Below, one piece after another: positions 1-64,000 of a DNA stretch of 64,000 nucleotides (positions within the stretch are counted from its first letter, which is position 1; every line of letters begins with the position of its first letter). The stretch is from NCBI GenBank assembly GCA_024449915.1, contig JAMZAV010000358.1, positions 1,361,501 to 1,425,500 on the forward strand. The letters run 5' to 3'. The translations under genes were made by a program, and so were the position numbers. Under the pieces are notes generated by a model. The model searched no databases, was not told where the DNA came from, and saw nothing but the letters and a program-made list of their open reading frames with translations. The stretch comes from Sweltsa coloradensis. Its lineage: Eukaryota > Arthropoda > Insecta > Plecoptera > Chloroperlidae.

Positions 1-68
1 TCTAAGACCTTTCCCATACAATGGCTGAAATACAGTAAAACATAGAACAAATCATTGGCCAAGGACAG

Positions 69-298
69 GGAACTTTTTCAGTTGGTATGGACCGGTTTTA
101 CAAAACTACTTGCGTTAGGTTAGCCGAACTTTCAGCTGTGGTTATCCTTGCGCCGCACTAGTTCTAGGATATAATCGATAAGAGCGCACCCAAAATCCTT
201 TTTGTTACAAAACTACTTACCGGTAGTTGTTTTTCAGTGTTTTTATTGAAAAAAAAAACAGTGTTAAAAAACCGGTCCATACCAACCAAAAAAGTACC
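69..298. mobile_element. hAT-like MITE (copy A) with 8-bp target duplication
   Basis: Short non-autonomous DNA transposon. The left end reads GGAACTTTTTCAGTTGG and the reverse complement of the right end reads GGTACTTTTTTGGTTGG; both continue into TATGGACCGGTTTT. The element is flanked on both sides by aaggacag (61-68 and 299-306), an 8-bp target duplication typical of hAT transposons. It has no coding capacity. Its core (about 112-211) is nearly the same as the core of the element at 44624-44848, although the termini differ. Confidence 0.8.
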
Positions 299-381
299 AA
301 GGACAGAAGGTGGCCGAGACTCTAGGCTTAGTTCTGTAGGCCTACCTACTAGGTCCTAGCTTCTTAGGGAGATTCAGGTCC

Positions 382-490
382 ATGATTGGCCTAGGCCAGG
401 GTAAGTCTAGAAGGCCCAGGCCTAGGCTAGCTAGGCTAGGTAGGCTAGGCCTAGGCCTAGGCCCTAGGCTAGGCCTAGGCGTGCTGCATA
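382..490. repeat. TAGGCC-rich low-complexity tract
   Basis: A run of overlapping CTAGGCCTAGG and TAGGCTAGG strings, echoed at 645-668. The motif is scattered through the whole window (for example 34690-34790, 35540-35600 and 39590-39640) and looks like a genome-wide base-composition habit rather than a gene. Open frames across it are low-complexity shadows. Confidence 0.6.
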
Positions 491-1432
491 ACCTTTGGCA
501 AATAAGAGGTCTAGAGGGGTGGATGTTCAAGAAATCGAATCCTACCGAATCTCCTAGGCTAGGGCCCCAAAGGGATGTTTAATGTACACAAATGCTAGGC
601 GTTTGTGTATTTAATTAGTTCCAAATTCAATAGCTAGGCGGAGGCCCCTAGGCCTAGGCCTAGGCCCTACCTACGCCCGTATCACAAAAATGCCCCATTG
701 CCAGCGAAAAAGGCGTGACATTCGCCTGGCAACTTAACGGTTTCAGAGGCTAATGTTCACAAAAATTAGTGGCATTAGCTCAGTATCGCAGGAAAATAGT
801 TCGTAACTATTATTTAATATCTTACCAAATGCGTTACTGGTCTACGAAATCGGAATTTGATGCAAAACAAGCAGGTGACCGTTTTCTATGGCGGAACGGA
901 AGCGGGAAGAGCAGTTGTTATGGCCACCGCCCACTTGATTGACCGGATCTACTACAAGCAGGCTGTGGGCGCGGGCGCCATTTTTTTAAATCGCATTTTT
1001 TAATAAATTTAACAAAATTCTAATCACCAGCAAGCACTCTTGCCGTTTGCATTATTCTCCGCAAGCGGCTATTTCCGGTTTTAATCTCTATGGTTTCATA
1101 ACAGGTCTTTTCTGGTGTAAAAGAGTTTGATAAACTTCCAATTTTGAGATTAAAAGAGTAAAAAGTGAAGCATTGTTTAAATCCAAATGTATTCATTGGA
1201 TACAATACAACAGCAGGTTTTGTAGAATATTATTAAGATTATAGGTATTATGAAATGTCAAATGTTGTGATGATTATATTGTGTGATATTATTGTGTAAA
1301 ATTGTAATTTGGCTAGTTTGCCAGAAAATAAACTGAACTAACCAACTAACAAACTTGGGCGATCCCATGCCACCTCTAAAATAATAACTTTATTAAAAAA
1401 ATATGTTTAATATGTTTAAGTTTATTTGGCTT
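491..1432. other. No gene recognised
   Basis: AT-rich DNA with scattered TAGGCC strings. Short open frames show no recognisable domain or coding-like composition. It lies upstream of the bestrophin gene. Confidence 0.5.
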
Positions 1433-1710
1433 AAAGCGGACGTTACACTGGGAAGTGAAAAGAAAAAGTGAAAGAGAAAAAGTAACTATTTGGAAGTAGA
1501 GTTAGCATGTAGCTTATGGGACTTTTCACTAGTCGAACCAAGTCCGACTAGTTGGAAAGTTTTTACTTTTTACTTTTCGACTTCCCAGTGTAACAGCAAT
1601 CAGCAACGGGAAAAGTCCCGTAAGCTACATGTTAACTCTACTTCTAAAAAGCTACTTCACTCACTTTTACTTCACTTTTTCTTTTCACTTCCCAGTGTAA
1701 CGTCCGCTTT
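1433..1710. mobile_element. Foldback MITE with long inverted arms
   Basis: The left end starts AAAGCGGACGTTACACTGGG and the right end is its inverted copy; identity runs for about 40 bp. A second inner pair of arms follows (AGTAGAGTTAGCATGTAGC on the left, inverted at about 1616-1643 with few mismatches), so most of the 278 bp can fold into one hairpin. A third partial copy of the terminal motif (CGACTTCCCAGTGTAAC, about 1578-1594) sits off-centre. No protein is encoded. Confidence 0.8.
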
Positions 1711-1820
1711 TGGGCGTGTCAACAGTTAGGGCGTAATCATAGATATAACGTCGTAATGCGAATGCACCACTCTAGTCTAGGGCAGGTATACAAACGACGA
1801 CTCTAAGCTAAGGGCTCTCT

Positions 1821-1915
1821 TCCCTTGCCTCTGAGTCTCCTTCCATCTCTTCCTTTACTTGGCCTCCCCCGTCTTTTTCTTCCTTCAATCTTTCTTACAT
1901 AATTCTCTTTAGCAG
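1821..1915 (-). pseudogene. Fragment of a non-LTR retrotransposon 3' end
   Basis: This shares the order ctccttccatctc, ggtctcccc-like, cttccttcaatc with 24940-25000. The 24940-25000 copy reads on the minus strand as R-x-GRP-x-x-RW, the C-terminal signature of many EN-RT retrotransposon proteins. Here the frame is broken, so only a relic is claimed. Confidence 0.35.
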
Positions 1916-2010
1916 GAGCGTGGGAAGGGTGGGGGGAACGCCCCTTACTTTAGAATGTTCTGCACCCAGTCGCACCGATCATCACCCTGACCCGAACCCT
2001 GACCATCAAA

Positions 2011-2040
2011 ATGTCTGAAAAAATCCCCAAAATTAAAAGG
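2011..2040 (+). CDS. Candidate tiny first exon (speculative)
   Basis: An ATG opens ten codons (MSEKIPKIKR) that run directly into a consensus 5' splice site, AGG then GTAAGT at 2041. It lies 2.1 kb upstream of the bestrophin start on the same strand and ends in phase 0. Bestrophins usually begin at MTITY, which is found at 4124, so this could be an upstream alternative exon, part of another transcript, or chance. There is no homology support. Confidence 0.15.
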
Positions 2041-2535
2041 GTAAGTTTAAATTAATATTATTGGAGCAGTCACTATGACTTTGTGACTTTACAACATCTT
2101 TGAATAAATCTGAATCTTGAAATGTACATTTTTAATACATTTAAATTGTTTGCAACCAAAGATGTTGGAATAGCTAGCAACCTTTTGCAAACAATAGGCA
2201 CCTGACAAGAAAAGATCAACACAGTTTTGGTGTCAAATTTTATTTCAAAACACTTCTTATTTGTGTCGTGTGCTACAGAGTTGTGACGAGATTGATTGAG
2301 AAGACAATTCTGTTCTGCTCAAGTCTGGTGAGGGAAAACATTATTATTATTATCACTTGTATTTCAATAATATTATCTCATATCGGCTTCGAGTTGCCAG
2401 GATTCTAGGACATGACGTAGATATGGTTCCTGATTGAGACGACGAGCAATGTTCGTGTTAATAATGCATTGTATTTGTAAATAATGTTTGTAGGAAGCCT
2501 GCCCAGGGTGCAATTCATGCCCCTCTTCAGTGCGG

Positions 2536-3100
2536 TATGTTATGATAAGATAAGATAAGATAAGATAATTTATTCACCATGGATTCATACATAATACAAA
2601 TATAGGTTTCGTCAGGAAAGATAGAAAATAGTAATACACAGTAGACAGTAGACACACACATACGCACGATATATATATGTACAATATATACAATAGTAGG
2701 CCTTCAAAATGAGTAAAAATATAAATGAGTTACAATGGTTACAAGCTCTTTATACTAATTTAACAAAATTAAAATATTTGGTAGGCCAGCACATGAATAA
2801 ATGTCAATTTTGAAAGAATACTGTTTAGGCCTTATTTAAAGATAGAAATTAATACGAGGAGAAAACGCAAGCTTACTCGTCAGCGAGGTAGTCGTTAATG
2901 GAGTAAAAGCTATTGGTCACAAGGATGTTGCGGATAGGACAATTGTGAAGGGATGTTCTAGGACTGTTTAAGAGGACCTAATCCCTTGCATTCGCATTAA
3001 CGACTGAGGAAAACCTCGGGAAAAACCTTCAGTCAGGATTGCCGGTCTCGACGGGATTTGAACCCGGGATCTCCCGAATCAGAGTCGCGCGCTTAAATGC
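2536..3100 (-). mobile_element. tRNA-derived SINE with GATAA-type tail
   Basis: On the minus strand a tRNA-like T-arm (CCCGGGTTCAAATCCCG, about 3051-3067) is followed by a unique body and then by a simple tail that on the plus strand reads gataagataagataa (about 2538-2565). The body segment around 2967-3003 (CTGTTTAAGAGGACCTAATC) recurs in diverged form at about 20983-21025, again next to a tRNA-like head, which supports a dispersed SINE family. Confidence 0.5.
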
Positions 3101-4123
3101 TTTGTAGGAATTTATGGATTTGTAACTGCAACTCAGTGGCTCAGGTAGCATTGTACATTTACATACGTACACATCAAGTCAGCACAATAACGCAGTATAT
3201 CAGTGAACAATATAGTCTGTATGTTTTGGGGAATGGTCGTGGGGCTCGAAGCCTCTCCTCTGGTACGCTCAGTCCCTGGTGCGAAGCACCTACCTACAAC
3301 TAAATATCTGATGTGTGCCAGAGTAGGGCGCTGGACAGCATCCTTGCGCAGCAATGTCTGTCCGTCAATCCTCGTGGCTCACGATAAAACCGAACATGAC
3401 CTCCGATTGATATGCATGTTTTGTGTGGCCCTTCAACAGGATGGCAGCGAATGTCTAACCCTAAGGGCCAGGGTTAGCTAGGCCTACAACATAGATTAAA
3501 ATTGTGAGACCCTTCGACAATCTGGTGTTTAATTAGCTTCGCTCCCTATTTTGTGTAGTCCAGTTAGGCCTACACTGTGCTTGTTATATAGGCCTCCTAT
3601 ACATAAAACAATATAGGCTAGTCCTATTAGGCCTTTAGTGTTTAACACTTACAATGAATCAGGTTAGCTGGACACTATGATCCAATGATATCCTGCCACA
3701 CAGAAATATCAATTGTACCACGGGATAGGGGGACTCAAAGTGTAGGCCCTACCTACCAAATTAAAATGCTATTATGGACTATAGGTCAAAGGTCAAACTA
3801 GAGAAGGAGGAAAGTGACTCTCGTTACGGGTTCGATCCCCGGCATCGGCAATCCCAACTAAAGCTTTATGCCCTAAGGCTTTCCTCGTGTCAAAAGATGG
3901 AATCCTCTTGGTCGTTCTTCAAACTATCCAGTGACTCCTCAGTCACATCATTAGGTCTACGTCTACGACAGGTTTCATGCGAGCAGGGTCCTATAAACCT
4001 AGACACCCGGTCTTCACAGGCCTAGCCGAGATCTTATTTGGCTGTTTCACTACCCCAATATTGTCAGTTTACTCATCAAACCAGGGCGTCTCATATCCCG
4101 CACGAAGAGAACCCGTTAAGAAT
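3101..4123. other. Bestrophin upstream region, no other gene seen
   Basis: No convincing exon apart from the 5' UTR expected just before 4124. A B-box-like string (ACGGGTTCGATCCCCGGC, about 3826-3843) suggests another tRNA-derived SINE relic on the plus strand. The promoter of the bestrophin gene should lie here, but I cannot identify core elements with confidence. Confidence 0.4.
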
Positions 4124-4194
4124 ATGACGATCACCTACTCGTCCCAAGTAGCCACGGTCACCGGACTTGGGTGTTTCTGGCACCTGCTGTTCAG
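4124..4194 (+). CDS. BEST: Bestrophin chloride channel, exon 1 (start codon)
   Basis: First coding exon of a bestrophin, a pentameric calcium-activated chloride channel of the plasma or organelle membrane. The ATG at 4124 begins MTITYSSQVA, matching the conserved bestrophin start, which lies on the cytosolic side. The exon encodes 23 codons plus two bases and ends at CAG before GTGGGT. Phase with exon 2 is exact (AG plus G gives Arg). The coding exons I can trace total about 455 residues with the usual order: N-terminus, pore neck, TM helices, calcium clasp, variable tail. Vertebrate paralogues BEST1-4 cannot be told apart here; a single pro-orthologue is likely. Confidence 0.9.
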
Positions 4195-4295
4195 GTGGGT
4201 CTACGTACCTAAAATAATTGCTAAATGCTAAATCGGTGTTAGCATTCATTTTTTGAAAACGCTATAGGTACTAAAAAATACAATTTTCTCTCCAG

Positions 4296-4409
4296 GTGGA
4301 AGGGAAGTATTTACAAGCTGCTCTATCCAAACCTGTTTGTCTACTCTCTGTGCTACCTGACCATTAGTGTAATATACAGATATCTGCTGAAAGATACGCA
4401 GTGGAAGAA
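4296..4409 (+). CDS. BEST: Bestrophin exon 2 (first transmembrane segment)
   Basis: The exon follows the 3' splice site ctctccag and ends before GTAAGT at 4410. It reads R-WKGSIYKLLYPNLFVYSL and continues through a hydrophobic stretch to KDTQWKK. The family has WRGSIYK at this place, followed by TM1. Length is 114 nt. Cumulative coding length is 185 nt, leaving two bases that join exon 3 in frame. Confidence 0.9.
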
Positions 4410-4564
4410 GTAAGTATACCTACCCTTATAGCATAGGCTTAGTCAGTAGCAGAGACGTGGTGAGAAACACGGCAGTTAGGGGAGGAGAAGTTGGTGTCGG
4501 GTGGAGGCGAAGGACACGGATGAGGAATTATACGCAAGACAATGTGTCCAGGATGGATGTGGAA

Positions 4565-4618
4565 AGAAGAAGAAGAAGAAGAAGAAGAAGAAGAAGAAGA
4601 AGAAGAAGAAGAAGAAGA
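4565..4618. repeat. (GAA)n microsatellite
   Basis: About 18 perfect GAA/AAG trinucleotide units in bestrophin intron 2. It gives spurious poly-Lys, poly-Arg or poly-Ser open frames on both strands. Confidence 0.95.
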
Positions 4619-5089
4619 TGGAAGGAGACCACAAACCCCAAGACTCGGACGGATGGACATACTGTTGTATAGATGCAATGGAAATACTTCCCACTGAAAG
4701 TCAGATAGCTCATGCACTTTGCTGTAGTTTAAATTATTGGGTGGGCACAATTTTTATATAATTTATTTAATAAATATAAATAAATCTTATTAAGTAATAA
4801 CGTAGGGCTGTTGTCTATTAAGTTTACAAGATCTTTGATACTTTTCAAAATAACTCTCCGTGGACCCGGCACCTCCACCACACACAATAACATAGCTCGC
4901 TAAGCAAGTTGTTATGTGCAGGATCAATAGGCCTTATTGGTTCTAGGAGAGTTTAGGACAGGTTTTACATACTACGCTATAGCCAAGATATCTAATAGGC
5001 CTTCAACTAAATATTATACCGGTACAAATACCATTCTCATGCAATTTTAACAAATCGTGTTCAATTGCACTGTATTCTGTGTCCTACAG

Positions 5090-5261
5090 AGACTTCGAAG
5101 GGATCGCTACCTACTGTAAGCAGAACCAGTCCGAGATCCCCATAGCCTTCATCCTGGGGTTCTACGTTCAGGTGGTGGTCAGTAGGTGGTGGGAGCAGTA
5201 CACTAAGATCCCCTGGCCGGACCGTCTGGCCGTGTTCGTCAGCACCCTGGTCACCGGACAG
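5090..5261 (+). CDS. BEST: Bestrophin exon 3 (pore neck); source of the 171-bp array
   Basis: The exon starts after tcctacag and ends at GGACAG before GTAATAC. It encodes DFEGIATYCKQ, then NQSEIPIAFILGFY, VVVSRWWEQY and PWPDRL, and ends VTGQ. This is the bestrophin signature region: the I-x3-F-x3-F pattern in IPIAFILGFY matches the three hydrophobic residues lining the pore neck of the family. The exon closes in phase 0 (357 coding nt so far). The part from the codon for N (5124) to the end is the segment amplified in the following 15 kb. This copy is the only one with the upstream 34 bp of exon and a good 3' splice site, so it is the functional exon. Confidence 0.93.
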
Positions 5262-8200
5262 GTAATACAGGCTACATTGTTTACCGGTCGTTGGAGTCGT
5301 CGCTTGTCGTTGATAACCAATCCGAGGATCCCCATAGCCTCATTGTTTTCTGGGGGGTTCTACGCTTCAGGTTGGTGGTCAGTAGTAGTGGGGGAGCAGA
5401 AGCACGTTAAGTAAGTAAGACAGCAAAAGCTAAAGCAGTTATAGTGGGGGAGCAGTACACTAAGATCCCATGGCAGGACCGTACCTGGCCGTGTGTTCGT
5501 CAGCACACTGGTCACCCGGACAGTGTAATACAGGCTACATTGTTACCGGTCGTGATAAACCAATCCGAGATCCCCATAGCCTTCATCTGGGGTCTACGTT
5601 CAGGTGGTGCGTCAGTAGGTGGGTGGGGAAAGCAGAGAGCAGTTACACTAAGATCCCCTGGCCGGAATCGTCCTGGCCGTGTCGTCATAGCACCCTGGTC
5701 ACCTGACAGGTTAATACAGGGCTACATTGTACGTCTTTGATAACCAATCCGAGATCCCCATAGCCTTCATCCTGGGGTTTACGTTTCAGGTGTGGGTGGT
5801 CAGTAGGGTGGTGGGCAGCAGTACACTAAGAGCCCCTGGGCCGGACCGTTACTGGCCGTCTAGTTCGTCAGGGCACCCTGGTCACCGGACAGGTAATACA
5901 GGCCACATTGTTACCGGTCGTTGATAACCAGTCCGAGATCCCCATAGCCTTCATCCTGGGGTTCTACGTTCAGGTGGTGGTCACGTAGGTGTGTGGAGCA
6001 GCAGTAACCTAAGCATCCCCTGGCCGGACCGTATGGCCGTGTTCGTCAGCAACCATGGTCACGGACAGGTATACAGGCACATTGTTACCGGTCGTTGTAA
6101 CCAGTACCGAGATCCCCATAGCCTTCAATCCCTGGGGGTTACTACGTTTCAGGTGGTGGTCAGTAGGTGGTGGTGGGAGGCCCCAAGGTAAGTACACTAA
6201 GATCCCCTGGCCGGACCGTCCGGCCGTGGTTCGTCAGCCCTGTCACCGGAAAGGTTAATAAAAAACCCAGGCCCCACAAACATTGTACCGGTCGTTGGAT
6301 AAAACCAGTCCCCGGAAGATCCCATAGCCTTCATCCTGGGTTTCTACGTTCAGGGTGGTAGGTCAGTAGGTGGTGCGAGCAAGTACAACTAAGAATCACC
6401 CTGGACGGACCGTCTGGCCGTGTTCGTCAAGCACCCCGGGTCCACCGGCAGGTTAATACCAGGCTACATTGTTAACGGTCGTGATAACCAGCCCGAGATC
6501 CCCATAGCCTTCATCCTGGGTTCTACGTTCAGGTGGTGGTCAGTAGGTGGTGGAGCCGTAACACTAAGATCCTGGCCGGGACCGTTGGCGTGTTTCGTCA
6601 GCACCCTGGTCACCGGACAAGGTAATAAAAGGCAACAGTGTTACCGGTCGTTGATAAACCACAGTCCCGAAATCCCCAATAGCCTTAATCCTGGGTTCTA
6701 CTTCAGGTGGTGGTTCAGTAGGTGGTGGGGCAGTACACAAGATCCCCTGGCCGGACCGTCTGGCCGTGTTCCGTCAGGCACCCTGGTCACCGGACAGGTA
6801 ATACAGGCCACATTGTTACCGGCGGTGATAACCAGTCGAGAATACCCCATAGCCTTCATCCTGGGTCTACGTTCAGGTGGGGCAGTAGGTGGTGGGAGCA
6901 GTACACTAAGACTCCCCTGGCCGGACCGTCTGGCCGTGTTCGTCAGCACCCTGGTCACCGGAACAGGTAATACAGGCACATTGTACCGGCGTTGATAACC
7001 AGTCCGAGATTCCCCTAGCCTTCATCCTGGTTTTCTACGTTTCAGGTGGTGGTCAGTAGGGGTAGGGAGCAGTCCAAGATCCCCTGGCCGGACCCGTCCT
7101 GGCCGTGTTCGCAGCACCCGGTCACCGGACAGAACTAAATACAGGCCAATTGTTACCGGTCGTTGATAACCCAGTCCGAGATCTCCCATAGCTTCATCCT
7201 GGTTTCTACGTTCAGGTGGTGGTCAGTAGGTGGTGGAGCAGCAGTACACTAAGATCCCCTGCCGCGACCAGTCTGGCATGTCGTCAGACCCTGGTCACCG
7301 GGACAGGAATACAGGCAACATTTGTTACCGGTCGTTTGTAACCCAATCCCGAGATCCCCATAGCCTTCATCCTGGGATCTACGTTCAGGTGGTGGTCAAG
7401 GTAGGTGGTGGGAGCAGTACACTAAGATCCCCTGGCCGGACCGGCTGGCCGTGTTCGTCAGCACCTGGTCACCGGACAGGTAAATACAGGCCACATTGTT
7501 ACCGGTCGTGATAAACCAGTTCCGAGATCCCCATAGCCTTCATCTGGGGTTTACACGTCAGGTGGTGGTCAGTAGTTGGTGGTTGAGCCCGGAGCGTACA
7601 CTAAAGATCCCCTGGCCGGACCGTCTGGCCGTGTTCGTCAGCACCCTGCGTCACCGGAAGGTAATACAGGCCACATTGTACCGGTCGTTGGATAACAGTT
7701 CCGAGATCCCCATAGCCTTCCATTCCTGGGGTTCTACGGTTCAGGTAGGTGGTCAGTAGGTGGTGGGAGCAGTACAATAAGATCCCCGCCGGACAGTCTG
7801 GCCGTGTTCGTCAGCACCCTGGTCCACCGGAAAGGTAATACAGGTTCACATGTACCGGTCGTTTGATAACCAAGTCCAGTCCCCATAGCCTTCATCCTGG
7901 GTTCTACGTTTCAGGTGGTGGTCAGTAGGTGGGTGGGAGCAGTACCTAAGAGCCCGGCCGGAACCGTCTGGCCGTGTTCGTCAGCACCCTGGTCACCAGG
8001 ACAGTAATACAGTCCACATGTACCGGTCGTTGATTAACCAGTCCCGAGATCCCCATAGCCTTCATCCCTGGGTTTCTACGTTCAGGTGGTGGTCATTAGG
8101 TGGTGGGAAGCAGTACACAAAGATCCCCTGGCCGGACCGTACTAGCCGTGTTCGTCCAGCACCCCGGCCACCGAGACAGGAAAACAGGCCACATTGTTAC

Positions 8201-11200
8201 CGGTCGTTGATAACCAGTCCGAGAATCCCATAGCTTTAATCCTGGGGTTCTACGTTCAGGTGGTGGTCAGTTAGGGTGGTGGTGAGCAGTACACTAAGAT
8301 CCCCTGGCCGGACCGTCTGGCCGTGTTCGTCAGCACCCTGGTCACCGGACAGGTAATACAGGCCACATTGTTACCGGTCGTTGATAACCAGTCCGAGATC
8401 CCCATAGCCTTCATCCTGGGTTCTACGTTCAGGTGGTGGTCAGTAGGTGGTGGGAGCAGTACACTAAGATCCCCTGGCCGGACCGGTATGGCCGTTGTTT
8501 TAGTCAGCACCCGTCACCGGGTACAGGTAATACAGGCCACATTGTTCAACGGCTCGTTGATACCAATCCGAGAATCCCATAGCTTCATCTTGGGGTTCTA
8601 CGTTCAGGTGGTGGTCAGCTAGGTGGTGGGAAGCAGTTACACTAAGATCCCCTGGCCGGACCGTCTGGCCGTGTTCGTCAGCACCCTGGTCACCGGACAG
8701 GTAATACAGTCCACATTGTTACCGGTCGTTGATAACCAGTCCGAGATCCCCATAGCCTTCATCCTGGGGTTCTACGTTCAGGTGTGAGGTGGTCAGTAGG
8801 TGGTGGGGCAGTTACACTAAGGATCCACCTGGCAGGGACCGTCTAGGCCGGTCGCAGCACCCTGGTCACCGGACAGGTAATACAGGCCAAACCTGTTTAC
8901 CGGCGTTGATAACAATCCGAGATCCCCATAGCCTTCATCCTGGGGTCTACGTTCAGGGTGGTGGTCAGTAGTAGGTGGTGGGAGCCAGTACACTAAGATC
9001 CCCTGGCCTGACCGTCTGGCCGTGTTGTCCAGCACCCTGGTCACCGAGGACAGGTAAATCACAGGCCACATGTTACGGTTCCGTTGATAACCAGGGGTCC
9101 GAGATCCCCATAGCCTTCATACGGGTTCTACGTTCAGGTGCGTCGGTCAGTAGGTGGTGGGAGCAGTACACTAAGATCCATGGCCAGGACCGTCTGGCGT
9201 CGTTCGGCAGCACCCTGGTCACCGGACAGGTAATACAGGCCACATTGTACGGTCGTGATAACCAGTCCGAGATCCCCAAGCTTTCATCCTGGGGGTTTAC
9301 GTTTTCAGGGTGGTGGTCAGTAGGGTGGTGGGAGGCAGTACACTAAGACCCCTGGCCGGACCGTGCTGGCCGTGTTCGTCAGCACCCTTGGTCACCGGAC
9401 AGGTAATACAGGCCACATGTGACGGCGTTGATAACCAGTCCGAGATCCCCATGCCTTCATCCTGGGGTTCTACGTTCAGGTGGTTGTCAGTAGGTTGGTG
9501 GGAAGAAGAGTACACTAAGAATCCCCTGGCCGGACCCGTCTGGCCGTGTTCGTCAGCACCCTGGTCACCGGACAGGTAATACAGGGCCACATTGTTACCG
9601 GTCGTTGATAAACAGTCCGAGATCCCCATAGACTTCATCCTGGGTTATACGTTCAGGTGGTGGTCAGTAGGTGGTGGGAGCAGGACACTAAGACCCCCTG
9701 GCCGGACCGTCCTGGCCGTGTTCGGTCAGCACCCTGGCCACGGACAGGTAATAAAGGCCACATGGTGTACCCCGGTCGTTGATAACCAGCCGAGATTCCC
9801 CCATAGCCTTCACTGGGTTCTACGTTCAGGTGGTGGTCAGTAGGTGGTGGGACAGTACACTTACGATCCCTGGCCGGACCGTCTGGCCGTGTTTCGTCAG
9901 ACACCAATGGTCACCGGACAGGTAATACAGGCCACATGTTACCGGTCGTTTGATAACCAGTGCTGAGATCCCCATAGCCTTCATCCTGGGGTTCTACGTT
10001 CAGGTTGTGGTCAGTAGGTGGTGGGAAGCAGTACACTAAAGATCCCCCTGGCCGGACCGTCGGGCCGTGTTCGTCAGCACCCCCTCCCTTTGGTCACCGG
10101 ACAGGTAATACAAGGCACGTTGTAGGTACGTTGATAACCAGTACCGAGATCCCCATAGGCGTTCATCCTGGGGTTTACGTTCAGGTGGTGGTCAGTAGGT
10201 AGGTGGGAGCAGTAAGCAGTACACTAAGATCCCCTGGGCCGGACCGTCTGGCCGTGTTTAGTCAGCACCTGGTCACCGGAACAGGTAATAAGCCCACATT
10301 GTTACCGGTCCGTGAAAACCAGTCCGAGACCCATAAGCCTTCATCTGGTTCTACGTTCAGGTGGGGGTCAGTATTGGGGGGTTTGGGAAAAGCAGTACAC
10401 TAAGATCCCATCGACCGCCGGACCGTTGGCGTGTTCGTCAGCACCCTGGTAACCGGCAGGTAATCCAGGCCACATTGTTACGGTCGTTGATAACCAGTCC
10501 GAGATCCCCATATCCTTCTCCTGAGCGTTTTATACGTTCAGGTGGTGGTCAGTAGGTGGTGGGAGCAGTACACTAAGATCCCCTGCCAGACCGTATCTGC
10601 CGTGTCGTCAAGGCACCCTGGTCACCGGACAGGTAATACAGGCCACCATGTTACCGGTCGTTGATAAACCAGTCCGGATCCCCATAGACTCATCCTGGGG
10701 TTCTACGTTCAAGGTGGTGGTCAGTAGGTGGTGGGAGCAGTTACACTAAGATCCCTGGCCGGGACCGTCTGGCCGTGTTCGTCAGCACCTGGTCACCGGA
10801 CAGGTAATACAGGCTCATTGTACCGGTTCGTTGATAACCAGTCCGAGATCCCCATAGCTTCCTCCTGGGTTATACGTTCAGGTGGTGGTCAGTAGGTGGT
10901 GGGAGCAGTTACACTAAGATTCCCCTGGCCGGACCGTCTGGCCGTGTTCGTCAGCAACCTGGCCACCGGACAGGTAAATACAGTAACATTGTTACCGGTC
11001 GTTGATAAACCAGCCGAGATCCCCATAGCATTCATCTGGGGTTCTACGTTTCAGGTGGTGCGTCAGAGGTGGTGGGAGCAGTGTTACACTAAGATCTCCC
11101 TGGCCGGACCGTCTGGGGCGTGTTCGTCAGCACCCTGGTCACCGGACAGGTAATACAGTCCACATTGTTACCGGTCGTTGATAACCAGTCCGAGATCCCC

Positions 11201-14200
11201 ATAGCCTTCATCCTGGGTTCTACGTCTCAGTGGTGGGTCAGTAGGTGGGTGGGGAGCAGTAACATAAGATCCCCTGGCCGGACCGTCTGGCCGTGGTTCG
11301 TCAGCACCCTGGTCACCGGGACAGGGTAATAAGCCCACATTGGTTACCGGTCGTGGATAACCAGTCCGAGATCCCCCATAGGCCTTCATCCTGGGTTTCT
11401 ACGTTCAGGTGGTGGTTCAGTAGGTCGGTGGGAGCAGTACACTTAAGCTCCCCTGGCCGGACCGTCGGCCGTGTTTCGTCAGCACCCTGGTCACCGGAAG
11501 GTAATACAGGCCACATTTTACCGGTCGTTGATAACCAGTCGATATCCCCATAGCCTTCATCCTGGGGTTCCTACGTTCAGGTGGGGTCAGTATAGGTGGT
11601 GGGAGCAGTCACTAAGATCCCCTGGCCGGACGTCTGGCCGTGTTCGTCAGCACACTGGTCACGAGACAGGTTAATACAGGCTACATTGTTACCGGCCGTG
11701 ATAACCAGTCCGAGATCCCCATTAGCTTCATCCTGGAGTTCTACGTTCAGGTGGGTCAGTAGGTCGGTTGGGAGCAAGTACACTACGATCCCTGGCCTGA
11801 CCGTTCTGGCCGTGTTCGTCAGCACCCTGGTCACCGGACAGGTAATTACAGCCCACATGTTACCGGTCGTGCATAACAGTCCGAGATCCCATAGCCTTCA
11901 TTGCCTGGGGTCTACGTTCAGGTGGTTTGGTCAGTAGGTGGTGGGAAAGCAGTCACTAAGAATCCCCTGGCCGGCCGTCTGGCCGTCGTTCGTCAGCACC
12001 CCTGGTGTCACCGGACAGGTAATACAGGCCACATTGTTACGGTCGTTGATAAACCAATCCGCACAGATCCCCTAGCCTTCATATTGGGGTTCTACGTTTA
12101 AGTGGTGGTCAGTAGGTGGTGGGAGCAGACACCTAAAAGATCCCCTGGCCGGACCGTCTGGCCGTGTTCTAGCACCCTGGTCACCGGACAGGTAATACAG
12201 GCCACATTGTTAACGGTCGTTGAAACCAGTTCCGACGATCCCATAGCGTTAATCCTCGGGTTCTACGTCCAGGTGGTGGTCAGTAGGTGGTGGGAGCAAG
12301 TACACTAAGATCCCCTGGCCGGACCGTCTGGCCGTCGTCGTCAGACCCTGGTCACCCTGGACAGGTATACAGGCCACATTGTTTACCGGTCGTTGATAAC
12401 CAGTCGAGACTCCCATTAGCTTTCATCCTGGGGTTCTACGTTCAGGTGGTGGTCAGTAGGGGGGTCGGGGAGCAGTACACTAAGATCCCCTGGCCGGACC
12501 GTTCTGGCCGTGTTCAGTCAAGCACCCTGGCACGGACAGGTAATACAGGCCACATCGTTACCGGTCGTTGATAAACCAGCCGAGATCCCAATAGCCTTCA
12601 TCCTGGGGTTCTACGTTCAGGTGTGTGCGTCAGTAGGTGGTGGAGCAGTACACTAAGATCCCTGGCCGACCCGTTTCTGGGCCGTGTTCGTCAGCACCCT
12701 GGTCACCGGACAGGTAAGACAGGCCCACATTGTTACCGGTCGTTGATAACAAGTCCGATGATCCCATAGCCTTCATCCTGGGTTCTACGTTCAGGTGGTG
12801 GTCAGTAGGTGTTGGGGAGCAGTACACTAAGGATCCCCTGGCCGGGACCTCTGGCCGTGTTCGTCAGCACCTGGCACGGACAGGTAATCAGGCCACATTG
12901 GTACCGGTCGTTGATAACAGTCCGAGATCCCCATAGCCTTCATTCCTGGGGTTCGACGTTCAGGTGGTGGTCAGCAGGTAGGGGAGAAGTTACACTAAGA
13001 TCCCCTGGCCGGACCGTCTGGCCCGTGTCGTCCAGCACCCTGGTCACCGGACAGGTAAACAGGCCACATGTTACGGTCGTTGATAACCAGTCCGAGATCC
13101 CCATAGCCTGCATCCTGGGGGTTCTACGTTTCGGTGGTAGTCAGTAGGTGGTGGGAGCAAGTACACTAAGATCCCCTGGCCGGACCGTCTGGGCCGTGTT
13201 CGTCAAGCACCCTGGCACCGGACATGGTAATACAAGGCTACCATTGTTACGGTCTGATAACCAGTCCGAGATCCCCATAGCCTTCATCCTGGGTTCTAAC
13301 GTTCAGTGTGTGGTTCAGTAGGTGGGGGAGCAGTAAAGCAGTCCCTAAGATCCCTGGCCGGACCGTCTGGCCCGTTTCGTCAGCACCTGGTCACCGGACA
13401 GTAATACAGGCCACATGTTACCGGTCGTTGATAAACCAGTCCGAGATCCCCATAGCCTTCATTCCTTTTTTCCCTGAACTTTTTTTCCTTCTTTCTGTTT
13501 TCCCTTGGTTCACTTTTCCTCTTTCGTGGTTGCCTTCTCTCCTTTGGGGTTCTACGTTCAGGTGGTGGTCAGTAGGTGGTAGGGCGAGCAGTACACTAAG
13601 AGTCCCCTGGCCGGGACCGTTCTGCCTGTTCGTCAGCAACCTGGTCACCGGACAGGTAATACAGGCCAACATTGTTACCGGTCGTTGATAACCAGTCCGA
13701 GATCCCCATAGCCTTCATCCTGGGGTTCTACGTTCAGGTGGTGGTCAGTAGGTGGTGGGAGAGTACACTAAAGATCCCCTGGCGACCGTCTGGCCGTGGT
13801 TCCGTCAGGCAACCCTGGTCACCGGACAGGTTAATACAGGCCCCATTGTTACGGTAGTTGATAAACCAGTCGAGATCCCCATAGCCTCAATCTGGGGTTC
13901 TACGTTCAGGTGGTGGTCAGTAGGTGGTGGGAGCAGTACACTAAGATCCCCTGGCCGGACCGTCTGGCCGTGTTCGTCAGCACCCTGGTCACCGGACAGG
14001 TAATACAGTCCACATTGTTACCGGTCGTTGATAACCAGTCCGAGATCCCCATAGCCTTCATCCTGGGTTCTACGTTCAGGTGGTGGTCAGTAGGTGGTGG
14101 GAGCACAGTACACTAAGATCCCCTGGCTCGGACCGTTCTGGCCGTGTTTCGTCAGCACACTGGTCGCCGGAAGGTAATACAGGCCACCATTGATTACGGT

Positions 14201-17200
14201 CGTTGCTAACCAGTCCGAGATCCCCATTAGCCTCATCCTGGGGTTCTACGTTATGGGTGGTGGTAGTAGGTGGTGGGAAGCAGCAGTACACTAAGATCCC
14301 TGGACGGACCGTCTGGCCGTGTTCGTCAGCACCCTGGTCACCGGACAGGTAATACAGCCCCACATGTTACCGAGTCGTTGATAACCAGTCCGAGATTCCC
14401 CATAGCCTGCATCATGGGTTCACGTTCAGGTGGTGGTTCAGTAGGTGGTGGGAGCAGTACATAAGATCCCCTGCGCCGGAACCGTCTGGCCGTGTTCGTC
14501 AGCACCCTGGTACCGGACAGGTAATACAGGCACATTGTTACAGGTCGTTGATAACCAGTCGAGAATCCCCATAGCCTTCATCCTTGGGGTTATACGTTCA
14601 GGTGTGTGGTCAGTAGGTGGTCGGGAGCAGTACACTAAGATCTCTGGCCGGACGTCGGGCCAGTGTTCGTCAGCCCCCTGGTCACCGACAGGTTAATTAC
14701 AGGCCACATGGTGTACCGGTCGTTGATAAACCAGTCCGAGATCCCCATAGCCTTCATCCTTGGGGTTTTCTACGTTCAGGTGGGGTCAGTAGGTTGGGGG
14801 AGCAGTACACTAAGACCCCTGGCCGGGACCGTCTGGCCGTGTTCGTCAGCAACCCTGGTCACCGGACAGGTAATACAGGCCACATTGTTACCGGTCCGTT
14901 GATAACCCAGTCCGAGATCCCCATAAGCTTCATCATGGGTACTACGTTTCAGGTGGTCGGTCAGTAAGGTGGTGGGAGCAGTACACTAAGATCCCATGGC
15001 CGGACCGTCTGGGGCCGGTGTTTCGTCAGCACCCTGGTCACCGGACAGGTATACAGCTACATTGTACCGGTGTGATAAACAGTCCGAGATCCCCATAGCC
15101 TCATCTGGGGTTCTACTTCAGGTGGTGGTCAGTAGGGTGGTGGGAGCAGTACATAAGATCCACTGGCCGGACCGTCTGGGCCGTGTTCGTCAGCACCCTG
15201 AGTCACTCGGAAAGGTAATACAGGCCACATTGTTACGGTCGTTGATAACCAGGGTCGAAGATCCCCATAGCCTTCATCCTGGTTCTACGTTCAGGTTTGG
15301 TGGGTCAGTAAGGTGGTGGGAGCAGTACACTAAGATTCCCCTGGCTCGCGACCGTCTGGAGTGTTCGTCAGCACCATGGTCACCGGACAGGTAATAAAGG
15401 CCACATGGTTACCGGTCGTTGATAACCAGTCCGAGATCCCCATAGACTCCATCCTGGGGTTCTACGTTAAGGTGGGGCGCAGTAGGTGGTGGGAGCAGTA
15501 CACTAGATCCCCTGGCCGGACCGTATGGCCGTGTTCGGCAGCACATGTCACGGACAGGTAATACAGGCACATGTTACCGGTCGTTGTACACCAGTCCGAG
15601 ATCCCCATACCTTTTTCATCATGGGGTTCTACGTTCAGGTGGTGGTCAGTAGGTGGTGGGAGCAGTACACTAAGATCCCCTGGCCGGACCGTCTGGCCGT
15701 GTTCGTCAGCACCCTGGTCACCGGACAGGTAATACAGGCTACATTGTTACCGGTCGTTGATAACCAGTCCGAGATCCCCATAGCCTTCATCCTGGGTTCT
15801 ACGTCAGGTGTGTGGGCAGTAGGTGGTCCCCCACGGGAGCAGTCACTAGATCCCAGATCCCCTGGCCGGACCGTCTGGCCGTGTTCGTCAGCACCCTGGT
15901 CACCGGACAGGTAATACAGGCCACATTGTTACCGGTCGTTGATAACCAGTCCGAGATCCCCATAGCCTTCATCCTGGGGTTCTACGTTCAGGTGGTGGTC
16001 AGTAGGTGGTGGCGCAGTTAGTACACTAAGATTTCCCTGGCCGGACCGCTGGCCGTTGTTCTTAAGAACCTGGTCACCGGGGACAGTAATTACAGGCACA
16101 ATTTGTTACGGTCGTTGATAACCAGCCGAGATCCCCATAGCCTTCACCTGGGTTCTACGTTCAGGTGGTGGTCAGGGTGGTGGGAGCAAAAGTACACTAA
16201 GATCCATGGGACGGCCGTGTTCGTCAGCACCCTGGTCACCGGACAGGTAATAAAGGCTACATTGTACCGGGTTCGTTGGTAACCCATTCGAGATCCCCCT
16301 GCCTTCATCCTGGGGTTCTACGTTCAGGTGGTGGTCAGTAGGGGGGTGGGAGGCAGTACACTAGATCCCCTGGCCGGACGTCTGGCCGTTGTTCGTCAGC
16401 ACCCTGTTCACCGCCCGACAGGTAATACAGGCCACATTGTTACCGGTCGTTGATAAAAAAACCCCCAAAAAATTTCCCCCCCGAAGATCCCCATAGCCTT
16501 CATCTGGCCGGTTCTACGTTCAGGTGGTGGTCAGTAGGTGGTGGAGCAGCAAGTTACACTAAGATCCCTGGCCGGACCCGTCTGGCCGTGTTCGTCAGCA
16601 CCCTGGTCACCGACAGGTAATAGCAGGCCAAATTGTTAACGGTCGTTGATACCAGTCCGAGATCCCCATAGCCTTTCATCATGGGTTCTACGTTCAGGGT
16701 GGTGGTCATGTAGTGGTGGTGGGATGCAGTTACACTAAGATCCCCTGGCGGACCGTTGTTCTGGCCGCGTTCGTCCAGCACCCTGGTCACGGACAGGTAA
16801 TACAGTCCACATTGTTACCGGTCGTTGATAACCAGTCCGAGATCCCCATAGCCTTCATCCTGGGGTTTCTACGTTTCAGGTGCGTGGTCAGAGGTGGGGG
16901 AGCAGGTACACTAAGATCCCCTGGTCCGGACCGTTGGCCGGTTCTTTTTTTGTTTTTTTTTTGTTCTGTCAAGACCCTGGTCACGGACAGGTAAAACGGC
17001 CCCATTGTTACCGGTCGTTGATAACCAGTCCGAGATACCCATAGCCTTCATCCGGGTTATCCGTTCAGGTGGTGGTCAGTAGGTGGTGGCTGAAAGCTAG
17101 TCCAACTAAGATCCCCTGGCCGGACCGTCTCGGCCGTGTTCGTCAGCACCTGGTCACGGACAGGTTAATACAATGCCACATGTGTACCGGTCGTTGATAA

Positions 17201-20200
17201 CCAGTCCGAGTACCCAAGCCTCATCCTGGGGTTCTACGTTCAGGTGATGGTCAGTAGGTGGTGGGAGCAGTCACTAAGATCCCTGGCCGGACCGTCTACG
17301 GCCGTGTCGTCAGCAACCTGGTCCATCAGGACAGGTTAATACAGGCAACATTGTTACCGGTCGTTGATAAAAACCAGGCCCGAGATCCCCATAGCCTCAT
17401 CCTGGGTTCTACGTTCAGGTGGTGGTCAGTAGGTGGTGGGAAGCAGACATATAGATCCCCTGGCCGGACCGTCTGGCCGGGTTTCGTCAGCACCTGGTCA
17501 CGGACAGGTAATACAGGCCACATTGTTACCGGTCGTTGATAAAACCAGTCCGCGATCCCCAGAGCCTTTTCCCCATCCTGGGGTTCTACGTTCAGGTGGT
17601 GGTCAGTAGGTGGTTGGGAAAGCAGTACACTAAGATCCCTGGCCGGACCGTGGGCCGTTTCGTCAGCACCTGGTCACCGACAGGTTATACAGGCTACATT
17701 GTTACCGGTCGTTTGATAACCAGTCGAGATCCCCCCATAGCCTTCATCCTGGGTTCTAGCTTCAGGTGGTGGTCAGTAGGTGGTGGGAGCCAGTACACTA
17801 GATCACCTGGCGCCGGACCGTCTCGGCTGTGTTGCGTCAGCACCCTGGTCACCGCGACAGGTAATACAGGCCACATCGTTACCGGTCGTTTGCATAAACC
17901 AGTCCGAGATCCCCATAGGCTTCATCGGGTTCTACGTTCAGGTGCGTGGTCAGTAGGTGGTGGGAGCAAGACACTAAGATCCCTGGACGGACCGTCTGGC
18001 GTTGTTCGTCAGCACCCGGGTCACCGCGGACAGGTAATACAGGCCACATGTTAACGGTCGTGATAAACCAGTCCGAGAATCCCCATAGCCTTTCATACTG
18101 GGTTCTACGTCAGGGGTGGTCAGTAGGTGGTGGGGAAGCAGTACACTAAGATCCTACGGCCGCGACCGTCTCTGGCGTGTTCGTCAGCACCCCTGGTCAC
18201 CGAGACAGGTAATACAGTCCACATTGTTACCGGTCGTTGATAACCCAGTCCGAGATCCCATAGCTCTCCTGGGGTTTCTACGTTCGTTAGGTGGGTGGTC
18301 AGTAGGTGGTGGAGACAGTACATAAGATCCCCTGGAGGACCGTTGGCCGTGTTCGTCAGCACATGGTCACCGGAAAGGTAATACAGGCCCATTTGTTACG
18401 GTCGTTGATAACCAGTCCGAGATCCCCATAGCCTTATCTTGGTTCTAAGTTCAGGTGGTGAGTCAGTAGGTGGGGGGAGGAAGTACACTAAGATCCCTGG
18501 CAAGGAACCGTATGTTGGGCGTGTTTCTCAGTCAGCACCCTGGTCACCTGCGAAGGTTAATACAGGCCACAATTGTTACCGGTCGTTGATAAACCAGTCC
18601 GAGATCCCCATAGCTCCTTCATCCTGGGGTCTCTAAGTTCAGGTGGTGGTCAGTAGGTGGTGGGAGCATACACAAGATCCCCTGGCCGGACGTCTGGCCG
18701 TGTTCGTCAGCACCCTGGTCACCGGACAGGAATACAGCCACATTGTTATCCGGTGCGTTGATAACCAGTCCGAAATCCCCTAGCCTTCATCCTGTAGGGT
18801 TTCTACGTTCAGGTGGTGGTCAGTAGGTGGTGGGAGCAGTACACTAAGATCCCCTCCCTGGCCGGACCTTCTGGCCGTGTCGTCAGCACCTGGTCACCGC
18901 TCGGACAGGTAATTACAGCCCACATTTGTTACGGTCGTGGATAACCAGTCCGAGATCCCCATAGCCTTCATCCTGGAGTTCTACGTTCAGGTGGGGTCAG
19001 TAGGTGGTGGGAGCAGTACACTAAGATCCCCTGGCCGGACCGTCTGCCGTGTTCGTCAAGCCCCCTTGTCACCGGACATGGTAATCAGGCAGTACATTGA
19101 CTTACGGTCGTTGATAACCAGGTCCAGATCCCCATAGCCTTCATCCTGGGGGTTCTACGTCAGGTTGGTGGTCAGTATGTGGTGGGAAGCAAGTACACTA
19201 AGATCCCCTGGCCGGACCGTCTGGCCGGGTTTCGTCAGCACCCTGGTCAACCGCGCCACCGGTTAACAGGCCTACATGGGACCCGGTCGTTGATAACCAG
19301 TCCGAGATCCCAATAGCTTCATCCTGGGGTTCTACGTTCAGGGGTGGTGGTCAGTAGGTGGTGGGCGCAGAGTACACTAAAGATCCCCTGGCCCGGACCG
19401 TACTGGCCGTGTTCGTCAGCACCCTGGTCACCGGACAGGTAATACAGGCCACATTGTTACCGGTCGTTGATAACCAGTCCGAGATCCCATAGCCATTCCA
19501 GCCTGGGGTTCTACGTTCAGGGGTGCGTCAGTAGGTGAGTGGGAGCGAGTACACTAAGATCCCCGGCGGACCGTTTGGCCGTGTTCGTCAGCACCTCTGG
19601 TAACGGACAGGTAATTACAGGCCACATTGTTACCGGTCGTTGATAACCAGTCCGAGATCCCCATAGCCTTCATCCTGGGGTTCTACGTTCAGGTGGTGGT
19701 CAGTAGGTGGTGGGAGCAGTACACTAAGATCCCCTGGCCGGACCGTCTGGCCGTGTTCGTCAGCACCCTGGTCACCGGACAGGTAATACAGGCCACATTG
19801 TTACCGGTCGTTGATAACCAGTCCGAGATCCCCATAGACCACAGCACCCCCATGGCGGTTCTACGCTCACGGTGGTCGGGTCAGTAGGTGGTGGGAAGCA
19901 GGTACCACTAAGATCCCCTGGGCCGGACCGTCCTGCCCGTGTTCCGTCAGCACCCTGGTCAACCGGACAAGGTACTACAGGTACATTGTTACCGGTCGTT
20001 GATAACCAGTCCTAGATCCCCATAGCCTTCCTCCTGGGGTTCTACTGTTCAGTTCGGTGGTCAGTAGGTGGTGGGTGAAGAGCAGTACACTAAGATTCCC
20101 CTGGCCGGACCGTCTGGCCTTGTTCGTCAGCAACCCTGGTCACCGGACAGGTAATACAGGCCACATGTTACGTCGTTGGATAACTAGTCCGAGATCCCAA

Positions 20201-20706
20201 TAGACTTCATCATGGGGTTCTACGTTCAGGTGGTGGCAGTAGGTGGTGGGAGAGCAGTACACTAAAGATCCCCTCGGTTCGGACCGTTCTGGCCGTGTTC
20301 GTCAGCACCCTGGTCACCGGACAGGTAATACAGGCCACATTGTTACCGGTCGTTGATAACCAGTCCGAGATCCCCATAGCCTTCATCCTGGGGTTCTACG
20401 TTCAGGTGCGGTGGTCAGTAGGTGGTGGGAGCAGTAACTAAAGATCCCCTGGCCGGGAATTATGGCCGTGTTACGTCAGCACCCTGGTCACCGCGACAGG
20501 TAATACAGGCCACATTGTTACCGGTCGTTGATATAACTAGTCCCGAGATCCCCATAGCCTTCATACTGGGTTCGACGTTCAGAGTGGGTGGTCAGTGGTG
20601 GTGGGAGCAGTACACTAAGAATCCCTGGCCGCGACCGTCTGGCAGTGTTCGTCAGCACCCTGGTCACCGGACAGGTAATACAGGCCACATTGTTACCGGT
20701 CGTTGA
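5262..20706 (+). repeat. Bestrophin exon-3-derived 171-bp tandem array (about 90 units)
   Basis: The array fills intron 3. The consensus unit is exactly 171 bp, measured between identical points at 19642 and 19813. It contains 138 bp of exon 3 (AACCAGTCCGAG through GGACAG), the 5' splice site GTAATAC and 33 bp of intron ending GTCGTTGAT. No unit carries the real 3' splice site or the first 34 bp of exon 3. The consensus is 57 sense codons with no stop, so the intron part would read VIQATLLPVVD. Spacer variants GGCTACATT, GGCCACATT and GTCCACATT recur. A few copies are clean (about 8290-8460, 13900-14060, 15630-15780, 15860-16010, 19640-19830). Most carry several single-base indels, and some carry homopolymer junk (16452-16485, 16940-16965), which looks like uncorrected long-read sequence. 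Copy number is an estimate from span divided by unit. Confidence 0.95.
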
Positions 20707-21150
20707 GTGCCATGATCTGCCAGGCTAGAACAGCTGCTAGATACCCCAATTGATGTTTAGCAAGCAACCACGTCGTACCGTCAAACAAGCTACATAATAT
20801 CAACGACGTAAGAGGTATAACCTTTTAGGTATATTATAATAGGTTGACCCAGCCAGAAGTAGGAAACGGCGATGGATGATGATGATGAATGATAATAGAT
20901 TAGATATGAGGTCTCGAAGGAGATTTGCCCTCTTCAGGTGTCTAACTACGTATTTTTGGAGGTGTTGTGTAAGGAGTGTCCAGGGGCTGTTTAAGAGAAC
21001 TCATCAATTGCATTCGTATTATAACGACAGAAGAAACCCCTGGACTTAAGTCAGGATTTCCGGGGTCAGGTATCGACCTCGGGACCTTTGGATTCAGAGT
21101 CCAGTGCTCTTTCGGTGAACCTTGGACATTGGGCATTACCTTCACAACTT
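20707..21150 (-). mobile_element. SINE relic and (GAT)n tail after the array
   Basis: A tRNA-like head on the minus strand (GAGCACTGGACTCTGAATCC and GGTCGATACC, about 21040-21125) is followed by a body shared with 2967-3003. Nearby, 20850-20890 (GACCCAGCCAGAAGTAGG then gatgatgatgat) is the inverted counterpart of 24800-24845 and looks like the 3' tail of another retroelement. No host exon is present before 21207. Confidence 0.4.
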
Positions 21151-21206
21151 AGCCCTCTAGGAAGAAGTTAGACACAATATGATTTGAAGGTTCGTTGTTC
21201 CCTCAG

Positions 21207-21386
21207 GACGACCGAGGACGTCTGATGCGACGCACGATCATGCGCTATGCCAACCTGGGTCACGTGATTGTCCTGCGCATGATGAGCCCCGGCATCAAGA
21301 AGCGCTTCCCCACCTACACCCACCTGGTGGAGGCTGGCTTCATGCAGCCCAACGAGAAGAAGATCTTTGAAGACCTGGACATGAAG
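21207..21386 (+). CDS. BEST: Bestrophin exon 4
   Basis: The exon begins after ttccctcag and ends at ATGAAG before GTCGGT. Its 180 nt encode 60 residues in phase 0: DDRGRLMRRTIMRYANLG, then KRFPTYTHLVEAGFM and EDLDMK. RGRL-RR-RYANL and the KRFPT-HLV-AGFM motif are conserved in animal bestrophins and form the cytosolic helical region after the neck. The donor GTCGGT is weaker than the others in this gene. The intron that follows holds a retroelement tail, simple repeats and the 71-bp acceptor array. Confidence 0.92.
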
Positions 21387-21399
21387 GTCGGTCAGAGAG

Positions 21400-21450
21400 A
21401 GAGATTGATTGATTGATTGATTAAGGTCTTTATTGTAAAAGGCGGGATTA
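21400..21450 (-). mobile_element. 3' tail of a non-LTR retroelement
   Basis: (GATT)n (21403-21422) runs into aaggtctttattgtaaaagg. On the minus strand this is a poly(A)-signal-like AATAAAGACC followed by a CAATC microsatellite tail, the same design as the 3' end of the element at 40725-44074. It is probably a severely 5'-truncated insertion. Confidence 0.45.
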
Positions 21451-21462
21451 AGGCCAGTGAAG

Positions 21463-21655
21463 AGAGAGAGAGAGAGAGAGAGAGTTTGGTTGAGTTGGTG
21501 AGTGAGTGAGTGAATGATCGAGTGTTGATGTTTGCTTGAGTAGGTGAGTGCGTGAAAGAGTGAGTGAGTGAGTGAGTGAAAGAGTGAGTGAGTGGAAGAG
21601 TGAGTGAGTAAAAGAGTGTGTAGGTGAGTGACTAAGTGAATAAGTGACTAAGTGA
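21463..21655. repeat. (GA)n and (GTGA)n simple repeats
   Basis: GA dinucleotides (21463-21484) followed by imperfect GAGT/GTGA tetranucleotide repeats to about 21655, immediately upstream of the 71-bp array. Confidence 0.85.
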
Positions 21656-21736
21656 GAGATCTAAAGCTCCTGCTTACAATGCACAAGGTTTGAGCATTTC
21701 GCATGTGGGTACTATATGTACTGTATTCTCTTTTAG

Positions 21737-22313
21737 TACTTCCACCCCAAGTACTGGATGCCTCTGGTCTGGCATATGGGTACTGTATGTTCTGTATTCT
21801 CTTCCAGTACTTCCACCCAAAGTACTGGATGTTCTGTATTCTCTTCCTCTGGCATATGGGTACTGTATGTTCTGTATTCTCTTCCAGTACTTCCACCCAA
21901 AGTACTGGATGCCTCTGGTCTGGCATATGGGTACTGTATGTTCTGTATTCTCTTCCAGTACTTCCACCCCAAGTACTGGATGCCTCTGGTCTGGCATATG
22001 GGTACTGTATGTTCTGTATTCTCTTCCAGTGCTTCCACCCCAAGTACTGGATGCCTCTGGTCTGGCATATGGGTACTGTATGTTCTGTATTCTCTTCCAG
22101 TACCTCCACCCCAAGTACTGGATGCCTCTGGTCTGGCATATGGGTACTGTATGTTCTGTATTCTCTTCCAGTACTTCCACCCCAAGTACTGGATGCCTCT
22201 GGTCTGGCATATGGGTACTGTATGTTCTGTATTCTCTTCCAGTACTTCCACCCCAAGTACTGGATGCCTCTGGTCTGGCATATGGGTACTGTATGTACTG
22301 TATTCTCTTCCAG
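21737..22313 (+). repeat. 71-bp array duplicating the 3' splice site of bestrophin exon 5
   Basis: Eight tandem copies precede the true exon 5. Exon-like starts (TACTTCCACCCCAAGTAC) are at 21737, 21808, 21888, 21959, 22030, 22101, 22172 and 22243, with the real one at 22314. Spacing is 71 bp except for one 80-bp unit with a short internal rearrangement (21808-21887). Each unit has 36 nt of exon (YFHPKYWMPLVW), then about 35 nt ending tctcttccag, a complete pyrimidine tract and AG. Identity between copies is very high. The unit contains no stop codon in any of the six frames, which is why long open frames appear on both strands; none of those on the minus strand is likely to be a gene. Confidence 0.95.
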
Positions 22314-22502
22314 TACTTCCACCCCAAGTACTGGATGCCTCTGGTCTGGGCCGGCAGCATCATCACGCGGGCGAGGAAGGAAGGCAGAGTCAAGGATGAC
22401 TTCTCTCTTAAGACGCTGATCGACGCCCTCAACGACTTCCGAGGCGGCTTGCTACAGATACTGCACTATGACTGGATCTGCATACCGCTCGTCTACACAC
22501 AG
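22314..22502 (+). CDS. BEST: Bestrophin exon 5
   Basis: The exon is taken to start at the last of nine equivalent 3' splice sites (tctcttccag, 22304-22313) and ends at ACACAG before GTAATAG. Its 189 nt encode 63 residues in phase 0: YFHPKYWMPLVWAGSI, a Lys/Arg-rich link, LIDALNDFRGG and HYDWICIPLVYTQ. The family has YDWISIPLVYTQ here, at the lower pore aperture and start of the next membrane helix. Use of the acceptors at 22101 or 21888 would also keep frame (213 and 426 nt longer); the other acceptors would shift it. Confidence 0.92.
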
Positions 22503-22982
22503 GTAATAGAAATCAATGTAGGCGGTACTAGGTAGGTAGGTAGGCGGTACGTGCTCCTTACTAAGTAGAAATAGGTTGTGAGAAGAACAGGTAGATTCTC
22601 ATGAATGCTCTGAGGAAGTTACTTGAGGCAAGTAGCTGTGTGAAACCACCCTCCCACGGTACAAGATGCACAATCTGCAGGGGACTAGCTTGGTCTACGC
22701 TGTGAGGATACCGACCGAACTATAAGAGAATGTACAGGGGGTGGAATTTTACAGGTTATATCCAAATATTCATTCGCCTGTTTGATTGATTGAACACATG
22801 TAAAAGAGATGAGACAGCGTTGCCTGTGTCGGGTGTCGACCAACGTCCTCCCGAGTTGAAGCCTCTCACGTAGAGCATGAGCCACTAGCCTACTTCTATC
22901 GGTTAACAGATGTCCTATCTATGTCTGTAACACTGCATGTGAACTGAAGACATGTGTGTCAATGTAGTTGTTGTTGTTACAG

Positions 22983-23096
22983 GTTGTGACTCTAGCTGTC
23001 TACTTCTATTTCGCCTCCTCTCTGATGGGCAACCAGTTCTTGGACACCGACGTAGATGAGTTGGACATATATGTCCCAGTGTACACCTTACTACAG
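22983..23096 (+). CDS. BEST: Bestrophin exon 6
   Basis: The exon follows gttgttacag and ends at CTACAG before GTAGGC. Its 38 codons are in phase 0: VVTLAVYFYFASSLMGNQF, then LDIYVPVYTLLQ. It matches the bestrophin VVTVAVY-FF-LVGRQF helix and the ELD-VVPVFTFLQ segment. Confidence 0.92.
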
Positions 23097-23149
23097 GTAG
23101 GCATAGAACTTTACCCCGGCAATCCTCAGCTGATCGTTACAAACATCAT

Positions 23150-23412
23150 CTAGTAATGAGGGGAGTATTCAACTCCCCGGAGGCCGAAACTATAGTGTTG
23201 AGCTCTCGCTGTCGTCGTCCGTGAGCCTCTCCCTGCCAGCGACGACGACAACAACGATACAAACGATGACAAAGACGACAGCGGCATGAGAAAGTCCACT
23301 GCTCTCTCCCAGACTGTGGCTGGAACCGTCCTCCCAACATTCCCCTATGCTAGAGTGGAGCATTACGACCTAACGGTTGACGCGCCCTTGAACCAAATAA
23401 ACTACCAAAAAA
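23150..23412 (+). repeat. Dispersed repeat, copy 1 (probable retroelement 3' end)
   Basis: Shared with 31690-31990: CTAGTAATGAGGGGAGTAT near the start, a GACGACGA-rich middle, and GACCTAACGGTTGACGCG followed by AAATAAAC and an A-rich tail at the end. The tail and AATAAA-like signal suggest the 3' part of a plus-strand retroelement. No intact domain is visible. Confidence 0.6.
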
Positions 23413-23901
23413 ACGCTTGCACTTGCAGCGGTTAGTTTGATAGAGACGGCCACATACAAGTTGCTACAACCAATATAAAGATCATAAAGTATTTTAATAA
23501 TTCACCTGCAAAATGTTATTATTTCGAAGTGGGAAAGTTAAAAATCAATCAAATACACAAACAAATCGCGACAACGCTTATTATGTTTGTTTTTCGTTTA
23601 CTTTATATCGTATGATAATTTGTACACAGTGTATCTTGGGTTGGGGTATCAGCTCCGGCTCGTCAGCTACAAGAGGGAGGGAGCTCCGGGGATGAAATGA
23701 CAGGTCCGTCTCCAAGGACCACCCGGCACCTCCACCATTGGGCTGGATTTTTGTACATATTTATAATTGGTACAACAGTCATTGCTGCGTTTCGCTGAGA
23801 AAATACTTACAATACAGAATGTAATATATAGCCTAATGTGTAAATGGAATGCAATATCGAACTTTAATGACTTAAGAATGTACGTACCACTTTGTTTTCA
23901 G

Positions 23902-24009
23902 TTTTTCTTCTACATGGGTTGGCTGAAAGTGGCCGAAACTCTGGTCAATCCGTTTGGAGAAGATGACGACGACTTTGAACTGAATTTCCTTGTCGACCGA
24001 AACATCCAG
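23902..24009 (+). CDS. BEST: Bestrophin exon 7 (calcium clasp), GC donor
   Basis: The exon follows tttgttttcag. Its 36 codons are in phase 0: [18 protein letters not shown], then [10 protein letters not shown] and VDRNIQ. The acidic cluster EDDDDFE is the bestrophin calcium clasp. The exon ends AACATCCAG followed by GCAAGT, so the next intron has a GC donor, the main non-canonical class, within an otherwise perfect donor context. The matching acceptor is ttcaag before exon 8. Confidence 0.93.
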
Positions 24010-24210
24010 GCAAGTCTAACGTCACCGCCATTGATACTAATAGTAGTATACCCCGACAGATTAGGAGCCAACGGAACAAATACATTCAAGCATAATTCTC
24101 GGGGTTTCGCTACATTTCTACGCTCATCCAGTAGGCAGGTGCTGGAAATAATAAAACATAGGCATGTAATAGATTTAAAAAATACAATTCAGAAGTTAAA
24201 AAAATCCATC

Positions 24211-24278
24211 CGGATCGGGGTTCGAACCCGAGTCTCCCTCATTCCAGGTAGACACCTCAACTAGACCACCGAGACGGT
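24211..24278 (-). repeat. tRNA-like sequence, probable SINE head
   Basis: On the minus strand TGGTCTAGTTGAGG resembles an A box and GGGTTCGAACCCC is a good B box with a paired T arm. The anticodon arm is not convincing and the 3' end runs into unrelated sequence without CCA, so a SINE head or tRNA pseudogene is more likely than a working tRNA. Confidence 0.5.
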
Positions 24279-24767
24279 AAACTTATTGACCCGTAAAATA
24301 TCAGATAAAACCACAAAAAATCAGGGTCACAAACACAACAAAGAAAATATGCAGAATTTCGAGCCACGCTTCCAGGTTTTCCCTCGAGTTTTTTTTTGCT
24401 ACCCTGGACACAGACAGGATGCCAAAGCCCTCCTGTAGTTTGGGGATTAGACTTTTAGTAACACATCCTGTAAAGTTTACAAGGTGGACTCTGTTAATTC
24501 ATTGAACAGCTATTCTCTTTAGCTAATGAATTTGGTGGAGGTGCCGGGTCTAGGGCAGAAAATATACACTTGCAACCCGCAGCATACATATGAAACACAT
24601 TTTTTTTAATAACTAAAAAGCATTCTGAAGGCTGCAATATTTTATGAAAAAAAAGTATCAAATACACACACCTTTTTATATAGTCGACACAATTACAAAA
24701 GGATTTCATAAGTGATTTGTTGCTAGGAAGTCACATTTTAGTTTACATGCATAATATCTATACCCAT

Positions 24768-24808
<41 letters not shown>

Positions 24809-25020
24809 TCCATCGCCGCTTTCTACTTCTGGCAGGCTCAGCTTGGGTTTCGCAACAAAAATTTTCCACTTCTTTCTATCCTCTCACAATCGTGTCTCTG
24901 CTACATGCTCCCAGCTCTCTCTTCTAGTATGAAGGTCTCTTGCTATGGTCTCCTTCCATCTCATACTTGGTCTCCCCTGTCTTATTCTTCCTTCAATCCT
25001 TTTCTCATACATTCATATAC
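24768..25020 (-). pseudogene. Non-LTR retrotransposon 3' fragment with (ATC)n tail
   Basis: (ATC)n (24768-24808) is the tail of a minus-strand insertion. Further in, the minus strand reads RQGRPSMRWKET (about 24948-24985), the G-R-P-x-x-R-W signature near the end of EN-RT polyproteins; compare GRPREKW in the element at 26552-29270. The insertion is 5'-truncated and non-coding. Confidence 0.6.
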
Positions 25021-25112
25021 CAATACAATATTCCTTAATATTGATGATTATTATTATTATTTAAGTAGGTAAAACACAACTAACATTTTTATATCTATGC
25101 CTATATCTATAT

Positions 25113-25174
25113 GCCCCGACTGGGGCTCGAACCCAGTAACTTCCTCCAGCTCTTGCCAACTGAGCTAACAGGGC
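25113..25174 (-). repeat. tRNA-like sequence lacking an anticodon arm
   Basis: On the minus strand GCCCTG pairs with CGGGGC as a short acceptor stem. TTAGCTCAGTTGGCAAGAGC is an excellent D arm and A box, and CTGGGTTCGAGCCCCAG a T arm and B box. Only about a dozen bases lie between them, too few for an anticodon arm plus variable loop, so this is a tRNA pseudogene or SINE head. Confidence 0.6.
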
Positions 25175-25362
25175 CACAAGACATTAAAATAGTAGAAAGC
25201 TAAAATAAAGATTAATTATGTACTATATCAACTGGGTGATTTTGCTGTAGGGCTATCTACATACAGACAGACTGTTGAGTAGATTTTAAACTACAAATTA
25301 CATTTACATTGACACAGTAGTAAAATGTCCTATTCTAATTATCGCAACTGATTGTCTTCAAG

Positions 25363-25517
25363 GTATCGTACTTGATTGTGGATGAAATGCACCAGGAGAA
25401 TCCCGAGATGGTGAAGGATCAGTACTGGGACGAGGTTTTTCCCACAGAGCTGCCCTACACAGCCGGGGCTAAACAAGACAAACCGGTCACCCTCTGTGCT
25501 CTACTGACCCAATCTTA
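25363..25517 (+). CDS. BEST: Bestrophin exon 8
   Basis: The exon follows gtcttcaag and ends TCTTA before GTAAGT. It encodes VSYLIVDEMHQENP and PTELPYTAGAKQ, ending LLTQS plus two bases (TA). VDEMHQ and PYTA are strongly conserved in bestrophins and close the homologous core. The exon ends in phase 2, but the next recognisable exon starts in phase 0 with G; joining them directly would make TAG. Either a small exon between them is missing, or an indel lies in one of these exons. Confidence 0.88.
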
Positions 25518-26045
25518 GTAAGTGACAGACTGACAGTACTACCACTGACAAGATCACGGATTGTATGAAGCAGTATGAGAGTAATTACATTGACGATTAG
25601 GTTACATGTAATAACAAAACAATCATAAACATTTTAAAACAAAACATTTTACAGTAGGTAATGTATTGTATGATTTAACAATAATTAACTTTAATCTTGC
25701 CCTAAATAATAGACACCATATTTTGTGGGTAATTTTGCTGTTCGATAACTTTATTAATCCTGATGTTTGAACACAACTGTGCACACCATCATTGGAACAC
25801 CAACTAATGTATTGTACTTGTGGGGCTTTGCCCTGTTGTCAATAAAGAATCAATAATAATAATAATAATGCAAGCAGACTAAAGTTCTTTGGACAAGACA
25901 ATGGAAGGCCAAGACACGGCAAAGAATTCAACAACTATCTCAAATTCCTCAGATGATGTTATGCACAGTCGCAGTGAAACGTCAGGATTGCTCAAATCAT
26001 CGAACATGGCAAAAGACCTGCGACACCTGTTGATTGTCTGTTCAG

Positions 26046-26138
26046 GTGACGGGAGCCGACGCCGAGATAATGCCGCGCGTGGCGGATTCTGTGCTTAACA
26101 CCATTCTCAGTGCCGAGAACTTCGACGAAGACGACGAG
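26046..26138 (+). CDS. BEST: Bestrophin exon 9 (candidate, tail region)
   Basis: A 93-nt open stretch lies between a good acceptor (tgtctgttcag) and a consensus donor (GAG before GTAAGA). It reads GADAEIMPRVADSVLNTIL, then FDEDDE. Composition and splice sites are exon-like, and acidic tails after PYTA are usual in bestrophins, but this part of the family is too variable for a homology claim. The phase conflict with exon 8 is described there. Confidence 0.55.
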
Positions 26139-26551
26139 GTAAGAGACGCGGTCTACGTCACCCACACGACGCATAGACTGTGAACTCAATGTCATTCAAT
26201 AGTTACACTTGACCTCCACTAAGTGTGTGGACGTAGGTGTAATAAAGATGGATAATAAACAACTAACTAAACATTATAAATAACGGCCTTTGTAATGGTA
26301 GGTATCACAATTTAAGTTCATGTTCACATAAATATAAATGGGCAGGTAAACAATGAAATACTAGTGTCGGTAAGTAGATTGTGGATACTATCACACTGTA
26401 ATGTATAATTCAAATTTAATTGAATCAATCAAAATCCTATTGAAAATGACTCTCATTCAGACTCAGTATAAACATTTACAAATGGGAGAATGAGAAAAGT
26501 ATTTTTTAGAGATTTTTTTAATCAACTAGAATTTTTTCACTTAATGTACGA

Positions 26552-27301
26552 TTGTGCGATGACAGCATGACAATCGAATTCATTCAGGTGTATGCGCCTC
26601 AAACAGGAAGACCAGTGGTTGAGAAGGATGAGTTTGTGGCAAAATTAGAAGCAATTATGACATCAAATACTATTGTAGTAATGGGGGATTTTAATGCAAG
26701 AATAGGAAAAGATAGAAAAGGATTTGAAGAGGTTATGGGCAGACATGGGATAGATGCAAGAAACAGAGATGGAGAGAAATTGTTAGAAATGTGTGCCAGA
26801 AACTCGTTAGTTATAGGAAATAGTTGGTTCAAGAAACGTAGAACCCAAAAAATAACGAGATATGGCTATGGTGAAGACAGATCAGAGACAGTAATTGACT
26901 ATCTATGTATAGGAAAAGAAGTAATGAGAAATCTTGAGGATGTGAGGGTAATGCCATCAATATCATTGGATGGAGACCACAGGATGGTGTTGGGGAAGTT
27001 TAGAATGATGGTACAGACCCAAAAGAGAATAAAGAACCGGCACAAAAGACTAAAAGTGTGGAAACTGCAATCTCCGATAGTGCAAGAAGAGTTTATGACA
27101 AGAATTAGTGACCAAACACCTACAAATGAAGTGGGAGAAATAGAAGAAGAATGGCAAAACTTTAAGAAGGTTTTTGTGTCAAGTGCAGAAGAGCTGTGTG
27201 GAAGAGTCAGTGGAAGGAGGAAAGAGAAAGAAACGCGATGGTGGAACGAGAGGGTACGAGATGCAGTTCGGGAGAAGAAAACTAGCTTGGAAAAAGAATG
27301 A
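26552..27301 (+). pseudogene. Retrotransposon AP-endonuclease domain, C-terminal half
   Basis: Reads FIQVYAPQTG, VVMGDFNARIG, ITRYGYG, VIDYLCI and LDGDHRMV. GDFNA and the final D-H pair are catalytic motifs of the APE-type endonuclease (DHRMV in place of the common SDHR). The N-terminal metal-binding motifs are absent, so the copy is 5'-truncated. The frame ends at TGA 27299-27301, overlapping the next open frame by ATGA. Comparison with the neighbouring frames (KLAWKKNEKCKSTENEYEYR in a third frame, then VKQIVKEEKDKAMEEF) indicates two frameshifts rather than a designed overlap. Confidence 0.75.
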
Positions 27302-29208
27302 AAAGTGCAAATCCACAGAAAATGAGTACGAATACCGTAGGCGAAAAAACCGATGTGAAACAAATTGTGAAGGAGGAGAAAGACAAAGCAATGGAAGAAT
27401 TTGCTGGTAAATTAGAAGATGACTTCCAGGGAAATAAGAAAATTATGTACGGACTAGTAAAGACAAAAAGACAAGAAAGGGAAGAACAAAAGCTCATGGT
27501 AAATGAAAATGGCCAAGTTACAAACAACCCACAGGAAATACAAGAAATGTGGAGGAAATATTTCAAAGATCTGCTAAATGTACATGGTAGTGAAAATTTA
27601 AATGCAGAGAAAGAGAAAGAGGCAAGTGGAGAAGATGAAGAAGACGAGGTAACAGAACAAGAGGTGGCTCGGGCGTTAGGAGCCATGAAGAATGGTAGAG
27701 CTCCGGGAGTGGATGACATTTCTGTGGAAATGATCAAAGCATCAGGTGCGGAAGGAAGAAGATGGTTATTTCGAGTAATAAGTGCTGCGTGGAAACAAAA
27801 GAAGGTACCGGAAGATTGGAAAAGAGGTATAATTGTACCGCTGTTTAAGAAAGGTGATCGTAAGAAATGTGAAAATTATAGAGGGGTGACATTAATGTGT
27901 CAGTGTGCAAAAATTTATGAGAAAGTTATAGAACTAAGACTGAAGGAGGTATATGACACAGATCTAAGAGAAGAACAATATGGGTTCAGAAGTGGACGGT
28001 CTACTATTGATCCCATATTTGCTATAAGACAGACAATGGAGGGAAGATGGCAAAATGGGAAAGAAATGCACATTGTGTTTTTGGATCTGGAGAAGGCATA
28101 CGATCGCCTGCCTAGAGAGAAAGTATGGGAGTGTCTAGAGATAAAAGGAGTGGGAAGAGGTTTAATAGACAGGATACAAAGTACATATCAAAGGAGTGAA
28201 AGTTGTGTACAGACAGATATGGGTAGGTCAGAATGGTTTCAAGTGAATGAGGGCTTGCGACAAGGTAGTGTGTTATCTCCAACACTCTTTACTGTTGTAA
28301 TGGATGAAATTATAAGAAGAGTGGAACCAAATACAGATGGAAGGGACACAAGAACATTAGTGTTTGCGGACGATGTGTTGATTTGGGGTGAGAGTGCCAG
28401 AGAAGTGCAGGAGAAGGTGGACAGATGGAACGAAGTTACTACAGAGTTTGGTCTAAAAATCAATCAGAAAAAGAGTGAATGTTTGCGTATGCAAAAGAAG
28501 ACAAAGGGCAGGCCTAGAGACATGGAAAATATTGTACTACGGGGAGAAGTCTTAGAAGAAAAAGAAGAATTTAAATATTTGGGAAGTATATTGACAAAAG
28601 ATGCAAAAGTGTGTAGGGAAGTGTCATCTAGAGTGCAAAAAGCAGAAGGGTTTTACCAATTGGTGAGAAAGTTACTATGGAATGAGTTGTTCCCACAAAA
28701 ATGTAAAATTTTGCTGTATAAGGCATATTTTGTACCTATACTAACATATGGGGCAGTAACATGGGCAGTGGGAACAAAAGAAGAGAGTCAGCTGGAAGCA
28801 GCAGAAATGAAGTTTTTAAGAAGTATAAAGGGAGTTACAAAGATGGACAAGATAAGAAGTAATGAAATAAGGAAAGAACTGGGATTGGAGAGATTGAATT
28901 TTAAGCTAGGAAGAGAACGTCTAAGATGGTTTGGACATATGAAAAGGATGGGCAGGGAGAGGATTCCAAGACGAGAATTTGAAGCGGCAGAGGAGGGGAA
29001 AAGAAGAGTAGGAAGGCCAAGAGAAAAATGGGAAAGATTAATTCAAGAAGACGTTGGAAAACGGAATGAAGTGTGGGAGCATGTGGCAAGAGTGAAGCTG
29101 TGGGAGGACAGAAGAGAGTGGAGTAAATTGGTGGAGAGGAAGGAGTTGGATGATGTGGAAGAAACACTAAGTCTGGCAAGCTTAGTATCTACAGTTTCAT
29201 GCCCTTGA
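27298..29208 (+). CDS. Retrotransposon reverse transcriptase
   Basis: A 636-residue open frame with the ordered RT blocks: NGRAPGVDDIS, NYRGVTLM, EEQYGFRSGRST, HIVFLDLEKAYD, EGLRQGSVLSPTLF, the catalytic FADD (28363-28374), LKINQKKSE and FKYLGSIL, then a thumb region (YGAVTWAV) and the C-terminal GRPREKW motif. All RT active-site aspartates (LDLEKAYD and FADD) are intact, so the domain may be recently inserted or active in trans, although the upstream endonuclease is truncated. Confidence 0.9.
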   Translation: MKSANPQKMSTNTVGEKTDVKQIVKEEKDKAMEEFAGKLEDDFQGNKKIMYGLVKTKRQEREEQKLMVNENGQVTNNPQEIQEMWRKYFKDLLNVHGSENLNAEKEKEASGEDEEDEVTEQEVARALGAMKNGRAPGVDDISVEMIKASGAEGRRWLFRVISAAWKQKKVPEDWKRGIIVPLFKKGDRKKCENYRGVTLMCQCAKIYEKVIELRLKEVYDTDLREEQYGFRSGRSTIDPIFAIRQTMEGRWQNGKEMHIVFLDLEKAYDRLPREKVWECLEIKGVGRGLIDRIQSTYQRSESCVQTDMGRSEWFQVNEGLRQGSVLSPTLFTVVMDEIIRRVEPNTDGRDTRTLVFADDVLIWGESAREVQEKVDRWNEVTTEFGLKINQKKSECLRMQKKTKGRPRDMENIVLRGEVLEEKEEFKYLGSILTKDAKVCREVSSRVQKAEGFYQLVRKLLWNELFPQKCKILLYKAYFVPILTYGAVTWAVGTKEESQLEAAEMKFLRSIKGVTKMDKIRSNEIRKELGLERLNFKLGRERLRWFGHMKRMGRERIPRREFEAAEEGKRRVGRPREKWERLIQEDVGKRNEVWEHVARVKLWEDRREWSKLVERKELDDVEETLSLASLVSTVSCP

Positions 29209-29546
29209 TAATGGTGGAAAACCACCACTCAACCCGACATAGTTGGAACTGAGTTATGATGATTATTATTAATGTACTGGTAGTCATTTGTATTAAATTA
29301 ATAAACTAGGCCTATCTTGTGAGCAGTGTTTGTGCGTATTAATCTCTATGGTTTGTGTATATATTTCACATTGTTGTCCTGGGGCCTTTCAGATTAGACG
29401 AGATTATAGCAAAAGTAATGTAATTCTTTTACACCAACTCAATAATAAATAATTTTATATAGGGTAAATTTAAGTATTTACAGAGAGTCAGAAATCATTC
29501 ATCAATGCAGCATAATTATTTATTAGTATTCTGGGTCGCATTTCAG

Positions 29547-29679
29547 ACGCCCAACACATCGCGCCGCAGAAACCTCATCAACCGTCGCCACCCGACAATG
29601 TCGACGCTGAACACAAGCGCAAGCAGCGAGCAGAGTCAAAGTTCCATGATGAGTCTGCTCAGTCGGACGTTCCACAGAG
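29547..29679 (+). CDS. BEST: Bestrophin exon 10 (candidate, Ser-rich tail)
   Basis: The exon follows tcgcatttcag and ends AGAG before GTAGGT. Its 44 codons plus one base read TPNTSRRRNLINRRHP, then a Ser-rich stretch, then MMSLLSRTFHR. It starts in phase 0, matching the end of exon 9. A basic, Ser-rich cytosolic tail is usual after the bestrophin core, and such tails are targets of phosphorylation in the family. Confidence 0.6.
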
Positions 29680-29710
29680 GTAGGTCGCCACACAGACACA
29701 CACACACTTA

Positions 29711-30588
29711 GGGTGACCAGATGGCAAGGAGTGAATTTTGGGACACTCTTCCAGGCAAAAACAGCAGGGGGGTTTGGGGGCGAGCCCTCCAACAACAGCG
29801 CCGCAGGCAAAAATGTTAAAATCAGGGTTTTTGGAGTGATTTCTGAGCGTTTCAGAAAAAAATATCAAACTGAATTTAATACTGAAATACTGTCGTTTGT
29901 GTAGTCAAAAACAGAAAACCTTGTAAAAAAAAAAAAACAAAAAAACAGGAAAAAATACTGCAATTTGCTTTGGGGGGGAAATCGTATGACCTACAAATCC
30001 GTTTGTAGGTAGTGAGTCAATAATCCTTAAATTTACAAAGCCGCTTCTTAGATTTCTTTGGGTTTGTTCCTAGCATGACAAGTAGCATTAGGGACGGTGG
30101 GCTGAACAGTGTCAGTACTAGGCCTAGCATTGGTAGAAGTCCCAGCGCTCTCGTTCTCGTCCATGCTTGATCATTCAAGCAAGTCTGCAAGTCTGCAGAA
30201 ACACTGCAGTTTGCAGCAAACACGTCTGGGAACACTTTCCAGCACCTTTCCACACACACTGCTGCTTTTGTTTGTGCCACGCCGATTGCCGGCGAGTTGT
30301 TCAACTTATCAAGTTGAACGCTAGCGCCAAGCTAATACGTAACGTATTTACGCAACAGACTGACAGTTGTGGTGGCGCGCCAGATTATAAATTTACTACC
30401 GACAGTTTCTCGTCTCGTAATTGCTTTTTTGTTTTTATTTTCTAGTTGAAATTTCTAATTTTTGAATTTTTTGAAAAGCAAATAAAATAAAATTGTGAAT
30501 TTACCAATTTTGGGACAAAAGGCGTCCCGAAATATTTTTGCGTCAAATTCAGGACTATCCCGCATTTTTCCGGACGTCTGGTCACTCT
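29711..30588. mobile_element. Degenerate hAT-type DNA transposon remnant
   Basis: The left end GGGTGACCAGATGGC and the inverted right end GAGTGACCAGACGTCC form an imperfect terminal repeat of the GGGTGACCAGA type known from hAT-related repeats. Between them is about 880 bp with no transposase frame. A second inner inverted match (GGGACACTC-like) is weak. No clear target duplication was seen. Confidence 0.45.
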
Positions 30589-31689
30589 ATACACACTGCG
30601 AGAATTAAACTGATGGATAGCAATTCTGTATTTACTGGATTATAAGCCGCCATCGAGTAATGGCTGCAAACCTTATTTTGGCCACTAAACAGTAAGCTAT
30701 GAACACTATTGACAAATAGCGCTAAATGGCCTCACCCCACTTTTTGAGCTTGATTTTTTTAAAATATAACCGAGGCCTATATTCACAGTAGGGCCTATGT
30801 TATTACACGATTATAGACCAGACCCCCATTTTGAACTCCCAAATTTGATCAAGTAGTACGTATGTTACTAATAAAAATATTGAAAAATAACAGCACATCG
30901 TGGCCGCAACCCACTTTTTGAAGTTAATTTTTAAAATACAAAAACATTTTGAATTTCAATTGACACAATGCGATCCAGATCTGCTTCAACTGAACAAGTG
31001 ATTAACTAAATAAGATACATCTCAGAGTTAAAGTAAATGAACTAAACATGCCGAGTCATATTTTGTTTAACCCCGTCTGGGCCCCTATTCAGTAACTTCA
31101 CGGGTTCAACTCTGTCACGGGACCGACTCGGTAGTAACAGTAATCGTTCCGGTTGTTGTTGGTCGAGGTCGAAAGGTATGATTTACATGGCCGTGGACGG
31201 TCAAATGTGAACAAATGATTCGCAGTCAGTTGTCAAATATTCGAAATGACATAGATGTGTGTATTATTTCCAATCGGGGAGAAATTGGATTTAAATGGTA
31301 TAATTTCATGAAAAAAGGGAACGCACGGGACTTTTAGGGGTAGGCCCTTACTAAAGGTAGGTTTTCTTTGAGCATAGGCCTACTATTGTTATTCGTTTGA
31401 GAAAGTTAAAAATCTGGTTGTGTTTACGTGTAGGCCAAGGCTTATCATCCACCATTTTATACAAATATAACCGAGTCGGACTCGGTTGTCACGGATTATA
31501 TCGCAACGATATCGACCTCAACTGGGTCGATCACTTGCAACCGAGTCGATTACGGTAGAAAACGCCTGGGTCCAACTCCGTCAGAGTTATAGAATCGCAG
31601 TCCTGGGCCCGGGGTAGAATTTGGCCCAGAGCATGGCTCTGCTATCGTAAAAGGTGATTCAAGAGAAAAAGTCCACTTCACAAACATTG
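30589..31689. other. Bestrophin intron 10, no gene recognised
   Basis: AT-rich sequence. The palindrome AACCGAGTCGGACTCGGTT (31473-31491) and the repeated ACCGAGTCG/CGACTCGGT strings at 31123-31560 suggest another small inverted-repeat element, but I could not fix its ends. Confidence 0.35.
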
Positions 31690-31990
31690 GCTAGTAAGAG
31701 GGGAGTATAGTAGGCCTACTCCCCAAAACTAGAGGCGAGCTCTGGCAATCGTCGTTGGGGACACCTCCCCCTTCCCTTGACGACCTCCCCGACGACGATG
31801 ACAATGACACAACGAACAATGACAAAGACGATGACGACTGCGACGTGACAAACCCCCCTTCCTCCCCTTACCCGTGGCTGGTTCTGACCAGCATGGGCCT
31901 TTCCTCCCCATATCCCCTAGGCAGGCTAGAGTGGTGCATTATGATGACCTAACGGTTGACGCGTCCCTAATCCAAATAAACCAAAACCAA
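31690..31990 (+). repeat. Dispersed repeat, copy 2
   Basis: Diverged second copy of the repeat at 23150-23412. Both have the block GACCTAACGGTTGACGCG, an AATAAAC signal and an A-rich tail at the 3' end, and a GACGA-rich middle. Both lie in bestrophin introns on the plus strand. Confidence 0.6.
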
Positions 31991-32149
31991 AAAAGTGTTT
32001 TGTTTAACTAAGTTGACGGTTGACATCCCAGCACTCACCGAGTGCGTGCCAATGGGAAACGCCATTATATTTGGTTTGATCTTGTGCACTCCGGCTACTG
32101 ATACTAGGTACCGTAAGTAAGCTCGCTAACGTTGTCTGTCTCATCTCAG

Positions 32150-32190
32150 ATCATCACAGGGGAAACCACAGCAGTAACCCTCAGGTGTAG
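32150..32190 (+). CDS. BEST: Bestrophin terminal exon (candidate)
   Basis: A good acceptor (gtctcatctcag) is followed by AT; this completes the codon left open by exon 10 (G plus AT gives Asp), then HHRGNHSSNPQV and a TAG stop at 32188-32190. Phase fits exactly. The peptide is too short and variable for homology evidence. If the exon is right, the gene ends about 0.6 kb from the converging CREBL2 gene. Confidence 0.4.
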
Positions 32191-32777
32191 ACTGACCCCC
32201 CCTGACGCGAGGGCTGCCAACACGCAAAGCACCCACATTCAACCGGTAAAACTTGTTGCGCGAGACCAACTACGATTGTTGGAAACATGCCGAGATCCAA
32301 AAGCACAGGAACGTGCTTTGTTTTATACCTTTGCAATTTGCATCACAAAAAAACTGCTTCAAAGCACGAGATATTAGGTCGTATCGAGTGATGAATTTGA
32401 TCCAGCGACATACAAGGAGCTCTACTTTTTATCACACTCTTATGTTGCTCATGAATGTTCTTTCTTATGTTAATACCAGTGATTTGTAAAACAATTTGTA
32501 AGAAATATAAGATTTATTGAAACAAAATATATTGTTATGTTCATGTATATGATAGTAAGAGTAAAATATAAAGAGAGTGGATGAAGAAAAATATATATAT
32601 AATAATAATATAACATGTATACAAATCTAATTCTTAATGCAGTGCCATCCAGGGCAAGTTCTGCAGTACAATGTACAAATCGAGGCGATGAGTTTGCTTG
32701 TAGCTAAAAGACACACTTTGACTATGACCTCGGGGACTGTGTGCGAGGCTAGAACGACAAAGGAAATGCGTGCGAGG
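32191..32777. other. Convergent intergenic region / 3' UTRs
   Basis: The 3' ends of bestrophin (plus) and CREBL2 (minus) face each other here. AT-rich; several A-rich and TTTATT strings could serve as polyadenylation signals on either strand. No further exon was seen. Confidence 0.45.
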
Positions 32778-32873
32778 CTACTTCTCTTGCTTGATGGCAC
32801 CGACTTCTTCCAGAATGAGGTGCATGCCCTCCGGTATTCGACCCTCGTCCAGCTCCTGGCCCATCAGGCGATA
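32778..32873 (-). CDS. CREBL2: CREBL2 last exon
   Basis: On the minus strand an acceptor TGTACAG is followed by YRLMGQELDEGRIPEG, then MHLILEEVGAIKQEK and TAG (32778-32780). Human CREBL2 continues the same zipper end as YKQW-MAMDQGKIPSE, so the Y-x(6-8)-D-x-G-x-IP pattern is shared. The exon joins the bZIP exon in phase 0. The tail is shorter than the vertebrate one. Confidence 0.85.
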   Translation of the reverse strand, partial: YRLMGQELDEGRIPEGMHLILEEVGAIKQEK

Positions 32874-33136
32874 CTGTACACAGAAATACAAACAATGTAG
32901 TGCACATTTGTGTAACTTCGGTTGGGATTGAAACTACAGGTTCTGGAATATTTTTGCTAAACTTCCACTGTAGAATATGGGATCTTGTGAAGATCTTGCA
33001 CGGTATAAGGATTTATTTGTAAGAATTTAATTTGGATTGTATGAGAAGGTGGAATGGAGGAAGGTGATAGAAGAGAAGCAAATGATATAGGGGAGAGAAG
33101 GAGAAGGCAACCATGTGTTGTTTGTTGCCAAGTAAG

Positions 33137-33626
33137 TATGGGAGACCGTACAACCATGGATTTACAAGGCGCAACACCAGTTACCCTACTATTCTAAGTC
33201 CATGGTACTACAGAAGCGCTGCGAGGGGTGCAGTTTAATAAATTCACAGTCTGCCCCTTCATTCACGCATGAAATTATGTTGTTGAGCAAATAAATATGG
33301 CTGTGAGATGGCTAAATCACAACCCCATGAGCAAGGCGAGCACTGGACTGCCTAAAGTCATCAGACATTCTTTTCTTTTTTGTATACTTTGCCGATAGTT
33401 TAAATTATAACACACAACACTGATGCATCTGTTGTTTTAAACTAGGCCTAGGCTCCTATAGTATAAAACATTTATTAAATAAAAGTTAGGCCTACCAGTA
33501 ATGTTACAATATTTAATTGCGAGACAACAATACGGACATTAGAGTGGCTGTTCTAAGTAGGCCTACATGTGTGGTAAGTGAACGTGATTGCTCATAGCGC
33601 CCTCTTTCTATCACACGGTCTCCCAT
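33137..33626. mobile_element. MITE with TATGGGAGACCGT termini, copy 1
   Basis: The left end TATGGGAGACCGTA is inverted at the right end (CGGTCTCCCAT). The internal segment CCCCTTCATTCACGCATGAA (about 33254-33273) recurs inverted at about 50520-50540, inside a second copy at 50122-50587. It is non-coding and lies in the last CREBL2 intron. Confidence 0.55.
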
Positions 33627-34087
33627 TCCCTGCTAGAGACAGGAAATGATGAGGGAATAAATTATGATGAGGTATGTTGCAAACAGGCTAAGCTTTATAA
33701 TTGTAATATGTAATTTTTTAACCTGAAGCTGTTTTTAATTTGAAGGTCCTACCGTCCTAGACATGATCACAATATGCCTAGGTACATCTAAACTAAAAGT
33801 AAAAAACTATAAACATGATCACTCAAATTGTAAAGCTTCCAAATAAAACATTTCAAAATTATGTATGTGACATCAAAACTTAAGAAAAGTGTGGGGGGGC
33901 ACTATTGGGACGGCCTTTAGCAAGCCCAAAAAAGAGTTAATTTGTCAAGGCCCTTTATGAAAACCCAAATTTGATTTTTTTTGGCATTTTTTGGTCATAA
34001 ATTTAATTCCCCGGGAAAAAAAGAAAAATTTTAAAAAAAGATATGTTAGAAAATTGATTTAAATAAAATAAATTGAAGGTCTCTTAC

Positions 34088-34208
34088 TCTCTCTAGTTCC
34101 TTGCGGAGAACCAAGACGGCCTTCTCACGATCCGAGACTAGTTCCTCGAGGTACTGATAACGTAGCTTCTTGCGAGCTCGGCACTCTCGAGCGCTTTGCG
34201 GTGGCGTT
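34088..34208 (-). CDS. CREBL2: CREBL2 bZIP exon
   Basis: Encodes the basic region and start of the zipper of a CREB-like bZIP factor: QSARECRARKKLRYQYLEEL, then VSDREKAVLVLRKELER. The basic-region core and the hydrophobic zipper positions match CREBL2 (the Drosophila orthologue is known as REPTOR-BP, a nutrient- and TORC1-linked partner). It ends with AGA before GTAAGA (minus strand). The upstream boundary is blurred: the expected AG acceptor and one base of the RHRQSA codons seem lost within low-quality sequence at about 34199-34212, so the start coordinate is approximate. Confidence 0.9.
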
Positions 34209-34872
34209 TGGGGAAAAGACAAACTTTTTTCTCGTTTGGGGGTACCCTTTAAAGGGTGGGGCCAAGGTTTGGTTAGCCGTCTAGGGTACGGGTAGGCCCC
34301 TACCCTACCAAAATAAAATTTGCGGATTTGGCCCAACTCTGGGGTCTGGTACTTTTTGGGAAAGGGTTTTCCCCAACTTTACAACACTACGCCAACATGC
34401 CAAACCCTAGCTACGCCAAACAAAATACTCCCCCTAAAAAACCCTTTTTAACGTTGCAAATTTTAAATAAAAAAACATTTTCAAAGGAAAGTACTTTTTT
34501 TGAAATGGCCGTTTAAAGGTTAAATTTTTTTTTAAGGGAAAAAAAACCAGTTTTAAAAAGTTGGGGAAAAACCATGGGAAAGATTTACCCAGGTTTCCCT
34601 GAGGTACGCACGGAAGGCCCACACTGGCCAATTGGGGTTTTGAAAGGGATTCTGGGGCCCCCTGGGAAACCTAGGACTAGGGATTTGCCTGAACTAGGCC
34701 TTAGCCTAGCCTAGGCCATACACAAAGGCATTCTGAGCTCTTAAAGGCTTAGGCTGGTTTAGCCTACCTAGGCCTAGGCCTAGCCGTATGTCTTCAGCAT
34801 GTCCTAGGAAAGAAGATTAGGCCCAACCCTAATAGCAGCCTGCTATGTTTATCAGACCCTGTAGGGACTCAC

Positions 34873-34966
34873 CAAGTTTAGCTTTCATATCAACCTTCTC
34901 CGCAGCTTTTCGGCCTGGCTTTCGACCCCTCTTCCCACCCTCCTTCCTCTCCAAGCGTTCGCTTTC
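34873..34966 (-). CDS. CREBL2: CREBL2 second exon (nuclear-localisation-like segment)
   Basis: After an acceptor AACACAACAG the minus strand reads ESERLERKEGGKRGRKPG, then RKAAEKVDMKAKL plus one base, before GTGAGT. Vertebrate CREBL2 has GKRGRKP followed by a KAKLERSRQSAREC junction, so the order and the split Glu codon agree. The upstream exon with the start codon was not found; it should lie between 34980 and about 36800. Confidence 0.85.
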
Positions 34967-36909
34967 CTGTTGTGTTTACAAGAAGAATTAGTCAAGGTCA
35001 CTGTAGCCTCAGGCATTAAAGCCCAGGACACCCCATTTGGGCAGTAGGCCTATTAAACATAAAAAATTTTTACATTCCCCATTTCTAATTGTCCTGTTCG
35101 GGTTAAAACTTTCCCTTCAAAGAAATCTTTTGAAGTATTTTTGTTTTACTTTTAAAGCAAGGACAATGGCTTTATTAGCTGATTTTGTAAAAAGTTACAA
35201 TTACGTCTCGCTGTGTCACACGTTTATTTACTTCTGGCAAAAAAAAAGTAATTAAAAGTCGTTTGGGTCAAAATATATTCGTTTTCACACACCCGATTTT
35301 TTCCCCAGTAAACCCTATCGAGACAAAGGTCGCAAAAAAAATTGCCCAGAAATAGAAAACTTTTTTACCGACCTTTTTGGTTTTTTGCAGTTGTTTGAAA
35401 AACACGGGGGATTCTTTTCTCATATTCTTTGTGGCCCAGCATACAATAAAAAAAAAAAGGTAAAAATGTAAAACAAAAGAGTTTTTTGATGAATATTTTT
35501 TTTTGGGGTCCATCATTGTTTGAAAAATTTAATGTTGCTGGGCTAGCCTAGCCCCTAGGTTGCCTAGGGTGGGCCCAAAGCCTAGCCTAGGCCTAGTTGG
35601 GTTGGGGGGGCCCTACTTGGGCTCAAAACACTGCCAAAGCCCTTGGTTGAGATGGGGTTTGTTCAAGTGGGCCCAAAATGTTTAAGGAGCTTATATAGAG
35701 GCATCCCTATAAATGGGCCCCTTATCTCTTTTAAAATCTAGGCTGGGGATATTCGCAGGGGTCGCCGTACGACTAGTGAAAAAATTTTTCGTACGGTCAA
35801 GTTTGGGATTGGATAAAGGCGCGCCGTAATAAAAGTTTTCTTTCCTTTCCCTTTCCGCCCCTTTTTTTTTTTTTGTTTTATTAACAAAAAAAAAACCACA
35901 AGCCCTTTGGGTCATGCTTTTTAAAAAAAGAGAGCCCCTTGTCTTTGGGTTTTTTTGCTTTTTTGGAAACAAAAAAATTTTCCCAACCCCCTTTAACTTT
36001 TGCTATTTTAAAGGGAAGCCCTTTTTTTCGGTTGTCGTCTTTCCTTTTTGCGGTTTTTTTAAAAACCCAAAAAACCCTTTTCCTAGACCTTTAATTTTTT
36101 CTATTTTAAAAAAAGTTTTTTTAGGCGCCTCCCTACACGTCGAGGTTTGTGAATAAGGTTTTCCTTTTTAAAATAGGCCTAGCGTAGGCCTAGCACTTTT
36201 AAAACGCTTTTTTCTTTCTAAAATTTGTGTTTGCCGGGGGGGGGGGGGGGGGGGGGGCCGAATGTATTTGAAATCTTTTGCAGAAAAAACGGACCCAAAT
36301 AGAATGGTAAAAAAAAAACGCCCAAACGAAAACTTAAACCCCGGGCCGACCTTTCGCATAGAATTCGGACGCGCTACCACCTGCCACCCAAAGCACTATA
36401 ATTTTTAAGTATTGGCCCCAGTTAGGTTTGGTTTTCGTTTCGGCTGACCGTTTAAAAATTTTTCACTAGGTACGGCCCGCCGTGGAATATCCCCTGCGGG
36501 TTAAAACTAGGTAGGCCTATTTGGGGCCTAGGGCCCAGCTAGGTAGGGCCCAGGGCCAAAATTGTTTGGCCATTGTGTAGGGCCCCTAGGTAGCTATATA
36601 GGCTTAAAGTGGTGGCTCAAGCAAGGGCTGATTGATTGCGAGGTTTTACACAATGGGTGACAGGTGTGCGCTATGGGTGACGCCCACATTATGTGTCATT
36701 TTGTAGGCTTGGGAGAGAATATTTACCTTTGTAGGCCTGGGCCATGGAGTTGGATTATGTGCAACGACCCTGGCATAGGATAATAGGCCATGGCTGTTGC
36801 CAGAGGAGGGCATAAGTGTGTAGCCTCAGAGGTGACTAGGCCTACGTAGGTTAGCTTACACCAACTCATAATATTTCGTTGAAGTTCTAGATTTACGTTA
36901 GTGTGCAAG
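34967..36909. promoter_or_regulatory. Shared upstream region of CREBL2 (-) and LLPH (+)
   Basis: The two genes are head-to-head here, so a bidirectional promoter is plausible. The first CREBL2 exon must also be inside. Much of the stretch is of poor sequence quality (up to about 36480), with TAGGCC clusters. I see no core promoter motif I would defend. Confidence 0.35.
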
Positions 36910-37105
36910 ATGGCGAGGAGTCTGCGAAGCAAAAGTCGACGAAAGCTGATGAGAATCAAGAGAGTGCGTTACGGCAGGAAGGAGTTGATACGCTTGAAGA
37001 AAATGCTGGGTCTGCCAACCGGGGAAGAAGGGGCTGCTTATGGCCACACCGAGGTCAAGATTGAACCAGATGCAACAGCTGATACCACCACGTCCACAGG
37101 CACAG
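36910..37105 (+). CDS. LLPH: LLPH (LAPS18-like nucleolar protein), exon 1
   Basis: The ATG at 36910 opens MARSLRSKSRRKLMRIKRVR, then LIRLKKMLGL. LLPH proteins begin MAKSLRSKWKRKMRA and continue with a similar basic stretch and an L-x-x-IL motif; the family is a small basic nucleolar/nuclear protein linked to ribosome biogenesis (LAPS18-like). The exon ends CACAG before GTAGGT, leaving one base (G). Joined with exons 2 and 3 the frame is perfect and gives 226 residues, well above the roughly 130 of the human protein because of an acidic middle segment. Confidence 0.88.
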
Positions 37106-37248
37106 GTAGGTAGGGTAGGAGTTGATGCTGGGTACTTCCCGGCAGGAGTTTTATTCAGAAATGTCTCATTGATTGATATCACAAGAGTTCGGAAACGGTT
37201 TTAGGCAAATCGGTTCTGATTCTGGCTTACAAACTCGCATCGCCATAC

Positions 37249-37430
37249 CAAAATGCAGTCTTTTAGGGTCGCTACTTTTAAAAAGTAGCACGCTATCGCT
37301 AACGCTACATGCCCCGAAAAAGTAGCTAGGCCTATCACTACTTTCTCGCTACTGTTTTTCAGATGCAGTGACGCTACATTCACGCTACACGAGAAATGTA
37401 GCACGCTATTTTTCCGCTACATATTTGTGT
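37249..37430. repeat. GTAGC/GCTAC-rich repeat, left copy
   Basis: Dense GCTAC and GTAGC words and short palindromes such as TAGCACGCTA. The same composition occurs at 39310-39450, and the outer borders are roughly inverted (CAAAATGCAGTCTT on the left, AAGACTGCCAAAATGCA on the right), as if they were the two ends of one element of about 2.2 kb. Confidence 0.45.
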
Positions 37431-37962
37431 TTACTTTAATAGGGTGTGTGGAGCTCTCAAATTACCCAGATTTTTTTAGTTTTTTGACGTCGTGCCAAGA
37501 TGATTTTGGCTCCATTTATGTCGACTCAATCGTGACCTATCATCAACAGCACAATAGTTTTGGTTTCCATTACGATAGGCATTCTTTCAACGTTTAGGCT
37601 AGTCTTTTTAAGAATTGTAGGCTAGGCCTAACGAAACATTTATATTGAAAATTTCTTGTCAAATGTCAACAAGTTTTTCGCGGAATCACGGCAAACGAAT
37701 GCGACAAACAACGCTGGCGAGGATCGGAGTAGGCCTACTGGACAATAGCGATCTATTAATAGCCCGGAATGTCCCAAGATATAATACGGGAATCACTTTA
37801 TTTCAATGCGCAATATGGCCTACAGACGATTGGCGTATGTATAATTATTGATCAGATTAAGCTAAAAATCAACAATCCGACTTCTCATTATCGTTGATAC
37901 ATCTTTGCCTACGTTTTGTGAAGAATTTACGACCCTGAAATAGCATTCAAGATGCACCATGC

Positions 37963-39005
37963 AATAGGGAATATTCCACTTCCGCCAAATACTGTACGAA
38001 TAGGTTTTTTAGAAGAAGTATTTCGTCCCGATTACAAATATGTACTTTGTTTTTCCGTGAAATAATAATCCAGTGATTTATAGCCGTTTTAAAAGCAGCA
38101 GTTTTTTAAAGCGGCAAAAACGACTGTGACGTCAGAACTGTGTTGATCCAACGCCGTCTGGATAAACATACATCCAGACCAAAGATGTTGGAATAGTATT
38201 ATAGTAGGATCGAGATATACATCAAGACGGCGGTGTTTTAAACAAAGCAGCGCCTAGCGTAGCCTACAGTAATGTAAACAGATGGCGGACATTTTACATT
38301 TAACGCAGAGCCGGAAACGAGAAAAGTTGACATTGCAATCAAAAAACAAAACTGAAACAGTCCTAGGTCTAGGCCTAGACGTAGAAAATTATTTATAATA
38401 CAACAGTCTAGGCCAATCGTTCCTGTAGGATATAGGCATTGGTATGTGAATACTAAAATTACTCACTTGACAAGCCCTAGGCTTAACTTGCCAACCCTAG
38501 GCCTGCACGTTCATGTTCTGACACACATCCCGCACAAAAACCTTACTTTGATGACTAATTAAAGCCTATTGTAGATAAAGAATACCATGATAGTCCTAGG
38601 CTATGCAAAAATTCAAGACAAAATGCTCGTTATTCTTTATCTCAATGATCCCGCGAAATCTCCTGTCACATACGAAAAAAGAAAAACAAAAGACGGTGAA
38701 AATGTACATCCCTGTGGAGTTGTTTGTGTTGAGCGGATGGGCGAGCACTGCCGTCTGTACGGTATGTAAATATGTAGTATGTACAATACGTAGCCCTACA
38801 TTTAGTTTCCAATTGGCCTTGACTCAACACAGTTATGACGTAGTACCGTCCAAAGATGGCGCACGCTCGTTTTTGGCGCGCAAACTGGGGGTCCAATTTA
38901 AATTACACAAAAAACATTTTTTTAAATAAAAAAAGTGCAGTGACTATTAAGACATGAATAAGAATTAAAATAAAATATAAAATATCAAGTGGAATATTCC
39001 CTATT
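37963..39005. mobile_element. Inverted-repeat element in LLPH intron 1
   Basis: AATAGGGAATATTCCACTT (37963-37981) is exactly inverted at 38987-39005. If the ends are GGGAATATTCC, each is bordered by TA, as for Tc1/mariner-type insertion. About 1 kb between the ends has no recognisable transposase. A short open frame at 38587-38769 has no similarity I recognise. Confidence 0.5.
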
Positions 39006-39309
39006 TAAATAAGCACTGTAATATTTTTGTTAGTCAGACCTACGAGCTCTTGATGTGACAGATCGCTTGCATCTTCGGATGACGTAGAGAGAGAGAGATG
39101 GAGAGAGAGCGCAAGAGAGAGGCTCTTTCGGGGAGCCAGCGAGGGTCGTGTGTGCAAGGTTGCAAGTGAGACGAGATTACGGTCTTACATGGTGAGCAAC
39201 TGAGCATATGACGTGGAACTCGGAGATTCGTAACATTTGAGGCGCCGCGGCGGGCGTTACAGTGCCGATTTTTTACTTTATGTTGTACTAGGACTGCTGG
39301 GGCCGGAAC

Positions 39310-39455
39310 TTAAAAAGTAGCAATGTAAATCACGCTACTTTTCACGCTACAGCTACAAAAATTGTAGCATGCTGCATACATACTTCACTACTTTTTAAAG
39401 TAGCGCGCTACATGCCTCGCTACACGAAAAATGTAGCGCGCTACCCCCCAAGACT
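39310..39455. repeat. GTAGC/GCTAC-rich repeat, right copy
   Basis: Counterpart of 37249-37430, with TAGCGCGCTAC palindromes. Together the two could delimit a composite element that contains 37963-39005. Confidence 0.4.
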
Positions 39456-39941
39456 GCCAAAATGCACCCAGCACTACACCTAGTCCTAGGTCTGTACAAT
39501 AGGCCTAAACCTAGCATATGGCACCCTCCAAAACCCAAGTTAGTTGTAGGTCTAGGTCTCCATAACCAAAAATATTTGACCCAGGAGATAGGCTAGCCTA
39601 GGCCCTAGGCTTTAAAACTGAAATATTTGTTTGATAGGCCTCGGCCTCGAAGAAAGTCTGAAATGGAGAATACATTTTCTCAATTTGGAAATAAACTCGA
39701 TTTGAAAAAAAAGATTAAATTAATTATTATGTTTTTAACTTGTTTTGAACTCGGTTCGAACTCAAATACGCGAACATTTCATCGAACTCGGCTCGAATTA
39801 AAATTCCTCGTTCGCACAACCCTAGAAAAAGTCATTCCCTAATCAGTCCCTAATGTTAAGGTCTATAAACTAAATAAAGTTAATCTAATGATACTAAATA
39901 ACTAGGTCCTATCTAAAAACGGTTTGTTGTATGGCCCTATT

Positions 39942-40110
39942 AGAATAGAATAGAATAGGTCTTTATTGGCAAAGTTAAGCTCATCGCTTTTTTTCAACTT
40001 AACCATACACTGCAAGTAACAGATTCGAATAAAAAGGTATGAGTTTACAAATAGGAATAAGTAATTTAGTATCTAAGATATAGTAGGTTTACCAGTACAT
40101 GTACAACAAA
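39942..40110 (-). mobile_element. Retroelement 3' tail, (GAATA)n
   Basis: agaatagaatagaatag followed by gtctttattggc reads on the minus strand as GCCAATAAAGAC plus a TATTC microsatellite, the same tail design as at 21400 and 40725. No coding remnant was recognised beyond it. Confidence 0.45.
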
Positions 40111-40184
40111 AGATAATTTTACATAGGTTATTTTACTGGTTAGGTTATGTGTTGTGAACTTGTGTGCTACCTGTGAGTTTTGTT

Positions 40185-40390
40185 TTTGTTTTTAGTAAAA
40201 CTGATTTTTAGTGTACACCATATCTGCCTGATGATTGATAGTCCCAAAAGGGTGTAACACTTTGTGGATTGAAGTAGGCCTACCTAGGTAGCCTATGCTA
40301 CTGCTTTAAATTTTCTGCAGTCATCAACAGGTGAAAATGTTGGCAAACCCAGCCCTCAGCCTGTTGTGTTATTGTTCTCTTTTGCTGAGT
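40185..40390. repeat. Dispersed repeat shared with 47835-48000
   Basis: Both copies have TGATTTTTAGTG, CATCTGCCTGATGA, GTCATCA-CAGGTGAAAA and CCCAGCCCT-CAG in the same order, with a TAGGCC-containing insertion here. The function is unknown. Confidence 0.6.
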
Positions 40391-40883
40391 TGCTCCAAAC
40401 TTGTGAACTATCAGGTAGTAGAAAATGTGCCTAGATGATTCATAATAACTAGAAGCAAGCCTATTCAGATTCACCCATGTTTCTGCAGGTGAGGACAAAA
40501 GTCCTAACAACTTAGGCCTAAAACTAAAAAGAAGTCAAAACGGTACTTGTTCATTAACGGGACCCCCCTTAATTTTTTGTTAATTGGTCCCCCCATCGTC
40601 GTTTTTTACTTATTTCTGTTAACAATGAATGATTATAACTTGCAAGGAGTTGAATATGACTCAGACAGTGAACTTGACTCAAACGTTCAACGTGACTCAG
40701 GCAAGTACAGTCCTTTGGAACGCGATTGATTGATTGATTGCTGTTTATTGTACATAGATCCCTAGAGAATAACATAAATGTACATTCATGGATATTATAC
40801 ATTGTCAAACATATGATCTACAAAATACACAATGATTATGTTGCTAAAATAATGAATAATAAAACATTGTGGTAACTCCAGAT

Positions 40884-42526
40884 TTAACTACAGAACTCAT
40901 CAATTGAATAAAATGCCTTATCAATAAGAAATGCTTTTAATTTGCTTTTAAAGCAGTCGTCACTGGTATTAATTGTTTTCAACTCCATGGGCAGGTTGTT
41001 GTAGAGCCGCCTTCCACAACTTCTGGGGTTCCTGAGACCAGCTGTAGTAGTTCTTACTGATTCAAGATGCAGGTCACCCCGATGCCTAGTATCATACCCA
41101 TGAAAGTCAGAATTCTTTTTAAAGTTAGCTAAATCTTTGCGAACATGTATAACTGATTCGTAGATGTAAAGACCAGCAAGGGTTAGTAAGCCGAGCTCGG
41201 GAAATAGTAGTCTGCACGAATGCCGTTTACCAACACCCACTAGAGTACGCACCGCTCGCTTCTGTATCAAGAAGATACTGGTGAAAACTCTCTTGCTAGA
41301 GGAGCCCCATAGTATAATACCGTAACGTAAAAGAGACTCAAAATATGCAGAATAAACAATCTTAGCAGAACTAAGGCCAATACGCTGTCTGATAATTCTA
41401 ATAGCAAAGCAGGCTTTACTTAGCTTCTTAATAAGGTTGTCAGCTTGCGAGTCCCACTTAAGTGTTGAGGCTATGGTAAGTCCAAGGGAAGCTACAGTTT
41501 CAGCCTCGGGCAACAAGTGCCCCTCGAAGTGTAGATTCAGCTTGCTGACATTACTGGCATTACTGGGGTTGAGACTAAAGAGTGTAGTTGTAGTCTTCTC
41601 TGCATTCATCGCAAGCTGATTTTCGTAAAGCCATGCAGCTTCCTGGTCCAGTTCTTTTTGCGCGGCTTTGATGACTTCAGTGATGTATTTCCCCCAGCAA
41701 ACGTAAGTAAAGTCATCTGCGTACATATAGACTTCACACCTCGGAGTACACGGTTGTAGATCATTCACATAAACAAGGAAGAATGTTGGCCCAAGTACAG
41801 TGCCTTGTGGTACCCGGTAGTGGTCTTCATCCAAGATGATCTAACCAATTTGGTCCTTCCGTCATCCGAATCTCTGACTTGTACCGACTGTTCTCTACCC
41901 TCCAGGTAGGACGCAACCCATTTTACAATATAGTCTGGAAAGCCCAATGCTCCAAACTTACCAACAAGCCTATTGTGGTTCACGCAGTCAAAGGCTTTTG
42001 ACATGTCACAGAATACGGCCAGTGCAGAGTCCCCAGCGTCGATGGTTTCGCTTAGTTTTTCTATTACTCCACATAAGGCTGAGGTTGTAGATCGGCCCTG
42101 ACGGAAACCGTGTTGACTGTTAGTAAAGAGCAAGTTAGATTCTAAATACTGTATGATCCTAGCTTTCACAAGCTTTTCTAAAACTTTGGACAAGGCTGTA
42201 ACCAAGGCAATAGGGCGATAATTGCCAATCACTGATTTGCAGCCCTTCTTGTGTATCGGGACCACAAGGCTGTTCTTCATCGCCTTTGGGAAGACCCCGA
42301 GTTGTAGCGATGTGTTAAAGATTGTTGCAAGAACATCCGCAACCGGTCTGGAACATCTACGGATAACGCGGTTCGGAATTTCATCCACACCAGCAGAGAG
42401 AGTGTTCCTTAGGGTCCTGGTAATGTTGAGGACTTCAGTCCCTGTAATGGGTTCACAGGGGAAAGGCGTTGAAGTGACCAGCAGGTCCTCCTCCTGTATG
42501 CTAGAATTATGTACTCCAGGATCCAC
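40884..42526 (-). pseudogene. Reverse transcriptase of the 40725-44074 element (frameshifted)
   Basis: The first open part (42526-41765) has AGVDEIPNRVIR, IGNYRPIALV, QHGFRQGRSTTSAL and VFCDMSKAFDCVNH. The second (41834-40884), in another frame, has PQGTVLGPTFF, YMYADDFTYV (catalytic YADD at about 41712-41723) and SLGLTIASTLKWD, a C-terminal region with RYGIILWG, and a stop at 40884. The frameshift falls between the fingers/palm block and the PQG block, at about 41765-41834. Active-site aspartates are otherwise kept. Confidence 0.85.
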
Positions 42527-42873
42527 CAGAGGGGGGTCCTACTCTTAATTATGCTTTCTGCCGCTGTTACAAAAAACCTATTGAAGCTATTTGCAACTTC
42601 GGTTGGTTCTGAAATAACCTTGTTTTCTAGGCTAAGGTGGATCGACGTAGGCTTTGCTTTATTGCCGTGAAGTTCACCGTTTACTATCTTCCAGACTGCG
42701 GCACTCTTGTTAGCTGCTGTGTTTATTTTCTTATTGCAGTGGAGTGATTTTGTTAGTTCAATAATAGTTTTATACTTTTTCTTTATCTCCCTGTAAAGTA
42801 TTTCCTTGTCTGGAGTTCTCCAAATCGTCCAATCTTCATATGCCTTCCGACATCTTTTACCCCATTCTTTCAC
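42409..42873 (-). pseudogene. Retrotransposon linker between EN and RT
   Basis: Continuous with the endonuclease in function but in another frame: KEWGKRCRKAYEDW, YREIKKKYKTII, KSAAVWKIVNGELHG and FNRFFVTAAE. These resemble the EN-RT linker of Jockey-group proteins. It is frameshifted relative to both sides. Confidence 0.7.
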
Positions 42874-42911
42874 TTCTGCAGTAACCCAGGTCTTTGTGTT
42901 ATCCTGGTGCT

Positions 42912-43964
42912 TTAGTGGCTGAAGGGGAGTGACCTATCAAAACAGCATTTGAATTTATCAAGAAAGGTATTATACATAAAGTCTACATTATTTGGCTCCG
43001 TGAAAACTTCCATCCAGGTTTCTGACGAAATGTTGTTCCAGAATGTGTCGATGCTCCTAACGCTGAAGTTTCTCCGTAACTCTCTACAGTGTGTAGGCCT
43101 AGTCGTTTTGTCAAGAGAATCTTCCTTTCTTCTGTGTAGGAGGTCACTACCGTCAATGTGGCACCATATAGCCCCGTGGTCCGAGAGCCCGTTGTGATTC
43201 ACCTCTATGTTGACTGTAAGAAGATTCGTAGTAAAAACGTTATCGATAATGGTCCCTACCCCCCTTGAATGAAGTCTTGTAAGTTCCTGAACTCTGGGAG
43301 TGTATCCAAATGCCAGTAGCAGGTTTTCAAGATCTCTCTTTGAACTGGAATCCTTGGAGAAATCTACGTTGAAGTCTCCACCTATAAGAGCGTGTGTTTT
43401 CTTTTGGGCCAGAATAGTTAAGCATTTTTCAAGCTGTTGTAGAAACACCTGGTTGCAGCCCGCTGGTGGTCTGTACACGGCAACAATGACGATAGGCTGA
43501 AGAGTCCCTGTACTAAAGTTAAGTTCAATCCTGGTCGCGGTTACCTCGAAATGATTGGGTATACCTAGCATGTTGATTCTCTCAAATGGCGTATGGGTAT
43601 GGTCTTGCCGCACAAAAATGCACGAACCCCCGTAGGCGGTATTAAGAGCCACTCTGCAGAATGCTGCGGCTAATCGATAGCCACCTAACTGAGTAAGTTT
43701 AATCCGGTCATGGTTCAGCCAATGCTCTGTTAAGCATACCACCTCCGGCCACTGTCCGTCCCTGCAACCAGCCAGGCACTCGTCTAGTTCTAATATTTTG
43801 TTGGTTAGACTTTGAATATTTTGGAAGAAAACGGAAAAACTGTACGCTCCGTCTTCTCTATCCTTACTTGTACCATTGCTTACCTCCTTCGAAAGCGTTA
43901 AGAGGGGGTCAGTTTCCGTGATTCCCGTTGAAAAAACCGCCGGACGATCACACCCGCAGGCCAA
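42912..43964 (-). CDS. Retrotransposon AP-endonuclease domain
   Basis: A near-complete endonuclease: FFQNIQSLTNK, VCLTEHWL, YGGSCIFVR, VAVYRPPAG, ALIGGDFNVDF, GTIIDNVFT and LSDHGAIWCHI. The N, E, Y, D-x-N, D and SDH catalytic positions of APE-type endonucleases are present in order. It supplies target-primed nicking for the element. The open frame ends before the linker. Confidence 0.85.
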   Translation of the reverse strand: MACGCDRPAVFSTGITETDPLLTLSKEVSNGTSKDREDGAYSFSVFFQNIQSLTNKILELDECLAGCRDGQWPEVVCLTEHWLNHDRIKLTQLGGYRLAAAFCRVALNTAYGGSCIFVRQDHTHTPFERINMLGIPNHFEVTATRIELNFSTGTLQPIVIVAVYRPPAGCNQVFLQQLEKCLTILAQKKTHALIGGDFNVDFSKDSSSKRDLENLLLAFGYTPRVQELTRLHSRGVGTIIDNVFTTNLLTVNIEVNHNGLSDHGAIWCHIDGSDLLHRRKEDSLDKTTRPTHCRELRRNFSVRSIDTFWNNISSETWMEVFTEPNNVDFMYNTFLDKFKCCFDRSLPFSH

Positions 43965-44623
43965 AACGATGGATCATCCATCTTCTCTTTCAAATTGTAA
44001 TCAGCCCCAATTTTGAAGCTGCTGTGGTTGCCAAGAGATGAGAGTTTTTCGCAAATGAAAACTTCATTTGGAAGCTTTGGAACGCGTAAGCCTACATGAG
44101 AGCAGTCGTCGCCGTGTAGCTGTCATTGACGTTCACGGACACCAAGAACCTTCAAAACCTTTAACGTCACTATTTTAAACGAAAGGACTTTTCCATTGAC
44201 AGTCCTTTATATTCAAAATAGCGACATTAAAGGTTTTGTAGGTGGAGTATGTTGGCGTAGGCTGTGTCACTTCTGGCGCAAAGTTTGTAGTCGGAAAGGA
44301 TGTTTTCAAGGCTTTGTTCGAAATGATTGTGTTTTTGTGACCTCCTGAAACTCAGATGGAGTAGATGTAGTAGTTATGATTGTCTAATGAAATGTTTTCA
44401 CAGAATTTTTACAATTTTTTTGAGGGGGTCCCGTTAATGAACAAGTACCGTCAATACTAACTACAACGTAGTTACCGTTAGGCCGCCTACTAAAAAACTA
44501 CCTAATTATTAATTTAACCAGTAAGGGTTGTGCTGACGGTGTGGCTCAGTATGAACTATGAATGGTGTTTGAAGTAACCTTGCTGATGATGATGTCATCT
44601 ACCGCCCTTTACCTCCAGGCTGG

Positions 44624-44848
44624 GGCACTTATTCGGCTAGGGGGGTCCAACTTTTATACACCTTGTTAACACTGCTATATTGCCTTGTTACTACTTATGT
44701 TAAAGGTGTACTTTCGTTAGGTTAGCCGAACTTTCCGCTGGCTACAGTGCGCCGCGCTAGTTCTAGGATATAATCGATAAGAGCGCACCCGAAATCCTTT
44801 CCGTTACAGTGTATATAAAAGTTGGACCCCCCTAGCCAAATAAGTACC
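44624..44848. mobile_element. hAT-like MITE (copy B)
   Basis: The left end GGCACTTATTCGGCTAGG and the inverted right end GGTACTTATTTGGCTAGG both continue GGGGTCCAAC. It is flanked by a perfect 8-bp duplication, caggctgg (44616-44623 and 44849-44856). The core (about 44715-44812; CGTTAGGTTAGCCGAACTTT, AGTTCTAGGATATAATCG) is nearly the same as the core of copy A at 112-211. Confidence 0.88.
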
Positions 44849-46191
44849 CAGGCTGGACAGCGTCACTGGGACACTCCCAACCCCCACAAAATACAAGATT
44901 ACAATAAACTTACTTTGCCACGGTCTAGCTGCAGTCGGAAAAGTAGAAACTCTGGAATTAAATTCAATTCATTCTAAAAGTAGGAGGTGATACAATCAAG
45001 GAGGCTGGTTACCAAATTTCAATGTCGAAGAATCTTTTACAAAAATTAATTATATTGATTGAAACACAAATTAGGCTACATAGGCCCTACTATTATTATG
45101 AATGATTCGACTGGTCAAGAAGGGGAGTAATTATCCTCAATTAACCAAAAATACAATGAAAATACAATAAAAATATACCCTAGAATAAAATTTACTTATT
45201 GAGCCTTAGCTCTAGGCTTTGCCTTGTTCATTGATTACAGCCCTTGTAGGCCTATGCTTGCAAGTGTTCATAGGGCCTTTAGTGGCCTAGCTTATTGCTT
45301 TTTTAAATAAACACGTTTGCGTCGGTTATTTATATGTTTGAATACGTTACGATTGACGAAGCGAAGTGCAGAAGTGGGGTTATGTCACTAAGACAAGTTG
45401 ATCGTGGACCTAGGCCCCGGGTGGCGAGCAGGATAAGCCTAGGTTTCTTGGTTTGTGAGAATTGCTTCTGGACCCTCAGGTTTGAGTAGGCCTAGGTAGG
45501 CCGAAGATCGACGGCGACTTGTAGTCGGTATGCCTAGGGCTAGGGTCCGTCACCGTCGTCACGTCCAGTCCCTCCAGGCTGATGCAGTTGACTGTTCCTG
45601 TGAAGGTTCCCACAAATCACTGTTGTTCTAGAACGTTCTATGCCAACTTATCACTTCCATTGTTCAGTGGTGACGTCCAAACTTGGCGTACGTGTTAGAA
45701 AAGCTGACTTATGTTTACCATCGTTAGTGGTGACGTCTTGAGTCCGGCGTACGTGACAGATTTTGCCGACGTTGCTCACACGTGTACTACCGCATACAAT
45801 GAGCCTTTGTACGAACTGTAGGCCTACGTACACAGGAAGTTTCAGTTCAAAGTGTCAAAGATTGTAGTATCATCGCGATAAATGTCCAAAGCGAGGCGTG
45901 TGAAATAAAGTTACGGCAAAGTCACAGGCGTAAGTTAGAAGTATAGGCCTAGCCTACTGTTTGTTATTATGGGTAAATTATCGATTGAAAAGTTTGACTT
46001 TCGATAATTTACATAGTGTTTATGTAAACTGCCACTGGGAGCAGCACTTCCCGGTACCAATAAATGTGCGGCTTAATTCAAACATTTATAAGAACAGATT
46101 TGAATATTAATGATTTTATACTGACTTATACAAACAATAAATGAAAGTTGACAATATTATATAATAATTATAAGTGTAGATAGAGTGTAAA

Positions 46192-46560
46192 ATGTAGTAG
46201 TAGTAGTAGAAATCTTTATTTAGCATTTTGCTATTTTTACATACACATACACAAGCATTATACAATTTACTTTTACATATTCATTAAATTCAGTCCTCAA
46301 TGGACCAGACTGTGCGTCTGGTATTTACATTTTAATCATTCAAAGCATTTTCATTTATCACATTAACTTGGTTTAGTCCAGAAATCCTCAGTACCAGTAA
46401 CATCTCTATTCCATCCGCATCCTTTAACTATCTTACAGCAATTAACTCTAAATCTGTTTATCTCTTGCACGTTTCTAACTTCTAACGGTAGCCTATTAAA
46501 TGTCACAATGACAGCATGCATGCAGAATTTGCTTCTTGCGTGGCCCTACAACAGGTTTGG
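46192..46560 (-). mobile_element. Retroelement 3' end with (GTA)n tail
   Basis: gtagtagtagtag then aaatctttatttagc; on the minus strand this is AATAAAGATTT plus a TAC tail. Further in (about 46470-46500) the minus strand reads FNRLPLEVRN, resembling the F-x-x-LP-EIR motif close to the end of Jockey-group proteins. It is 5'-truncated. Confidence 0.5.
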
Positions 46561-46577
46561 TTATGTGTTGTAGTAGG

Positions 46578-47800
46578 CCCTAGTAGTAGTAGTAGTAGTA
46601 TTATCTTTATTTAGCACTTGGCTATTTTCACTACATAGGATTACCTACAATCAAGAAGAGGATATAATAGAGATAATAAGATCAGTATTGAACTAAAAAC
46701 ACTGTGTAACATAATATGTTTTCGTCACAATTTCAATACATTGTGATTGAAGTGAGTCAATAACAATAAAACATGAATTACCCAAACTAGTAGCCTAAGC
46801 ACTATGTTATCGGAATATAATCTGTTAAAATAGATACAAGAATATTTAATTTACTTAAGTTAGTCAAAAACTAAACATAAAACATAAAATACCCAAAATA
46901 GTATGCCTTACGTCACCTTAAGATACTCTGTTGAGACAAATGTTAACAGGTATGGTACATTTAGTAATTACTGTTGTAAATAAATAAATGTACGTGTTGG
47001 GCCCTATATCTTCAGTGATATACAGTATCCACTACTATGTATACCCACTGAAATGCTTTGTTACATTTAATTTCAATCTTGGTGCATTATTGATCTACCC
47101 TATATATTTATCCCAAAAGGAACTTTTTTCGTAAGATTTTGCCATTAAACTCTTACTTTTGATTAGTTTATTGCACTCCACCCTAAAATGTTTGGGGTTT
47201 CCCTCATTAGGTACCGGTACCTTACGTATCTTTTCAGGGATTCGATTGAAAATTTTTAAGCCTCTACAAAGATAGAATTTTCCTCACTCTTTTTACTTAT
47301 TCTTTCAATATTTAAATTCTTTGCTGTCCTTGTTTGATAATTGTGTATATATTTCTTACATAGGTTAGTTTATCACATAAGTATTTTGGCATTAGACCTT
47401 TATAGATTTTATGAATGAATGATAGGGTATTTAGTAAAATTCTATCTTTGATTTGCAACCATCCTAATGTGATTCTCATTTTATTTATAGATGTAGTTCT
47501 TGGTACTCCCAATATACCCCTCATTACTTTGTTTTGAAGTTTTTGTAAAATCATTACGTACACCTATATCATTTTGTGTAAGTGGAAATAACAATGTGCT
47601 GCAGTAGTCTATATGGGGGGCAATAATTGCTTGAAATAGCTTTATTTTTGCATCTACTGGTAATGTTTTATGTAGTATTCTTAAGAACAAGCCTACTTTC
47701 CTTGCCATTTTCTTAATCACATATTGACCATGTTGTTTAAGAGTTTAATCCTGATCAATTATTACTCCGAGGTGTTTCATTTCAACCACTATCTCAATTT
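46578..47800 (-). pseudogene. Non-LTR retrotransposon RT C-terminal relic
   Basis: Minus-strand pieces KMARKVGLFLRILHKTLP and IAPHIDYCSTLLF (47720-47580), then LQNKVMRGILG and LNTLSFIHKIYKGLMPKYL (47560-47312), are typical of the RT thumb and C-terminal region of Jockey/I-type elements. Frames are interrupted. The 3' tail is (GTA)n at 46578-46600 with tatctttatttagc, related to the insertion at 46192. Confidence 0.65.
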
Positions 47801-47834
47801 TTTCCCCGATTTCGAGTTTTGTTTGCATGTAGTT

Positions 47835-48000
47835 AGCTGATTTTTAGTGGCCACCATCTGCCTGATGAGTCCCACAAGCACGAAACACGTCGTGGATTAA
47901 GGTAACAACTTTAAATTAGCTGCATTTGTCATCAGCAGGTGAAAAGTTTTGTCGCCCCCAGCCCTTCAGGCTGGGATTTATGTTCTCTTTGCTTTCCCAA
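47835..48000. repeat. Dispersed repeat shared with 40185-40390
   Basis: Second copy of the repeat described at 40185; same blocks in the same orientation without the TAGGCC insertion. Confidence 0.6.
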
Positions 48001-48396
48001 CCTGTCAACCCTACTCCAATCTAATTATTAATTTATTAGTGCATTTTAAATTGACTTCAGAAACTGTGTAGAAATTTTAATCACATGAAATTTGAGTCGT
48101 TACCTTCCAGTACATACTTTAAGATATTTTAAAGTTAGTTGTAATCGAACCTTGCCATTTTTTGTTTTGTTTCTTGTGTCATCTATGTCATGGGACAACC
48201 AAAATAAAGACTACTGGTATCTACCTACCTACTAATCATTCATTACCTACTCCCTGCCTAAAACTCCCTCATACATTATGTTCACCTTACTTTCCAATTG
48301 TGTTCTATATATTGTAGCCTGGAACGATTCTCATTTTGTTTAGCCTACACGCACAACGTTTCGTGGTCTAACATGGCTCGTTGATGTTCCTTACAG

Positions 48397-48498
48397 ATGT
48401 TACCAGCGATGAAGTCATGGTGATTCCGAACGCAGGTCCGAGCACGTCTGAGGACGGAGACTGGGTAGAGGTGGAAGATGACATTGCAGAAGTTATAA
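48397..48498 (+). CDS. LLPH: LLPH exon 2 (acidic segment)
   Basis: The exon follows gttccttacag and ends ATAA before GTAAGT. It reads (D)VTSDEVMVIPNAGPSTSED, then WVEVEDDIAEVI. Phase: one base from exon 1 plus AT gives Asp; it ends with one base left. The acidic segment has no clear counterpart in the human protein, where a shorter acidic/Lys mix is found. The splice phases on both sides support it. Confidence 0.8.
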
Positions 48499-48697
48499 GT
48501 AAGTCCAACAAACTGTTAGTAGGTAGGCCTACCCTACTGTTACCAACTAACGCTGTGCTAGAAAGTTTGCCTACCATCTTCATCATGTTAGCTTACAATT
48601 TAAACGTATTTAAGTTGCTGGCTACATGCTTAATTAGTCCATAGCTGCAATCCTCAGCCATTTTTAGTACCCTTACTTGCAAACTGGATGACATTTT

Positions 48698-48760
48698 AAT
48701 TGAATTGAATTGAATTGTATTATAGGCTTTATTGTATCCGTAGGATTGTACTGCAAACAA
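48698..48760 (-). mobile_element. Retroelement 3' tail, (TTGAA)n
   Basis: attgaattgaattgaattgt followed by aggctttattgtatcc; on the minus strand an AATAAAGCC signal and a CAATT tail. It is another short 5'-truncated insertion on the minus strand. Confidence 0.4.
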
Positions 48761-49632
48761 CGCTACTACCTACGTATGTACTATGTTGCTCATTAGTTTG
48801 ACATTTGTTTTGTTTGTGTGCTTAGTGTAGTTCCGATGTTGCTACGTTGTTTGCTCTTTGAGGTAGCACAGTTTGACGTTTGTTTTGTTTGCATAGCCTA
48901 GTGTAGATCCGATGTTGCTACGTTGTTTTGTGATGTAGCACAGTTTGACATTTGTGTGACTGATTTCTGATTACCGTAATTTAGATCTGATTTTGTCACG
49001 TGTTTGAGAGTTAGTGTTTTTGACAACGGTTTTTGAATGTGGACACTATTATGTACAGTGCTTGAAAATTGAATCTTATTCATACAATGTTGGGCCTAAT
49101 AGGCCTATGTGTGCAATAGAGATATTCCTTAGCAAAAACTAAACACATTTAGCCTGCATATCATTCATTCTTCATCATCACGGGCGCAGGCCTATCACCT
49201 TAGACTTCACATCAAGACGTGGTAAGTGCAAACGTTTCCTTTTTATCCACTTCCTTGGGCACGATACATCCGTGTCTAAATGACCAGTAACATTTTACCA
49301 AATACCCTTCTAACTTCTCTCATATCATTCACAACATTTGACCAACCTTTGAGTGGTTGGTCGAAGTCTTAAGTAACACTACATTGATACACGTTTGTAG
49401 GTCATACACAGTTTTAATTTTAACGTCTACAACTTTTCCACAATAAATATAATATAATTAGTAGGCCTAGGTACTTAAATAAAAATATTTCATAAATAAT
49501 TATAGGTAAATAATCACATTTTTTCTATTTAGAATTAGGTGCCAAACTTAAAACATAAACTGAAAACAATCTATAGTTCTATATTTGAACTATTTTTACC
49601 AGTACTAACCTGCATTGATGTGGTTTTTCCAG

Positions 49633-50015
49633 AAATGAAACGAACCCACAAAATCCGTGCAAGTCACAGGCCACGCACGTTCGACGGGAAACGCAAATCT
49701 AAGAAACACAGCGCCAGCGAAGGCGAAGTGACCAGCGCAACGGGGGAAGAGGAACCGATGGACCACGACCAACGCAGGCGTTTCAACAGGCAAACACAAC
49801 GCGACCAGTACGGCAACTACCCGAGCTGGATGAACCAGAAGACCGTCAAGAAGTTGGCAAAGAAGAGCAAGAAGATCAAGAGGGCGGAGAAGAAGTCCAA
49901 GTTCACCCGGCTCTGCAAGAAGGGACTGCGCAAGAAGTACAGTAAGGAAACTATGCAGACCGAGGCTGTCGGTTTGAACGAAGCCATCACACAATTGACC
50001 AAGTTTGTAGTTTGA
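49633..50015 (+). CDS. LLPH: LLPH exon 3 (C-terminus)
   Basis: The exon follows tgtggtttttccag; A plus AA gives Lys. It reads MKRTHKIRASHRPRTFDGKR, then a Ser/Glu-rich link, DQYGNYPSWMNQ, a long Lys-rich helix (KKLAKKSKKIKRAEKKSKF) and GLNEAITQLTKFVV with a stop at 50013-50015. The block D-Q-x-G-x-YP-x-WMNQ followed by a Lys-rich tail is the LLPH family signature (human DQHGQYPIWMNQ). The tail after it is longer than in vertebrates. Codon usage is more GC-rich than the flanks, as expected for a real exon. Confidence 0.9.
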
Positions 50016-50121
50016 CTTGCTTGCTAGATGATGGTAACATCAGTTTGGTTCCGATTTACTGTATTTGCTTAATTGCAATTTGCAAGCCGCCCCTTAATTA
50101 AAAGTTAAATTGCAACAAACG

Positions 50122-50587
50122 TATGGGAGGCCGTAAGACAGAAAGAGAGCGTTGGGTTCGCATTGTTGTCTTACAATTCAATAGTACGTATTAGTGTTTA
50201 TGGTTGGGGAAAGGAGAGAGGAGACCAACACCTTAAAGGATGTAGGTAGCTGCTTGAGACGAGGTTCGCATATATTTATTAACAATCAAGAATTCACACA
50301 AATGTCGAACGTTTCGGCCTTCGCCTTCAATAGTATTATGTTATTGGGAGGGTTTTGTGTTTATATTCTATGTCTTGTTTTTTCAATATCCATGAACATA
50401 CTTTTCATGTCATCATAATAATGCTAGCTCCATTTAAATTGACAGAAGGCAGTCTCGGGCATATGCTTCACTCATGCGGTTGCGATTTAGCCGTCGCACA
50501 GCCTTCTTTATTTTAGTTAATGCGTGAATGAAGAGGCAGAATGGTGATTGTTGAACTGCAGCGCTGCTGTCATACGGTCTCCCCTAT
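50122..50587. mobile_element. MITE with TATGGGAGNCCGT termini, copy 2
   Basis: The left end TATGGGAGGCCGTAAGAC and the right end ACGGTCTCCCCTATC are inverted. The internal GCGTGAATGAAGAGGCAG is the inverse of 33254-33273 in copy 1. It lies just after the LLPH stop codon and may therefore be in the 3' UTR. Confidence 0.55.
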
Positions 50588-51267
50588 CATTCAAGTGCAC
50601 ACGGAAGTTTTCATCGATTCTAAGCCGAGATGCAGTTTTGAATGGCAGAAATGTCTCAAACGAGGTAAACTTGCAATCATGTAAATACGGTAAACAAAAT
50701 GAGGTTGTCTTTCCATCTGTAATTCTTATTTTGTATTTAATAAATGTTTAAATGTGATATGTCCCAACATCCTGAAAGGTCAAACTACATATTATCATAT
50801 GCCACTGGTTTCAAAGATCTTTTATTTAATTATCAACTTGAGCAGCACAACAATATATCGCTACATATTGTACACGGTGATGCATTTAGTCTTAACTTAG
50901 CATTTACAGTTTACACAGAATTAAATTGAATTAAATTAATGTTTTTATGTATAATTTAAGCAATGGTTTGCTCAAGTTCTGTTATTTGTTGTTGTACTAT
51001 GTATATGAAAGTGTTACGGTACTAACAAATAAAATTATTACAATGCTTTGTACCGGTATTCTCATATTGCTTAAATATTTTCCACATTACAGTTAAGAGT
51101 ACGGTTGTTGTTACGTAAATATTCCATTGCCGTGACTGTACTTGCAGTTACCTGAAACAAGCAGAGTAGCCTACCATCAGACACTGCACCATCAGACACT
51201 GTACCATCAGTTCAGACAGGAGTACCATCAGACACTACCTGTTATTATTTATTGTACAAACTTCAAA

Positions 51268-51743
51268 CCACTGCCTCCTAGATGTTGCTCGTGGCTCCTC
51301 GTTCCCTGCCTGTTCTCGCACACAGTGTTAATTGTTGTCCTGACAATCACCCTTTTTCCCCACAGCGCTAGTTTCCGCCCCCCCCCCCCAAAAGCTCTGT
51401 TTTGTTGTTGTTTTGACGTGCATCTCATTAAAAGTCATCTCCGATGTATTATACTAATGAATACAACTAAGTTTAATGTTTCAGATAAGTATATCACATA
51501 TCAAGGTTTGCATAATAGTATTACAGTACACAAATATTAGAAAGTCTGAATAGTGAATACAAAACACCGAGATGACATTTTAATCGTCTCTTGACAACAA
51601 AAACAAAACAGAGCTTTTGGGGGCGGTAACTAGCGCTAGAATGCCTATGTGGGAAAATATTGCAATTACAGGTCAACAATCAAAACCTGTCGCGTGGACA
51701 GGCAGGGAACGAGGAGCCATGAGCAACATCTAGGAGGCAGTGG
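51268..51743. mobile_element. Foldback element with about 155-bp arms
   Basis: CCACTGCCTCCTAGATGTTG at the left is inverted at the right end; arms also match at GGCTCCTCGTTCCCTGCCTG, GCGCTAGTT and AAAGCTCTGTTTTGTT. The loop is about 160 bp. An 8-bp direct repeat, tacaaact, lies at 51255-51262 and 51744-51751, although five extra bases (tcaaa) separate the left copy from the arm. Non-coding; between LLPH and the EGFL7-like gene. Confidence 0.75.
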
Positions 51744-52921
51744 TACAAACTATGAATGTTTAAATTATTAATATCAGCGGGTAGTCAATTATGGATTCCA
51801 TTTCCCTCGGATTTGGGTTACTCAAATCCTTCGAAGTTTCAATGTTATTTTGTATAGGCCTCTAGCACTACTTATTAGCAAAACATTACTACTACACAAA
51901 GAAACAAATTATTCTGAAATAAAGAACAAGCAAACAAGGCCACCAGGATATGACATCAGTCATCTAACTATAAAACACTGCAAATTTGTATGAAAGAAAA
52001 AGTCAATAGGTGTACCATGTAATTGTAAACTAACCAGCAGTCACATATTTGAACAATTTGCTGGGTACTTTCCATGGCCACAACTTTATCAGTCATACAT
52101 GTTTGCAATGTTGATGTTTTTAATTTAGCAAAACTTACAAGAACAATAGGTTACGGTATTTGCAAGGATTATGGTAACTTAAGTCCGAGTACCCAGGTAT
52201 CCTTATGTCATCTCTAGTTGAATTGTACAGTAATTCTCAGCTGGAAGGATGAATAAATAATCTAGCCATACTCCCATACACTATGAATTTGTGACGTAAA
52301 AGAATGTTGAAGAGTGAGTTTGCATTTTCTAGGATATGTAACTAACTGGTTGTTGTGGTGATGACTAGGTATTTCCTGCAAGTTTGTTTTTAAGCTGAAT
52401 ATATTTTGACAGAAAACTGGAAGGTATGTTTGGGCACAGATAACAGATTGGACGGCCCACATAAGTGTAGTAATATATTATCTGTGTTTGTTTTGAAGGT
52501 ATGGTGAGAAAGGAAAGGATTCAACAAATTGTCTCCAAACACAAATAATTTTGTTTTGCTTGTAATTCTACGTACCATACATATTTTATTTTTATAGATA
52601 ATCGAATCATGTCATTTAGTACCGCCCCATTAATAGCTAATTAAATTATGAACCGATTGTAATTCTTATGTCCACATACTTTTTCCCAATTTTACACCAC
52701 TTAAATAAAATGCAATTTTTACTTTTTTTACCACTCCTGTAAACTACAAAACACGGTAACACATAAATGTGCTGAGCATGTTTTATGGACGGTTTAATCT
52801 CTTTAAATTGTCTTCCGAGTACACAAGTTTTATTTTTACCTCGATTGCTCCAAACTCCTTCTCGTAGTTTGTAATAGTACTTGTAGTAGTTTATTATGGT
52901 TGTTGTGATAACCAGCCCCGT

Positions 52922-53131
52922 ATACCCTGTTGCTCACTACAAAGCTTAACTACAGATAAAGAACTGCTGTTAGATGTTTGCAATTTGCATAGAAGAACAA
53001 TGGAAAATATTAACTCAAGTTAAGCTGCTCACTGGAGTTAAAACGAACTATGTAGGTTCTTTTTACAGTGTGTTGGTAACTGCAGTTAAGGAGTTAGCTA
53101 CAGTTAAGCTTTGTAGTGTGATTGGGGTATT
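52922..53131. mobile_element. Short MITE with CACTACAAAGCTTAAC arms
   Basis: The left arm CACTACAAAGCTTAACTACAG (20 of its bases) and the right arm, inverted, CACTACAAAGCTTAACTGTAG differ at few positions; both are preceded by TACCC at the outer border. About 200 bp, non-coding. Confidence 0.6.
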
Positions 53132-53256
53132 GGGTACTCCTACCTCTCTAATATACACGAATTTCTGATGGATGGTCCAAGTCCATCGAAAACAACTTCT
53201 GCATGAAATAAAACACAAACATGCACTTACTGCATTGGAAGCAGTGACGCTAACCA

Positions 53257-53383
53257 CTATAGTTGTTCCAAAGCAAGTAAGCAGATGCTGACGTCACCGG
53301 CGGGTGGATTGCAGCCAATCAGCGGTCCCCGATTGAGAATACAGACCGTGCGCATATGCTTACTTGATTCGGAGCAACTATAG
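53257..53383. mobile_element. 127-bp MITE
   Basis: CTATAGTTGTTCCAAAGC at the left is matched by the inverted right end CTATAGTTGCTCCGAATC; both continue AAGTAAGCA. The centre includes CCAATCAGCGG. Non-coding. Confidence 0.65.
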
Positions 53384-53698
53384 AATGAAGAGCGCATAGC
53401 CCCTCATTCATTATATTACTTGCTTACAATGTCTACTTTATCACTTCCAACATTTTACTTTAAAAGAGTTCTTTAAATTACAAGTACACTGTAGGGAGGT
53501 ATGCCTACTTGTTGTCCCATCACTGGTATTTTATTTTGCTTTGTTTAGTGCCTGACAAACCGATGAAGAGAATGATGAGATGAAGCCTGCATTGGGACAT
53601 TATGGTGTGGTATGGTACTAAAGAGCACGGGTTCAACCTTGTCAATGGCTTGTTGCGCTCTTGTCTTTATGTTTACACACAACACAACACACGGTGCT

Positions 53699-53815
53699 CT
53701 ACTTACAGCCTTCTATTCTACGCTCGAGAGACAACAGTTTGGCTCTCATCGGAGCCACTTCGTCTGTACACCTCCACTTCTTCATGTGCCTCTCCTGGGT
53801 CTCTTGGTGCCTCTC
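53699..53815 (-). CDS. EGFL7: EGFL7/8-like protein, last exon
   Basis: On the minus strand the acceptor tttctgtctccag is followed by ERHQETQERHMKKWRCTDEV, then MRAKLLSLERRIEGCK and TAG (53699-53701). Vertebrate EGFL7 ends with a short coiled coil (SLSEQISFLEEQL) and a Cys/Lys-rich terminus, so the amphipathic LLSLERRIE and final GCK are the equivalent. Phase 0 matches the preceding exon. Confidence 0.75.
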   Translation of the reverse strand, partial: ERHQETQERHMKKWRCTDEVAPMRAKLLSLERRIEGCK

Positions 53816-54497
53816 CTGGAGACAGAAATGAGGGTTTGAATTGAAATAGGATTCTTTTACTTTATCTTTCTACATTATTTATTATTCTTAATTTTAATTT
53901 ATAGTTTCAAGTAGTGCTGAAGACCTTCGGAAGTTGTGGGTACAATGCAATGACATTCAATTAATATGCGCTGGAAGCGTGTCAATTTGAAGATTTCTTG
54001 AAGGGGGAAATGGCCATTTAAATATATCGTACCAGATGTTGCCAAGCGGTGGGCAAACTCTTAAATTGGAGTATAATTAAAAGCAGATCTTATTTCATGT
54101 AACTGATGCGAGTAAATTAGAGGAAACACTCGAATAATCCACTGCATCTTAGTTATTTCAACTAGCTGAGGTATCAATTTGTCAGTGGAATAATTTTCCC
54201 CCTTCAAGCAGACTTCTAATCGGCATGCAAGCACTCGAGGTGGAGGATAGAAGACTAAGCGTGGAGCGCTTTGCATTTATGTCGTTGATACAAGGCATTC
54301 TTTTATTTCCACTTCCCATGAATTTTGAATTAGATGGGTATATTATATTGTTGGTAAACATGCTAGCATTGTAGTACAACAAAATCAATTTTTTTTACTG
54401 TCTTAAACATTGTTCTTACTTGTCGTCCAAGCAATGATAACAGATATGCAAAAGAAAGAAAATAAATCAATGTGGACGTATTCAACAATTTCCTTAC

Positions 54498-54623
54498 GAG
54501 CAGCGCTAGTCGTCGTGCGATTACAGCAACACTGTTGTCCATCTTCTTGGAGAGATCGGCCAATGAGAATCCTCCATCCCGGAGTTGACTTGTCGACGTC
54601 TGCTTTGAGCCGTGATCCATCAT
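54498..54623 (-). CDS. EGFL7: EGFL7/8-like protein, coiled-coil exon
   Basis: After cactcctcag the minus strand reads MMDHGSKQTSTSQLRDGG, then FSLADLSKKMDNSVAVIARR and LALL before GTAAGG. 42 codons, phase 0 on both sides. Spaced hydrophobic residues suggest a coiled coil, as in the same position of EGFL7/8. Sequence identity to the family is low, so the call rests on position, splice signals and phase. Confidence 0.65.
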
Positions 54624-55237
54624 CTGAGGAGTGAATTAGACTTTCACTTCAATGTCTGTTGGATTATTTAAATATATATATCATATAGGCCTACTAGAGA
54701 TGTGCGAAAGTTTGAGTGAAAACAGTTTGGAAGTTCTGAAAAAAATGTTTTTTTTAACTAATTTTTAGTGGTGTGCGGGCACCCTTATTTGACATGTCAA
54801 AAAATGGTTCTCAGTTTAGAGGTAAAAATTTTAAAACAAAAAATGGATGGTGGAGGTGCCACTCCAGAGGTTGCATACTTTCATGGTGGAGGTGCCGGTC
54901 CATACTTATCACTATTTTCCCTATTTTAACTGTTAGTTATTAGTAATTCGGTTCAAAATTTTTGTGGAGTTCGAAGTACAAATAGTGGGTTTGCACAACT
55001 CTATTACAATACCTTTACCTTATTGTAAAGCCAAAAAGTGGCGTCGACATATAAAGCTATATAAGTAGGTAGCTTTCTTCTTTTAATTTTTTCGTATCTA
55101 GTTATTTAAAATAGAAAATATGTTTCTAATTTCACTTTAATTTTTTAAATTTTAAATCAATACCTGTACAAAGTAAAACAGATTTGAATCGAATTAAACC
55201 AGGTGTTTTGTTTGTTATTTGACATGCAGGGTTTTAC

Positions 55238-55440
55238 CTTCTCCAGCTTGACTATCCTGCTGTGAAGTATCTCGAAGTCTCCCTGCAAGTCTCTGGCCTC
55301 GGTCGCCGTGTGGCCTTGACTCCGACAGGATACGCCGTCGCCTAGGAGTGTGAAGCCGGCGCGGCACTCGCAGCGATAGGAGCCGGCCGTGTTGTGGCAC
55401 AGCTGGTCGCACGGCTTGTCTCGCTCGCACTCGTTCAGGT
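55238..55440 (-). CDS. EGFL7: EGFL7/8-like protein, calcium-binding EGF exon
   Basis: The acceptor ttggtctag is followed by AC, which completes Asp with the G of the previous exon: DLNECERDKPCDQLCHN, then TAGSYRCECRAGFTLLGDG and VSC. This is a complete six-cysteine calcium-binding EGF domain with the D-x-N/D-E-C start and the G-S-Y/F-x-C motif. It continues LQGDFEILHSRIVKLEK, the start of the coiled coil, and ends before GTAAAA. EGFL7 has DVDEC and NTAGSYWCQC in the same place. Secreted, extracellular-matrix-associated proteins of this family guide vessel or tissue morphogenesis in vertebrates; the role in an invertebrate is not known to me. Confidence 0.88.
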
Positions 55441-56764
55441 CTAGACCAATCATACCTGTACTGTATCTGTACAACGGAGTTGTGTTTTGTGGAAATAAAA
55501 GTTTTCTCTCTTGGTAAACTTCAGAATTTCTAACCCACACATATTTGAATAAGTATTGAGAACCTATTGGGACTTGATTTTAATTTCTAATATTTTCCTA
55601 CCATGTAAATATGTATAATCTTACTGTGGCCCACACACAGAACTTATTGGGCTCCCAGTAAAAACAAAAATCCTATGTGGGCTTCTCTCGATGATGCTCT
55701 TTCTTCGTGTGAAATACTATTAGTCATAGTATAACTTTCTAATGTATCTTGTACTTTATTATCTTTGTATATTTCTCTCAATTATTACTATCTGTTAATT
55801 TAACAATCATCGCTGTAAACTAAACTATGTATCAAGTCAGTGTATGTATCTTTCTTGAGAATATAAACATTTTTATGAATCTGAATATGCTTATACTACA
55901 ATAAAAGTCACTATTGCATTGAACCATAGCAGCTATATTATATTTAGTTTGTTTTATAGTAAGTAGGACCAAGATGATAAGATCCCACATTAGTTACTTC
56001 TTTTTATATTTGGTCTTGACCTAACTATATATAATTTCCTATTGAGCCCCCTATATTTAGTTATCCAATTTAAAAGCGTTAGCTTAGCTATAGTTTACCT
56101 TCACTACATGTGTACCAACTTGACAAACCTATATTTGTATTTTGAATGTACTGTACTAATCTACATGCTAATAAAACTTTACTTAATAAATTTAAATGCT
56201 TAACCAAGAAATGTATTTAAGCGAGCGAAGCGAGCGTTTCCATTTGACTCTGCCGGAAAAATTAGTCACTGGTTTTGTTTTGTTTTTTTTTGTTTGTTTG
56301 TTTGTATGTCTCGCCATAACGTTCGAACGGAGGCTCGGATCGATTTGAAATTTTGACCATCCGCAAAGCTTTGTTCTCGATTGAATGCCATTAGTTTTGT
56401 GGCAAAATCGTTCAAAAAGTTACAAAGTTACATTAAAGTTAATCGAAAGTTTTTTTTATCAACTAAACGGCGACAAAATCTGAGGTGGCCAAATCATTTA
56501 GAATGTCCGACGGTCACGAATATGTTAATTTTATTTTGATCCGATAAATAATGTAGATGGAAATAAACATTATAACAAAAGTAACGTTGCCATGGCAACG
56601 AAAAGACGCGCAAAGTTTCTAATGCACTGCCACCTAGAAGTAATCAAATACTTTCGAGGAAGCAGTGTATTATTTGTCACCAAAGAGTTAAAATAATTTT
56701 CCCAAGGAGTCAAGGTCCTCTAGATGGCGGTGTATTTTATCCACAAAGTAAAGGCTACACATGG
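55441..56764. other. EGFL7-like intron, left of the LTR element
   Basis: AT-rich DNA without recognised exons. 56221-56240 has AGCGAGCGAAGCGAGCG followed by T/G-rich sequence and GTTCGAACGGAGGCTCGGAT, which looks like part of a dispersed repeat, but I have no second copy in the window. Confidence 0.4.
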
Positions 56765-56967
56765 TGTAGTATCCCAGGGACGAGGTGTTCTACCTGGATT
56801 ACATACTAATTAATCACTGTACACTGTTTAGCCAACTAGTCTGTCATTACGTCAGTTTTATTCAGAACCGGACATACGGTCGACATCAAAACTACTACAT
56901 AGTCAGTTAGCAACACTAGTATCTAGTCAAGTTAGAGAGCGCTTCCGGGAAGCGGGAGCATACAACA
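56765..56967 (-). repeat. 3' LTR of the Ty3/gypsy element
   Basis: On the minus strand it begins TGTTGTATGC and ends CCCTGGGATACTACA. A polypurine tract (minus strand GTAAAAGGGAA, 56968-56978) abuts it. Its minus-strand 3' end (56765-56839) is repeated at 60502-60576 with a few differences, identifying it as an LTR. Confidence 0.88.
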
Positions 56968-57489
56968 TTCCCTTTTACAACAATTAAAATAGTAATACAA
57001 ATAAGAATATCAAATATATAGTTGAAAATAGAATAACTAGTACATAATGAATTTATGAAGAATGTCAATCAAGTTCTTAAATGTAATCAAATGAAACCAC
57101 AGAGTATAAGAATTGTCTTTGCTTAGTCTTGGTAACGTATAGGCAATCTTCGTTCCCTCTGCGGCCTGGGTTTCACCTGGACAGGTGATCTTGGGCTCTC
57201 GGGCGGAACGTCGGCTCGAACGACCTCCTGCGTCCCATGGTTCTGCTCATCTCCATTTTGTAGAGCCTTGTTATTAGGCTCAGAAGGAATTTCAGGTAGG
57301 GAACCAGAGGGGAATCTCTGGTATGGAACTTTAAAATGGGTAGAGTTCCGGGTATAGGGGCACGGTCAGGAGTTTGAACGGTAATACTGTTCCCGTTCTT
57401 TGACACTACTTGGGTGGGGGTAGGGACAGTAGGGAGTAGTTAGTTTGTTAGTTTTGTTTGCTTCATCAAAACATAATCTCCTTCCACTA

Positions 57490-58586
57490 TCACACTTTCC
57501 TTAGCGCGTCGTGATTTATCTGCATATTCCTTCCCTTTCCATTTCCTTTCAAGGTCCGGTCTCTGATTTCACCATCATCCACTGTTTTTGCCTCCCAAGT
57601 TGGTAACTTGTCTCGGATTTTCCTACGGTAAAGAAGTTCGGCAGGGCTTACGCCTGTAGTACAATGCGAAGTATTACGGTATAAAATTAGATACTGAAGT
57701 AGAATTTCTTTCCAATCTTGTCCTGTTGCTTGTGCAATACGCAGACGTTTTAACAAAGAACGATTTTGGCGCTCCACCTCCCCGTTAGCCTGCGGCCACA
57801 ACGGTGTTGTGAAACGTAGATCAATATTATTTTCTCCGCAGTATTTCTTGAACTCTTCACTGGCAAATTGGGGTCCATTATCTGACCTAATGGATGAAGG
57901 TAAACAAACCTAGCAAAAATCGGTTTAAGTTTCTCGATTGTTTTCTCAGCGGTAATGGACTTCATGATGTCCACTTCAAAGAATCTACTGTAGTAGTCAA
58001 TAGTGACTAGTAAGTAATGTCCTGATGGTAGGGGTCCTAGAAAATCTACAGCTATGTCTTGCCAAGGGCGGCTTGGCAGTGATGTTGTACGAATAGGCTC
58101 CGGAACATCAGGTGCAGTGACAAGCTGGCAACCATGACAAGTCTTGACAAATGTCTCACATTCCCTATCAATCCCCGGCCACCATACCTTAGATCGTAAT
58201 CTTTGCTTCATTACTGACATTCCCGGATGACCCTCGTGGGCCAATTCCATGGTTTTCTGCCTGAGAGCAACTGGCATTATCAAACGATTTCCACGCAAGA
58301 TGATATTTCCTACCTTGCTCAGTTCAGTGGCAAATGCATGAAATGGTTTGCTCGAGTCATCACTCCAAGAACCCGATTCGAGACTACGAGATACAGACTG
58401 AAGCTCCATATCAGTTTCAAAAGCATCTTCGATATCCTCCAATCTTAGTGCTACTGGTGTTGATGACTGAACTATGATTTGAAGACATTTCTCACCTTCA
58501 GCATCAAAAGTTGTCTTACATTTTCCCGGATCCAACAGCCTAGATAATGGGTCAGCAATATTAGACTTTCCAGGGCGAGTGTACAA
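57490..58586 (-). pseudogene. Ty3/gypsy integrase (frameshifted)
   Basis: Starts in the RNase H end (VYTRPGKSNIADPLSRL), then a zinc finger (HEGHPGMS and CETFVKTCHGCQ, HHCC type), then the catalytic core beginning AVDFLGPLPSGHYLLV. Around 57800-57910 the frame is lost, so the second catalytic Asp region is out of frame. The frame resumes with PQANGEVERQN, which holds the last catalytic Glu, and PAELLYRRKIRDKLP. Confidence 0.85.
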
Positions 58587-59071
58587 TGTGATAGTTATAG
58601 GATTGTAATCTTAACATCCATCGCTCTATCCTAGCACATGGTTTACCTTTGGTGACAATATGCATTCGATGGCTTATTGTCGGTGATCAGGTCGAAAGTA
58701 TCTCTTCCATACAGGTACATATGAAAATGTTCACAGGTTGTTATCTCTCTTATTGATTCTGGGATCAATTCAATTTGGTGAAAAGCGCTGTCAATATTCA
58801 AGTTTACTAAAGAATTTACTGTCCCTTAGATCAGGGAGTACCTCATCAAAACTTGGTATGTGATGTTTCTCTCTTTCCACCGCAGTATTTGCCTGACGCA
58901 TGTCAACGCAAATCCTGACATCTCCATTACCCTTAGGACGACCACGAGCTGCGAGGACCACTGCGATGGGCCATCAATCTTCTCAATGATATCTTGGTCT
59001 TCCAACTCTTGAAGTTTAGTTTCTAGTATTCTTTGAAGGGGCACAGGAACTCTTCTCAATGGTTGGTACAC
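58587..59071 (-). pseudogene. Ty3/gypsy reverse transcriptase and RNase H remnants
   Basis: LRRVPVPLQRILETKLQELE and IIEKIDGPSQWSS (59071-58930) are the RT N-terminal blocks, followed by an early stop. The catalytic RT centre is missing; minus-strand ARIERWMLRLQSYNY (about 58590-58660) is the RNase H end. A large internal deletion lies between them. Confidence 0.8.
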
Positions 59072-59251
59072 GGTTTCACATCATGGTTAATGGGAAGTTC
59101 ATTTGAAAAATCTTTCAACTTTCCCAATACAGGCTTAGGCTTATTAGGCCTTTCGATCTGATTCACTTGCAGGCCTATCTTCAAAACTCCTAGTTTTATT
59201 GCAGTCTCGTTTCCCAAGAAGTGGCACACCCTTGCCTTTGATTACGTAGAA

Positions 59252-59414
59252 CAAAGCGCTACCTTCGGACCGGGTCTTACCTCTACATCTGCTTGGAATT
59301 TACCCAGGACAGTCAGGGGGGTTTTACTACCATATGGAAAGAGTGCCTACTAGATAATGAAGAGCAGCAGTCAACTTGTTTTTCCTTTAAGCGAGTCCAC
59401 GTTTCTTCATCTAC
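59252..59414 (-). repeat. Internal segment duplicated at 60571-60733
   Basis: CTTCGGACCGGGTYTTACC, CATCTGCTTGGAATTTACC and AGAAGAGCAGCAGTCAACTT (with small indels) occur in the same order here and directly after the truncated 5' LTR. It belongs to the protease-upstream part of the element. Confidence 0.8.
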
Positions 59415-59770
59415 TACATACATGTAGCTCCTGAGTCAACCAATAACCTCCAAACCAATTCCACCCACCTTGACTTTCAATAGGTCAAAAGAACCGTTCA
59501 GCTGGTTAACTCTGGTCATCCGAAAGCATAGTCGCGGCGATCTTCCGACTCGTCGTCTGTATTTGAATCGACATTAACTTGTCTAACCTTGCTTTTCTCT
59601 TTTTTCCTGTGTTTCCTTTAGTGCGTCCCCTTTTTGTTTATTTTCTTCCTACAGCAAGCTCCAAAGTGCCCAATCTGATGACACAGATGGCATTCTTTGT
59701 TCTTTGACTGGACACCCATCACTACCTTTCATGTGTCCCACATAGCCACATGCAAAGCATTTCATTTTCT
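59415..59770 (-). pseudogene. Ty3/gypsy protease motif and zinc knuckles
   Basis: The minus strand has DSGAT at 59423-59437, the aspartic protease active site, after an in-frame stop. Further upstream in the element are two zinc-knuckle-like motifs, CFACGYVGHMKGSDGC and CHLCHQIGHFGAC (about 59655-59765), the nucleocapsid part of Gag. Confidence 0.7.
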
Positions 59771-60003
59771 TGACCTATCTAGGCCTAGGCTTACCTTGTT
59801 CACTACAGCTTGCTTGTCAGGCAGACCTAGCCCTAGGCCTGAGCTTACCTGCTCCAGTCCTAGCTCGCGCTGGTTGGCATCCTCCCAAGATCGAGATGTG
59901 TCCAAACACAGACTGTAGGGTCATATCTGGACCTATTTCGATTAAGTTTTCTCTTGAGTTGCTTAGAAAAAACTTTGTCCAAAATTGGTCACGCAGGTGT
60001 TCA

Positions 60004-60433
60004 TTATGAGTGTGTCAAACCCACAGTGAAGAGCTGGCGCCTTAACCTAACTTCAAACTTATCAATAGACTCACCCTCTTGTTGGCTAAGTGCACGGAAC
60101 TTGATCCTTTCGTAAGGAATATTACTCCTAGGTGTGAACTTCACAGTCAAACGCTGCGACAGCATCCAAATAAACATTGGAACCTCCATCTGCCCCTGCC
60201 GCTGGCAGACTGTGATACACGTCCTGTACATCCAGACCTGCTTTATGCAACAACGTTGCCTTCTTTCTTTGAGGGTTTGTAATATTAGCACTTTCTGCAT
60301 AATATTCAAATCCCCTAAGCCAACGCGTCCAGCGTTGTCCCACTGTTGTCTGGTCACCTGAGCAGGTCGAAAGGGCTGCCGCCGTTTTCACCGGACATGT
60401 TTGAACAATTCCGGGTGGTCTAGGCCTATGCAA
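60004..60433 (-). pseudogene. Ty3/gypsy Gag capsid fragments
   Basis: Two overlapping open pieces read RWTRWLRGFEYYAESANI, NPQRKKATLLHKAGLDVQD and, in another frame, IPYERIKFRALSQQEGESID and FEVRLRR. The RW-x-RWL-x-GFEYY and R-F-x-Q-x-GES-x-DF-x-x-R pattern is usual for Gag of Ty3/gypsy elements. At least one frameshift. Confidence 0.75.
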
Positions 60434-60484
60434 ACTGTTAATATAACTCCCTTCCTACCTTCTTTTCAGATGTCGAATGCATTA

Positions 60485-60576
60485 ATTACCTCCGTCGCCA
60501 ATGTAGTATCCCAGGGACGAGGTGGTCTACCTGGATTACATACTAATTAATCACTGTACACTGGTTAGCCAACTAG
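60485..60576 (-). repeat. Truncated 5' LTR and primer-binding-like site
   Basis: 60502-60576 matches the last 75 bp of the LTR. Directly inside, the minus strand reads TTGGCGACGGAGGTAATT, resembling tRNA-primer sites that follow Ty3/gypsy LTRs. The outer 128 bp of the LTR are missing. Confidence 0.7.
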
Positions 60577-60733
60577 CGCTTACCTTCGGACCGGGTTTTA
60601 CCTTACATCTGCTTGGAATTTACCCAGGACAGTCAGGGGGTTTACTACCATATGGAAAGAGTCCCTTACTAGATAATGAAGAGCAGCAGTCAACTTGTTT
60701 TTCCTTTAAGCGAGCCCAAACGTTTCTTCACAG

Positions 60734-61065
60734 GGGTTTTTATCCAAATACCTTGCCAATGATAAATAATTTTGGGAAACATGGCCCTGAGGACAGCAAA
60801 CGTCCAAATTTAAAATTTAAAAAAAATGTGCAATTGGGTCAAGCTATAGTACGTGCTCGCTTATCAACGCTTCCAACTGAGCGTTTCCTAGTTTTTTAAT
60901 ACAAGTTAATTGACCCCCTGAAAATCAGTCCAACAAATTCTGATTGTATTTACTGATATGGTAAGGCAAAACAGGGGTTGTGATAAAATGTGGTCTACTT
61001 GTCCCTGTAGGGTTATGTACATGCCCCTGTCAGATGTGGTTATTTGATATAAATGCAATAGTTAC
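60734..61065. other. EGFL7-like intron, right of the LTR element
   Basis: No feature recognised. The duplicated internal segment ends about 60733 and the EGF1 exon starts at 61066. Confidence 0.4.
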
Positions 61066-61161
61066 CCGTCTGGCATTGGTTCCCCGCGTATCCTGGGGGA
61101 CACGAGCAAACATCCGGTCTTGTGCACGAGCCACCGTTCTGGCAGGGCAGGCGACAGGTGG
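61066..61161 (-). CDS. EGFL7: EGFL7/8-like protein, first EGF exon
   Basis: On the minus strand after tttccattccag: (P)[18 protein letters not shown], then [13 protein letters not shown] plus one base, before GTAACT. Six cysteines in EGF spacing (C-x3-C-x5-C-x5-C-x-C-x8-C). Human EGFL7 has CQPPCRNGGSC and CPAGWRGDTCQ here, an unusually close match. The phases to the EMI exon (C plus CC) and to EGF2 (G plus AC) are exact. Confidence 0.9.
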
Positions 61162-61229
61162 CTGGAATGGAAAGACACCAGAGTTGCGTTACATAATTCA
61201 TCTGCAGGGTTTGAATATGTTCACTGTGT

Positions 61230-63589
61230 TTTTAGTTTTTACAGCAATAACTTAATATCTTGTACTTTGTAGTTTTAATCCATATTATTAGCAATTTTTC
61301 AGTTGGTTTTAAATTGCATTTGTTACATTTTGGGATTGAAAATGTACACAATTTGTGTATTTGATTTCACCCTTTCTGTAGCAAGTGTTCTTCCATTTCA
61401 AATTGCAATTGCATTTTGTACATTTTGTTTTTCATCCATTAGCAATAAAACCATTATTTAACTGTTTCTTTTCTCTTTTTTGTTTGTTTGTTTGTTTGTT
61501 TGTTTTTTTGTTTGTTTGTTTGTTTCTATCTTTCTTTCTTTAACGTCTATCCCATAAAGTTAAAAAAATCTGATTTACAAAGGACAACAAAAAAATTGTT
61601 ATGTATAATGATTGTTATGTAAGGTTATGTAGGTAACATATTTAAAATTGATTTTTAAATGAAACTAATTAATGAAGCAAATATAAAAAAAAAATACTCA
61701 AATACAAAGAGAAAAAAAAAGAGAAAGTTTTCCATTTTGCAAATTTTTAAAATTTGTTAATTAATAATTTTTTAGACATTTTGTGGTACCGGCAAATTAA
61801 AAAATCTTGAATGATAAAGATAGGCTGGTTGTGACTACTGTGGTTGCACCTATGGTTGACCTTGCTTGGTGCATGTTCTCTGTTTTTTACAGTTCCGATA
61901 ATATGTACTAATAACTATCTTGTACTTTACAGCTTTAAATAAAATGAGCAATTTTCCAGATGGTTTTAAAACATTTGTTAAATTTGGGGATTGAAAATGT
62001 ACACAATTTGTGTATTTGATTTCACCCTTACTATGACAAGACTGTGTTCTTCCATTTCAAATTGCAATAAGATTATTGCCTTTTGTATTTCATACGTAAC
62101 TTGAAAACCTTAACAATAAAACCATTATCCAACTGTTTCTTTTATATTTCACCATCCCCTTTTCCATAACACACAATTTATTTTAAATTTGTTAAAAATA
62201 TGACAATTTTTAAATATATTTTTGTGGTACAAATTCAAAATAAGTCTCCCATGTCAAAGGCATATTTTGTTTTAGTTGTTTTTACCGTGGTGGCACCCGT
62301 GGTTGACCTTGCTTGGTGCATGTTCTCTGTTTTTTACAGTTCCGATAATATGTACTAATAACTATCTTGTACTTTACAGCTTTAAATAAAATGAGCAATT
62401 TTCCAGATGGTTTTTAAAACAATTGTTTAAATTTTTTGGGGTTGAAAATGTAATTGTTTGTATTTGATTTCACCCTTACTTTAATAAGTGTTCTTCCATT
62501 TCAATTGCAATAAGATTATTGTACGTTGTATTTCATACATAACTTGAAAACCTTAACAATAAAACCATTATCCAACTGTTTCTTTTATATTTCACCGTCC
62601 CTTTTTCCATTATGCACATTTTGTTTGTTAAAAAATATGACTATTTAAAAAAAAAATTGGTACAAATTCAAAATAAATCTCCCATGACAAAGGCATATTT
62701 TGTTTTTGTTGTGCTTACCGTGGTGGCACCCGTGGTTGACCTTGCTTGGTGCATGTTCACTATGTGTTTTTTACAGTTCCGATAATACTAATAACTATCT
62801 TGTACTTTACAGCTTTAAACAAAATGAGCAATTTTCCAGATGGTTTTAAAACATTTGTTAAATTTTGGGATTGAAAATGTACACAATTTGTGTATTTGAT
62901 TTCACCCTGATTTTAACAAAATTTCTTCCACAAATTGCAATAAAATTATTGCATCTTGTATTTCATACTAACTTTAAAACCTTAAACAATAAAACCATTA
63001 TCCAACTGTTTCTTTTATATTTCACCATCCCCTTTTTCCCATAACACACAATTTATTTTAAATTTGTTAAAAATATGACAATTTTAAAATATATTTTTGT
63101 GGTACAAATTCAAACTAAATCTCCCATGCCAAAGGCATATTTTGTTTTTGTTGTGCTTACCGTGGTTGACCTTGCTTGGTGCATGTTCACTATGTGTTGT
63201 TTACAGTTCGGATAATACTAATATATCTTTTACTTTACAGCTTTAACCAAAATGATCAATTTTCCAGATGGTTTTAAAACATTTGTTAAATTTTGGGATT
63301 GAAAATGTACACAATTTGTGTATTTGATTTCACCCTTATTTTAACAAGTGTTCTTCCATTTCAAATTGCAATGAAATTTTTGCATTTTGTATTTCATACA
63401 TAACTTCAAAACCTTTAATAAAACCATTATCCAACTGTTTCTTTCATATTTTACCATCCCTTTTTACATTATGCACATTTTGTTTTAAAAATTTGTTAAA
63501 AATATGACAATTTGTTAATATATTTTTATGGTACAAATTCAAACTAAATCCCCCATGACAATGGCATGTTTTGTTTTAGTTGTGCTTAC
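61230..63589 (-). repeat. Tandem repeats of about 430-447 bp carrying the EMI exon end and its 5' splice site
   Basis: Each unit has a short match to the end of the EMI exon (minus strand GGTCAACCACGGGTGCCACC then GGTAAGC) followed by the same intron stretch (GTACACAATTTGTGTATTTG, TTCCATTTCAAATTGCAAT, AACAATAAAACCATTATCCA). Exon-like blocks are at about 61854, 62301, 62734 and 63164, spaced 447, 433, 430 and then 440 bp to the true exon. The copy at 63164 lacks part of the exon block, and an older partial unit occupies 61230-61470. In gene orientation the copies lie downstream of the exon they derive from. Confidence 0.88.
61480..61526. repeat. (TTTG)n microsatellite
   Basis: Imperfect GTTT repeats separating the oldest partial unit from the rest of the EGFL7-intron array. 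Confidence 0.85.
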
Positions 63590-63708
63590 GGTGGTGGCAG
63601 CCGTGGTTGACCTTGGTACCCTGGCTCCACCCTGGGCAGCAAGAGTAGCCCGCCTGGCGGGTGGTGCGGGTCTGGTACACGGTCTTGTAGGCGGTCTCGT
63701 ACACCAAC
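63590..63708 (-). CDS. EGFL7: EGFL7/8-like protein, EMI domain exon (C-terminal part)
   Basis: On the minus strand after tgcgtgtgcag: LVYETAYKTVYQTRTTRQAG, then YSCCPGWSQGTKVNHGC and HH plus one base, before GTAAGC. YSCCPGW is the hallmark end of the EMI domain; EGFL7 has YRTAYR and YACCPGW at the same place. 119 nt, entered with one base completing a codon from an exon beyond the window or between 63709 and 64000. The signal peptide and EMI N-terminus are not visible. The gene's 5' part is missing. Confidence 0.88.
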
Positions 63709-64000
63709 CTGCACACGCATAAATAATATGTATCCAGACATAGCCAATTACATTTTATATTATATAGGTAGGTACCGTACCTTCCGTAGGTCTACTATGT
63801 ATGTTCTGAAAACTATGTATGCTATCGGCTATTGTAGCCTATGTATTTTTTATCTTTACCCACTAACAATTAGAGTATTCTTAACATACTAATGGATTGC
63901 TTATAAAATGAAATTATTTGTCAGGTCAGGGTACTGGAAGGGTTAACAAGTAGACCAGTGTCATCGATAAAGTAGTGTACATTGTTTTTGGTTGCGGGAG
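63709..64000. other. EGFL7-like upstream intron, no exon seen
   Basis: No further EGFL7-like coding sequence recognised before the window ends; the gene's first exons must lie beyond. Confidence 0.5.

Follow-up and report, generated by a model that had tools for sequence, protein, structure and literature searches.

The window, by which is meant the whole 64,000-nucleotide stretch of the Sweltsa coloradensis genome that was analysed, carries a bestrophin gene, probably that of a chloride channel, on the + strand, with two tandem arrays inside it. The borders of the bestrophin exons were picked from homology together with splice signals, and the features that concern the argument below are as follows.

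4124..4194, + strand: coding part of bestrophin exon 1, from the start ATG to a GT donor, placed by bestrophin homology
4296..4409, + strand: bestrophin exon 2, with borders CAG/GTAAGT
5090..5261, + strand: bestrophin exon 3, 172 nt, phase 0 at its end; its final 138 nt form the coding portion of each repeat unit
5124..20706, + strand: tandem array of 89 units of 171 bp (138 nt of exon 3 plus 33 nt of intron from the 5' splice site), from TRF and wrap-around alignment
approx. 5280..20645, + strand: sequence of raw single-molecule quality, an apparent gap fill, recognized by its error spectrum, with limits set by eye
about 13463..13545, + strand: pyrimidine-rich junk patch within the array, which breaks two units in the alignment
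20707..21206, + strand: remainder of intron 3
21207..21386, + strand: bestrophin exon 4
21701..22349, + strand: second tandem array, nine 71-bp copies (one of 80), each of 36 nt of intron plus the first 35 nt of exon 5, from TRF
22314..22502, + strand: bestrophin exon 5 in full, its start being the final 71-bp copy
22983..23096, + strand: bestrophin exon 6
23902..24009, + strand: bestrophin exon 7, followed by GCAAGT as read; Pfam PF01062 is found on the open reading frame 23767-24264

When joined, these seven exons give 316 codons with no stop; exon 8 starts at 25363. The gene product matches PDB 4rdq, a chicken-type BEST1 entry, over residues 2-356 with an E value of 1.9e-121, as befits a member of the bestrophin family (PF01062). 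Among the best 120 of 2948 protein matches, none is identical, and the closest is a damselfly bestrophin (Ischnura elegans, 70% identity). Exon 3 encodes the pore-neck motif IPIAFILGFY, which aligns to IPVSFVLGFY in 4rdq, so that the pore-neck peptide named in the initial annotation is indeed part of the amplified exon; the neck positions are presumably I76, F80, and F84 of BEST1. Exon 7 has an apparent GC donor, CAG/GCAAGT.

The 171-bp array consists of 89 units, all head to tail and in a single orientation when aligned by wrap-around to the 171-bp unit; this count includes the pair of units that the patch disrupts as well as unit 0, formed by the 3' portion of exon 3 in its full-length copy. 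In particular, unit positions 1-138 are the final 138 nt of exon 3, and positions 139-171 are intron, which begins with GTAATACAGG and has the donor GTAATA first. Unit length, make-up, and a copy number of roughly 90 are thus as the initial annotation had described them, and exons 3 and 4 of the bestrophin gene flank the array, which places it, as was also claimed, in an intron of its source gene. TRF reports the array in two rows (5637-13462 and 13545-20706) with 12% indels and periods of 174-176, plus one of 344. Once the two patch units are set aside, the consensus carries the majority base at 171/171 positions. Unit 0 departs from the consensus by a single mismatch, at intronic position 150, and by 20 inserted bases that lie wholly within the spacer; its 138 exonic nucleotides are therefore identical to the consensus. 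The border between the repeat and the unrepeated 34 nt of exon 3 is a 21-nt edge, TGTAAGCAGAACCAGTCCGAG, and each unit lacks these first 34 nt together with the acceptor of the exon; it is consequently not a mutually exclusive exon, which would have its own 3' and 5' splice sites. What each unit does repeat, in the manner of IFI6 (see below), is the 5' splice site of the host exon, which reads CAG/GTAATA in the consensus; in the sequence as read, 54 of 87 units have CAGGTAA unbroken. Between neighbouring units (unit-junction k-mer GTCGTTGATAACCAGTCCGAG), the intron ending in ...GTCGTTGA passes by eye into the exon at AACCAG... through one extra T, and microhomology is absent.

The interior of the array has an error spectrum of its own. 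Across the 89 units there are 295 mismatches, 500 deletions, and 865 insertions (1.9%, 3.3%, and 5.7% of 89 x 171 columns), only one of 86 units is free of indels when unit 0 and the two patch units are excluded, and bursts of homopolymer insertion (AAAAA, CCCCC, T7, T9) occur. Because of the indels, raw unit lengths spread from 161 to 243 nt, excluding the two patch units (91 and 165 nt). Moreover, the errors are asymmetric between strands. In the same 86 units, C>A changes outnumber G>T changes by 96 to 36 (2.3% vs 0.8% of columns, p 3e-8), as they do in each of six blocks of the array, and C and T are lost (3.9% and 3.7%) more than twice as often as G and A (1.7% and 1.4%). An imbalance of this sort suggests that the errors come from a single read, or from a few reads in the same orientation, and not from mutation fixed in double-stranded DNA. 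Clean sequence stops at ~5280 and restarts at ~20645, by eye within the first and last units, while the flanks, the seven bestrophin exons, and the nearby 71-bp array read clean. Raw long reads are described in the PBJelly paper (PMC3504050) as having an error rate of ~15% that is skewed to insertions. It appears that the short-read assembly broke in the repeat and that long-read sequence was placed in the gap without correction, which would be why the copies look ~10% different; the differences between copies look like sequencing error for the most part and not like biological divergence.

A few real variants persist beneath this noise. Substitutions were tested in 87 units (the two patch units dropped) against a null set for each substitution type, with 513 tests in all. 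C150T, found in 12/87 units (p 7e-14), stands far above the substitution-specific error null, as does G6A in 7/87 (p 4e-9), and only these two are relied on. Three further candidates, 148 G>C (5/87 units, p 3e-8) and 148 G>T and 36 G>T (6/87 each, p 4e-5, which for 148 G>T is marginal after 513 tests), were rejected, as they adjoin short runs, where a deletion beside an insertion mimics a substitution. The spacer variants GGCTAC (150 C>T, 12/87) and GTCCAC (148 G>T, 6/87), to which the initial annotation drew attention, are thus present in the letters; the local homogenisation and higher-order units that it read from them found no support at the present error level. In particular, mismatch sharing between units does not depend on distance at lags of 1-30 (z -1.3 to 1.4), a comparison of limited power since most mismatches are read error, and a dimeric structure, hinted at by the 344-bp TRF row, was rejected for the same want of a lag effect. 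The sole local structure found lies in the first three junctions, all of which carry C150T and G6A together (exact p 8e-7 if the two were placed at random, in a test picked post hoc). Over all 85 junctions, the association of the two is weak (p 0.055); along the array, C150T alone does not cluster (p 0.84), and G6A does so weakly (p 0.04). The variant of the first spacer (GGCTAC) carries on into the left end of the raw stretch.

These observations bear on the suggestion that the array is a product of the library or the assembly, that is, a concatemer (e.g., from rolling-circle copying of a small circle) or a noisy read mis-joined into a gap, the true intron being normal or holding a few copies. 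The interior is of uncorrected-read quality, the array length rests on one assembly, and the exon 3 edge occurs at the window locus only. The second unit, unit 1, is irregular: with 74 inserted bases it goes beyond ordinary noise, and the array may be wrongly joined at its left edge; the junk patch could mark a place where reads were merged, and the number of 89 units is therefore approximate. However, a rolled circle would give identical copies, whereas two positions vary far above error, which indicates that the copies are not all the same. Both variants are carried by the first three junctions, which adjoin the left flank with its GGCTAC spacer. Moreover, long-read artefacts due to missed adapters lie on opposite strands, according to the PBJelly paper (PMC3504050), whereas all units here are direct, and the ending of clean sequence within the first and last units is what is expected of a short-read assembly that meets a true repeat. 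An artefact is thus considered unlikely, and a real array is taken to be the better reading of the locus.

The distribution of the repeat was determined by exact-match searches of the 1.449-Gb assembly, which comprises 16,871 contigs (the window lies on contig 358). The unit junction GTCGTTGATAACCARTCCGAG has 23 exact matches, fewer than 89 because of errors, and all 23 fall within the 171-bp array. The 21-nt exon 3 edge has one exact match genome-wide. No haplotig without the array came to light with this one exact pattern, which matched only the window locus. It had been proposed that the repeat is a satellite, and a genome-wide search had been called for; run with the exact junction, that search returned local matches only, and a similarity search with the whole unit, able to pick up diverged copies, gave unscored candidates. 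The array does have the head-to-tail arrangement of many near-identical monomers that is typical of satellites, and its length and its 171-bp monomer would suit a genome-wide or centromeric satellite of which the window locus is one part. However, in assembled DNA, the exact junctions occupy one array on one contig of 16,871 and not many loci or heterochromatin, which makes membership in such a satellite extremely improbable, even though assemblies can lack centromeric satellite. The likeness to the length of alpha satellite has nothing behind it except the number 171. By its exact junction, the array is a local intragenic repeat and not a satellite family.

The 171-bp unit amounts to 57 codons. 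Exon 3 closes in phase 0, and in its frame, the only open one of the six, the consensus is free of stops. Gene models that use donor 2, 3, or 4 have no stops, and stray use of later donors would therefore not truncate the protein. Among shuffled 33-nt spacers, 55% leave the frame open, and one in three lengths is divisible by three; an open frame is thus expected by chance in about 1 of 5 cases and is in itself no evidence of selection. As exon 3 has a single full acceptor, exon definition should favour the first donor, with the remainder removed as a 16-kb intron. It may nevertheless be asked whether the array is expressed, with later donors in regular use to make bestrophins that gain 57 residues with each unit (a further copy of the neck helix plus a linker of 11 residues), or with the whole open frame coding. 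The codon-sized unit, the phase, the stop-free consensus, and the open models for donors 2-4 would all suit such expression; however, chance suffices to explain them, and added membrane segments would probably disrupt the channel fold, so that expression of this kind is very improbable. A related proposal is a frame-preserving ladder of ~88 equal phase-0 splice donors, each adding 57 residues; varying choice among them would yield channels with necks of graded length, or else the ladder would gather many U1 particles on each pre-mRNA, so that copy number would set the output of the gene. Such a ladder, conceivable from the sequence, is regarded as highly doubtful.

The second array of the gene repeats the opposite kind of splice site: the 171-bp array multiplies a donor, whereas the 71-bp array multiplies an acceptor. 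The intronic part of the 71-bp unit ends in TTCCAG, a 3' splice site (TTTTAG in the first copy), and the copies differ by substitutions and by one copy that is 9 nt longer. The junction of this array has eight exact matches genome-wide, all eight at the window locus. Models that start exon 5 at three of the nine acceptors are free of stops, namely the last one and two others, 213 and 426 nt farther upstream. Nine potentially competing exon 5 acceptors, three of them frame-keeping, would thus accompany the proposed donor ladder in the same gene. This second array, the raw-quality interior, and the open frame are additions to what the initial annotation had described.

A search of the assembly with exon 4 gives five matches, namely the gene in the window (100%) and weaker ones on contigs C151, C12548, C527, and C438. 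The exon 4 score on C12548 equals that on C151, and the same exons match at the same identities (L027 vs L024); C12548 is perhaps a haplotig of C151. Stretches of ~9.9 kb from these four contigs contain no array of the 171-bp type and only short tandem repeats of other sequence, the longest units being 156-227 bp in 2.0-2.4 copies, none of them on the exon matches. The paralogue on C151 has exons 3, 4, and 5 apparently fused and intronless (L024 8425-8967). The paralogue on C527 (L025, minus strand) has a tandem pair of exon 3 at 3353-3180 and 3147-2974. The two copies, identical at 53/58 residues and 150/174 nt, are separated by 34 nt (as counted) with GTAAGT and CAG, and an acceptor and a donor accompany each of them. 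An intron of 34 nt is too short for splicing to be expected, and for this reason the pair look like mutually exclusive exons; they are probably alternative pore-neck exons of that kind. Judged by sequence, this genome has two bestrophin genes in which exon 3 was duplicated, each in a different form.

Elsewhere in the window, an AT-rich 429-bp tandem repeat lies at 61828-63615 (4.1 copies, 85% matches in TRF), with divergence that looks mutational by eye. At 26552-29208 and 40884-43964 (-) are two retroelement copies in which endonuclease and reverse transcriptase domains are recognizable; the former has a 636-codon open frame, and its endonuclease match is under the Pfam cut-off. Further open reading frames encode an Integrase_H2C2 domain (57750-58586, -) and an LLPH (LLP homologue) domain (49539-50015, +).

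Several known systems resemble the 171-bp array in part. LPA kringle IV-2 and other coding VNTRs, in which the tandem units carry complete, used exons, are likewise exon-bearing tandem repeats inside a gene; in contrast, the bestrophin unit lacks the acceptor of exon 3. The closest known parallel is the minisatellite of IFI6 (G1P3, 6-16), whose unit is said to be 12 nt. This minisatellite repeats a splice donor, and its downstream units serve as donors, as stated in PMC4526556 (Turri, Cuin and Porter 1995 are cited there and in PMC2572611). The bestrophin array is of the same kind, a tandem repeat at the border of an exon and its 5' splice site, but its unit and extent are far larger: 171 bp, ~88 extra copies, and 15 kb, with 138 nt of a membrane-channel exon in each unit and with downstream donors that are putative. 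De Grassi and Ciccarelli (2009; PMC2812944) describe internal tandem repeats that modify genes of human segmental duplications by minisatellite expansion at exon-intron borders, altering both introns and exons; those units average 30 bp x 4, or 160 bp in total, whereas the bestrophin array is ~100 times longer. The Drosophila Y-loop genes kl-3 and kl-5 have giant introns filled with satellite (PMC6508621) and thus also hold tandem DNA within an intron of a gene that still needs splicing; unlike the bestrophin array, theirs is a simple AATAT-type satellite that extends over megabases and does not derive from an exon of the host gene. Among the papers searched, none combines bestrophin with tandem repeat, exon, and satellite, and the phrases "derived from exon" and "exon-derived" are absent from the titles and abstract openings of the matches listed in a search for exon-derived satellites.

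The array is best explained, and probably so, as a real, young, strictly local, and effectively neutral intragenic tandem expansion in a working bestrophin gene. The exonic consensus is identical to the functional exon 3, and all 89 units share one orientation. Weighed against this explanation are the 74 insertions of unit 1, the junk patch, the linkage of C150T and G6A at only p 0.055 over 85 junctions, and the absence of the array from the bestrophin stretches of all four other contigs with matches. DNA secondary structure was rejected as a cause, as the unit folds no better than its shuffles (z -0.21). A piece of ~170 nt across the border of exon 3 and intron 3 may have been duplicated once, the join being made with one extra T and without visible microhomology, and unequal exchange or replication-based expansion could then have raised the number to roughly 88 extra copies. 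Short reads would have failed to cross this array. The assembly would then have stopped within its outermost units, and the gap between them would have been bridged by uncorrected long reads, one or a few in number and all of one orientation. Most likely, the full-length exon 3 is spliced to exon 4 from one of many identical donors, of which the first is nearest its only full acceptor, and the rest leaves as the 16-kb intron. Stray use of later donors would yield in-frame proteins with repeated neck helices, since each unit adds 57 open codons in phase 0, and this may explain why the array is tolerated.

For studies of repeats in hybrid assemblies, the locus calls for caution, as sequence of raw-read quality in an assembly can mimic repeat diversity. 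If the array is real, it would offer a natural test of two things: how the spliceosome selects one donor when dozens of identical ones all keep the frame, and how quickly a piece of coding DNA can multiply within its own gene.
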